From assembly GCF_029213205.1 (NCBI RefSeq), contig NZ_JARGNH010000026.1, positions 1 to 38,376 on the forward strand: 38,376 nt of DNA, in the 5' to 3' direction. Position numbers and translations under genes: made by a program. Below the pieces are notes generated by a model. The model was not told the origin of the DNA, made no database searches, and was given only the letters and a program-made list of their open reading frames with translations. Positions 1 through 38,376 of the stretch are shown in pieces. The stretch comes from Pseudooceanicola sp. GTDB lineage: Bacteria; Pseudomonadota; Alphaproteobacteria; Rhodobacterales; Rhodobacteraceae. Numbering within the stretch: the first letter of the stretch is position 1; each line of letters opens with the position of its first letter.

Positions 1-61
1 CGATGACACCCCTACCCTATGCACGACAAGAGTCGCGGTTCAGGTATCGCTCACATGTCCC

Positions 62-811
62 TCAATCGTCTTCGTCGGACTCCAGCCAATCGCCCGGCGG
101 CGCCACCGAGAGGTCGGTCGAGGTCTTGTCACCCTTGGGGCGGTTTTCATCCGGTTTCTCGCCAGTGACCAGATAGATCACCTGCTCGGCGATCGAGGTC
201 ACATGATCGCCCATCCGCTCGTTGTTCTTGGCAATGAAATGCAGATGCATGCAGGCGGTGATATTGCGCGGGTCTTCCAGCATGAAGGTCAGGAATTCGC
301 GGAACAAGGCGTTATACATCTGGTCGATGTCGCGGTCGCGGTTGATCACATCCTGGGCCAGATTGGCGTCGCGCTGGATATAGGCGTCGAGCGCGTCTTT
401 CAGCATCAGCTGCACCGCGCGCGCCATTCGGCGCAGCGCTGCATGGGTGCCCTCGATCGGGGTCATCTGGATCAGCACCCCGGTGCGTTTCGCCATGTTC
501 TTGGCATAGTCGCCAATGCGTTCCAGATTCCCGGCAATCTTCATCACGCTGAGGACGATGCGCAGATCGATGGCGGTGGGGCTGCGCAGGGCGATCACCC
601 GGGCGGAATCCTCGTTGATCTGCTCTTCGAGCTGGTCGATCACCCGGTCCCCTGCCCGGACCTTGTCCGCCAGTTCCTCGTCGCGCTCTTCCAACGATTG
701 CGCGGCGTCGAGGATCGCGGCCTCGACCAACCCGCCCATCTTCATGATCCGGGCCTGAATGCCCTCCAGATCGCGGTCAAAGGCGCTGGTGATATGTTGT
801 TCGCTGTGCAT
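62..811 (-). CDS. phoU: Phosphate signalling protein PhoU
   Basis: Cytoplasmic negative regulator that links the Pst phosphate transporter to the PhoR kinase. The 249-residue product has the expected two tandem three-helix PhoU repeats. Each repeat has its metal-binding signature: ERIGDYAKN at about residues 97-105 and NERMGDH at about 197-203. The C-terminal 30 residues are an acidic, probably disordered tail (ending ESDEDD). I chose the ATG at 811 because GGGGCAG lies just upstream and the homologous part begins there; an in-frame ATG at 907 would add 32 residues read from inside pstB with no family character. It follows pstB by 10 bases and is surely co-transcribed. A phoB gene would be expected just off the left edge, but no convincing start is visible in bases 1-61. 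Confidence 0.95.
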   Translation of the reverse strand: MHSEQHITSAFDRDLEGIQARIMKMGGLVEAAILDAAQSLEERDEELADKVRAGDRVIDQLEEQINEDSARVIALRSPTAIDLRIVLSVMKIAGNLERIGDYAKNMAKRTGVLIQMTPIEGTHAALRRMARAVQLMLKDALDAYIQRDANLAQDVINRDRDIDQMYNALFREFLTFMLEDPRNITACMHLHFIAKNNERMGDHVTSIAEQVIYLVTGEKPDENRPKGDKTSTDLSVAPPGDWLESDEDD

Positions 812-821
812 CTCTGCCCCC

Positions 822-1622
822 TCAGCCGATCCGGCCGGTGATATAACTTTCGGTCCGTGGGTCCAGCGGATTGGTAAAGATCTGCCCGGTCTCGCCATAT
901 TCGACAAGATTGCCGAGGTGAAAGAACGCGGTCTTCTGGCTGACCCGCGCCGCCTGCTGCATCGAATGGGTGACGATCACCACAGAATAGCTTTCGCGCA
1001 GCTCGTCGATCAATTCCTCGACCTGCCCGGTGGCAATCGGGTCAAGCGCCGAACAAGGCTCGTCCATCAGCAGCACCTCGGGCTCGGTGGCGATGGCGCG
1101 GGCGATGCAGAGGCGCTGTTGCTGGCCCCCCGACAGCCCGGTGCCCGGCGCCAGGAGCCGGTCCTTTACCTCATCCCAAATCGCCCCGCGCCGCAGTGAT
1201 TTCTCAACGATTTCATCAAGTTCAGCCTTGCTCCTGGCCAAACCGTGAATCCGTGGCCCATAGGCAATATTGTCATAGATCGATTTCGGAAACGGGTTGG
1301 GTTTCTGAAACACCATGCCGACCTTGGCGCGCAGCTGCACCGGGTCCACCCGCTTGTCATAGATGTCCTGCCCGTCCAGCCGGATATCGCCCTGCACCCG
1401 GCAGATATCGATGGTGTCGTTCATCCGGTTCAGGCAGCGCAGGAAGGTCGACTTGCCACAGCCCGAGGGACCGATAAAGGCGGTCACCGTCTTGTCCTCG
1501 ATCGAGACGCTCACATCCTTGATGGCGTGGTTGTCGCCATAATAGACCTGCACGTCCTTGGCGGCGAACTTGATGTCATTCTGCCCCGGCATGGCCCCAA
1601 CTTTCACAATGTCATACATCAT
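822..1622 (-). CDS. pstB: Phosphate ABC transporter ATP-binding protein PstB
   Basis: ATPase subunit of the high-affinity PstSCAB phosphate importer, acting on the inner face of the cytoplasmic membrane. The 266-residue protein has Walker [10 protein letters not shown] (51-59), Q-loop FQKPNPFP (105-112), signature LSGGQQQ (163-169), Walker B VLLMDEP (183-189) and the H-loop His219. Its length is normal for PstB. Two ATG codons lie in tandem (1622 and 1619); AAGGGG sits five bases before the first, so I chose 1622. The start overlaps by 11 bases a short reading frame that looks like the end of pstA (see the pseudogene entry), the usual pstA-pstB coupling. PstB needs PstA and PstC membrane subunits and none is intact in this window, so here it can only work with subunits encoded elsewhere, if at all. 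Confidence 0.95.
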
Positions 1623-1716
1623 CTTGCCCCTTCTTGCCGCCGCGCTCAAATCGGCGGTGCCGGATCACCGCGATGATGTTCATTGTGGCCCGGAATCGCA
1701 ACCGAATGATGATAGC
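1612..1716 (-). pseudogene. pstA: Remnant of pstA (C-terminal tail only)
   Basis: The bases between the phoR stop and pstB keep an open frame that ends in [15 protein letters not shown] followed by a short basic/acidic tail and a TGA at 1612-1614. This resembles the last transmembrane helix and the Arg-rich RxRFE end of PstA permeases. The stop overlaps the pstB start by 11 bases, as expected for a coupled pstA-pstB pair. Only about 35 codons fit before the phoR stop at 1736, whereas a PstA is about 280-450 residues. I read it as the scar of a deletion that removed pstS, pstC and the body of pstA. The tail match is from memory of the family and the fragment is short, so confidence is moderate. 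An assembly collapse could look the same. Confidence 0.5.
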
Positions 1717-1735
1717 GTCTGACCTTGGCCTGGCC

Positions 1736-2788
1736 TCAGCCGCCCGTAGCGATCACCGCCGGCAGGGTCACGGTGAATTCCGACCCCTGCCCGGCTTCGC
1801 TTTCGATCCGCAGCCGCCCCCGGTGCCGGTTGACGATATGCTTGACGATGGCGAGCCCGAGACCGGTGCCGCCCATTTCCCGCGACCGGTGACTGTCGAC
1901 CCGGTAAAACCGTTCGGTCAGCCGTGGAATATGCACCAGGTCGATCCCCGGCCCCTGATCGCGGATCGAAATCACCGTGCCCGGACCACGCAGCGCCGCC
2001 ACGTCGCCAACCGGGGCCAGCCGCAGCGTCACCTCGCCCTCGGCGCCACCGTATTTGATCGCGTTCTCAACCAGGTTGGTGACAACCTGATGCAGTTGAT
2101 CCTCATCCCCCGGCACCACCACCGGCGCTTCGGGCAGATCGCGGATCAGACGCACGCCATTGGTTTCCGCCAACGGCTGCAACCGGTTCAGCGCCGCCTC
2201 GACCAGCGCGCGCAGGTCGACCCGGGCCGTGGGCCGCATCCGCTCTTCGCTTTCCACCCGGCTCAGCGACAGCAGATCCTTGACCAGACGCTCCATCCGC
2301 TCGGCCTCGGTGGCCATGATCCCGAGAAAGCGCTCACGCGCCACCGCGTCATCACGGGCCGGGCCGCGCAGGGTTTCGATGAATCCCAGCAATGCGGTCA
2401 GCGGGGTGCGCAATTCATGACTGACATTGGCGACGAAATCGCGCCGCATCTGCCCGGCCTGGGCCACATGGGTGACATCCTCGAACGACAGCAAGGCGCC
2501 CTCGGCACCCGGATGGTCGAGCCAGGAACATTGCACCTCATAGGTCAGGTCCTGCGCCCCGTCATTGGTCAGCATTCTTGTGGTGCGCGGCTGGCGGTCG
2601 GCCAGCACCCCCTCGACCGCGTCCAGAACCGCAGGCTGGCGGATCGCGGTGATGAAATGCCGCCCCTCGATTTCGGCGCCCAACAGCGCCTGCCCCTTGG
2701 CATTGACCCCGAGGATCCGCTCATTGCGCCCGATCAGCACCGCCGGAACCGGCAGCGCACGCATCAACGGGGCGACAAAATCAGACAC
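1736..2788 (-). CDS. phoR: Phosphate regulon sensor histidine kinase PhoR
   Basis: Histidine kinase of the PhoR-PhoB phosphate-starvation system. The 350-residue product begins with a PAS domain (about 10-105), then a HisKA dimerisation domain with the phosphoacceptor His124 in SHELRTPL, then a HATPase with N-box NLVENAIKYG (238-247), G1 DQGPGI (277-282) and G2 GGTGLGLAIV (306-315). I chose the GTG at 2788 because GAGGA lies ten bases upstream and the PAS domain starts at once. The frame stays open to an ATG at 3016, but that stretch has no domain character. No membrane helix is present in either version, so the kinase appears soluble, unlike the membrane-anchored enterobacterial PhoR. It heads the phoR-pstB-phoU unit, with the pstSCA genes missing between. 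Confidence 0.9.
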   Translation of the reverse strand: MSDFVAPLMRALPVPAVLIGRNERILGVNAKGQALLGAEIEGRHFITAIRQPAVLDAVEGVLADRQPRTTRMLTNDGAQDLTYEVQCSWLDHPGAEGALLSFEDVTHVAQAGQMRRDFVANVSHELRTPLTALLGFIETLRGPARDDAVARERFLGIMATEAERMERLVKDLLSLSRVESEERMRPTARVDLRALVEAALNRLQPLAETNGVRLIRDLPEAPVVVPGDEDQLHQVVTNLVENAIKYGGAEGEVTLRLAPVGDVAALRGPGTVISIRDQGPGIDLVHIPRLTERFYRVDSHRSREMGGTGLGLAIVKHIVNRHRGRLRIESEAGQGSEFTVTLPAVIATGG

Positions 2789-3038
2789 AGGCGGGCAATC
2801 CTCTGGTTTGCATGGCTCACATATGACCGCTCTGCCGGGACAAGACCAGTGCCACATGGCCCGAACGGCGCGGCGCCCATTTTTCAGGCATCGGACCGGG
2901 CAGATTGCCGTGGCGCAGAGAAATCCCGCGCCGACCCCCAGCGTCCCCCTTGACCCGCGCCGTGCCCGGGCGCTGCACTGGGGCCAGTATCGTGTCCTTC
3001 GATTGCCCCCGGGCAATCCGCGTCGGAGATGTCGGACA

Positions 3039-3296
3039 ATGCCGTGCTATGTGATTACCCAGACCCATTTCAGCGAGGCCGATCAGCTCCGCGATTTTTC
3101 CAGGGCGCTGCGCGAATTGGGGCGCGGCACCGGCTTGCAGGTGACGCCGCTGGATGACGCCAAATGCACAAATCCCTTGCGACCTGATCAGTCCTTTCTG
3201 ATGGAATTCAGCGACGCGGCCCGCGCCCATGCCTTCATGGCCTCGCGCGAATACCGCAGCCTGATCGATGCGAGCGAAACCGCCAGCGCCGGATAG
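3039..3296 (+). CDS. Small DUF1330-like protein
   Basis: A predicted 85-residue protein, the only plus-strand gene in the first 11 kb. The C-terminal half, with FLMEFSDAARAHAF and then SREYRSLIDAS, matches the shape of DUF1330 / dimeric alpha-beta barrel proteins, where a beta strand is followed by an Ala-rich helix and a conserved S-x-EY motif. The N-terminus begins with a strand (MPCYVITQT), also usual for that fold. The ATG at 3039 has GGAG about ten bases upstream. The gene is divergent from phoR and ends 16 bases before the converging gamma-carbonic anhydrase gene. Its function is unknown. The main doubt is whether so short a frame in GC-rich DNA is real; the domain-like pattern and the ribosome site favour it. 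Confidence 0.6.
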   Translation: MPCYVITQTHFSEADQLRDFSRALRELGRGTGLQVTPLDDAKCTNPLRPDQSFLMEFSDAARAHAFMASREYRSLIDASETASAG

Positions 3297-3312
3297 AGCC
3301 GCGCCCCGCCGC

Positions 3313-3843
3313 TCAGTCGAGCGCGACCAGCCCAGAGCGAAACCGCCGCATCTTGTCCTGATAGCCCTGGGCCGAGGCGATCAACCGCGCCTCCCAGTCC
3401 GGGCCAAGGGTCTTGACCACCTTGCCGGGACTGCCCAACACCATGGAATGGTCCGGGATCACCTTGTCCTCGGTCACCAGAGCGCCAGCGCCAATCAGGC
3501 AATTCTTGCCGATCACTGCCCGGTTCAGCACCGTGGCGCCCATGCCGATCAATGTGTTGTCGCCAATGGTGCAGCCGTGCAGCATCGCCTTATGGCCAAT
3601 GGTGCAATTCTGCCCAACGGTCAGCGGACAGCCCAGATCGGTGTGCATCACCACGTTTTCCTGCACATTCGAGCCCACGCCGATCTCGATCACCTCATTG
3701 TCGCCACGCAGGGTGCAGCCGAACCAGATCGAGGCGCCAGAGCGCAGGATCACCCGGCCGATCACATTGGCATCCGGCGCCACCCAGAAATCTCCATCCT
3801 CCGGCAGTTCCGGGCGAACATTCTCAAAGGCGTAGAGTGTCAT
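3313..3843 (-). CDS. Gamma-carbonic anhydrase family protein (left-handed beta-helix)
   Basis: A 176-residue hexapeptide-repeat protein of the gamma-carbonic anhydrase / YrdA family, expected to form a trimeric left-handed beta-helix in the cytoplasm. The three zinc-ligand histidines are in place: His67 (VVMHTD), His84 and His89 (GHKAMLHG). Repeats of the form I/V-G-x-x-x run through residues 25-135. Many members have no proven anhydrase activity, so the reaction is not certain. Its ATG overlaps the gmk stop codon (ATGA), so the two are translationally coupled. I see no functional link between them. Confidence 0.88.
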
Positions 3844-4481
3844 GGCATATCTCCGAATTGGGCCTGCAAGGCGCGCACATGGTCATTCAATCCCGGCTGC
3901 TGAATCCGCCGCAACCGGGCGGCGGTCAGGATCGCCCGCAGCTTGGTCTCGGTGGCGTCCAGATCGTCATTCACCAGCACGAAGTCGTAACTGTCCCAAT
4001 GGCTGATCTCGTCCCAGCTGCGTTGCATCCGCCGGGCGATGACCTCTTCACTGTCCTGAGCGCGTTCACGCAGGCGGCGGTGCAGCTCGGCAATCGACGG
4101 CGGCAGGATAAAGATCGACAGGGTGTTGTTGCCCAGATCGGAATTGCGGATCTGCTGGGCGCCCTGCCAATCGATGTCAAACAGCACATCCCGACCCTGT
4201 TCGATCGCCGCCAGCACCGGTGCCTTGGGCGAGCCGTAGAAATTGCCAAACACATGCGCATGTTCCAGCATGCCGCCATCGGCGACCAGCGTCTTGAACC
4301 CGGCCTCATCGAGGAATTGGTAATCCTGCCCGTCGACCTCGCCCGCGCGCGGCGCCCGGGTGGTGGCCGAGACTGAAAACCGCACGCTTGGGTCCCAGGC
4401 CATCAACCGCCGGGCCAGGGTCGATTTCCCGGCGCCCGAGGGCGAGGACAGAATGATCAGAAGGCCGCGCCGCTGGCTCAT
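3840..4481 (-). CDS. gmk: Guanylate kinase
   Basis: Phosphorylates GMP (and dGMP) to GDP with ATP in purine nucleotide synthesis and salvage. The 213-residue protein has the P-loop [10 protein letters not shown] (12-21), the GMP-binding segment [19 protein letters not shown] (36-54), and the usual LID and C-terminal parts; its length is standard. I chose the ATG at 4481, which has AAGGA eight bases upstream and gives the normal N-terminus ([16 protein letters not shown]). In-frame ATGs at 4511 and 4631 would only add residues without family match. The gene overlaps the following gamma-carbonic anhydrase gene by four bases. Confidence 0.95.
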
Positions 4482-4565
4482 GCGCCCGTTCCTTGCCGGT
4501 TGCTGCGTCATGGTTCCATTCGCATCAATTGCCCAGACAGACAACCGCCCCCGCTTCGTCTGGTT

Positions 4566-4628
4566 CCAAATATCTCGGGGGGAACGCCCGACGGGCGTGG
4601 CGGGGGCCGCGCCCCCGGCCCGGCTTTT
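4566..4628. repeat. Two-hairpin GC-rich intergenic element
   Basis: Between gmk and the end of proA lies CCAAATATCTCGGGGGGA followed by two tight hairpins: ACGCCC/GGGCGT at 4584-4598 and GGGGGC/GCCCCC at 4602-4616, ending in a short T run (4625-4628). From memory, closely similar elements are scattered through Rhodobacteraceae genomes after genes, so I read it as a dispersed repeat that may also help end transcription. It does not show a T run on the minus strand, which proA would need for a classical terminator. Confidence 0.5.
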
Positions 4629-4645
4629 CACCAGGTGCTGACCGC

Positions 4646-5911
4646 TCAGCGGCGCACGGCGCCCTGCCCCTCGACCAGGTATTTGAAACTGGTCAATTGC
4701 TCGGCCCCGACCGGCCCGCGGGCATGCAGCTTGCCGGTGGCAATGCCGATTTCGGCACCCATGCCGAATTCACCGCCATCGGCAAACTGGGTCGAGGCGT
4801 TGCGCATCAGGATGGCGCTGTCGAGTTCGCGAAAAAACGTCGCCGCCGCCTCATCGTCCGCGGTGATGATCGCATCGGTGTGGTTGGAGCCATAGCTGCG
4901 GATATGGTCGATCGCCTGGTCCAGCCCATCGACCAGCTTGGCCGCGCAGATCATGTCGAGGAATTCACGACCGAAATCATCGGCCTTGGCCGGAACCACA
5001 CCGGCGATCTTGGTCAAGTCCCCGGCGCCGCGCACCTCGACACCCGCCGCCAGCAGCGCCTCGATCAGGATCGGACCATGCTGGCTGTAAAAGCGCGAGT
5101 CGATCAGCAGGCATTCCATCGCCCCGCAAATGCCGGTGCGCCGGGTCTTGGCGTTCAGCACGATCTCGACCGCCATGGCCGGATCAGCGGTGGCGCCGAC
5201 ATAGATGTGGCAGATCCCTTCGAGATGGGCAAAGACCGGCACCCGCGCCTCGCGCTGCACCAGCCCGACCAGCCCCTTGCCACCGCGCGGCACGATCACG
5301 TCAATATACGCGACCATGGTCAGCATTTCGCTGACTGCGGCGCGGTCACGGGTCGGCACCTGCTGGATCGCGGTTTCCGGCAACCCGGCCTGGCGCAGCC
5401 CCTCGAGCAGGCAAGCATGGATTGCAGCCGAAGAGTTGAAGCTTTCCGAACCGCCGCGCAGGATCACCGCATTGCCGGATTTCAGGCACAGGGCCCCGGC
5501 ATCGGCGGTCACGTTCGGGCGACTTTCATAGATCACGCCGATCACCCCAAGCGGGGTGCGCACCCGGCGGATATGCAGGCCCGAGGGCATGTCCCATTCA
5601 GCAATCACCGCGCCGACCGGGTCTTTTTGTTCGGCCACCGCGCGCAGCCCGTCGACCATGGCGCGGATCCGGTCCTCGTTCAGCAGCAGCCGGTCGAGCA
5701 TCGCCGTAGAAAGGCCCTTGGCCTCGCCCTCGGCCATGTCGATGCGATTGGCGTCGATGATCTGCTCGCGCCGGCGCCAGACCGCATCGGCGGCGGCGTT
5801 CAAGGCGGCGGATTTGCGCTCGGCACTGGCAGTCGCCAGCTCCAGCGAGGCCGCGCGGGCCTTGGCACCGATGTCGCGCATCAGCTCGGGGATGTTGTCC
5901 AGATCCTTCAT
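4646..5911 (-). CDS. proA: Glutamate-5-semialdehyde dehydrogenase (gamma-glutamyl phosphate reductase)
   Basis: Second step of proline synthesis: NADPH-dependent reduction of L-glutamyl-5-phosphate to glutamate-5-semialdehyde in the cytoplasm. The 421-residue protein is full length for ProA and keeps the aldehyde-dehydrogenase fold. The catalytic Cys is Cys262, in [11 protein letters not shown]. Other ProA marks are [18 protein letters not shown] (125-142), LRGGSES (151-157) and the [13 protein letters not shown] stretch (203-215). The ATG at 5911 has GAAGGG upstream. It lies 44 bases after proB in the same direction, and the two form the first two steps of the pathway. Confidence 0.96.
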
Positions 5912-5955
5912 TTCACGCCCTTCTCTATCCCAAACTCTTATAAGACATGCCGCCC

Positions 5956-7137
5956 TCAGATCGCCATATCGTCACGATGCACCAGCACCGCACGACCGGA
6001 GTAGCCAAGGATCGCCTCGATCTCGTGACTTTTATGGCCCTTGATCGCCCTTGCCTCTTCCGAAGTATAGCGGGTCAATCCGACCGCGATCACCTCGCCC
6101 TCCGGACCGGTCAGAGTCACCGGATCGCCACGCCCGAAACAGCCAGAGACGGCGGTGACCCCGGCGGGCAGCAGGCTGTTGCCCCGGCCCATCGCCTGTG
6201 CCGCTCCGGCGTCCAGGGTCAGGGTGCCCTTTGGCTTCATCGCGCTGATCCAGCTCTTGCGTGCCACCTGCGGATCCCCCTGCGCGGTGAACCAGGTGCA
6301 ATTTCCGCCATTCTCAAGCACAGTCAGAGGGTTATTGTCGGTTCCCAATGTGACGCATAAAGCGCAGCCAGCCGAGGTTGCGGCCTTGGCCGCCAGCAGC
6401 TTGGTCTTCATCCCGCCCTTGGACAGGCCGGATTTGGCATCGCCCGCCATCGCCTCGATCTCGGGGGTGATGTGTTCGATCATCGCGAACCGGCGGGCAG
6501 AGGCGTCAAAGCTGGGATTGGCCGAATAAAACCCGTCGACATCCGACAGCAGGATCACCTGATCCGCCCAGACCGTCACCGCCACCTGCGCCGCCAGCCG
6601 GTCATTGTCGCCATAGCGGATCTCGTCGGTGGCAATGGTGTCGTTTTCGTTGACGATCGGCACCACGCCGAGCCCCAGCAGGGTTTCCAGGGTGGCGCGG
6701 GAATTCAGATAACGCCGCCGATTGGCGCTGTCCTCAAGTGTCACCAGAACCTGGGCAATGGTGATGTCGTGCGGTTTCAGCGCCCGCTCATAGGCCGCCA
6801 CCAGACCGACCTGACCGACCGCCGCCGCCGCTTGCGCCTGTTCCAGCGCCAGCACCCCCTGCCCGAGACCGAGGACCCCGCGCCCCAAGGCGATGGAGCC
6901 GGAGGAAACCAGCACCACATCGGTGCCGCGTGCCCGGATCCTGGCCACATCCTGCGCCAGGCTGTTCAGCCAGTCGACACGCAGCGCGCCGCTGTCCCGG
7001 TCGACCAACAGGGCCGAGCCGATCTTGACCACCAGGCGCTGCGCCTGATCCAGACGCGGCAGGTCGGTGGCCTCGCTCAAGGCTGTGGCGTCACTCATGG
7101 TTGCGGCCATGGTTGCGGCGTCGTTCAGGGTTGCCAT
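5956..7137 (-). CDS. proB: Glutamate 5-kinase with PUA domain
   Basis: First and normally feedback-inhibited step of proline synthesis: ATP-dependent phosphorylation of glutamate. The 393-residue protein has the amino-acid kinase domain from [13 protein letters not shown] (about 34-46), with [13 protein letters not shown] and [11 protein letters not shown] segments, then a C-terminal PUA domain (about 295-385). The start at 7137 has GGAG eight bases upstream and overlaps the obgE end by 13 bases. Two other in-frame ATGs (7110 and 7098) lie in a 12-base tandem duplication and could be used instead; the first 30 residues are not conserved. ObgE, ProB and ProA follow each other closely on one strand and probably share a transcript. 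Confidence 0.95.
7096..7119 (-). repeat. Perfect 12-base tandem duplication in the proB start region
   Basis: Two perfect copies of GCCGCAACCATG (minus strand) follow each other, encoding AATM-AATM near the ProB N-terminus. Each copy supplies an in-frame ATG. It looks like a recent slip duplication in a non-conserved leader and is visible directly in the sequence. Confidence 0.85.
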
Positions 7138-8177
7138 GTCTCGGGCTCCGACTCATCGTCGTGGTCTTCTTCGCGTTTGCGGCGCAGCCGGTCGTCGCCA
7201 ATCTGCGCTCTGAGCGCGCGCAGCACGTCGACCGTGCCCGCGCCGGTGACCCCGGACATCAGCATCACCGGGCTGCCGGTGACCGCCTCAAGCTCGTCCT
7301 TCAGGAACGCCTGTTCCTCGGCGTCGAGCGCGTCGATCTTGTTCAGCACGGTGATCCGTGGCTTGTCCTCAAGCGCGGCGCCATAGGCGGCGATTTCATC
7401 GAGGATGGTCTGCCAATCCTCCAGCAAGGTGCCCGAGGTGCCATCGACCAGATGCAGCAGCACCGCGCAGCGTTCGATATGGCCAAGGAACAGATCGCCC
7501 AGGCCCCTGCCCTCGGAAGCGCCCTCGATCAGCCCGGGAATATCGGCGACCACGAATTCCGCGCCATCCACCGCCACCACCCCGAGGTTGGGATGCAGGG
7601 TGGTGAACGGGTAATCGGCGATCTTCGGACGGGCGTTGGAGGTGGCGGCGAGAAAGGTGGATTTGCCCGCATTCGGCAGGCCCAGCAATCCGACATCGGC
7701 AATCAGCTTCAGCCGCAACCAGATCGTGCGCTCGACCCCTTCAAGCCCGGGATTGGCGCGGCGCGGGGCCTGATTGGTGGCGGATTTGAAATAAGCGTTG
7801 CCGAAGCCGCCATTGCCGCCCTTGGCGATCAGCACCCGCTGACCGATCTCGGTCAGGTCAGCGATCACCGTTTCCTCATCCTCGTCGAGGATTTCGGTGC
7901 CGACCGGCACCCGCAGAATGATGTCATCGCCATTGGCGCCTGTGCGGTTATTGCCCATGCCGTGCTGGCCGTTCTGAGCAAAGAAATGCTGCTGATAGCG
8001 GAAATCGATCAGCGTGTTCAGCCCATCGACCGCCACCGCCCAGACATCGCCACCGCGGCCGCCATCGCCGCCATTCGGGCCGCCATATTCAATATATTTT
8101 TCCCGGCGAAAGGCGATTGCCCCACCGCCGCCCGATCCGGAGCGGATATAGACCTTTGCGAGATCGAGAAACTTCAT
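7125..8177 (-). CDS. obgE: Obg-family GTPase (CgtA)
   Basis: Ribosome-associated GTPase acting in 50S assembly and stress control. The 350-residue protein begins with the Gly-rich Obg fold ([19 protein letters not shown]; residues 1-158), followed by a G domain with G1 GLPNAGKST (166-174), G2 FTT (191-193), G3 DIPG (212-215) and G4 NKID (278-281). There is no long C-terminal OCT domain; the tail is short and charged, as in many alphaproteobacteria. The ATG at 8177 has GAGGATGAGG upstream. Its neighbours rplU and rpmA (upstream) and proB (downstream) match the common obg neighbourhood. Confidence 0.96.
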
Positions 8178-8226
8178 GCCTCATCCTCTGCCGCAAAGGT
8201 CGCTTAACGCAAGCGAGACCGGCGGC

Positions 8227-8781
8227 TCAATCCTGTTTTCGCGCGTCCAGCACGCGGCTGTAAGTCCAAGTGGGCACGGTGGCCCGACGGGCAACCGAAT
8301 AGTTTTCCGCGTCCCCGATATAGAGAAACCCGCAATTGGTCAGCACCCTGGCCGAGGCCGGGTTGTCCTGAAACACGCTGGCGAACATCGTGCGATTGTC
8401 CAGCGGATTTTCCGCAACCAGCGCCGCGACCGCCGACGAGGCGACCCCGGTGTTCCAATAGGCCGGGGCAACCCAGAAGGAAATCTCGGATTGCTCACCC
8501 TCGATTCGGGTCAAGCCGATCAGGCCCATCACTTCGGGTCCGCCGCGTGCCGCCGTGTCGATGGCCCAGACGTCTTGGTCGCGGGTCGCGCTCTGGGCGC
8601 GGCGGATTAAATCCTCGGTTGCCCCCGGGGGCAGCGGGTGCGGGATCGAGGTGGTGGCCCGCGCCACCCGTTCATCTGCGCTGTGCAAGCGGATCAGCCC
8701 GGCGTCCGAAATGCGCAAGGGGCGCAGGCAGAATTCACCGCCGTCGATCACTGGCTGGGTGATGAAATGCTCGTGTTTCAA
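8227..8781 (-). CDS. GNAT-family N-acetyltransferase
   Basis: A 184-residue protein of the RimJ/RimL-like GNAT type. Visible marks are LRPLRISDAGLIRLHS near the N-terminus, EISFWVAPAYWNTGVASSAV in the acetyl-CoA-binding core, and the FASVFQDNPASARVLTNCGF motif near the end, where the Asn and Ser positions are typical of this subgroup. The start is the TTG at 8781: a strong AGGAGG (8791-8796 on the opposite strand) lies nine bases before it and the homologous part begins at once. An ATG at 8856 would add residues read across the rpmA terminator side. The acetyl acceptor is unknown. It sits between rpmA and obgE, behind a terminator. Confidence 0.85.
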   Translation of the reverse strand: MKHEHFITQPVIDGGEFCLRPLRISDAGLIRLHSADERVARATTSIPHPLPPGATEDLIRRAQSATRDQDVWAIDTAARGGPEVMGLIGLTRIEGEQSEISFWVAPAYWNTGVASSAVAALVAENPLDNRTMFASVFQDNPASARVLTNCGFLYIGDAENYSVARRATVPTWTYSRVLDARKQD

Positions 8782-8833
8782 GGGGGTGTTCCTCCTCAGC
8801 CCCGAACGCAACCGATCCAAGCTTGAAGGTCGG

Positions 8834-8868
8834 CAACACAAAGGGGGACCGGCCACTGCCGATCCCCC
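8834..8868 (-). terminator. Rho-independent terminator of rplU-rpmA
   Basis: On the minus strand GGGGGATCGGC, a four-base loop and GCCGGTCCCCC form an 11-base-pair stem (one G-U pair), followed by TTTGTGTT. It lies 28 bases after the rpmA stop and before the GNAT gene. Confidence 0.85.
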
Positions 8869-8896
8869 ATCTGTGTCATCAGACCGTAAGGTCGGC

Positions 8897-9166
8897 TTAC
8901 TCTGCGGCCTCCACCGCTGGCAGCACCGAAATAAAGGTGCGGCCCTTGAGACCTTTGTGGAACTTCACATTGCCATCGATCGTGGCAAAGATCGTGTGAT
9001 CCTTACCCAGCCCGACGCCGTCGCCCGGCCACCACTTGGTGCCGCGCTGACGCACGATGATGTTCCCGGAAATGACGTTTTCGCCACCGTATTTCTTGAC
9101 GCCCAGACGCCGGCCCGCGGAATCGCGACCGTTGCGTGAGGAACCGCCAGCTTTCTTGTGTGCCAT
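8897..9166 (-). CDS. rpmA: 50S ribosomal protein L27
   Basis: Large-subunit protein whose N-terminus reaches the peptidyl transferase centre. The 89-residue product starts [20 protein letters not shown], the family hallmark, and continues with GSx-free [19 protein letters not shown] and the [10 protein letters not shown] segment. It has no cleavable Firmicutes-type leader. The ATG at 9166 has GAGGAG upstream. It follows rplU by 15 bases and a terminator follows it. Confidence 0.97.
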
Positions 9167-9181
9167 CTGTCGTGTCTCCTC

Positions 9182-9811
9182 TTACTTCGCCAGTTCTTTG
9201 GCCTGTTCGATCCAGCCTTCACGCTCGATCCGGCCTTTGAAGCTCAGTTTTTCATCCATCTCGGTCACGTCGTCGGCGCTCCAGGCTGCGATCTGGGCAA
9301 AGGAAGTAACCCCGGCCTCATGCAGCTTTTTCTCAAGCGCCGGGCCGATGCCCGACAGGATTTTCAGATCATCGCCAGCGGCGGCTTGGGCCGCGGACGC
9401 CTTCGGTGCTGCGGCTTTCTTGGCCGCTTTCGGCGCGGCAGCCTCGCCCGAAACCGAACCGGACCCAACGGCGGTTTTGACGCCGGACTTGCCAGCACCA
9501 GCCGCCAGAATCTCGGTCACCCGAACCAAAGTCAGTTTCTGACGGTGGCCCTTGGTCCGTTTCGACGAATGTTTCCGGCGACGACGAACAAAGTTGATGA
9601 CCTTGTCACCTTTGACCTGATCGACAACTTCGGCCTGAACAGCCGCATCGGCAACGAAGGGCGCGCCAACGACGGTGGTGTCACCGCCCAGCATCAGCAC
9701 TTCGTTGAATTGAATCGTTTCACCAGCGTCAGCCGCCAGCTTTTCGACGCGCAGCAGATCGCCCGATTGGACCCGATACTGCTTGCCGCCGGTCTTGAGG
9801 ACCGCAAACAT
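9182..9811 (-). CDS. rplU: 50S ribosomal protein L21 fused to a helix-hairpin-helix domain
   Basis: Large-subunit protein that binds 23S rRNA. Residues 1-103 are a complete bacterial L21 (MFAVLKTGGKQYRV start; the basic RRRRKHSSKRTKGHRQ loop; LTLVRVTEI end). A linker rich in Ala, Lys and Gly (about 104-148) leads to a second domain of about 60 residues beginning DDLKILSGIGPALEKKL, a helix-hairpin-helix with the GIGP turn, then FAQIAAWSADDV and a GRIEREGWIEQAKELA end. The total of 209 residues is twice a normal L21. The extension resembles one found on several Rhodobacterales proteins, including a NuoE-type subunit; its role is not known to me. The ATG at 9811 has AAGGA upstream. rplU and rpmA form one unit. 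Confidence 0.96.
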   Translation of the reverse strand: MFAVLKTGGKQYRVQSGDLLRVEKLAADAGETIQFNEVLMLGGDTTVVGAPFVADAAVQAEVVDQVKGDKVINFVRRRRKHSSKRTKGHRQKLTLVRVTEILAAGAGKSGVKTAVGSGSVSGEAAAPKAAKKAAAPKASAAQAAAGDDLKILSGIGPALEKKLHEAGVTSFAQIAAWSADDVTEMDEKLSFKGRIEREGWIEQAKELAK

Positions 9812-9949
9812 ATGTTATTCCTTCATTTCCCGCGTCCTGTGGCCCCCTTGCGGGTGTTTTCGGGGATCAGACCCGCCTGCAGACAGCGCGCCCCGGTCAG
9901 GGCGTCATTGCATATAGCCGCCAGACCCAGAGGTCCGTCGGAAGCCCGG

Positions 9950-9978
9950 CTTATGGTCGGGAAAGAAAGCCAAGTCAA
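9950..9978 (-). promoter_or_regulatory. Promoter of rplU-rpmA
   Basis: On the minus strand TTGACT (9978-9973), a 17-base spacer and CATAAG (9955-9950) form a good sigma-70-type promoter about 140 bases upstream of rplU. This implies a long leader of roughly 130 bases, for which I could not identify a specific fold. Confidence 0.65.
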
Positions 9979-9989
9979 GGGCAGATCGG

Positions 9990-10835
9990 TTACAGATCCT
10001 GGGTTGCCATCTGATCGGCAATCGCCAGCCCGAGCGCATAGTAGATGTCGTCATACATCTGCGCAAAGGCTTGAAACAACGCCCGGTTCAGGCGCTGGCC
10101 CTGGGCGGTTTCGGACAGGGCGATATAGCGCGACAGGCCCGCGTCATCGAGGTCGCGATAGGCGGCGTGCAGATAGGCGCGCAGCCAGTCCTCGGTTTCA
10201 CTGCGGGTGCTGTCTTCCTGCGACCAGATTTCGTCCAGCATCTCGGCCTCGCTCAGAGCCAGCGCACCGCCCTCGCCGAGGCCAAGGTAAAAGCGAAAGT
10301 TGGAATTCAGCGCCCCGGTGACGTTGAACTCGATCAGATCGTTCACCGCGATATAGCGATCAATCAGCCGCAGCCGTGTGGTGTCACTGGCTGGGTCGCT
10401 CAGCACCGCGCGCGCCGCCGCCTCGGTTGCCGGGTCGAGAAAAGCGCGCCGTGTCGCCACCTCGCCCGCGACGATCTGCGCCCCCAGCGGGCTGTCAAAG
10501 AAATCGACGAGGTCGGTCAGCGGCTCCGGCCCGAGAGCCGCGGCAAAGCTGGCGCGCATCGAACGATCCATTATCTCGCCGTCATAGATCCGACGCGCCA
10601 GCGCGGTCCAACCGGCCCCCGGCGGATAGGGCAGATAGTCAAACCCCAGGGCCTCGGCTTGGGTCATCCCCTCTTGCTGCATCACCGCGATCAGCGGCGA
10701 CAGCTGCAACAGGCTCCAGAGCCGGTCAAATCCGACCGCGCCCTCAGCCCGCGCCGGCGCAGCCGCGGCGCTCAGCGTGACGATGGACAGGCACAGGCCG
10801 ACGACAGCGCTGCGCAAGCGGCGCGCGTGACTCAC
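9990..10835 (-). CDS. Secreted DUF2059-like protein (second of a pair)
   Basis: A 281-residue protein with a clear Sec signal peptide (basic MSHARRLR, hydrophobic VVGLCLSIVTLSAAAA, cleavage near ARA|EG), so it is expected in the periplasm. The mature part has two copies of the F-x-x-S-x-x-G-x-x-I motif of DUF2059-type helical proteins: LVDFFDSPLGAQI and YIALSETAQGQRL. Function is unknown. The start is a GTG at 10835 that overlaps the TGA of the preceding, related gene by four bases (GTGA), with AGGAG close by. The coupling and shared motif suggest gene duplication and perhaps a complex of the two products. Confidence 0.75.
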   Translation of the reverse strand: MSHARRLRSAVVGLCLSIVTLSAAAAPARAEGAVGFDRLWSLLQLSPLIAVMQQEGMTQAEALGFDYLPYPPGAGWTALARRIYDGEIMDRSMRASFAAALGPEPLTDLVDFFDSPLGAQIVAGEVATRRAFLDPATEAAARAVLSDPASDTTRLRLIDRYIAVNDLIEFNVTGALNSNFRFYLGLGEGGALALSEAEMLDEIWSQEDSTRSETEDWLRAYLHAAYRDLDDAGLSRYIALSETAQGQRLNRALFQAFAQMYDDIYYALGLAIADQMATQDL

Positions 10836-11692
10836 AGCTCCTGCCCCGGATCCAGCCCGCGCAACCGCATCGCCACCGCCTCATAGCGATTGGCCATTAT
10901 TTCGAACTGCACGGCGTCCATCAACTCATAAACCTCACGCATCAGCGGCTGTTCCAACGCCTCGGCATAGGCGGCGAGATCTTCGTTTGAAATCCCGTCA
11001 TAGGTCACCGCCGCGCCGCGCAGCCCGGATTTGCGGATTTCGGCCAGCGATTCCTCGGCGGATTCGGCCTGCAGGGCCCGCAGGCCCTTTTCATCGAGCT
11101 TCAACTCGACAATTCCCGCTGCCGCTGCGGCCATCAGAAACCGGATCTGCACCTCATTGGCGGATTTCAGCGTCATCTCGGCCGAGCCGATTGCCCGCAT
11201 CATCCGATCAAAGATCGCCACCCGCTCAGGATCGCTGACCATCAGATCGGCAATCATTTCCTCGCCGGATTTGCGCTTTACCGAACGATCCGCGAGATGC
11301 GAGGCGTTTTCCGCCTGCACCAGCCGCTGCCCCAGATCCGAGGCATAGAACCCCGCCGCATGCGCCAGCGCCGCATCGCTGAGGGTGCGTTCCAGGATAT
11401 CGACGCCCATTTCCTGCATCAAGGCAACGTCAAACACCTCGCCTGCAAGCCGGGTCCAGCTGAGTCCGAAATCCTGTGCCCGGATGCCCAGCATCGCCGG
11501 GGCGTCCTCGGCCGAAAGCTTGATCGCCTCCAGCGCCACGTCAAAGCCGGTGACGGTGAGAAAGGCGCGCACCCGGTCGCGGTCTGCGGCCTGGCCAGGG
11601 CTGGCCGTCACGCTGACAAGGGCAAGGATCAGCGCCGTCAGCAGGGAAAATGTGACCCCGGTTCGGCGCCCGGATTGGCGGAAGTGACGCAT
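10832..11692 (-). CDS. Secreted DUF2059-like protein (first of a pair)
   Basis: A 286-residue protein, distantly similar in plan to the gene that follows it. A signal peptide is visible (RRTGVTFSLLTALILALVS, cleavage near GQA|AD). The mature part has DUF2059-type motifs at AAGFYASDLGQRLVQAE and again at AYAEALEQPLMREVYEL. I chose the ATG at 11692, which has GAGAG eight bases upstream; in-frame ATGs at 11707 and 11797 add residues before the signal peptide and are less likely. It overlaps the next gene by four bases. No catalytic motif is visible and the function is unknown. Confidence 0.75.
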   Translation of the reverse strand: MRHFRQSGRRTGVTFSLLTALILALVSVTASPGQAADRDRVRAFLTVTGFDVALEAIKLSAEDAPAMLGIRAQDFGLSWTRLAGEVFDVALMQEMGVDILERTLSDAALAHAAGFYASDLGQRLVQAENASHLADRSVKRKSGEEMIADLMVSDPERVAIFDRMMRAIGSAEMTLKSANEVQIRFLMAAAAAGIVELKLDEKGLRALQAESAEESLAEIRKSGLRGAAVTYDGISNEDLAAYAEALEQPLMREVYELMDAVQFEIMANRYEAVAMRLRGLDPGQEL

Positions 11693-11774
11693 CGGTTCAG
11701 CTCTCATCAAGGGTGGGTTTGCGGTTGCCCCGGATCCTAGGCCATTCGCGCCGTCATGCAATGCAAAAGCCCCC

Positions 11775-11803
11775 TTGCCTGCGCGGACAATTGCCACTAC
11801 ACG
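11775..11803 (+). promoter_or_regulatory. Possible promoter of the tRNA-Ser gene
   Basis: TTGCCT (11775-11780), 17 bases and TACACG (11798-11803) lie at the right distance before the tRNA start at 11822. The -10 match is weak, so this is a tentative call. Confidence 0.35.
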
Positions 11804-11821
11804 GACCTCCCAGACCCCCGC

Positions 11822-11911
11822 GGAGAGGTGCCGGAGTGGTCGAACGGGGCGGTCTCGAAAACCGTTGAGGGTGCAAGCCCTCCCAGGGTTCGAATCCCTG
11901 TCTCTCCGCCA
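11822..11911 (+). tRNA. tRNA-Ser (anticodon CGA), CCA encoded
   Basis: The sequence folds as a class II tRNA. The acceptor stem GGAGAGG pairs with TCTCTCC (one G-U pair), with discriminator G and encoded CCA at 11909-11911. The D arm includes GCCGGAGTGG, the anticodon stem GCGGT/ACCGT closes a CTCGAAA loop with anticodon CGA (reads UCG), the variable arm is long (GAGGGTGCAAGCCCTC), and the T arm carries GGTTCGAATCC. It stands alone on the plus strand at the border between the core genes and the accessory block, a common place for islands to integrate. Confidence 0.97.
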
Positions 11912-12080
11912 TTGTAATTAAAGATTATTGTTGTATTTCAAAGCGTTACAGGTCGATTGATCTGGGCGCTTGAAACTCTGCCCACTCCCTGCACACTACG
12001 CGACCCCGGATTTTGACGGACAAACAGCCCGTCTTTAGATTACGGAAACGTGAGAGGGTATTGCGTGATGTGCGGCAGTT

Positions 12081-12617
12081 TCATCGGTGAACGTCGCTTC
12101 GTTGCTCAAACTCTTTACCAATGTCTTCCCAGAGTTCGTCAAGAAACGTGATGAAGTTCTTGGTGTAACCGCGCAGCAGGCAGTGAGTTCGGATGAATTC
12201 TCGGTCGTGATACAAAGACCGACCGATATTCCGAACTACAGATACGTGATACGTGCCCTTGTCGGACTCTGGGACAACTAGCTTTCCGTCTTTCAGCTTG
12301 AGCACTGACCCCATGCCGTTCAAGTTCTCGAAGTAGTAGAACATTTTGACAATTTCTTCGCGGCTCAGGTCCGATGATACAAAATGCCCTTTGCGCTCAA
12401 TGTCTTGAATGTCGGGATTTTCGATAACTAGTTGGTTGATCGCATGATACCGCGTTACGGAGTTTACAAAGCTTTCCTTGTCTTTCGTCGCCCGCTGCCA
12501 ACGGTAGAACTGAATTGCCGCGAAGCCCACGATTGCCGCCACGATAAGCTGCGCGACGGATACCAACACCCGCAACCCCTCAACAAACTCGGGCGAAAAA
12601 CCATCACTTTCGTTCAT
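12081..12617 (-). CDS. Membrane-anchored protein of unknown function
   Basis: A 178-residue protein that I do not recognise. It has one N-terminal membrane helix (about residues 14-38, VLVSVAQLIVAAIVGFAAI), followed at once by a basic, aromatic stretch (QFYRWQRATKDKE) and a charged cytoplasmic domain of about 135 residues. That layout resembles small DUF4760-like membrane proteins of accessory regions, but I see no decisive motif. The gene is visibly richer in A+T than its neighbours and uses codons such as TTA, ATA and AGT that are rare elsewhere here, which suggests transfer. GAGG lies about 11 bases before the ATG at 12617. It sits alone between the tRNA-Ser and an IS remnant. Confidence 0.7.
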   Translation of the reverse strand: MNESDGFSPEFVEGLRVLVSVAQLIVAAIVGFAAIQFYRWQRATKDKESFVNSVTRYHAINQLVIENPDIQDIERKGHFVSSDLSREEIVKMFYYFENLNGMGSVLKLKDGKLVVPESDKGTYHVSVVRNIGRSLYHDREFIRTHCLLRGYTKNFITFLDELWEDIGKEFEQRSDVHR

Positions 12618-12838
12618 TGGGTATGATGCCTCACTATGGATTATTGTTTCCGTAAGCTACCCAAAGGCTAAGCATTTGACTACAAAAAGAAGCCGCCCCC
12701 GAAGGGACGGCAGTTGCCCTTGGCACTTAAGGGAAGGATCGTCAGGCGGCGACGGCGTAGGTGCTGCGGCAAACTTTGAGGTGCCCCTAGATTTGTAGAC
12801 GCTTTGCTTGGTAATTTTGGAACCATGGAGAGACGGAT

Positions 12839-13120
12839 ATGAACAAGGGAATACGGTTTACAGACGAGTTTAAGCAGGACGCTGTGGCGCAGGTTGTTGA
12901 GCGTAGTTACGCGGTCAGCGAGGTGGCCGAGCGGCTGGGGATCAGCACCAAGTCCCTGTACACTTGGAAGGCGCAGTTTTCGAAGTCGCCACGTGTCAGA
13001 TCAGAGGTTGCGGATCAGGCTGCTGAGATAAGACGGCTGAAGCGCGAGCTGGGGCGCGTCTGCAACCCCTCGCCGCCCATGGCGGGCTCGCACCCGCCCT
13101 GGACCACTTTAACCAGATAG
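12839..13120 (+). pseudogene. Truncated IS3-family transposase orfA
   Basis: The frame begins MNKGIRFTDEFKQDAVAQVV and continues with a helix-turn-helix (VSEVAERLGISTKSLYTW) and the start of the leucine-zipper part (AAEIRRLKRELGRV), the plan of IS3-family OrfA. After about 13065 the IS similarity stops and about 18 unrelated codons (CNPSPPMAGS and on) lead to a stop. The normal TEERDILKKA continuation and the whole of orfB are missing. The insertion sequence was therefore cut by deletion or recombination, with the downstream end of the TRAP operon now following. The left end of the element probably lies in 12760-12838, but I could not define the terminal repeat. Confidence 0.8.
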
Positions 13121-13158
13121 CCTCCCGGCCCGCGACGGTCGCGCGTGGTTCACCCGCG

Positions 13159-14502
13159 TCACCCGATAAGGCTGGGCAACAGCAGCGAAACGACGGGGAA
13201 CAGGACGATCACGGCCAGGACCATCAGGTCGATAACCAGGAACTTCATTACCCCGAAGAAGACCACATGAACCGGCACCTCGGGCCTGACCACCGAGCTG
13301 ACGACAAAGACGTTCAACCCCAAAGGTGGCGTTACCAGCCCGATCTCCAACAGTTTCACGATGACCACACCGAACCAGATCAACTCATAGCCCATGCCCT
13401 CGATCAACGGAATCACGAATGGCAACGTCAGAAGCATGGTGCCAATCGGGTCCAGGAACATGCCCATGACCAGATAGATCAGCACGATACTGAACAGGAT
13501 CATCCAGTTCGACAATTCGGCATCGTTGACAAATGCAACCAGCGCGGCGGTGACCCCGGTCAGGGAAACGAAGGATACAAAGACCTTGGCCCCGGCCGAG
13601 ATGAAGAACAGCGAGGCGGTTGAAATCGCGGTTTCCCGCAGGCTGTCCTTCAGTTGGCTAAAGTTGATCCGCCCCGACAGCAGGCCAAAGGCCAGAATGA
13701 ATGTCAGGCAGATCGCTGCGGCTTCGGTTGCGGTGAAAACCCCGCCATAGATCCCGCCGATGATGATCACGACCAGCACCATTGCGGGCCAGACCTTCAG
13801 CCCCGCAGCCAGCTTTTCACGCAGCGGATAGTTTTGGGTCAGGATCGGCGCTGCGTCGGGTTTCAGCTTGGCCCAAATCCAGACCGTCAGCAGATATCCG
13901 AACAACGACAGGATACCGGGCAGCACCCCAGCCAGGAAAAGCTGGCTGACCGAGCTTTCGGTAAAGATACCGTAGACGATGAACAGCACGCTGGGCGGGA
14001 TGAGCGAGCCCAGGGTGCCACCAACCGCCACGCTCGAGGTCGACAATTCACGGGAATAGCCATAGCGCTGCATCTCGGGCACGCAGATCCGGCCCATCGC
14101 CGAGGCACAGGCCAGCGACGACCCGGAGACGGCCGCAAAGCCACCGCAACCGACGATCGAGGCCATCGCCAACCCGCCCGGCAGGCGAGCCATCCAGATC
14201 CGGGCGCTGTCGTAGATGTCGGTGGTGATGCGCGCGTGATAGGCCAAATGCCCGGCGGCGATGAACATCGGAATCATGCTCAGCGAGTAGGAATGCACAA
14301 ACCCAAAGACGCTGTTTTCAATCAGGCTCACCGCGGGGCGGATGCCATAGGCCAGGTTCAGTTCGCTGCCCGGTCGCCAGGAAAACACCAGCAAGACGCA
14401 GGCCGAAGCGACCGACATGAGGGCAAAGCCGATCGGCACCCGGATCACCAACAGGAGCATTGCGGCGATGAATCCAATTAATCCAATTGTCGTCGGTTCC
14501 AT
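13159..14502 (-). CDS. dctM: TRAP transporter large permease (DctM)
   Basis: Membrane subunit that carries the substrate across the inner membrane using a sodium or proton gradient. The 447-residue protein is almost entirely hydrophobic, with about 12 predicted helices, and has DctM marks such as VRVPIGFALM near the N-terminus, the PMFIAAGHLAYHA region, GCGGFAAVSGSSLACASAMG, GGTLGSLIPPSVLFIVYGI and the C-terminal GLVTPPLGLNVFVVSS. Length is normal. It is the last gene of dctP-dctQ-dctM, separated from dctQ by 65 bases, and ends near the IS remnant. The ribosome site before the ATG is weak (AAGTTAAGT). Confidence 0.95.
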   Translation of the reverse strand: MEPTTIGLIGFIAAMLLLVIRVPIGFALMSVASACVLLVFSWRPGSELNLAYGIRPAVSLIENSVFGFVHSYSLSMIPMFIAAGHLAYHARITTDIYDSARIWMARLPGGLAMASIVGCGGFAAVSGSSLACASAMGRICVPEMQRYGYSRELSTSSVAVGGTLGSLIPPSVLFIVYGIFTESSVSQLFLAGVLPGILSLFGYLLTVWIWAKLKPDAAPILTQNYPLREKLAAGLKVWPAMVLVVIIIGGIYGGVFTATEAAAICLTFILAFGLLSGRINFSQLKDSLRETAISTASLFFISAGAKVFVSFVSLTGVTAALVAFVNDAELSNWMILFSIVLIYLVMGMFLDPIGTMLLTLPFVIPLIEGMGYELIWFGVVIVKLLEIGLVTPPLGLNVFVVSSVVRPEVPVHVVFFGVMKFLVIDLMVLAVIVLFPVVSLLLPSLIG

Positions 14503-14567
14503 ACTTAACTTTCGTCTTCAGAGTATGCAGGAAAGCCTGCGACGGATGTCGCCGGTATGTTCATTTG

Positions 14568-15092
14568 TCAGGGGCGCAGGGCCGTCCGCGCGCTTGTCCA
14601 GATCAGGGCGCACAGGCGCAGTGCGAACAGCACGAAGCTGATGAAAAAGGCCAGACGCCCCGGCCATTCCGGCAATGAAAGGATGCCGAAAAAGTAATTC
14701 CGATTGACGATGGCATCGACCAGCGAACCATAGGCCGCGTAGAGGATCACCAGTACCGCACACAGGCCGATCAGTGATGCCAGCAGCCTGAGTAGGGCAT
14801 CAACCCGTGGCTCCTTGGTCATGAAGGACACAAAGACATCCACCGCGATAAAACCGCCTTCGGCGGCGACCCGGGCCAGAGGCAGCATTGTGACAAAGAT
14901 CATCACCTCGGCCACCAGGACCGTCTCGTCCGGCATCGACGCACCAAAGAACGTTCGCAGCGCGATCCCCAGGGTCACGTAGAGCGCAATAAGGACAATC
15001 GAGACCGCCGCGATATCGAGGCAGATATTCTCAAGCTTGCTCCAGAGCGAAGCGATCGCTCCGGAGCCTGCGTCGTTGCTGTTTGACGACAT
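14568..15092 (-). CDS. dctQ: TRAP transporter small permease (DctQ)
   Basis: Small membrane partner of DctM. The product has about four predicted helices: about 24-48, 60-80, 100-125 and 143-165. The DctQ plan is seen in ALYVTLGIALRTFFGASMPD, VAEVMIFVTMLPLARVAAEGG and the ending PEWPGRLAFFISFVLFALRL. Two ATGs are possible, at 15098 and 15092; GAGGA lies three and nine bases before them, so I prefer 15092 (174 residues). It starts 12 bases after the dctP stop and is co-transcribed with it. Confidence 0.92.
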   Translation of the reverse strand: MSSNSNDAGSGAIASLWSKLENICLDIAAVSIVLIALYVTLGIALRTFFGASMPDETVLVAEVMIFVTMLPLARVAAEGGFIAVDVFVSFMTKEPRVDALLRLLASLIGLCAVLVILYAAYGSLVDAIVNRNYFFGILSLPEWPGRLAFFISFVLFALRLCALIWTSARTALRP

Positions 15093-15104
15093 TTTCATCT
15101 ATCC

Positions 15105-16169
15105 TCAGCGCGCCCAGGGATAGCCCTGAGTGTCACGGATCTGCGTGTATTTATCGAGCAGGGCCGTGTAGCTGTCGACGATCCCGTCCGCATCCAAACC
15201 GTCGGCGGCGCTTTCTTCTTTCCAGGCTTCGATGTAGGTTTTGCCGGCAGAGAAAAGCTCGTCACGGAACGCTTGCTGCATGTCGATCACCTGCACCTTG
15301 TTGCCTGCTTTCAGGCTGGCCACGACGTTGTCGATGTCGGTGATCTGAACCTCGGCGAAATGGTCGATCATTTCCACCGCGGCTTGCCGGATGATGTCGC
15401 GTTCCGCTTCGGTCAGCGAATTCCAGCGGTCCTGGTTGGCGATCACAGCGAACCCGGCGATCTGGCCAAAATCGATCCGGTACACCTTGCCGATCACTTC
15501 GTACAGTTTGTAGGCCTTGATCGTATAGAAATAGCCCGCTTCGCAATCGATCAGACCGGAGTCATAAGCCTGATATACCTCGTCATAGGAGAGGCTGATC
15601 AAGTTGACGCCAAGATCGGCCAGGATTTTCGCATAGATCCCGCTGGCCCGCATCTTGAGCCCGGCAAGATCCGCCAGCGTGTTGATCTCGATACCCTCGC
15701 GACAGTCGATCTGCACCGCCGTCGAGTGAAAGTTGGTGACATAGACGCTGTTTTGCTTTGCCAGCGAGTCTTTCAGCTGCTGGTTGGTTGTCATCAGGTC
15801 GTACATTGCCCGCATGCCAACCCAGGCATCCGAGGATTCATTGATCGGCAAGTCACCGATGGACAGCGCCTTCATCTGGTTCGGCGCATAGGCAGCAAGC
15901 ACCGTGCCGAGGTCCGCGACACCGTTCTTGACGCCATCAGCCGTTGCCTTGAAGCCCAGCAATGCGCCGCCCCAGATGATGTCGACCTTGATTTCACCAT
16001 TGGACAATTCGCCCACACGGTCGGCAAAAAACTGCACCGCATCCGCACGCGAGCCGCGATTGGGCCCGGATTCGTTATACCGCAGATAGGTTTCGGCGCT
16101 GGCCGCGCCAGCAAACCCCAGGGTCGCGACGGCAGCCAGGGCCGCGCATAGTTTCGATACGCCGTTCAT
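15105..16169 (-). CDS. dctP: TRAP transporter substrate-binding protein (DctP)
   Basis: Periplasmic protein that captures the substrate, usually a carboxylic acid, for DctQM. The 354-residue precursor has a Sec signal peptide (MNGVSKLCAALAAVATLGFA, cleavage after ASA at about residue 25). The mature part shows DctP features: the VGELSNGEIKVDIIWGG strand, IEINTLADLAGLKMRASG with the Arg that normally salts the substrate carboxylate, and LSYDEVYQAYDSGLIDCEAG. The ATG at 16169 has a strong GGAGGAG nine bases upstream. An upstream ATG at 16196 would place a basic leader before the signal peptide and is less likely. It is the first gene of the TRAP unit, divergent from the crotonase gene. Confidence 0.95.
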   Translation of the reverse strand: MNGVSKLCAALAAVATLGFAGAASAETYLRYNESGPNRGSRADAVQFFADRVGELSNGEIKVDIIWGGALLGFKATADGVKNGVADLGTVLAAYAPNQMKALSIGDLPINESSDAWVGMRAMYDLMTTNQQLKDSLAKQNSVYVTNFHSTAVQIDCREGIEINTLADLAGLKMRASGIYAKILADLGVNLISLSYDEVYQAYDSGLIDCEAGYFYTIKAYKLYEVIGKVYRIDFGQIAGFAVIANQDRWNSLTEAERDIIRQAAVEMIDHFAEVQITDIDNVVASLKAGNKVQVIDMQQAFRDELFSAGKTYIEAWKEESAADGLDADGIVDSYTALLDKYTQIRDTQGYPWAR

Positions 16170-16378
16170 TCTTCTCTTCTCCTCCACAGTTTTCATGATC
16201 GAGCGGTCGTGTCATTCGACCGGATCGCTGGGGGCATGAGCGGAATCGGATTGGGACTCGCAGCAATCGTATCCGCCCCCTCCGACAGCCCTCTCCCCGT
16301 CCGCGTCGCGGCAAACCGCACTGCGCCCTGATCGTCTCGTTCCGAGATGATTCATCTCCCGGTCGGAAGCTAATTCGC

Positions 16379-16407
16379 TTGTTATTACTTCGCAAGTGAA
16401 TTATACA
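16379..16407 (+). promoter_or_regulatory. Promoter of the crotonase / acyl-CoA ligase unit
   Basis: TTGTTA (16379-16384), 17 bases and TATACA (16402-16407) form a promoter whose transcript would begin near 16414, ahead of the GGGGAGG ribosome site of the crotonase gene. The shared palindrome (16384-16405) fills its spacer. Confidence 0.55.
16384..16405. promoter_or_regulatory. Palindromic operator, site A (TRAP / crotonase)
   Basis: The core ACTTCGCAAGTGAA is an inverted repeat (TTCGC / GTGAA around AA). It matches site B (28140-28161) at 18 of 22 positions, including an unbroken 11 bases, and site C (22749-22770) at 13 of 22. It lies across the promoters of both divergent units. I infer it is bound by the MarR-type regulator encoded at 18750-19259. 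Confidence 0.6.
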
Positions 16408-16428
16408 CATAGCGGTATATATTGTCTG
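16400..16428 (-). promoter_or_regulatory. Promoter of the TRAP operon
   Basis: On the minus strand CAGACA (16428-16423), a 17-base spacer and a perfect TATAAT (16405-16400) point toward dctP. The -10 element lies inside the palindromic operator. It overlaps the opposing crotonase promoter, so the two promoters face through each other. The leader to dctP would be about 220 bases; it contains a small GAGATG/CATCTC hairpin near 16344-16358. Confidence 0.55.
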
Positions 16429-16447
16429 TGATGCGGGGAGGCTCACT

Positions 16448-17227
16448 TTGCCGGAATTGATCGAACACAGCGCCGATGGCGTGCTGACTCTGACCCTCAA
16501 TCGCCCACGTCGGCACAACGCTCTGTCCCCTGAAATCAGGGTGCGTTTGCTTGAACTGTTGGTCGAAGAGCGCAACACCCTGCGCCACAGGGTGATTGTC
16601 GTGACCGGCGCCGGGGGCAGCTTCTGCTCGGGCGCCGATCTGGATTTGTCCGAGATCCTGCCGCGCCGGGCGACCATCGAAGGCACGATGAAGACCGGGA
16701 TCAACCAGATCGTCGCTTTGCTGCGTGAAATTCCGGTGCCGGTGATCGCGGCGGTGGATGGCGCTGCGGCTGGCGCGGGCTTCGGGCTGGCGCTTGCGGC
16801 AGATTTCATGGTGGTCTCGGAGCGGGCCAGGTTCCACTTGGCCTTCACGCGGATTGCCGCCAGCCCGGATGCCGGGGTGATGGCGCAATTGACCTACAAG
16901 ATCGGCGCCGCGCGCGCTGCATCCCTGGCGATGCTCGGCGAGACCCTGACAGCAGAGGATGCCGCGCAGCTTGGTTTCGCCTACAAGGTCACGGCGCCAG
17001 ACAAGCTGACTGCGGAAACCAACGCCCTGGCCGCACGGCTGGCGCAGGGGCCAACAGTGTCCTACGGAAATGTGAAACGGTTGGTGAATGCCCTGTGTCC
17101 TGCAGGCGACACGCGATATCTCGCGCTTGAGGCAGAATGCCAGGCCAAGGCTTTTGCAACGGCCGATTTCGAAGAGGGCGTAACCGCATTTTCAGAAAAA
17201 CGCACCGCCGTTTTTGAAGGCAAGTGA
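16448..17227 (+). CDS. Enoyl-CoA hydratase/isomerase (crotonase) family protein
   Basis: Acts on an acyl-CoA thioester, by hydration or double-bond isomerisation, in the cytoplasm. The 259-residue protein has the crotonase marks: LTLNRPRRHNALS (15-27), the first oxyanion segment CSGADL (60-65), and GAAAGAGFGLALAAD (105-119) holding the second oxyanion Gly. The catalytic region reads RIAASPDAGVM with Asp141 where many hydratases have Glu, as in PaaG-type isomerases, so isomerase activity is at least as likely as hydration. The start is a TTG at 16448, set by GGGGAGG six bases upstream. It is the first gene of a unit with the acyl-CoA ligase that follows 13 bases later, and a palindromic operator lies just upstream. 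Confidence 0.88.
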   Translation: MPELIEHSADGVLTLTLNRPRRHNALSPEIRVRLLELLVEERNTLRHRVIVVTGAGGSFCSGADLDLSEILPRRATIEGTMKTGINQIVALLREIPVPVIAAVDGAAAGAGFGLALAADFMVVSERARFHLAFTRIAASPDAGVMAQLTYKIGAARAASLAMLGETLTAEDAAQLGFAYKVTAPDKLTAETNALAARLAQGPTVSYGNVKRLVNALCPAGDTRYLALEAECQAKAFATADFEEGVTAFSEKRTAVFEGK

Positions 17228-17240
17228 AAGCAGTATAGTG

Positions 17241-18767
17241 ATGAATGGTCTTGTTGTTTGCGGGCAGGTCTCCCTGTCCCTTTCCGATTTGCGTGCCAGT
17301 GCTGGACAGGCGGCAAACGCTCTGATTGCCAATGGGGGCTCGGACGGACGGGTCGCGCTGTTGTTGCGCAACAGTATAGATTTTGTGGCCGCGAACGAAG
17401 CGGCGCGTTTGGCCGGGCTGGTTCCGGTGCCGATCAACTGGCATTTCAACGCCGCCGAGGTCGCCTATGTCCTGAACGACTGCGGGGCCGGTGCTCTAAT
17501 CGCGCATTCCGACCTCTTGAATGCCGCGGGTGAGGAATTGCTCAACCTTGTCTCGCCATCCCTGAAAATAATCTGGGTGCCAACCCCGTCTGACATGCAG
17601 GCATCGTTCGGTATTTCGGCCGAACAAGCCGAGCCGCCCGCGGGCGCCGAGACATGGGAGTCTCTTTGCGCTGCTGGCACGGGCCCCCTGCCCGCGCCCT
17701 CACAACCCGCCTTTCCGGTGATCTATACCTCGGGCACGACAGGCCATCCCAAAGGCGTGGTGCGCAAGGGGGCCGCAGCCACCCCCGGCACGCCCCAGGG
17801 CACCGACGCGTTCTTTACATCCCAGACCCGCACATTGCTGTCGGCACCGATGTATCATTCGGCCCCGAACCGTTTTGCGCAGCGCACGCTGTTGTTCGAT
17901 GGCACTCTTGTGCTGACCAGCAAATTCGACGCCGAGGAGACGCTGGCCCTGATCGAGCGTTGGAAGATCACCACCACCTTCCTTGTTCCCACAATGATGA
18001 GCCGCATCCTGCGCCTGCCGCAGGCGGTACTGGATCGCTACGATACCTCTTCGCTGCGCCATGTCGTGACCGCCGGGGCGCCCTGCCCGCCCGAGATCAA
18101 GCGCCGCTTGATCGAGCTCTGGGGCCCGGTGGTTTACGAATTCTACGGCGCGTCCGAGACCGGCGCCTTGACCCATTGCACCAGCGAGGATGCCTTGGCC
18201 CGGCCCGGCACCGTCGGACGCTGCCAGACGAATGCCCGGATCGCCATTCTCGACGAGCAGGGCCAACCCTGCCCGACCGGCACGTCGGGCGAAATCTATG
18301 GCGTGCGTGTGGATTATCCCGAATTCACCTATCTCAACCGTCCCGAAGAACGGGACAAGGTCGTGGTCGACGGGCTGATCACCGGCGGTGATATCGGCTA
18401 TCTGGACGCCGATGGCTATCTGTTCATCAATGATCGAAAACGCGACATGATCATTTCTGGCGGGGTGAATATCTATCCCGCCCATATCGAAGCGGCTATG
18501 CTGCAGCATGAAAAGGTTCTGGATTGCGCCGTGTTCGGCGTGCCGGACCAGGACCGTGGTGAACAGGTTGCCGTGGCCTATGAAACCACGCCCGACGATC
18601 CGGTCACCGAGGACGAACTCCGCACCCATATCGCCGGATTGATCGCGAAATACATGGTGCCGCGGCTCTATGTCAAAACCGACACGCTGCCCCGCGATCC
18701 ATCGGGCAAGATCCAGAAACGACGGCTGCGGGCCCCCTACTGGGAAGGCTCAGATAGCAATATCTGA
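17241..18767 (+). CDS. Acyl-CoA synthetase (AMP-forming)
   Basis: Activates a carboxylic acid to its CoA thioester through an acyl-adenylate. The 508-residue protein has the ATP-binding P-loop YTSGTTGHPKG (about 162-172), the YGASETG adenine motif, the GDIGYLDADGYLFINDRKRD hinge region and the catalytic Lys in DPSGKIQKRRLR at the end. I chose the ATG at 17241; a TTG at 17214 inside the crotonase gene is possible but neither has a good ribosome site. Length is normal for the class I family. Its substrate may be the acid imported by the neighbouring TRAP system. The 3' end overlaps the converging marR gene by 18 bases. Confidence 0.9.
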   Translation: MNGLVVCGQVSLSLSDLRASAGQAANALIANGGSDGRVALLLRNSIDFVAANEAARLAGLVPVPINWHFNAAEVAYVLNDCGAGALIAHSDLLNAAGEELLNLVSPSLKIIWVPTPSDMQASFGISAEQAEPPAGAETWESLCAAGTGPLPAPSQPAFPVIYTSGTTGHPKGVVRKGAAATPGTPQGTDAFFTSQTRTLLSAPMYHSAPNRFAQRTLLFDGTLVLTSKFDAEETLALIERWKITTTFLVPTMMSRILRLPQAVLDRYDTSSLRHVVTAGAPCPPEIKRRLIELWGPVVYEFYGASETGALTHCTSEDALARPGTVGRCQTNARIAILDEQGQPCPTGTSGEIYGVRVDYPEFTYLNRPEERDKVVVDGLITGGDIGYLDADGYLFINDRKRDMIISGGVNIYPAHIEAAMLQHEKVLDCAVFGVPDQDRGEQVAVAYETTPDDPVTEDELRTHIAGLIAKYMVPRLYVKTDTLPRDPSGKIQKRRLRAPYWEGSDSNI

Positions 18768-19259
18768 GTCTTTGCCGCCGATGGGGCGGGTGTTGAGCCA
18801 TTGGCTCGCGTCATCGGCATCAAGGGCTTCCGCCAAATTCCTGCGCACCCGTTCCATCAGGCTGAGCAATTTCTTTATCTCGTCTTTCGACAGGCCCTGA
18901 AACGATACGTCGTTGATTTCCTTGGCGATCCCGGACAGCAGCTCCTTGTTGGTGCGCGCTGATTCCTTGAGCCAGACCTTCTTGGCGCGCCGATCTGTCG
19001 GATCCTCGCCGCGATAGACCAGATTGGCCGCTTCAAGCCGGTCAACCATGCCGCTGACCGCGACGGTGCCGATGCTCAGCCGCTGGGCCAATTCCTTCTG
19101 GGTCATCCCATCCCGGTGCAACAGCCAGTTCAGCATAAAGACCTGCGCGGAAGTCAGGTGATAGGGGACCAAACGCTTGTCGGTCAGCCTGAGCCGTTGC
19201 CGCGCAACACGCTGGAAAATGAAACCGGGTTCCAGGTCTTGGATTTCGTGATCGTTCAT
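18750..19259 (-). CDS. MarR-family transcriptional regulator
   Basis: A 169-residue DNA-binding protein with a winged helix-turn-helix: LTSAQVFMLNWLLHRDG, MTQKELAQRLSIGTVAVSG (52-70, recognition helix) and the wing DPTDRRAKKVWL (86-97). Helices before and after form the dimer interface; length is typical. MarR proteins bind palindromes of about 20 bases and often release DNA on binding a ligand; several that control aromatic-acid catabolism respond to CoA thioesters. It is the last gene of the SDR-racemase-MmgE-MarR unit, overlaps the MmgE/PrpD gene by four bases (ATGA), and is the only regulator in the catabolic cluster. It is the natural candidate to bind the palindromes at 16384, 22749 and 28140 (inference). 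Confidence 0.92.
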   Translation of the reverse strand: MNDHEIQDLEPGFIFQRVARQRLRLTDKRLVPYHLTSAQVFMLNWLLHRDGMTQKELAQRLSIGTVAVSGMVDRLEAANLVYRGEDPTDRRAKKVWLKESARTNKELLSGIAKEINDVSFQGLSKDEIKKLLSLMERVRRNLAEALDADDASQWLNTRPIGGKDSDIAI

Positions 19260-20602
19260 AAGGACTCTGCCACCCCATCGATGAAAACAAGAGATTTTGC
19301 AATGTCGCGCGCGTCGCTTCCGCCGGCGCGGGTCAACTGGCCCCAGATTGTACCGGCACGTTCGCCGAGCATGGTCTGGGCCTTGTGAATGACGCGCCCC
19401 TCGATCTCGTCGATCGGGAATTGAGCCATCAGATCATGCTCTTGCGCAAATTCTGTGCCATCCGCGTAGGCCAGCGCGACCTTTGCCGCCGTGTCCGCAA
19501 CCGACGGGTCGGTCGCAACCCGAACTTTTTGGGCCAAGCCTTTCAATGAAATGTCGTTTGCCAAAGCATCGGTATACCGCATCGGCGATGATGTGGATAT
19601 GCCCGACAGCACCATGGCCGCGAGCCAGACATAACTGAACTTCACCTCAAGCCCGGTGCGCGGTTGTTTGATGTCGCAGACGTTCAACCACTTGGGATGG
19701 ACGGTGATGGTCACCGATTGGACCTCAGCGGCGTCGATTGAGCGATCGGCCTGCACTTTCAGCAACGCCTCGATCATCGCATGGGTGCCGTGACAACAGG
19801 CGTGCAGTTTATAGCGGATGTCGTCAAACAGGAACGGATTCGGTAGATCTGGCGCACCCGTGGCGGCGTCGGAATGGGTGGCAATGAACCCTTGCGCACC
19901 GCTGATGCCATCGTCCGCAGATGTCAGCCCAAGGGCGGCAAGCCGGGCGCATTCGATACCGTTGGCCGCTGCAATGCCGGCGTTCAGAGGCTTGCCCATG
20001 GTGCCGAACTGGTTCTTCAGCCCGCTCGCCCGTGTCGAGCAGAGCCCAAGCGCCGCGCGCATCTGGTCGCGGTTCAGCCCATACAACCGTCCGGCGGCGA
20101 CTGTCGCGCCAAAGGCGCCGGCGGTTGCGGTTTGGTGGAAGCCGCGCTCGTAATGCCCGGGCCCCAGTGCCAGTCCGACCCGGATCGCGCTTTCCGCCCC
20201 CAGCAAGAAGGCAGCGTGGACCTCTTTCATGCGGCCCCCAACCTCTTCGCCCGCGGCGAAGGCGGCAGGATAGATCCCGACCGACAGGTGACCGATATGG
20301 GCGAAATGGGTGTCGTCATAGTCCAGCGCGTGTGAAATCGTGCCGTTTGCCAGGGCGGCGGCACGGGCGGGCGCCCGGCCACCGCCGAATGTGCTGGCAG
20401 TGGCACGGCCGCCCTCCTCTTCGACAAATCTCAGCAGCTTTTGCGTGACAGGTTCGTCAGCCGCGGCAAGGCCGCACACCATCCAATCAAAGAACGAAAG
20501 CCGGGCCAGGCGCATCGACTCCGACGGCAGCGTTTCATGCGGCCGTTGGGCCAGATCCAGCAGGGTGTCGATCAGATCCACGTCGTAACGCCTTTCCTTC
20601 AT
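19256..20602 (-). CDS. MmgE/PrpD family protein
   Basis: A 448-residue member of the family that includes 2-methylcitrate dehydratase, cis-aconitate decarboxylase and iminodisuccinate epimerase. Visible marks are ALDYDDTHFAHIGHLSVGIYPAA (about 100-120), with the conserved DYDDTH, the GYHQTATAG-like region (GFHQTATAG), KPLNAGIAAANGIECARLA, and YKLHACCHGTHAMIEAL. The reaction cannot be told from sequence: in this cluster it may hydrate or dehydrate a product of side-chain cleavage, for example a C3 or methyl-branched unit. It lies between the racemase and marR genes and overlaps the latter by four bases. The ribosome site at its ATG is weak. Confidence 0.9.
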   Translation of the reverse strand: MKERRYDVDLIDTLLDLAQRPHETLPSESMRLARLSFFDWMVCGLAAADEPVTQKLLRFVEEEGGRATASTFGGGRAPARAAALANGTISHALDYDDTHFAHIGHLSVGIYPAAFAAGEEVGGRMKEVHAAFLLGAESAIRVGLALGPGHYERGFHQTATAGAFGATVAAGRLYGLNRDQMRAALGLCSTRASGLKNQFGTMGKPLNAGIAAANGIECARLAALGLTSADDGISGAQGFIATHSDAATGAPDLPNPFLFDDIRYKLHACCHGTHAMIEALLKVQADRSIDAAEVQSVTITVHPKWLNVCDIKQPRTGLEVKFSYVWLAAMVLSGISTSSPMRYTDALANDISLKGLAQKVRVATDPSVADTAAKVALAYADGTEFAQEHDLMAQFPIDEIEGRVIHKAQTMLGERAGTIWGQLTRAGGSDARDIAKSLVFIDGVAESL

Positions 20603-20626
20603 GGCCCGGGATTACCCCCAGGTGGT

Positions 20627-21766
20627 TCAATTGGCGTTGCCCTGCGCCGCCTCGATCTGCGTGCCATCCAGCCCGATCGACGTCAGGATCGCCTCGGTAT
20701 CGGCCCCAGGCACCGGCGCGGGGTTCGGCAATGGCGTGCTGGCCTGGGTAAACCGGGGCGCGGGCATCGGTTGCAACGGCCCCTCGCTGCTGAACACCTG
20801 ACGCTCGGCATTGTGCGGATAGATCGCCGCTTCGGCGGGGCTGAGAACCGGGGCAAAACAGGCATCCGTTCCGCCCAGCAGCCCGATCCAATGATCGCGG
20901 GTTTGGCTGCGAATGATAGCGCTCAGGGTTTGGCGTAACGCGGGCCAGGTGGCGGGGTCGTTCCGGTCGCCGGCCTGTTCCGGCGGGATCGCCAGAAGCT
21001 CCAGCACCTGTGCCCAGAACTGCGGTTCAACCGCGGCAATGGTGATCCATTCGCCATCGGCGCAGGGATAGACCCCATACCATGGCACGCCGCCGTCCAG
21101 CAGATTGCTCTGACGCGCATCGCGCCATTGTCCCTTGGCCCGCCGACTGGCGGTCATCGCCATCAGCGCGGCGGTGCCGTCGCAGATCGCAGCATCCACC
21201 ACGTCGCCAACACCGGTGCGGCCAACGCGGATCAGCGCTGCCAGCATTCCATAGGCAAGGAACATCCCGCCGCCGCCGAAATCGCCCAGCAGGTTCATCG
21301 CAAAGGCCGGAGGCCGATCCGCGCAACCACTGGACCAAAGGGCGCCCGTGATCGCGATGTAATTCAGGTCGTGGCCGGCGGAATGAGACAGGGCACCGTT
21401 TTGCCCCCAACCCGTCATCCGCCCGTAGACCAGCGCCGGATTTCGAGCCATGGCCGGGTCCGGGCCGAGGCCCAGCCGCTCCATCACGCCGGGGCGGAAG
21501 CCTTCGATCAAGCCATCAGAGGTCGCGATCAGCTGCAAGGCAGCCTCGACCCCGGCTGGGCGTTTCAGATCCAGGGTGACGGATTTCCGCCCGCGCGCCA
21601 GAAAATCAAGATGTGGCTGTTCGACTTTGGCACCCGGTCGATCGACACGGATGATTTCAGCGCCCATGTCGGCCAGCATCATCCCGGCAAACGGGCCTGG
21701 GCCGATTCCGGCAAATTCGACGATGCGCAGCCCCGCGAGGGGGGCTGCCTTGGTTTCATCGGTCAT
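20627..21766 (-). CDS. Alpha-methylacyl-CoA racemase (CaiB/BaiF family III CoA transferase fold)
   Basis: Predicted to interconvert (2R)- and (2S)-methylacyl-CoA, which is needed before the alpha-methyl-branched chain can be dehydrogenated. The 379-residue protein starts with the family pattern LAGLRIVEFAGIGPGPFAGMMLAD. The three catalytic residues of the Mycobacterium tuberculosis racemase MCR (His126, Asp156, Glu241) line up at a constant offset of six with His132 (SAGHDLNY), Asp162 (LLGDFGGGG) and Glu247 (AAVEPQFW) here. That makes racemase far more likely than CoA transfer. The ATG at 21766 has GAGG upstream. It lies 27 bases after the SDR gene and 24 bases before the MmgE/PrpD gene, in one unit. 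Confidence 0.9.
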   Translation of the reverse strand: MTDETKAAPLAGLRIVEFAGIGPGPFAGMMLADMGAEIIRVDRPGAKVEQPHLDFLARGRKSVTLDLKRPAGVEAALQLIATSDGLIEGFRPGVMERLGLGPDPAMARNPALVYGRMTGWGQNGALSHSAGHDLNYIAITGALWSSGCADRPPAFAMNLLGDFGGGGMFLAYGMLAALIRVGRTGVGDVVDAAICDGTAALMAMTASRRAKGQWRDARQSNLLDGGVPWYGVYPCADGEWITIAAVEPQFWAQVLELLAIPPEQAGDRNDPATWPALRQTLSAIIRSQTRDHWIGLLGGTDACFAPVLSPAEAAIYPHNAERQVFSSEGPLQPMPAPRFTQASTPLPNPAPVPGADTEAILTSIGLDGTQIEAAQGNAN

Positions 21767-21793
21767 TATGTGACCTCATTGCTGCGTCCGCGC

Positions 21794-22696
21794 TCAGACG
21801 GGATCCCAGGTAAAGATGTCGCCGGACCGTTCCAGTTCGTAGAAGTCCGATTTCATCGCGGGCAGCGCGTGTTCCTTGACTTTCTGCGGCGTCCAGCCCT
21901 CGGACCGATGTGCAGAACGGATCGGGCGCGGTTGGCTGAACAAGAAGATCTCGTTGTTGCGCACCCCGAAAATCTGCCCGGTCACGTCGCATTCCGGATC
22001 TGCCAGAGCCACGCAAAGCGGTGCGATCTTGGCCGGTGTCATATCCTTGATTCGCTCGACCCGCGCCTTTTCGGCCTCGGTTTTCGCCGGGATCGTGCCG
22101 ATCAGCCGCGACCATGCAAACGGAGCGATACAGTTCGACCGCACATTGAACCGTGCCATGTCCAGCGCCAGAGATTTCGACAGCCCGACGATGCCCAGCT
22201 TGGCCGCCGCATAGTTCGCCTGGCCAAAGTTCCCGATCAGGCCCGACGTCGAAGTGAAGTTGATGAAACACCCCGAGGCCTGCATCTTGAACTGCGCCGC
22301 CACGGCGCTGGCCATGTTGAAGCTGCCTTTGAGGTGGACCGCGATCACAGAATCCCAGTCTTCTTCGGTCATCTTGTGAAAGATCACGTCGCGCAGGATG
22401 CCGGCATTATTGACCACAACGTCAATCGCGCCGAATTCATCCATCGCCTGCTGGTACATGGCCTTGGCGTCCTCGGACTTGGCAACATTGCCAAAGTTGG
22501 CAACCGCTTCGCCACCGGCGGCCTTGATCTCGTTCACGACCTCCTGGGCGGGCGTTGCATCGGATCCGGCGCCATCAGCCGCGCCACCAAGATCGTTCAC
22601 CACGACCCGGCCGCCATTCGCCGCCATCATCAGGGCAAGATCGCGCCCGATTCCACGACCGGCTCCGGTCACAACCACTACTTTTCCGTCAAGCAT
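21794..22696 (-). CDS. SDR oxidoreductase, MFE-2-like (3R)-hydroxyacyl-CoA dehydrogenase
   Basis: A 300-residue short-chain dehydrogenase with TGAGRGIG (10-17) for NAD(P), NNAG (96-99), the catalytic Ser near 149-151 and Tyr162-x3-Lys166. The opening VVVTGAGRGIGRDLALMMA, VVVNDLGG and the long insertion GAGSDATPAQEVVNEIKAAGG are typical of the dehydrogenase part of peroxisomal multifunctional enzyme 2 (17beta-HSD type 4), which oxidises (3R)-hydroxyacyl-CoA. The C-terminal 45 residues are extra to the SDR core, as in that group. I chose the ATG at 22696 because GAGGAG lies six bases upstream. It is the first gene of a four-gene unit and diverges from the acyl-CoA dehydrogenase. Confidence 0.88.
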   Translation of the reverse strand: MLDGKVVVVTGAGRGIGRDLALMMAANGGRVVVNDLGGAADGAGSDATPAQEVVNEIKAAGGEAVANFGNVAKSEDAKAMYQQAMDEFGAIDVVVNNAGILRDVIFHKMTEEDWDSVIAVHLKGSFNMASAVAAQFKMQASGCFINFTSTSGLIGNFGQANYAAAKLGIVGLSKSLALDMARFNVRSNCIAPFAWSRLIGTIPAKTEAEKARVERIKDMTPAKIAPLCVALADPECDVTGQIFGVRNNEIFLFSQPRPIRSAHRSEGWTPQKVKEHALPAMKSDFYELERSGDIFTWDPV

Positions 22697-22747
22697 CAAG
22701 TTCTCCTCGTTTTCTCTCGATGGTGAAGTCAAATTCAATTAACCTGT

Positions 22748-22777
22748 GTATTATTCGTATGAGAATGGTATAGGCAA
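22748..22777 (-). promoter_or_regulatory. Promoter of the SDR-racemase-MmgE-MarR unit with operator site C
   Basis: On the minus strand TTGCCT (22777-22772), an 18-base spacer and TAATAC (22753-22748) point toward the SDR gene. The spacer holds a palindrome-like site (22749-22770, core TTCGTATGAGAA) that fits the pattern of the sites at 16384 and 28140 at the TTCG, central A and G, and GAA positions (14 of 22 bases shared with the latter). I infer regulation, including autoregulation, by the MarR product. The plus-strand promoter for the acyl-CoA dehydrogenase must lie in the same 130 bases but is not clear. Confidence 0.5.
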
Positions 22778-22828
22778 GTGGCCGTCGCCACAAGGCGTCA
22801 TGAAATCGTGCAACGGGGGAGCAAACCG

Positions 22829-23980
22829 ATGTTCAAACGCACCATATTTTCCGAAGACCATGAGATGTTTCGCGCGCAGGTGCGACGATTCATCGAGACC
22901 GAAATCATGCCGCATCACGCCCAATGGGAAAAGGACGGCCGGGTCAGCCGCGAGACCTGGCTGAAAGCCGGTGAACAGGGCTTGCTCTGCGCAACCGTCC
23001 CGGAAGAGTTCGGCGGAGCGGGCGCGGATTTCCTGTTTTCGATGGTGGTGATAGAGGAACTCGCCCGCGTGGGGGCCATGGGGCCGGGATTTTCCCTGCA
23101 TTCTGACATCGTGGCCCCCTATCTGATGCATTACGGCACCGAGGCGCAAAAACGCGATTGGCTGCCCCGGATGGTGCGCGGAGAGATGATCGGCGCGATT
23201 GCCATGACCGAGCCCGTCGCCGGGTCCGACGTTCAGGGAATCAAGACGACAGCCGTGCGTGACGGCGATGAGTATGTGATCAACGGCCAGAAGGTCTTTA
23301 TCACCAACGGCGGCAATTGCGATCTGCTGATCCTTGCCTGCAAGACAGACCCGAGCAAGGGTGCCAAGGGCATCAGCCTGATCCTCGTGCCTGCCGCCAC
23401 GCCTGGATTCCGCAAGGGGAAGCTGCTGGAAAAGGTCGGCTGGAAGGCGCAGGACACCGCCGAACTGTTCTTTGACGACGTCCGTGTTCCCGCCAGCAAC
23501 CTGCTGGGGGTGGAAAACCGCGGCTTCTATCAGCTGATGGAACAACTGCCGCAAGAACGCCTGATGCAGGCCGTCCGCGCCACCTCGATCCTTGAGGCGG
23601 CTCTGGACTGGACCGTCGAATACACCAGCGAACGCAAGGCGTTCGGCGGCACGATTTCAGATTTCCAGAACACGCGGTTCCGCCTTGCAGAGGTCAGAAG
23701 CCAGGCGGTCGTGATGCGGGTCTTCACCGATCACTGCATGCAGATGCATACGCAGGGCGACCTTGATTCCGTCGATGCGGCAATCGCCAAGATGTTCACC
23801 GCCGAGTCCCTGTGCAAAAGCCTGGACGAATGTCTGCAATTGTTTGGTGGCTACGGTTACATGTGGGAATATCCGATCGCACGCGCATGGGCCGATGCCC
23901 GGATGTCGCGGATTGCCGGCGGCACCGGCGAAATCATGCGCGAGATCATCGGGCGGCAGGTGCTCGGAGGGCAGCGATGA
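22829..23980 (+). CDS. Acyl-CoA dehydrogenase
   Basis: FAD enzyme that introduces the alpha-beta double bond into an acyl-CoA. The 383-residue protein has the three ACAD parts: helical N-domain, beta domain with AIAMTEPVAGSDVQGIKT (124-140) and GQKVFITNGG (153-162), and the C-domain with SERKAFGGTISDFQN and a GGTGEIMREIIGR end. The base at the usual MCAD position (before GT) is Gly here; Glu243, in the LPQERL helix, is where long-chain and isovaleryl-type enzymes have their catalytic Glu. That suggests a long or branched substrate. The ATG at 22829 has GGGGGAG upstream. The stop overlaps the next gene's ATG (ATGA). Confidence 0.93.
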   Translation: MFKRTIFSEDHEMFRAQVRRFIETEIMPHHAQWEKDGRVSRETWLKAGEQGLLCATVPEEFGGAGADFLFSMVVIEELARVGAMGPGFSLHSDIVAPYLMHYGTEAQKRDWLPRMVRGEMIGAIAMTEPVAGSDVQGIKTTAVRDGDEYVINGQKVFITNGGNCDLLILACKTDPSKGAKGISLILVPAATPGFRKGKLLEKVGWKAQDTAELFFDDVRVPASNLLGVENRGFYQLMEQLPQERLMQAVRATSILEAALDWTVEYTSERKAFGGTISDFQNTRFRLAEVRSQAVVMRVFTDHCMQMHTQGDLDSVDAAIAKMFTAESLCKSLDECLQLFGGYGYMWEYPIARAWADARMSRIAGGTGEIMREIIGRQVLGGQR

Positions 23981-25557
23981 TTCGCTTTCCCGATTTCATT
24001 CGAAAGAACGCGTTCCATCGACCCGATGCCAAGGCGCTGCATTTCGAGGGGCACGATTACACCTGGTCGCAGTTCAGCGACCGGGTGCATTGCATGGCGC
24101 AGGCCCTGCGGGATCTGGGCGTCGAGCCAGGGGATCGTGTCGCCTACCTGGGCCACAACTCCGGCTGGATGGTCGAGATGTATTTCGTGCCCTCGCTGAT
24201 TGGCGCGCTGTTCGTCCCGATGAACTTTCGCCTGTCCGAGGCAGAAATGGTCGAGATGCTGGCCGACTGCACCCCCGAGATTCTGATCGTCGACCGCCAT
24301 CATGGCGATCGCGGGGCGCAGCTTATGGCGCTCTGCCCCTCGCTGAAACATTTGATCCATGCGGATTGGGACGGGCCAGCGCCCTCCCTGCCGCCGTCGA
24401 CATTGAACTACGAAACCCTGGCATCCGAAACCGCGCGCCCCGAGGACGACGCCTTCGATGCGATTGCCAGCGATTCAACCGATACGAAGGTGCTGTTCTA
24501 TACGTCGGGCACCACCGGCCAACCCAAGGGCGTGATGCTGTCGCATCTGAACATGATGACCAATTCCCTCGGGACCGGTTCGATCATGGAGTTTGGCCCC
24601 GAGGATGTTGTGATGTTGTCCGGGCCTCTGTTCCACCTTGGCACCGGATCGCGGATTTATACCGCCGCCTATTATGGCGCCACGATGATCGTGCAATCGC
24701 GGTTCGAAGTGATAGAGGCCGCCGCATTGATCAAGGCGCATCGTGTCACCTCGATGACGCTGGTGCCGACCATGCTGCGTATGGTCCTCGACCACCCGGA
24801 TTTCGGCACATTCGATTTCTCGTCGATGCGGTTGCTGACATATGGGGCGGCGCCGATGCCCCTGCCCCTGATGGAGCGCGCCCTGGCCGCCATCCCCGGC
24901 GTTACCTTCTGTCAGAGCTACGGCATGACCGAGGCCTCGCCCGCGCTGACCCTGCTGCCGCCCGCCGATCATGTTCCCGGAAATCCGCGGATCGACAAGC
25001 TGGGCTCGGTCGGGCTTCCGCTGCCGCATAGCGACATTCGCATCGTCGATGAAAGCGGCGCCACCCTACCACCGCTTGAACCCGGTGAGATCGTCGCGCG
25101 CGGATCACAGATCATGAACGGGTACTGGGGCCGCGATGCCGAAACCGCAGAGGCGATGCGCGGGGGCTTCTATCACACCGGCGATGCGGGCTATCTGGAT
25201 CATGACGGTTATCTCTTTCTGGTCGGACGCACCAAAGAGATGATCATCTCGGGGGGTGAAAACGTCTATCCGATCGAGACCGAGAATTGCCTGTCCCGGC
25301 ATCCCGCCGTGGCCCAGGCCGCCGTCATCGGTCTGCCGCACGAGAAATGGGGCGAGACGGTGCATGCGGTTGTCGCCTTGCATCCCGGCCAGACCGTCAC
25401 CACCGACGAGCTGATCGCCTTCTGCCGCGAGCATATTGCCCATTACAAGGCCCCGCGCGGCGTGACGTTCTGGGATGGTGCCCTGCCGCTTTCAGCGACG
25501 AACAAGATCGACAAGACCGCGATCAAGACGCAATTGCTGGCCGAAGTTCGCGCCTGA
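23977..25557 (+). CDS. Acyl-CoA synthetase (AMP-forming), second copy
   Basis: Acid:CoA ligase of 526 residues. The P-loop is YTSGTTGQPKG (175-185), followed by YGMTEASPAL, the TGDAGYLDHDGYLFLVGRTKEMIISGG hinge (shown in parts: GDAGYLDHDG and GRTKEM) and the catalytic Lys in LPLSATNKIDKTAIK near the end. It is full length and of the FadD3/FadK-like medium or branched-acid type rather than acetate type, though the substrate cannot be read from sequence. GGAGG precedes the ATG at 23977, which overlaps the acyl-CoA dehydrogenase stop. It differs clearly from the ligase at 17241, so the cluster has two ligases, perhaps for two acids or two stages of one pathway. Confidence 0.92.
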   Translation: MIRFPDFIRKNAFHRPDAKALHFEGHDYTWSQFSDRVHCMAQALRDLGVEPGDRVAYLGHNSGWMVEMYFVPSLIGALFVPMNFRLSEAEMVEMLADCTPEILIVDRHHGDRGAQLMALCPSLKHLIHADWDGPAPSLPPSTLNYETLASETARPEDDAFDAIASDSTDTKVLFYTSGTTGQPKGVMLSHLNMMTNSLGTGSIMEFGPEDVVMLSGPLFHLGTGSRIYTAAYYGATMIVQSRFEVIEAAALIKAHRVTSMTLVPTMLRMVLDHPDFGTFDFSSMRLLTYGAAPMPLPLMERALAAIPGVTFCQSYGMTEASPALTLLPPADHVPGNPRIDKLGSVGLPLPHSDIRIVDESGATLPPLEPGEIVARGSQIMNGYWGRDAETAEAMRGGFYHTGDAGYLDHDGYLFLVGRTKEMIISGGENVYPIETENCLSRHPAVAQAAVIGLPHEKWGETVHAVVALHPGQTVTTDELIAFCREHIAHYKAPRGVTFWDGALPLSATNKIDKTAIKTQLLAEVRA

Positions 25558-25564
25558 CCCGACG

Positions 25565-25597
25565 CCCGCTACGTTGCGGCATCCCGCTACGTTGCGG
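25565..25597. repeat. Two direct copies of a 15-base sequence
   Basis: CCCGCTACGTTGCGG occurs at 25565-25579 and again at 25583-25597, with an 18-base period and no mismatch. It lies just after the stop of the second acyl-CoA ligase and before the terminator. The purpose is unknown. Confidence 0.85.
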
Positions 25598-25606
25598 TAT
25601 TCAATA

Positions 25607-25646
25607 AAACAAGGCGCGCGCCAGCTGGCACGCGCCTTGTTTGTTT
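25607..25646. terminator. Bidirectional terminator between converging genes
   Basis: AAACAAGGCGCG (25607-25618) and CGCGCCTTGTTT (25631-25642) are a perfect 12-base-pair stem around a 12-base loop. A T-rich tail follows on the plus strand (TTTGTTT) and A-rich bases lead on the other side, so it can stop both the acyl-CoA ligase transcript and the converging thiolase transcript. Confidence 0.9.
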
Positions 25647-25661
25647 AGCTCAGGTGGCAGA

Positions 25662-26807
25662 TTACCACGCATCCTCGGTTGTCATCACAACGGTTGCTGC
25701 GGCTGAGAACATGCCGCCCACCCCATGCACCACCGACAGCTTCGCACCGTCGACCTGCGCCGGAGAGATGCCGCGCATCTGGCGCACCGCCTCTTGCAGC
25801 GCGTACATGCCATACATGCCCGAATGCATATAGCTGAGCCCGCCGCCATTGGTGTTCAGCGGCAGCTTGCCACCCGGGCGGGTGTTGCCCTCGGCGATAA
25901 AGGCACCGCCCTCGCCCTTGCCGACAAAGCCCAGATCCTCGAGCCCATAAACCGGCAGATGCGCGAATGCGTCATAGATCATCAGGTGATCGACATCCGC
26001 ATGGCTGATCCCAGCCGTCTCGAACGCGGTCTTGCCCGACACCCGGAATGCCTTGGAGCTGGTGAAATCCGCCATCTGCGAAATCATCGGCCCCTCGGCG
26101 CTTTCGCCACCCAGGCCGCGCAGATACACCGGCTTGGTCGGGAAATCCTTGGCGCGCTCGGCACTGGTCAGGATCAGCGCGCCGCCACCGTCTGACACCA
26201 GACAGCACATCAGCTTGCGGAACGGCCAGGCGATCATCTTGGAGTTCAGAACATCATCCACGGTGATCGGATCGCGCGCGGTGGCGCGGGGATGGAACGC
26301 CGCCCATTCGCGCTGCACCACCGCAACCATGGCCAGCTGTTCGATGGTCAGCCCGTCATCCTTCATCTTGCGCATGACCGGCAGGGTAAAGCGCGAAGGC
26401 GGCACCATCGGGCCATAGATCGCCTCGAATTCCTGTTGCTGCATCGAGGGAAAGATTGGCCGGTGCGCGCGGTTGTTCGACCGCCCGCTTTCGCCATGGG
26501 TGATCAGCACGGTGGTGCACAGCCCCTGGGCGATGGCCGCGGCCGCATGGCGCACCAGCGTGATGAACGAACAGCCGCCAACCGAAGTGCCGTCGTACCA
26601 TGTCGGGGTGATGCCGAGGTATTGCGCGATCTCGGCCACGTCATGCCCGCCGGTGGCAATGCCGTCAATATCGGCCGGGGTCAGGCCGCAATCCGCCATG
26701 GCATTCAACGCCGCATCGGCATGCAGACCAGTCTGGCTCAGTTCGGGAACCTTGCCCATGCGGGTGGTTTCAGCGGCGCCAACAATAGCGATTTGGGCAT
26801 GGGTCAT
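25662..26807 (-). CDS. Thiolase-fold protein (SCPx thiolase / Ltp2-type aldolase group)
   Basis: A 381-residue thiolase-superfamily protein acting on acyl-CoA cleavage. The family plan is present (VGAAETTRMG at the start, VSDGGGALILTS at 204-214, IYDAFAHLPVYGLEDLGF at 277-294) but the classical motifs are changed. The N-C-x-T/S-G nucleophile motif is replaced by TSVGGCSF (74-81), with Cys79 one position off the expected place. GHPxG is SYMHSG (325-330). The C-terminal Cys-Gly motif is HGVGG (361-365). Such changes, plus the DUF35 partner next to it, recall the steroid side-chain aldolase Ltp2, which makes no thiolytic cut. Thiolase or retro-aldolase cannot be settled here. AAAGGAGG precedes the ATG, which overlaps the DUF35 gene by four bases. 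Confidence 0.88.
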   Translation of the reverse strand: MTHAQIAIVGAAETTRMGKVPELSQTGLHADAALNAMADCGLTPADIDGIATGGHDVAEIAQYLGITPTWYDGTSVGGCSFITLVRHAAAAIAQGLCTTVLITHGESGRSNNRAHRPIFPSMQQQEFEAIYGPMVPPSRFTLPVMRKMKDDGLTIEQLAMVAVVQREWAAFHPRATARDPITVDDVLNSKMIAWPFRKLMCCLVSDGGGALILTSAERAKDFPTKPVYLRGLGGESAEGPMISQMADFTSSKAFRVSGKTAFETAGISHADVDHLMIYDAFAHLPVYGLEDLGFVGKGEGGAFIAEGNTRPGGKLPLNTNGGGLSYMHSGMYGMYALQEAVRQMRGISPAQVDGAKLSVVHGVGGMFSAAATVVMTTEDAW

Positions 26808-27214
26808 GCGGCACCTCCTTTGGCGGGACGGAATTGCGGAACGGCGACGTCTCCGCGTTGTTCAAAGGTCAGTTCAAGCGGCATGTCGAGGTCAAGCGAC
26901 TCCGGGTCTGCCGGGCAATCGACGATATTGGTCATCATCTTGACCCCTTCCTCAAGCATCACCTCGGCGATGGTAAAGGGCGGCTCATACCCCGGCGCGG
27001 CAAGGTGCGAGATCACGAAGGAATGCAACGTGCCCTTGCCCGAGGCCTGGGTGACGGCGATATCCCGGCTGCCACAGGTCGGGCAGAACGGGCGCGGCGG
27101 GTAATAGATCTTGTCGCAAGCGTTACAGGACTGCAGCAACAGTTTGCCGGCCTTGGCCCCGTCCCAGTAGAACTGCGTTTCAGGATAGATCGTTGGTAGC
27201 TGGCGTTCACTCAT
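26804..27214 (-). CDS. DUF35 OB-fold zinc-ribbon protein (acyl-CoA binding partner)
   Basis: A 136-residue protein with an N-terminal helix, a rubredoxin-like zinc ribbon with Cys30, Cys33, Cys44 and Cys47 (CNACDKIYYPPRPFCPTC), and a C-terminal OB fold (about 60-130, GKGTLHSFVISH onward). Standalone DUF35 proteins pair with thiolase-like proteins; in steroid catabolism the DUF35 part of ChsH2 binds Ltp2 and supports its aldolase action. Here the gene lies between maoC and the thiolase-fold gene and overlaps the latter by four bases, so a complex of the products is likely (inference from the family). GGGGGA lies upstream of the ATG at 27214. Confidence 0.9.
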   Translation of the reverse strand: MSERQLPTIYPETQFYWDGAKAGKLLLQSCNACDKIYYPPRPFCPTCGSRDIAVTQASGKGTLHSFVISHLAAPGYEPPFTIAEVMLEEGVKMMTNIVDCPADPESLDLDMPLELTFEQRGDVAVPQFRPAKGGAA

Positions 27215-27228
27215 TTACGTTTTCCCCC

Positions 27229-28089
27229 TCAGCCCAAACGGGCCAGTCCGTTGTTCAATACAACAATGTCGCGTTCCAGCACGCGGGCGCGGAACGACAC
27301 TTCATCGCCGTCGCGCCACATCTCGGTGCGGATGGTTTCCCCAGGATAGACCGGGGAGGAGAACCGCAATTGAAGGTGCTTCAACGCAGAGGCGTCGCCA
27401 TCGGCGAAGGCCGCCGTGATCGACCACGACGCAATGCCGAGTGTGCAGAGCCCGTGCAGGATGGGGCGCTCGAACCCGGCGCCGCGCGCCACCTCAGGGT
27501 CGGCATGCAGCGGATTGTAATCCCCGTTCAGGCGATAGGTCAGCGCCAGTCCTGGCGCGGTCTTGTGATCAAAGACCACCTCAGGTTCGCCTTCGGGCAT
27601 CTTGTGAACGGGTTTCACTGGCCCGGTCGGCCCGCCGAAGCCGCCATTGCCACGGGCAAAGCTGGTGCCTGCCACTGTCGCGATCAGCGTGCCGGTCGCC
27701 TTGTCGGTCAGGCTGCGTTCGGAATAGATCAGCGCGCCCTTGTCGGCGCCCTTGTCGATCAGCCCGGTGATCTTGGTCTCGCCGACAATGGTGCCCGAGG
27801 TCGGCAGCGGCGCGTGCAGGGTGAAACTTTGTTCACCATGCAGGATTTTTTGCCAGACCAGCCCGGTATCTGGCTCCATCGCCCAGAACCCCGGCCCTGC
27901 CAGCACATTCACCATCGCGGGCAATGCGCAGAACCCTGGGTCCCGTTCATAGGTCGCCTTCAGATGTGCCTTGTCCAGCGGGTCTGCGCCAAGCCCGAGC
28001 CCCAGCGCGTACAGGATGGTGTCGCGTTCGGTATAGCTTTGCTCGACTGGCGCGAATTCCCGCGCCATCAGGGTGTCGTAGCTGATCAT
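27229..28089 (-). CDS. MaoC-type (R)-specific enoyl-CoA hydratase (double hot-dog)
   Basis: A 286-residue protein of the hydratase-2 type found in peroxisomal multifunctional enzyme 2. The C-terminal hot-dog has the catalytic motif NGDYNPLHADPE with Asp190 and His195, followed by ERPILHGLCTLG (207-218). The N-terminal half is a second, non-catalytic hot-dog that binds the long acyl chain. It would add water to a trans-2-enoyl-CoA to give the (3R)-hydroxyacyl-CoA, the substrate type of the SDR in this cluster. I chose the ATG at 28089, which has GAGGGA six bases upstream; the ATG at 28113 lacks a site. It is the first gene of maoC-DUF35-thiolase. Confidence 0.92.
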   Translation of the reverse strand: MISYDTLMAREFAPVEQSYTERDTILYALGLGLGADPLDKAHLKATYERDPGFCALPAMVNVLAGPGFWAMEPDTGLVWQKILHGEQSFTLHAPLPTSGTIVGETKITGLIDKGADKGALIYSERSLTDKATGTLIATVAGTSFARGNGGFGGPTGPVKPVHKMPEGEPEVVFDHKTAPGLALTYRLNGDYNPLHADPEVARGAGFERPILHGLCTLGIASWSITAAFADGDASALKHLQLRFSSPVYPGETIRTEMWRDGDEVSFRARVLERDIVVLNNGLARLG

Positions 28090-28122
28090 GATTGGTCCCT
28101 CAGTTTGTCTCACTGGTTCAAT

Positions 28123-28161
28123 GTCATAATTTCGACAGGTATACTTCGCAAGCGAAATATA
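28123..28161 (-). promoter_or_regulatory. Promoter of the maoC-DUF35-thiolase unit with operator site B
   Basis: On the minus strand TTGCGA (28151-28146), a 17-base spacer and TATGAC (28128-28123) form a promoter about 30 bases before the maoC start. The palindrome at 28140-28161 (core ACTTCGCAAGCGAA, flanked by TATA on both sides; one mismatched pair) covers the -35 element. It is the most symmetric of the three related sites. Confidence 0.6.
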
Positions 28162-28379
28162 CTTATATGAACTGTATCCGCGTTGCGGTGCTGCGAACAG
28201 AGAACGGGCAGATCGATCAGGTGACGGTGCCGGCCCCGGATCACCGGGATCCGGTCACGGCGGCAAGACCGACCAGTGACGGCTTTGCGCCCGCATCGAC
28301 ACATGCGCCTGTGCCTGTCAGTTCCCGCCGGATTGCGCGCGGGGAAAGACGACATGCCGGGCTTGATGCAACAATACGC
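28162..28379. other. Intergenic stretch between the catabolic cluster and the nar operon
   Basis: These 218 bases hold no gene I can support. A nested inverted repeat (GTGAC at 28221 to GTCAC at 28257, with an inner CCGGATC/GATCCGG stem at 28236-28254) could fold in the transcript that runs off the end of the nar operon, but no T run follows it. Confidence 0.4.
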
Positions 28380-28913
28380 TCACGAATACTCGTATTCGAT
28401 GGACAGGGCGTTTTCCACCCAGGATCGAAGCGCGCCGATGTTTGGTGGCAATTCAACGGCAATCCCCGCGCAGAACTGTTCAAAGGCGGCTTGGCTCAGG
28501 GCGTTCAGACCCACCAGAACCGGGATATCCCGCGCCAACGCTTCGGCAATCAGCGACCGAAAACCGCGTCCTTCCGCTTCGTGTTTGCCGAATTTGTTGA
28601 CGATCAGGATGTCAGGCAGCAGGTCCGGTTCGCGCGCAATCCTGGCCTGGCACAGCACCACGGCCTGTTCCAGCATGGCCGGATCAAGGCGACAGCCGCG
28701 GGATTCTTTCCCCAGAGACTGGGAAATCCGCAAGATCGCCCCATCAGGCAGCACCTGAATATCCATGTCACAGGGCCCGGAACCCGGGCCTTCGCTATTG
28801 ATCTGAACTGTGCCGCAGGTGTTGATCCCGCGCGCAATCAGCTCCTGCGCCAATCGGTACAACAGCAGATCGGTGTCGCCGCGCCCGGGCGCCATGGTGT
28901 AGGCAATCTTCAT
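28380..28913 (-). CDS. DUF2478 family protein
   Basis: A 177-residue cytoplasmic protein with the DUF2478 marks: N-terminal APGRGDTDLLLYRLA (8-22), the CDMD and SRGCRLDP stretches in the middle, and ILIVNKFGKHEAEGRGF. The family has a nucleotide-binding-like layout and is met near molybdenum transport and molybdoenzyme genes; its biochemical function is not established. Here it is the last gene of the nitrate reductase operon, 15 bases after the hemerythrin-like gene, which fits a part in molybdenum or cofactor supply to NarG (inference). AGGAG precedes the ATG at 28913. Confidence 0.85.
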   Translation of the reverse strand: MKIAYTMAPGRGDTDLLLYRLAQELIARGINTCGTVQINSEGPGSGPCDMDIQVLPDGAILRISQSLGKESRGCRLDPAMLEQAVVLCQARIAREPDLLPDILIVNKFGKHEAEGRGFRSLIAEALARDIPVLVGLNALSQAAFEQFCAGIAVELPPNIGALRSWVENALSIEYEYS

Positions 28914-28928
28914 CTGCGCTCCTGCAAA

Positions 28929-29501
28929 TCAGCCCGCATTATCGCCCCCAACAGCACAGGTCTGGCGACCCTCCAGCATGCTACGCCGCAACGACGCGAG
29001 ATCGACCTTTGACAGCCGCGCCCGTGCAATCGGCAGCAGGATGGCATTTTCCAAGACCACGTGACGCCTGACATGGGCCGCAAAGTGATGGAGCCGCACC
29101 CGCTCTGCCTCGCTCCATACGGACCCGTCTTCCAGTTGCCGTTTGAGCATGCCCGCCAGAGCCTGCACGCTGGCGGTCGTGGCATCATGTTCGGCGACGA
29201 CCGCATCGATCACCGGGCCGATCTCGTCTTCTGCAAGGCAACGCAGCCGCAACAGGGGAAAGACGTGGGTCAGTTCGTCCTGGATATGGGTTGGCAACTC
29301 GGCGTCCAGGAACGCCAACACCTGCGTCATTGCAACCGGTTCGGGCGCGTCGGTGTCAGCCACCGCGTCGATCACAGAACAGAGCGACCTTTCGCGAAAA
29401 TGCTCCTCGACGAGAAAATCGAGTGGATTCTCAAAGTCAGCCAGGTCGATCGGGTGCCCCTCGGCGCCCGCTCGCAGGCGATTGCCCATGCCTTTCATCA
29501 T
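28929..29501 (-). CDS. Hemerythrin-like domain protein
   Basis: A 190-residue protein predicted to bind a non-haem di-iron centre in a four-helix bundle. Candidate ligands are His34 (EEHFRER), His72-x3-Glu76 (THIQDE), His105 (AEHD), His143 and His147-x3-Glu151 (HVRRHVVLEN). Such proteins sense or bind O2 or NO, or repair damaged iron-sulfur clusters (YtfE/RIC). Located inside a nar operon, it may protect or report on the nitrate reductase during nitric oxide stress, or take part in cluster repair (inference). Two tandem ATGs (29501, 29498) follow GGAGG. It begins 12 bases after the parvulin gene. Confidence 0.85.
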   Translation of the reverse strand: MMKGMGNRLRAGAEGHPIDLADFENPLDFLVEEHFRERSLCSVIDAVADTDAPEPVAMTQVLAFLDAELPTHIQDELTHVFPLLRLRCLAEDEIGPVIDAVVAEHDATTASVQALAGMLKRQLEDGSVWSEAERVRLHHFAAHVRRHVVLENAILLPIARARLSKVDLASLRRSMLEGRQTCAVGGDNAG

Positions 29502-29513
29502 ACATCCTCCGCA

Positions 29514-30311
29514 TCAGAGGGATCGAATATCCGGGCCGGATATTGACGCGGTCGCCACCAGGCTATCGACAAATTCCCGGGCCGCTTCCGTCCAGGCGGC
29601 CTTTTCCATCGCCTCAGCCAGCTTTGGACGAACGACGTCAAAGGGCAGCACCTGCCCTTCGGCATAGGCATCCATACGCACGATATGCCAGCCAAAGCGG
29701 GTGCGTGCGGGCTCTTGCGTGATCTCGCCCTCTTGCAGCTGGCGCAGGACCGCCTCGAACTCTGGAACCGTGTCGCCGGGCCCCAGCTGACCCAGCGCCC
29801 CGCCATTGGCTTTCGATCCGCAATCGCTGTCACTTGCTGCAAGCTCCGGAAAGCGACGCGGGCCTTTGGTCAACGCGTCAATCAACACTTCGGCGCGGGC
29901 ACGCGCGGCCATGGCGATATCGCTTTCGCCAGGATCGCAAGCGCAGAGGATGTGAGAGACCTCCCACAGGGGCGGCGCCCGATAGCGATCCGGGGCCTTT
30001 GCCCACTCGGCGCGGACAGCATCCTCAGATGGGTTCGGCACATCAAGCGCCTCCTCAAGCAGCGCCCGGATCAGCGCCTCGTCCTCGGTTTCACTGCGGC
30101 CGGGGCCGACGTCTTCGGACACCGCAGTAATGCCACGGCGCCGCACCTCCTCCAGCAGCAATTGCCGCACGGCCAGCGCGCGGGCTGCCATGCGCCAGGC
30201 AATGCCGGGCTTGCCCTTCGGCGCATGGTGGTTCTGTGCCTCGGCTGAGATCGCGGTCGAAGGAATGAGCGTGCCATTGACGGTCAATTCCGGGAAAAGC
30301 GCGGCTGACAT
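29514..30311 (-). CDS. Parvulin-type peptidyl-prolyl isomerase
   Basis: A 265-residue protein with a parvulin domain at about 115-225 (VSHILCA start, ASDSDCGSKANGGALGQLG, and the FGWHIVRMDA end). Residues 1-110 are a helical SurA/NifM-like region (MAARALAVRQLLLEEVRRRG). There is no signal peptide, so unlike SurA or PpiD it should stay in the cytoplasm, where NarG, NarH and NarJ are. Similar genes sit in nar operons of other proteobacteria, and a NifM-like role in maturing the reductase is plausible but unproved. GGAG lies six bases before the ATG, and the gene starts three bases after the narI stop. Confidence 0.88.
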   Translation of the reverse strand: MSAALFPELTVNGTLIPSTAISAEAQNHHAPKGKPGIAWRMAARALAVRQLLLEEVRRRGITAVSEDVGPGRSETEDEALIRALLEEALDVPNPSEDAVRAEWAKAPDRYRAPPLWEVSHILCACDPGESDIAMAARARAEVLIDALTKGPRRFPELAASDSDCGSKANGGALGQLGPGDTVPEFEAVLRQLQEGEITQEPARTRFGWHIVRMDAYAEGQVLPFDVVRPKLAEAMEKAAWTEAAREFVDSLVATASISGPDIRSL

Positions 30312-30314
30312 GAT

Positions 30315-31043
30315 CTACTCCGCCGGTTTGCTGACAGGGTGCTTGCCGACCGATGCGGCCTGCCGGCGCGAGCGGACGATCTGATAGCCGGGCCGCAACA
30401 CATACCGTATCGGCGCGAAGATGCCCGAGGCGATGTGAACCAGGCGGGTGAAGGGAAACAGCAGAAAGATCGTCAACCCGGTAAAGATATGCAGCTCGAA
30501 AATCCACGAGGTGCCTTTGGTATAGCTGGCCGCGTTCGGATCAAAGGTGAAGATGCCCTGTGCCCAGAGCATGAATTTGATCATCTCGCTGCCGTCGATA
30601 TGGTTCAGTGAAACGAAGATCGACAGCGCGCCGAGGCAAAGCTGGAACAGCAGCAACGCCAGAATGGCGATGTCCATGGTGCTCGACGTCGCGAGAATCC
30701 GACTGTCGGTCAGGCGGCGATGCAGCAGCATGAAGCCGCCGACCAGCGCCAGGACCGCCCCGAACCCGCCGACGACGATGGCCAGGATCTGCTTGAACTG
30801 GTGCCCGACATGCAACATTTCGAGCAGCGCAATCGGGGTCAGAAGACCGACGACGTGCCCGAAAAAGATCGTCAGAACCCCGATGTGAAAAAGCACCGAC
30901 CCGATGATCAGCTGCTTGCGGCGCAAGAGCTGGCTGGACGAGGTTTTCCAGGTGAAGGGATCGCGGTCATAGCGGGCGATGGTGCCGATGAGCAGGACCG
31001 ACAGGGCGATGTAGGGATATATGCCGAAAATGAACGTGTGCAT
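30315..31043 (-). CDS. narI: Respiratory nitrate reductase gamma subunit (cytochrome b)
   Basis: Membrane cytochrome that takes electrons from ubiquinol and passes them to NarH. The 242-residue protein has five helices, and its haem-ligand histidines His53, His63, His185 and His203 match E. coli His56, His66, His187 and His205 in spacing. The helix segments FGIYPYIALSVLLIG, LFHIGVLTIFFGHVVG and ELHIFTGLTIFLLFPFTRLV are typical. GGAGG precedes the ATG at 31043. It follows narJ by 11 bases. Confidence 0.97.
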   Translation of the reverse strand: MHTFIFGIYPYIALSVLLIGTIARYDRDPFTWKTSSSQLLRRKQLIIGSVLFHIGVLTIFFGHVVGLLTPIALLEMLHVGHQFKQILAIVVGGFGAVLALVGGFMLLHRRLTDSRILATSSTMDIAILALLLFQLCLGALSIFVSLNHIDGSEMIKFMLWAQGIFTFDPNAASYTKGTSWIFELHIFTGLTIFLLFPFTRLVHIASGIFAPIRYVLRPGYQIVRSRRQAASVGKHPVSKPAE

Positions 31044-31054
31044 CGGATCCTCCT

Positions 31055-31780
31055 TTACTTGGTCGCGTTCCGAAGCGACGGCGTTGATGACTTGTGAATA
31101 TCCATGTTGGCCAGCATGTCGCGGACCTGCGGACAGCCGGCATTGGGATCGGGGCCAAAGGTGATCTGCGCCTCGTCCCAGACGGCATCGAGAGCGCCCA
31201 GATCAGTGGGGTCGTCATCGGGATAGAGCAGCAATTCGGCGACGGCCGCCGCGTCCGGCCTTGCCCGGGAAATCTGCCCGAGCGCATCAAAGACCGCGGC
31301 ATAATAGCTGCCCCGCTTGCTCAACCGCTCGGACAAGGCCGCGAAAATATGCGCCGCATCCGAGAGTGTCTCTGCGGCTTCCGCGGCGGACCGGGTTGCC
31401 AGGAATTCCAGCAGCACCGGCAGGTGATCGGGCAGTTCCGAGGTCACCGGGTCGAAGCCGGCCTCGCGATAGGTCTCGACCAGCGAGACCATCGCCCCGC
31501 CCCGGTCGCGGCTTTCGCCATGGACATGTTCGAACAGGTTCAGCGACAGGGTGCGCGAGCGATCAAACAGCATCACGAACTGCTCTTGCAGGTCATAGAT
31601 GTCATCCTGTTCCAGAGCCGCAACCAGAGGGCGCAGGGCGCGCCGGGCCGCCGCCGTCAGCCGCGTGTCCGAGGCCAGGACGCCGCCGATCTCGGGCATC
31701 GCGGCCTGTAGTGCCTCGGTTGGATAGCTGAGGATCAGCGAGAGTGCCTTGAGCGTTCGATCCTTGAGAATAATGGTCAT
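31055..31780 (-). CDS. narJ: Nitrate reductase molybdenum cofactor assembly chaperone
   Basis: Cytoplasmic chaperone that binds the NarG N-terminus so that the molybdenum cofactor is inserted before the enzyme docks on NarI. The 241-residue protein shows the NarJ/NarW marks LKALSLILSYP near the start, LSLNLFEHVHGESRDRG and SELPDHLPVLLEFLA in the middle. I chose the ATG at 31780, which has GGAGG seven bases upstream and shares one base with the narH stop (TGATG). An ATG at 31882 lies inside narH and is not used. Confidence 0.95.
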   Translation of the reverse strand: MTIILKDRTLKALSLILSYPTEALQAAMPEIGGVLASDTRLTAAARRALRPLVAALEQDDIYDLQEQFVMLFDRSRTLSLNLFEHVHGESRDRGGAMVSLVETYREAGFDPVTSELPDHLPVLLEFLATRSAAEAAETLSDAAHIFAALSERLSKRGSYYAAVFDALGQISRARPDAAAVAELLLYPDDDPTDLGALDAVWDEAQITFGPDPNAGCPQVRDMLANMDIHKSSTPSLRNATK

Positions 31781-33303
31781 CACATCGCCTCCGTCGGCAT
31801 TTTCAGCGGGCGTTTCTTGCCACCAAACAGCGATCCGCCGCTGATCCCCGGCGAACAGCCGTTGGTGTCGGTAAAGCCGCATTCGCCGCGCAGGTCGTAG
31901 GCCTCTTCCACCTGTTCGCGGTGGGTGGTCGGGATCACGAAACGGTCTTCGTAGTCAGCGATGGCCATGATCTTGTACATGTCCTCGATCACCCGGCCCG
32001 ACAGGCCGACGCGGTCGGCGATGCCTTCGTCAATGACCCCGTCCACCGTCTTGGAGCGCATATAGGCGCGCATCGCCAGCATCCGCTCCAGCGCGCTGAC
32101 CACCGGCGCCTCGTCGCCCGCCGTCAGCATGTTGGCGAGATATTGCACCGGGATCCGCAGACTGCGAACGTCCGGCATGTCGCCGTCCACGCCGATCTTG
32201 CCCGCGGTCGCGGCGTTCTGGATCGGCGACAGCGGCGGGATGTACCAGACCATCGGCAGGGTGCGATATTCAGGGTGCAGCGGAAAGGCGATCTTCCATT
32301 CCATTGCCATCTTCCAGATCGGGCTTTGCTGGGCCGCCTTGATCCAGTCTTCCGGGACGCCGCCGGCGCGGGCGGCTTGGATTACCTCCGGATCGCGCGG
32401 ATCGAGGAACACGCCAAGCTGCGCGTCATAGAGATCCTTCTCGTCCGGCGCGTTGGCCGCCTCGTCGATCTTGTCGGCGTCATAGAGCATGACGCCGATA
32501 TAGCGGATCCGCCCGACGCAGGTTTCCGAGCAGACCGTGGGGTTGCCGGATTCGATCCGGGGATAGCACAGGGTGCATTTCTCGGATTTGCCGGTGGACC
32601 AGTTGTAATAGACCTTCTTGTAGGGGCAGCCCGACACGCACATCCGCCAGCCCCGGCAGGTTTCCTGGTCAATCAGGACAATGCCGTCCTCTTCGCGTTT
32701 GTAGATCGCACCCGAGGGGCAGGACGAGACGCAGGCCGGGTTGAGGCAATGCTCACACAGCCGCGGCAGATACATCATGAAGGTATTTTCATACTCGCCA
32801 TAAATCTCTTTCTGGATGCCCTCGAAATTGTAATCCTTGCTGCGTTTCTCAAATTCGCCGCCAAGGATTTCCTCCCAGTTCGGACCCTTGACGATCTTTT
32901 CCATCCGCTCGCCAGTGATCACCGACCGCGGGCGCGCCGTGGGAAAGGCCTGCATTTCGGGCGCCGATTTCAGATGGTCGTAGTCGAAGGTGAAGGGTTC
33001 GTAATAATCATCAATCTCGGGCAGGTTCGGGTTGCCAAAGATATTCGCCAGGATCCGCCACTTGCTGCCCTGCTTGGGTTGTAGCTTGCCTGATTTTGTC
33101 CGCGCCCAGCCGCCGTTCCACTTTTTCTGGTTTTCCCAATCGGTGGGATAGCCGGTGCCAGGCTTGGTTTCGACGTTGTTGAACCAGGCGTATTCAACAC
33201 CTTCGCGACTGGTCCAGACGTTCTTGCAGGTGACAGAACAGGTGTGACACCCGATGCATTTATCGAGGTTCAGCACCATGCCGATTTGGGCCCGGACTTT
33301 CAT
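31780..33303 (-). CDS. narH: Respiratory nitrate reductase beta subunit (iron-sulfur)
   Basis: Cytoplasmic-face electron-transfer subunit. The 507-residue protein has four ferredoxin-like Cys groups: C-I-G-C-HT-C-SVT-C (Cys16, 19, 22, 26), CEHCLNPACVSSC, CRGWRMCVSGC and CTLCYP with PTVCSETC. The Trp in CRGW replaces a Cys, giving the single [3Fe-4S] cluster expected in NarH beside three [4Fe-4S]. The start overlaps the narG stop (ATGA) and the stop overlaps narJ by one base. Length and motifs are normal. Confidence 0.97.
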   Translation of the reverse strand: MKVRAQIGMVLNLDKCIGCHTCSVTCKNVWTSREGVEYAWFNNVETKPGTGYPTDWENQKKWNGGWARTKSGKLQPKQGSKWRILANIFGNPNLPEIDDYYEPFTFDYDHLKSAPEMQAFPTARPRSVITGERMEKIVKGPNWEEILGGEFEKRSKDYNFEGIQKEIYGEYENTFMMYLPRLCEHCLNPACVSSCPSGAIYKREEDGIVLIDQETCRGWRMCVSGCPYKKVYYNWSTGKSEKCTLCYPRIESGNPTVCSETCVGRIRYIGVMLYDADKIDEAANAPDEKDLYDAQLGVFLDPRDPEVIQAARAGGVPEDWIKAAQQSPIWKMAMEWKIAFPLHPEYRTLPMVWYIPPLSPIQNAATAGKIGVDGDMPDVRSLRIPVQYLANMLTAGDEAPVVSALERMLAMRAYMRSKTVDGVIDEGIADRVGLSGRVIEDMYKIMAIADYEDRFVIPTTHREQVEEAYDLRGECGFTDTNGCSPGISGGSLFGGKKRPLKMPTEAM

Positions 33304-36300
33304 TCTGCGGCCTCCACTTTTGCCGGCTGATCCAGCCAGTCGATTTTGTTCATTTTGCGCACGATAACAAACTCGTCCCGGTTCGATCCGACGGTGCCGT
33401 AGTAGTTGAAGCCGTAGGACAGCTGCGCATAGCCACCGATCATGTGGGTGGGTTTCAGCACGGTTCGGGTGACAGAATTGTGGATGCCGCCGCGGTTGCC
33501 GGTGCGTTCCGATCCGGGGGTGTTCACGATCTTTTCCTGCGCATGATACATGAACAGCGTGCCTTCCTTGATGCGCTGGGACACCACCACCCGCGCCGTC
33601 AACGCGCCGTTCACGTTGTAGGCCTCGACCCAGTCGTTATCGACCAGCCCGGCCTTCTGCGCATCGACCTCGGACATCCAGACAACCGGCCCGCCGCGGT
33701 TCAGGGTCAACATCAGCAGGTTGTCGGAATAGGTGGAATGGATGCCCCATTTCTGGTGCGGCGTGATGAAGTTCAACACCACATGGGGCTGGTTGTCGCG
33801 GGCCGCGTGATTGACGTCATCGGTGACGGTCTTCAGGTCCACCGGCGGTCGATACAGGCAAAACCCTTCGCCGAACGCCCGCATCCACAGGTGATCCTGG
33901 TAGAGCTGCTGTCGCCCGGTCAGGGTGCGCCAGGGGATCAGCTCGTGGACGTTGGTGTATCCTGCGTTGTAGCACACCTTTTCGGACTCAATCCCTGACC
34001 ATGTCGGCGACGAGATGATCTTGCGCGGCTGGGCGGCGATGTCGCGGAAGCGGATCTTCTCGTCTTCCTTGGCCTCGGCCAGATGCGCATGGTCGCGCCC
34101 GGTGAATTGCTCCAGCGCCTGCCAGGCCTTCACGGCCACCTCGCCGTTGGTTTCCGGCGCCAGCATCAGGATCACCTCGGTGGCGTCGATATCGGTGTCG
34201 ATCTTGGGGCAGCCCTTGGCCGGGCCATCCTCCCATTCACCATTGAGGTCGCGCAGATGTTGCACCTCATCCTTGGTGTCCCAGCCGATGCCCTTGCCGC
34301 CATTGCCAAGCTTATCGAGCAGCGGCCCGACGGCGACGAACTTGTCATAGATCGCGCCATAGTCTCGCTCGACAGTGACATAGGCCGGCGCGGTCTTGCC
34401 GGGGATCAGCGCGCATTCGTCCTTCTTCCAGTCCTTCACCTCCGGTTGCGCCAGTTCGGAGGCGGTGTCGTGCTGCAGCGGCAGGGCGACGACATCGGTC
34501 TCGACCCCGAGGATTTCAGGCGCGACCTCCTGGAATTTCTTGGCAATCGCCTTGAATATCTCCCAGTCCGACTTGCTCTCATAGGCCGGATCCACCGCCG
34601 CCTGCAGCGGGTGGATGAACGGGTGCATATCCGAGGTGTTGAGATCGTTTTTCTCATACCAACTGGCGGTTGGCAGCACGATATCGGAATAGACGCAGGT
34701 GGTGCTCATCCGGAAATCAATGGTCACCAGCAGGTCAAGCTTACCCTCCGGGGCCTTGTCGTGCCACTTGGCCTCGGTTGGCTTGGCACGCCCCTCCTCG
34801 CCCAGATCATGGCCAAGAACGCCGTGCTGCGTACCCAGCAGATGCTTGAGGAAATACTCGTGCCCCTTGCCCGACGACCCGAGCAGGTTTGAGCGCCAGA
34901 CGAACATGTTGCGCGGCCAGTTCTCGGGGGCATCGGGGTCTTCGCAGGACATTTGCAAGCTGCCGTCCTTGAGCCCCTTGGCAACGAAATCCTTGGCCTC
35001 GGCCCCCGCCGCCTTGGCCGCCTTGCCCACGTCCAACGGGTTTTGTTTCAGTTGCGGTGCCGAAGGCAGCCACCCCATCCGTTCCGCACGGATGTTGTAA
35101 TCGATCATCGACACGTCCCAGTCGCCTTCGGGCGCTGTCGGCGACAGGATCTCCTTTACCGTCAGCGTCTCGTAACGCCATTGGTCGGTGTGCGCGTAAA
35201 AGGCACTGGTGCCGTTCATCTGGCGTGGCGGGCGGCTCCAATCCAGCCCGAAGGCCAGCGGCAGCCAGCCGGTCTGTGGTCGCAGTTTTTCCTGCCCGAC
35301 ATAATGGCTCCAGCCACCGCCGGATTGGCCGACACAACCGCACATCACCAGCATGTTGATGATACCGCGATAGGCCATGTCCATGTGATACCAGTGGTTC
35401 AGACCGGCCCCGAGGATCACCATTGACTTGCCATTGGTCTTTTCAGCGTTGCGGGCGAATTCCCGCGCCACGGTCGCGATCTTGTCGGCCGACACGCCGG
35501 TGATCTTTTCGGCCCAGGCCGGGGTATAGGGCTTGTCCTCGGCGAAATCCTTTGACACCCAGTCGCCGCCCAGGCCGCGATCGAGGCCGTAGTTGGCGCA
35601 GAAGAGGTCAAAGACGGTCGTCACCAGCGCCTCGCCATCGGCCAGTTGCAGCCGCTTGACCGGGATGTTGCGGGTGAGCACATCAGGATGGTCGCATTTC
35701 ACGAAATGCTCGGTCGCCTCACCACCGAAATAGGGAAAGTCGACCCCGACCACATCGTCGTGATCCTCATCGAGGAGCAAGGACAGTTTCAGCCGGGTGT
35801 CGGCCTTGCCGGCGCGCTCTTCAAGATTCCAGGCCCCCTTCTGGCCCCAGCGAAATCCGATGGTGCCGTTCGGCGCGACAACCGATTGCGACACCTCGTC
35901 GAACGCGACGGTCTTCCAGTCCGGGTTGTTGCTCTCGCCCAGCTTGTCCGAGAATTCATCGGCGCGCAAAAACCGTCCGGGGATCAGCTTGCCATCCTTT
36001 TCCTCCAGCCGCACCAACATCGGCATGTCTGAGTATTTGCGGGCGTAATCCTCGAAATACTCGGCCTGCCGGTCGAGGTGGAACTCGCGCAGGATGACAT
36101 GGCCCATGGCCATGGCCAGCGCGGAATCGGTGCCCGCCTTGGGCGCGAGCCAGATGTCACCGAACTTGGCGGCCTCCGAATAATCCGGGCAGATCACCGC
36201 CGACTTGGTGCCGCGATAGCGCGCTTCGGTATAAAAATGCGCGTCCGGGGTGCGGGTCTGCGGCACGTTCGAGCCCCAGAGCAGCAGGAAGCCGGCGTTG

Positions 36301-37034
36301 TACCAATCGGCGCTTTCCGGCACGTCGGTTTGCTCGCCCCAGGTCTGCGGGCTGGCCGGTGGCAGGTCGCAATACCAGTCGTAAAACGACAGGCAGACAC
36401 TGCCCAGGAGGCTCAGATATCGAGAACCTGCGGCATAGCTGACCATCGACATCGCCGGGATCGGCGAAAACCCAAAGATCCGGTCCGGGCCGTAGGTCTT
36501 TACGGTATAGGCATTTGCCGCTGCGACGATCTCTGTCGCCTCGTCCCAATTGGCCCGGACGAATCCGCCCTTGCCCCGGGTTTCAACGTAAGAGGCGCGC
36601 AATATCGGATCAGCCTGAATTTTGGTCCAGGCCTCGATCGGGGTCATCGTCTTGCGCATCTCGCGCCAGACCTTCATCAGCTTGCCACGGATCAGCGGGT
36701 TTTTCACCCGATTGGCCGAATAGAGATACCAGCTGTAGGACGCGCCCCGGGCGCAGCCGCGCGGTTCGTGGTTCGGCAGATCGGGCCTTGTGCGCGGGTA
36801 ATCGGTCTGCTGGGTTTCCCAGGTGACGATCCCGGATTTGACGTAGATCTTCCACGAACAGGAGCCGGTGCAGTTCACCCCATGGGTCGAGCGCACGATC
36901 TTGTCGTGCCGCCAGCGGCTTCTGTAGGTGTCCTCCCAATCGCGGTTTTCCCGGGTGGTCTGACCATGGCCGTTGGAAAACTGATCCAGTTCCTTGGAGT
37001 GCAGGAAATTCAATCTGTCGAGCAGGTGACTCAT
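33300..37034 (-). CDS. narG: Respiratory nitrate reductase alpha subunit (molybdopterin)
   Basis: Catalytic subunit that reduces nitrate to nitrite on the cytoplasmic side, coupling quinol oxidation to proton-motive force. The 1244-residue protein is full length. The FS0 cluster ligands are His51, Cys55, Cys59 and Cys94 (HGVNCTGSC ... RGC), the NarG-specific His-first pattern. The SFYDWYCDLPPASPQ stretch holds the Asp (about 219) that ligates molybdenum in E. coli (Asp222). No twin-Arg export signal of the NapA kind is present; the N-terminus MSHLLDRLNF is the usual vestigial Tat-like leader bound by NarJ. AAAGGA lies seven bases before the ATG. It follows narK by 15 bases. Confidence 0.98.
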   Translation of the reverse strand: MSHLLDRLNFLHSKELDQFSNGHGQTTRENRDWEDTYRSRWRHDKIVRSTHGVNCTGSCSWKIYVKSGIVTWETQQTDYPRTRPDLPNHEPRGCARGASYSWYLYSANRVKNPLIRGKLMKVWREMRKTMTPIEAWTKIQADPILRASYVETRGKGGFVRANWDEATEIVAAANAYTVKTYGPDRIFGFSPIPAMSMVSYAAGSRYLSLLGSVCLSFYDWYCDLPPASPQTWGEQTDVPESADWYNAGFLLLWGSNVPQTRTPDAHFYTEARYRGTKSAVICPDYSEAAKFGDIWLAPKAGTDSALAMAMGHVILREFHLDRQAEYFEDYARKYSDMPMLVRLEEKDGKLIPGRFLRADEFSDKLGESNNPDWKTVAFDEVSQSVVAPNGTIGFRWGQKGAWNLEERAGKADTRLKLSLLLDEDHDDVVGVDFPYFGGEATEHFVKCDHPDVLTRNIPVKRLQLADGEALVTTVFDLFCANYGLDRGLGGDWVSKDFAEDKPYTPAWAEKITGVSADKIATVAREFARNAEKTNGKSMVILGAGLNHWYHMDMAYRGIINMLVMCGCVGQSGGGWSHYVGQEKLRPQTGWLPLAFGLDWSRPPRQMNGTSAFYAHTDQWRYETLTVKEILSPTAPEGDWDVSMIDYNIRAERMGWLPSAPQLKQNPLDVGKAAKAAGAEAKDFVAKGLKDGSLQMSCEDPDAPENWPRNMFVWRSNLLGSSGKGHEYFLKHLLGTQHGVLGHDLGEEGRAKPTEAKWHDKAPEGKLDLLVTIDFRMSTTCVYSDIVLPTASWYEKNDLNTSDMHPFIHPLQAAVDPAYESKSDWEIFKAIAKKFQEVAPEILGVETDVVALPLQHDTASELAQPEVKDWKKDECALIPGKTAPAYVTVERDYGAIYDKFVAVGPLLDKLGNGGKGIGWDTKDEVQHLRDLNGEWEDGPAKGCPKIDTDIDATEVILMLAPETNGEVAVKAWQALEQFTGRDHAHLAEAKEDEKIRFRDIAAQPRKIISSPTWSGIESEKVCYNAGYTNVHELIPWRTLTGRQQLYQDHLWMRAFGEGFCLYRPPVDLKTVTDDVNHAARDNQPHVVLNFITPHQKWGIHSTYSDNLLMLTLNRGGPVVWMSEVDAQKAGLVDNDWVEAYNVNGALTARVVVSQRIKEGTLFMYHAQEKIVNTPGSERTGNRGGIHNSVTRTVLKPTHMIGGYAQLSYGFNYYGTVGSNRDEFVIVRKMNKIDWLDQPAKVEAAE

Positions 37035-37049
37035 GACATGCGTCCTTTC

Positions 37050-38376
37050 TTATACTGCGGTTTGGGCGGCCGCGTTTGCGGACTTGCCATGATGAATGTT
37101 GTGGAGCAGGCCACCGGGCCGTGTGTAGAAGACCCAGGTGATGATCACGCAGATCACGTAGAAGCCAAGGAACCCCCAGAGCGCCATGATCGGTCCGCCG
37201 GTCATCGCGATCGAGGTGCCATAGGCCTTCGGGATGAAGAAGGCGCCATAGGCGGCAATGGCCGAGGTGAAGGCGATGATCGCGGCACTTTCCCGGTCGG
37301 CCTGCCGCCGCGTGGCGTCGGCATCCAGATCCGGCATCAGCCGCGGAATCTCGCGCCCCATGATGATCGGGATCATCTGGAAGGTCGACGCGTTGCCCAC
37401 CCCGGTCAGCAGGAACAGCGCCATAAAGCAGGCAAAGAAACCGATGAAGCTGCCACCGGTGCCGCCCGAGGGCAGGAAGGTGATCACGCCGAAGACCGCG
37501 ATGATCATCGCCAGGAAGGTCCAGAAGGTCACCCGCCCGCCGCCAAAGCGGTCGCTGATCCAGCCGGTGCCGGCACGGCTGAGCGCGCCGACCAGCGGTC
37601 CGAGGAACACGTATTGCAGGGCATTCACCTCGGGAAACATCAGCTTGGTCAGCAGCGGGAAGCCCGCCGAATAGCCGATGAAGCTGCCGAAGGTCCCGGT
37701 ATAGAGGATGCACATCAGCCAGTTGTGCATCCGGCTGAAGATGATCGCCTGTTCGCGGAAACTGGCCTTGGCGTCGGCGATGTCATTCATCCCGACCCAG
37801 GCCAGGACCGTCGCCACCAGGATGAACGGCACCCAGACGAAGCCGGCGTTCTGCATCCACAATTCGCCGCCACCCGGCAGAATTTGCGGCTGCCCGCCCA
37901 TCGCGCCGAACACACCCGCGGTGATGACGATCGGCACCAGGAACTGCATCACCGACACGCCGAGGTTGCCCAGCCCGGCGTTCAGCGCCAAGGCGTTGCC
38001 CTTTTCGGCCTTGGGATAGAAGAACGCGATATTGGCCATCGACGAGGCGAAGTTGCCGCCGCCGAAGCCACATAACAGCGCTAGGACCAGAAAGATGAAA
38101 TACGGCGTCTCCGGGTTCTGCACCGCATAGCCGATCCCCATTGCGGGCAGCAGCAGCGAGGCGGTGGAAATCGTCGTCCACAGCCGTCCGCCAAAGATCG
38201 GCACCATGAAGCTGTAGAAGATCCGCAACGTGGCCCCGGACAGGCCCGGCAATGCCGCCAGCCAGAACAGCTGTTCGGAGGTGAAGGCAAAACCGATGGC
38301 CGGCAGACGTGCCACCACCACCGACCAGACCATCCAGACCGAGAAGGCCAGCAGCAGCGCCGGGATCGAGATCCAC
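37050..38376 (-). CDS. narK: Nitrate/nitrite transporter NarK (5' end beyond the window)
   Basis: Major-facilitator protein that moves nitrate in and nitrite out across the inner membrane. 442 codons are visible and the frame stays open to the right edge, so the start is missing. The helices and signatures GFGGGNFASSMANIAFFYPK and GVGNASTFQMIPIIMG are the two nitrate-signature regions of the NNP family. The first visible residues (ALLLAFSVWMVWSVVVARL) correspond to the first helix of a NarK unit. Either only a few codons are cut off or, as in Paracoccus, this is the NarK2 half of a NarK1-NarK2 fusion. It is upstream of narG and in the same operon. The operon promoter, with any FNR or NarR site, is outside the window. 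Confidence 0.95.
   Translation of the reverse strand, partial: WISIPALLLAFSVWMVWSVVVARLPAIGFAFTSEQLFWLAALPGLSGATLRIFYSFMVPIFGGRLWTTISTASLLLPAMGIGYAVQNPETPYFIFLVLALLCGFGGGNFASSMANIAFFYPKAEKGNALALNAGLGNLGVSVMQFLVPIVITAGVFGAMGGQPQILPGGGELWMQNAGFVWVPFILVATVLAWVGMNDIADAKASFREQAIIFSRMHNWLMCILYTGTFGSFIGYSAGFPLLTKLMFPEVNALQYVFLGPLVGALSRAGTGWISDRFGGGRVTFWTFLAMIIAVFGVITFLPSGGTGGSFIGFFACFMALFLLTGVGNASTFQMIPIIMGREIPRLMPDLDADATRRQADRESAAIIAFTSAIAAYGAFFIPKAYGTSIAMTGGPIMALWGFLGFYVICVIITWVFYTRPGGLLHNIHHGKSANAAAQTAV

Follow-up and report, generated by a model that had tools for sequence, protein, structure and literature searches.

Three promoter regions of a catabolic gene cluster in Pseudooceanicola sp. each contain two overlapping copies of one palindrome, and the MarR-family regulator that the cluster itself encodes very probably lands on these pairs. 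It is quite likely that all three are operators of this SlyA-like MarR, each bound by two dimers, and that the protein represses the uptake and CoA-catabolic genes, together with marR, until a CoA thioester releases it; binding by this MarR, repression, occupancy of each operator by a pair of dimers and the ligand are what we infer from the arrangement described below. The window (the whole stretch of DNA analysed) is 38,376 nucleotides in length.

Three paired palindromes and the genes around them

An earlier, sequence-only reading had placed 22-base sites at 16384 (ATTACTTCGCAAGTGAATTATA), 22749 (TATTATTCGTATGAGAATGGTA) and 28140 (TATACTTCGCAAGCGAAATATA), and these sequences are present at all three positions. 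From its agreement counts, sites A and B of that reading can be deduced to be 16384 and 28140, and site C to be 22749. The likeness of A and B is as described (18/22 identical, with TACTTCGCAAG common to both), while C is identical to the other two at 13/22 and 14/22 positions. The description of all three as 22-base near-palindromes is correct for 28140 (18/22 self-complementary) but not for 22749 (14/22) or 16384 (12/22): when each site is compared with its own reverse complement, 28140 alone approaches a true palindrome. The earlier reading overlooked that the palindrome occurs twice at every site, with the copies 15 bp apart. Each operator is thus a 37-bp double palindrome with the same spacing, and the consensus of the copies is TATAATTCGCWWGCGAATTATA.

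16369..16405: operator A; copies 16369-16390 and 16384-16405; between dctP (leftward) and an enoyl-CoA hydratase gene (rightward)
22734..22770: operator C; copies 22734-22755 and 22749-22770; between an SDR gene (leftward, heading the marR unit) and an acyl-CoA dehydrogenase gene (rightward)
28140..28176: operator B; copies 28140-28161 and 28155-28176; upstream of the leftward MaoC-ChsH2-like-Ltp2-like unit

The operators have a G+C content of 30-32%, compared to 62% for the window. The distance from each operator to the nearer gene start, as read from the sequence, is 38-59 bp. Site C had been considered the weaker one, which is accurate for single-copy agreement (13-14/22). When both copies are counted it is as strong as A and B, with a pair score of 43.2 and copies of 21.6 and 21.5, and we therefore reject the description of C as weak.

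The genes flanking the operators are as follows.

13159..14502, minus strand: DctM, TRAP large membrane subunit (Pfam DctM, 4.3e-84)
14568..15098, minus strand: DctQ, TRAP small membrane subunit (Pfam DctQ, 4.5e-14)
15105..16196, minus strand: DctP, TRAP substrate-binding protein (NCBIfam TRAP_S1, 7.7e-21); first gene left of operator A
16448..17227, plus strand: enoyl-CoA hydratase/isomerase family protein (Pfam ECH_1, 9.7e-53); first gene right of operator A
17214..18767, plus strand: acyl-CoA ligase 1 (Pfam AMP-binding, 2.2e-64)
18750..19259, minus strand: MarR-family regulator (Pfam MarR_2, 1.3e-14; MarR, 1.5e-13); last in the SDR-CaiB-MmgE/PrpD-MarR unit that follows operator C
19256..20602, minus strand: MmgE/PrpD family protein (Pfam MmgE_PrpD_N, 4.6e-50)
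20627..21766, minus strand: CoA-transferase family III, CaiB type (Pfam CoA_transf_3, 1.9e-79); earlier called a racemase
21794..22696, minus strand: short-chain dehydrogenase, SDR (Pfam adh_short, 1.9e-43); first gene left of operator C
22829..23980, plus strand: acyl-CoA dehydrogenase (Pfam Acyl-CoA_dh_1, 3.2e-41); first gene right of operator C
23812..25557, plus strand: acyl-CoA ligase 2 (Pfam AMP-binding, 7e-84); mechanical open reading frame (ORF), its start overlapping the dehydrogenase gene
25662..26807, minus strand: Ltp2-like thiolase-fold protein, steroid side-chain aldolase type (Pfam Thiolase_C_1, 1.1e-57); earlier called the cleavage enzyme
26804..27214, minus strand: ChsH2-type zinc-ribbon/OB-fold partner (Pfam OB_ChsH2_C, 6.2e-16; zf-ChsH2, 1.7e-15)
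27229..28089, minus strand: MaoC/MFE-2-type hydratase (Pfam MaoC_dehydratas, 7.8e-26); first gene left of operator B

Three start codons were read downstream of the mechanical ORF starts. The SDR gene begins with an ATG at 22696 (the mechanical start, 22738, falls inside operator C), the dehydrogenase gene with an ATG at 22829 (mechanical ORF 22778; the Aquicoccus match begins at ORF residue 18), and the MaoC gene with an ATG at 28089 (mechanical ORF 28113; the P. pacificus and Aquicoccus matches begin at ORF residue 9). The Ltp2-like protein matches PDB entries 6ok1 (lipid-transfer protein, 8e-46) and 4u4e (thiolase, 9.1e-114).

Specificity of the motif and its 15-bp spacing

Using a weight matrix built with the window left out, operators A, C and B rank first in the window (pair scores of 43.8, 43.2 and 41.7), followed by a best non-overlapping place at -1.2; the best pair score over 60 whole-window shuffles is 21.3. 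Among 5000 local dinucleotide-preserving shuffles of each region, none matches any operator, whether single copies or pairs are scored. Because the sites in this matrix had first been chosen by their likeness to the window's 28140 site, the test was repeated with a motif derived de novo from 12 gaps in four further genomes, no window sequence being included. The result was the same: this palindromic motif has the same consensus and the same top three pairs (A 42.1, B 39.4, C 38.3; next non-overlapping place 1.7), with width 22, palindromic form and gap borders in the de novo runs being the analyst's choice and two of the gaps (upstream of marR in loci L044 and L045) having been cut with sites already known.

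The short pattern TTCG-N-A-N-G-N-GAA, by which the sites were originally recognized, is not specific. It is found at 14 places in the 3.69-Mb genome, compared to 12 for a reversed control, and we have discarded it as evidence; the 22-base pattern with up to 3 mismatches is found at 50 places, compared to 94 for its control. These genome-wide counts, which rest on pattern scans, are what speaks for chance similarity or plain promoter AT-richness as the source of the resemblance. That explanation is scarcely conceivable given the shuffles, the pairing at held-out loci, the de novo recovery without the window and the conserved block at operator C (both described below), and at the sequence level we consider it refuted by the shuffles, the block and the de novo motif. 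The only match in the genome to the 22-base pattern with 0 mismatches is the operator B site (28140). A scan for the double pattern gives 16 places, of which three are the window operators and one, beside a different marR on contig C49, scores as high as these; when all 50 single-pattern places are scored the top four are the three window sites and the C49 marR site. A place identical to the core of A (C15:87515) was rejected, its partner scoring -1.9 and its flanks not being AT-rich, and the loci around two other pattern matches (L098 and L099) are without a credible double site.

The motif is also present at the corresponding promoters of four other genomes that carry this marR: P. pacificus, Aquicoccus, a Shimia metagenome-assembled genome and Mameliella. 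Operator C is the best-conserved block of its region in comparison with P. pacificus and Aquicoccus. Every promoter region of the cluster carries the one motif, and it is kept beside orthologous marR clusters, some held-out relatives being without it; many more distant cluster MarRs adjoin an equal 15-bp double arrangement.

When partner offsets from 12 to 40 are compared within the first five genomes, 15 bp comes top for 13 of the 14 operators chosen and second for the remaining one; its mean core score is +8.6, and the means of the 28 alternatives range from -5.2 to -15.1. These 14 operators were picked after the pairs had been seen, a bias of which the held-out and de novo tests are free. 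At held-out loci, counted without L077 (the same contig as L044, judging by its length of 46953), the partner is best at 15 bp for 22 of 42 sites, where approximately 1.4 would be expected (binomial tail 1.8e-21). The first held-out set (sites in 16 of the 19 loci scanned) contributes 16/28 sites and the second (sites in 8 of the 11 loci scanned) 6/14, including L117:740, where 15 is the best offset though the partner score is negative (-1.3). Another spacing is best at 12/28 sites of the first set (15 is second at all three in L080, and best at 0/3 in L081, 0/2 in L090 and none in L079) and at 8/14 of the second (L116 has it best at 1/4); L078, L082 and L085, all in the first set, have no site. 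For the de novo motif in its own 12 gaps, 15 bp scores 42.0, compared to at most 22.2 for 12 other spacings. Another de novo search, this time in 22 gaps next to distant MarRs, produced AATAATTAGCTAGCTAATTATT, for which 15 bp scores 45.5 and the others at most 21.7. A triple run of the palindrome occurs at L044:9797/9812/9827. Some MarR relatives lack the pairing.

Were a single dimer to bind each operator through the stronger of its 22-bp copies, the other copy would be a decaying or auxiliary half-operator of little effect. The second copies are indeed weaker at A (16.4 compared to 27.4) and B (15.4 compared to 26.2), and the MarR relatives at L081 and L090 adjoin single sites. Such an arrangement is nevertheless unlikely: the two copies at operator C are equal, and the 15-bp partner persists in 19 genomes and two MarR subfamilies despite strong divergence of the sequence (some of these operators being identical or closely related).

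The cluster MarR and its proposed action

The window MarR scores 54.5 bits against MarR_2 (cut-off 27) and 50.8 bits against MarR (cut-off 24.6), placing it in the family, and is 79% identical to its P. pacificus and Aquicoccus orthologs. It is not a SlyA equivalog by NCBIfam NF002926 (50.4 bits, under the 120-bit cut-off), and SlyA entries match the MarR alignment (3q5f, 5.2e-17).

The protein is tied to the sites by a half-site letter that changes with the recognition helix: TTCGC becomes TTAGC beside more distant cluster MarRs with another helix. Of the 64 half-sites accompanied by the helix GTV(A/G)VSGM, 47 have C as base 3, and of the 88 accompanied by ATVT(T/I)SKL none does, a count that covers 16 and 22 operators picked by eye, includes one Shimia palindrome in two overlapping pairs, lists L080, L086, L088, L089, L094 and L116 apart, and overstates Fisher significance, as some K-type operators are identical between genomes. 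L081 and L116, which have SGL helices, also have TTCGC sites; at L078 and L079, likewise with SGL helices, a clear TTCGC operator was not found. L085 was omitted from alignment A2 due to a stop codon within the MarR stretch. This co-change, the motif at orthologous clusters and the 15-bp doubles together support the proposal, already made in the sequence-only reading, that one local MarR serves all three promoter regions.

One further double site of the genome, at C49:33494-33530, overlaps the start of another marR (C49:33029-33505). Its spacing is 15 bp and its score 35.8 with the leave-window-out matrix, leaving room for cross-talk, and this second MarR may read much the same motif. The window sites could then be operators of another MarR, such as that one, or of both proteins, with the local marR directed at something else; a related palindrome is also seen by eye near the start of some relatives of the C49 gene (L126, L127 and L128, with a weak pair at L129). 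We regard this as distinctly unlikely, since no C49-type MarR is found at E <= 1e-20 in eight Pseudooceanicola genomes (G020 [66% complete], G004, G006, G007, G014, G015, G018 and G019) that still carry double operators beside the local marR, and since the half-site letter follows the recognition helix of the MarR in the cluster.

The centres of the two copies are separated by 15 bp (approximately 1.4 helical turns), so that two dimers of the cluster MarR could bind next to each other on almost opposing sides of the double helix. MepR, another member of the MarR family, places two dimers on opposite faces of the DNA at one operator. A consensus scan places leftward sigma-70-like promoters overlapping the sites at 16400-16428 (A) and 22750-22777 (C), and detects no promoter-like match at operator B (28140) or for any rightward gene. 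The earlier placement of every site on or between -35 and -10 elements thus stands for the leftward promoters at A and C, but not for 28140 or the rightward genes. Without substrate, dimers bound at A and C would mask the leftward -10 matches and the gap separating the divergent genes at these two operators, and repression would shut off TRAP uptake, both acyl-CoA ligases, the hydratases, the dehydrogenases, the CoA-transferase and the Ltp2/ChsH2-like aldolase unit. As part of the unit behind operator C, marR itself would be repressed too. A CoA thioester formed by one of the two ligases probably frees MarR from the DNA.

Repression is not certain, since SlyA can activate by antagonising H-NS (PMC5797941). 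That the window MarR activates, or counteracts a silencer, like its enterobacterial counterpart is quite unlikely; the sister subfamily shares its half-site with SlyA as given in that source and the operators are AT-rich, whereas operators A and C overlap leftward -10 matches, all three operators are close to the nearer gene starts, and the catabolic MarRs described in PMC5487221 are repressors.

Comparison with known systems

The geometry of these operators is unusually well conserved, while a MarR-regulated catabolic cluster is itself a known type. An anonymous marR and three odd sequences become a testable regulon with defined boundaries, and the 37-bp double palindrome offers a practical signature for finding side-chain catabolic pathway genes in marine Rhodobacteraceae. 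The TTCGC and TTAGC subfamilies, whose helices differ at few positions, offer a natural experiment on shifts in MarR DNA specificity, and the 15-bp spacing puts the two-dimer question within direct test. We tentatively suggest, as a possibility somewhat less likely than not, that the cluster MarRs of marine Rhodobacteraceae share one operator code for double dimers, with SlyA-type palindromes at a fixed 15-bp spacing in pairs and sometimes three in a row. A few recognition-helix changes (positions 64, 67, 68, 70 and 71 of the window MarR) might have divided this code into a TTCGC and a TTAGC specificity that do not cross-react, so that related clusters would be wired separately. Among the titles and abstract openings listed from a limited collection for double-palindrome or two-dimer MarR operators, for Rhodobacterales MarR-TRAP-CoA ligase regulons and for this cluster, none deals with this regulator.

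The SlyA operator consensus is given as TTAGCAAGCTAA (PMC5797941). The 12-base core layout (TTnGCnnGCnAA) is common to SlyA and the operators described here, and the commonest outer half-site of the sister subfamily, TTAGC, is that of SlyA as reported there. The window subfamily mostly has C rather than A as base 3, and the best cores of the window, TTCGCAAGCGAA and TTCGCAAGTGAA, do not match the core TTAGCAAGCTAA. Site pairs 15 bp apart at one gene cluster also differ from the scattered regulon of SlyA.

CouR, HcaR, FerC and similar regulators, which respond to CoA thioesters, are likewise MarR proteins on catabolic pathways that start with CoA activation, and release by a CoA thioester is known for CouR (PMC4737184; PMC5487221). 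Unlike the hydroxycinnamate genes that they control, the present cluster is of acyl side-chain type (CaiB, Ltp2/ChsH2-like, MaoC and TRAP), and its operator is a paired one with 15-bp spacing. The proposed arrangement on DNA resembles that described for QacR, in which two dimers bind opposite sides of one promoter element and share base pairs (PMC6018408); QacR belongs to another family (TetR), whereas here the 15-bp spacing recurs in many genomes and occupancy by two dimers is predicted from sequence.

The three sites and their partners

The sequence-only reading had described near-palindromes at 16384, 22749 and 28140, one in each promoter region of the cluster. The sequences and shared-base counts given for them are correct, and the observation is confirmed and extended here. 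The 28140 site alone is nearly perfect (self-complementary at 18/22 bases), while the 22749 and 16384 sites reach only 14/22 and 12/22, respectively. The next-best matches in the window are the sites' own partners 15 bp away, at 16369, 22734 and 28155, which had been overlooked. The three pairs score 43.8, 43.2 and 41.7, compared with -1.2 for the next non-overlapping place in the window and 21.3 for the best of 60 shuffled windows; 0/5000 shuffles of each operator region reached the observed value.

Putative operators in the window and the genes behind them
Operator A, 16369-16405: to the left, dctP, dctQ and dctM; to the right, enoyl-CoA hydratase and acyl-CoA ligase 1
Operator C, 22734-22770: to the left, SDR, CaiB-type CoA-transferase, MmgE/PrpD and MarR (18750-19259, minus strand); to the right, acyl-CoA dehydrogenase and acyl-CoA ligase 2
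Operator B, 28140-28176: to the left, MaoC hydratase, ChsH2-type protein and Ltp2-like thiolase-fold protein

Gene starts, as read from the sequence, lie approximately 43 bp (hydratase), 38 bp (SDR), 59 bp (dehydrogenase), 51 bp (MaoC) and 173 bp (dctP) from the operator edge. The proposal that every site lies at promoter elements holds in part: leftward promoter-like hexamers overlap operators A and C, but none were found at operator B or rightward at any operator. No second DNA-binding regulator was detected among the genes scanned (13159-28113). In the first 12 kb, the ten ORFs examined (including PhoU, an ABC ATPase, a histidine kinase, a GTP1/OBG GTPase and an amino-acid kinase with PUA) appear unlinked to the regulon. 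The genes at 28380-33303, adjoining operator B, encode DUF2478, hemerythrin and PpiC-type proteins and the gamma, delta and beta subunits of respiratory nitrate reductase, and are apparently unrelated to it. The MaoC/ChsH2-like/Ltp2-like trio is similar to sets of hydratases and aldolases acting on steroid side chains, such as Shy and Sal (PMC11321319 and PMC12329534); based on this likeness, the substrate may fairly be guessed to be a branched or steroid-like side chain.

Conservation and spacing of the double palindrome

The bare pattern first proposed failed as a specific marker, occurring at 14 places in the 3.69 Mb genome versus 12 for a reversed control. The 22-base pattern with up to 3 mismatches occurs at 50 places versus 94 for its control, with 28140 as the sole 0-mismatch fit. 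The case is thus unproven from the window alone; it is the related genomes that prove it. Orthologs of the window MarR are found in Pseudooceanicola pacificus (two copies, 79% identical), Aquicoccus porphyridii (79%), an uncultured Shimia MAG (59% over the best segment) and Mameliella sediminis (57%), and relatives of the window enzymes adjoin them in all four genomes. Likeness to the 28140 site leads to places between divergent genes matching those of the window (e.g. SDR/acyl-CoA dehydrogenase and hydratase/TRAP), such that the motif is present at counterpart promoters; no part of the gap between SDR and dehydrogenase is as well conserved in three genomes as the operator. A matrix based solely on the four genomes places the 16384, 28140 and 22749 sites at the top of the window (27.4, 26.2 and 21.6), although its sites were originally selected for their similarity to one in the window. 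For this reason, an unsupervised palindromic motif search was added, using 12 gaps from the four genomes and zero window sequence. It returned TATAATTCGCATGCGAATTATA, for which the best window pairs are the same three operators (42.1, 39.4 and 38.3; next non-overlapping, 1.7). The P. pacificus cluster (L042:3927-10480) is flanked by the two marR copies and retains ligase 1, CaiB-type and dehydrogenase relatives only as short pieces (46, 68 and 26 residues), as if rearranged or partly lost.

Among offsets of 12 to 40 bp in the first five genomes, 15 bp is top at 13/14 chosen operators and second at the remaining one, scored on core columns only, so that at 15 bp just two outer columns are common with the first site. 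With the same matrix, 15 bp is the best offset at 16/28 and 6/14 sites in two sets of held-out loci (not used in building the matrix); approximately 1.4 of all 42 would be expected by chance (2/58 offsets per site). In the second set, it is best at 5/6 sites of the cluster-bearing L114, L117 and L124 (the partner score being negative at one of the five) and comes second at the sixth site, best at 1/4 sites in L116, and best at none in L115 and L118 to L123, which have another gene set or lack the window-type set. In the first set, it is merely second best at three sites of L080, the pairing was not found in L081, L090 or L079, and no site exceeded the threshold in L078, L082 or L085. An unsupervised search of 22 gaps beside distant MarRs gave 45.5 for 15 bp against at most 21.7 for 12 other spacings. 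This evidence argues that the operator is a 37-bp double palindrome. A spacing of 15 bp is approximately 1.4 turns of B-DNA, a geometry that would place neighbouring dimers on nearly opposite DNA faces.

At L081, where TRAP, SDR, MaoC and CaiB genes cluster with a MarR relative, there are strong single palindromes without a 15-bp partner (3549-3683 and 13629-13650; 34.4, 26.5 and 23.3). Upstream of the Shimia marR, the palindrome is repeated at 15-bp steps to give three copies, versus the usual two (L044:9797-9848; 9797, 9812 and 9827).

The double-site pattern with up to 2 mismatches occurs at 16 genome places. Four lead by matrix score: one on another contig, C49 (29.3), and the window operators (29.2, 27.5 and 23.0), with the others at 14.4 or less. 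The same four top the 50 single places (27.4, 26.2, 21.6 and 16.0; next, 7.2). The C49 site (C49:33494-33530, or L097:8495-8531) and the start codon of another marR gene overlap; this second gene lies near a moaE gene, and its product is 32% identical over 98 residues. Since a related palindrome occurs close to the gene start in some relatives of this protein, the site is most simply, and likely, that gene's own operator; cross-talk with the window cluster is possible.

Recognition helix and half-site

In many held-out clusters, identity to the window MarR is only 32-37%, and the recognition helix is ATVTTSKL or ATVTISKL (K-type) versus the window's GTVAVSGM (G-type, GTV(A/G)VSGM). K-type operators keep the 15-bp pairing with one half-site letter altered, mostly TTAGC versus TTCGC. 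Base 3 is C in 47/64 half-sites beside a G-type helix and in 0/88 beside a K-type helix, even though the matrix used in finding them favoured C; as these operators were selected by eye and share ancestry, the size of the test value is not to be read literally. An unsupervised search on the K-type set gave AATAATTAGCTAGCTAATTATT. TTAGC is also the half-site of the SlyA consensus, TTAGCAAGCTAA (PMC5797941), whereas the window type is TTCGC. Among relatives with SGL helices, L081 and L116 also have TTCGC sites, and no clear operator was seen in L078 or L079. The specificity split between the two subfamilies is clear, and this co-change is the best sequence-only evidence that the window MarR reads operators A, B and C; together with the orthologous clusters, it supports their interpretation as operators of the local MarR.

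Seven loci (L084, L087, L091, L092, L093, L095 and L096) have a common gene set (SDR-MarR-CaiB, dehydrogenase-ligase and ChsH2-Ltp2) in which the Ltp2-like protein is 88-91% identical to that of the window versus 34-37% for MarR, which suggests that the pathway is common and the regulators were exchanged.

Comparison with known repressors

The regulon, with its double operator and specificity split, merits a bench test. CouR is a catabolic MarR repressor released by the CoA thioester of its substrate (PMC4737184 and PMC5487221). By analogy with CouR-type repressors, each operator would most likely be occupied by two MarR dimers that keep the promoters blocked, and accumulating ligase product, a CoA thioester, would lift the block. 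This MarR regulon is of the ordinary kind, not a novel type of system, and its double operator is unusually strict and well conserved.
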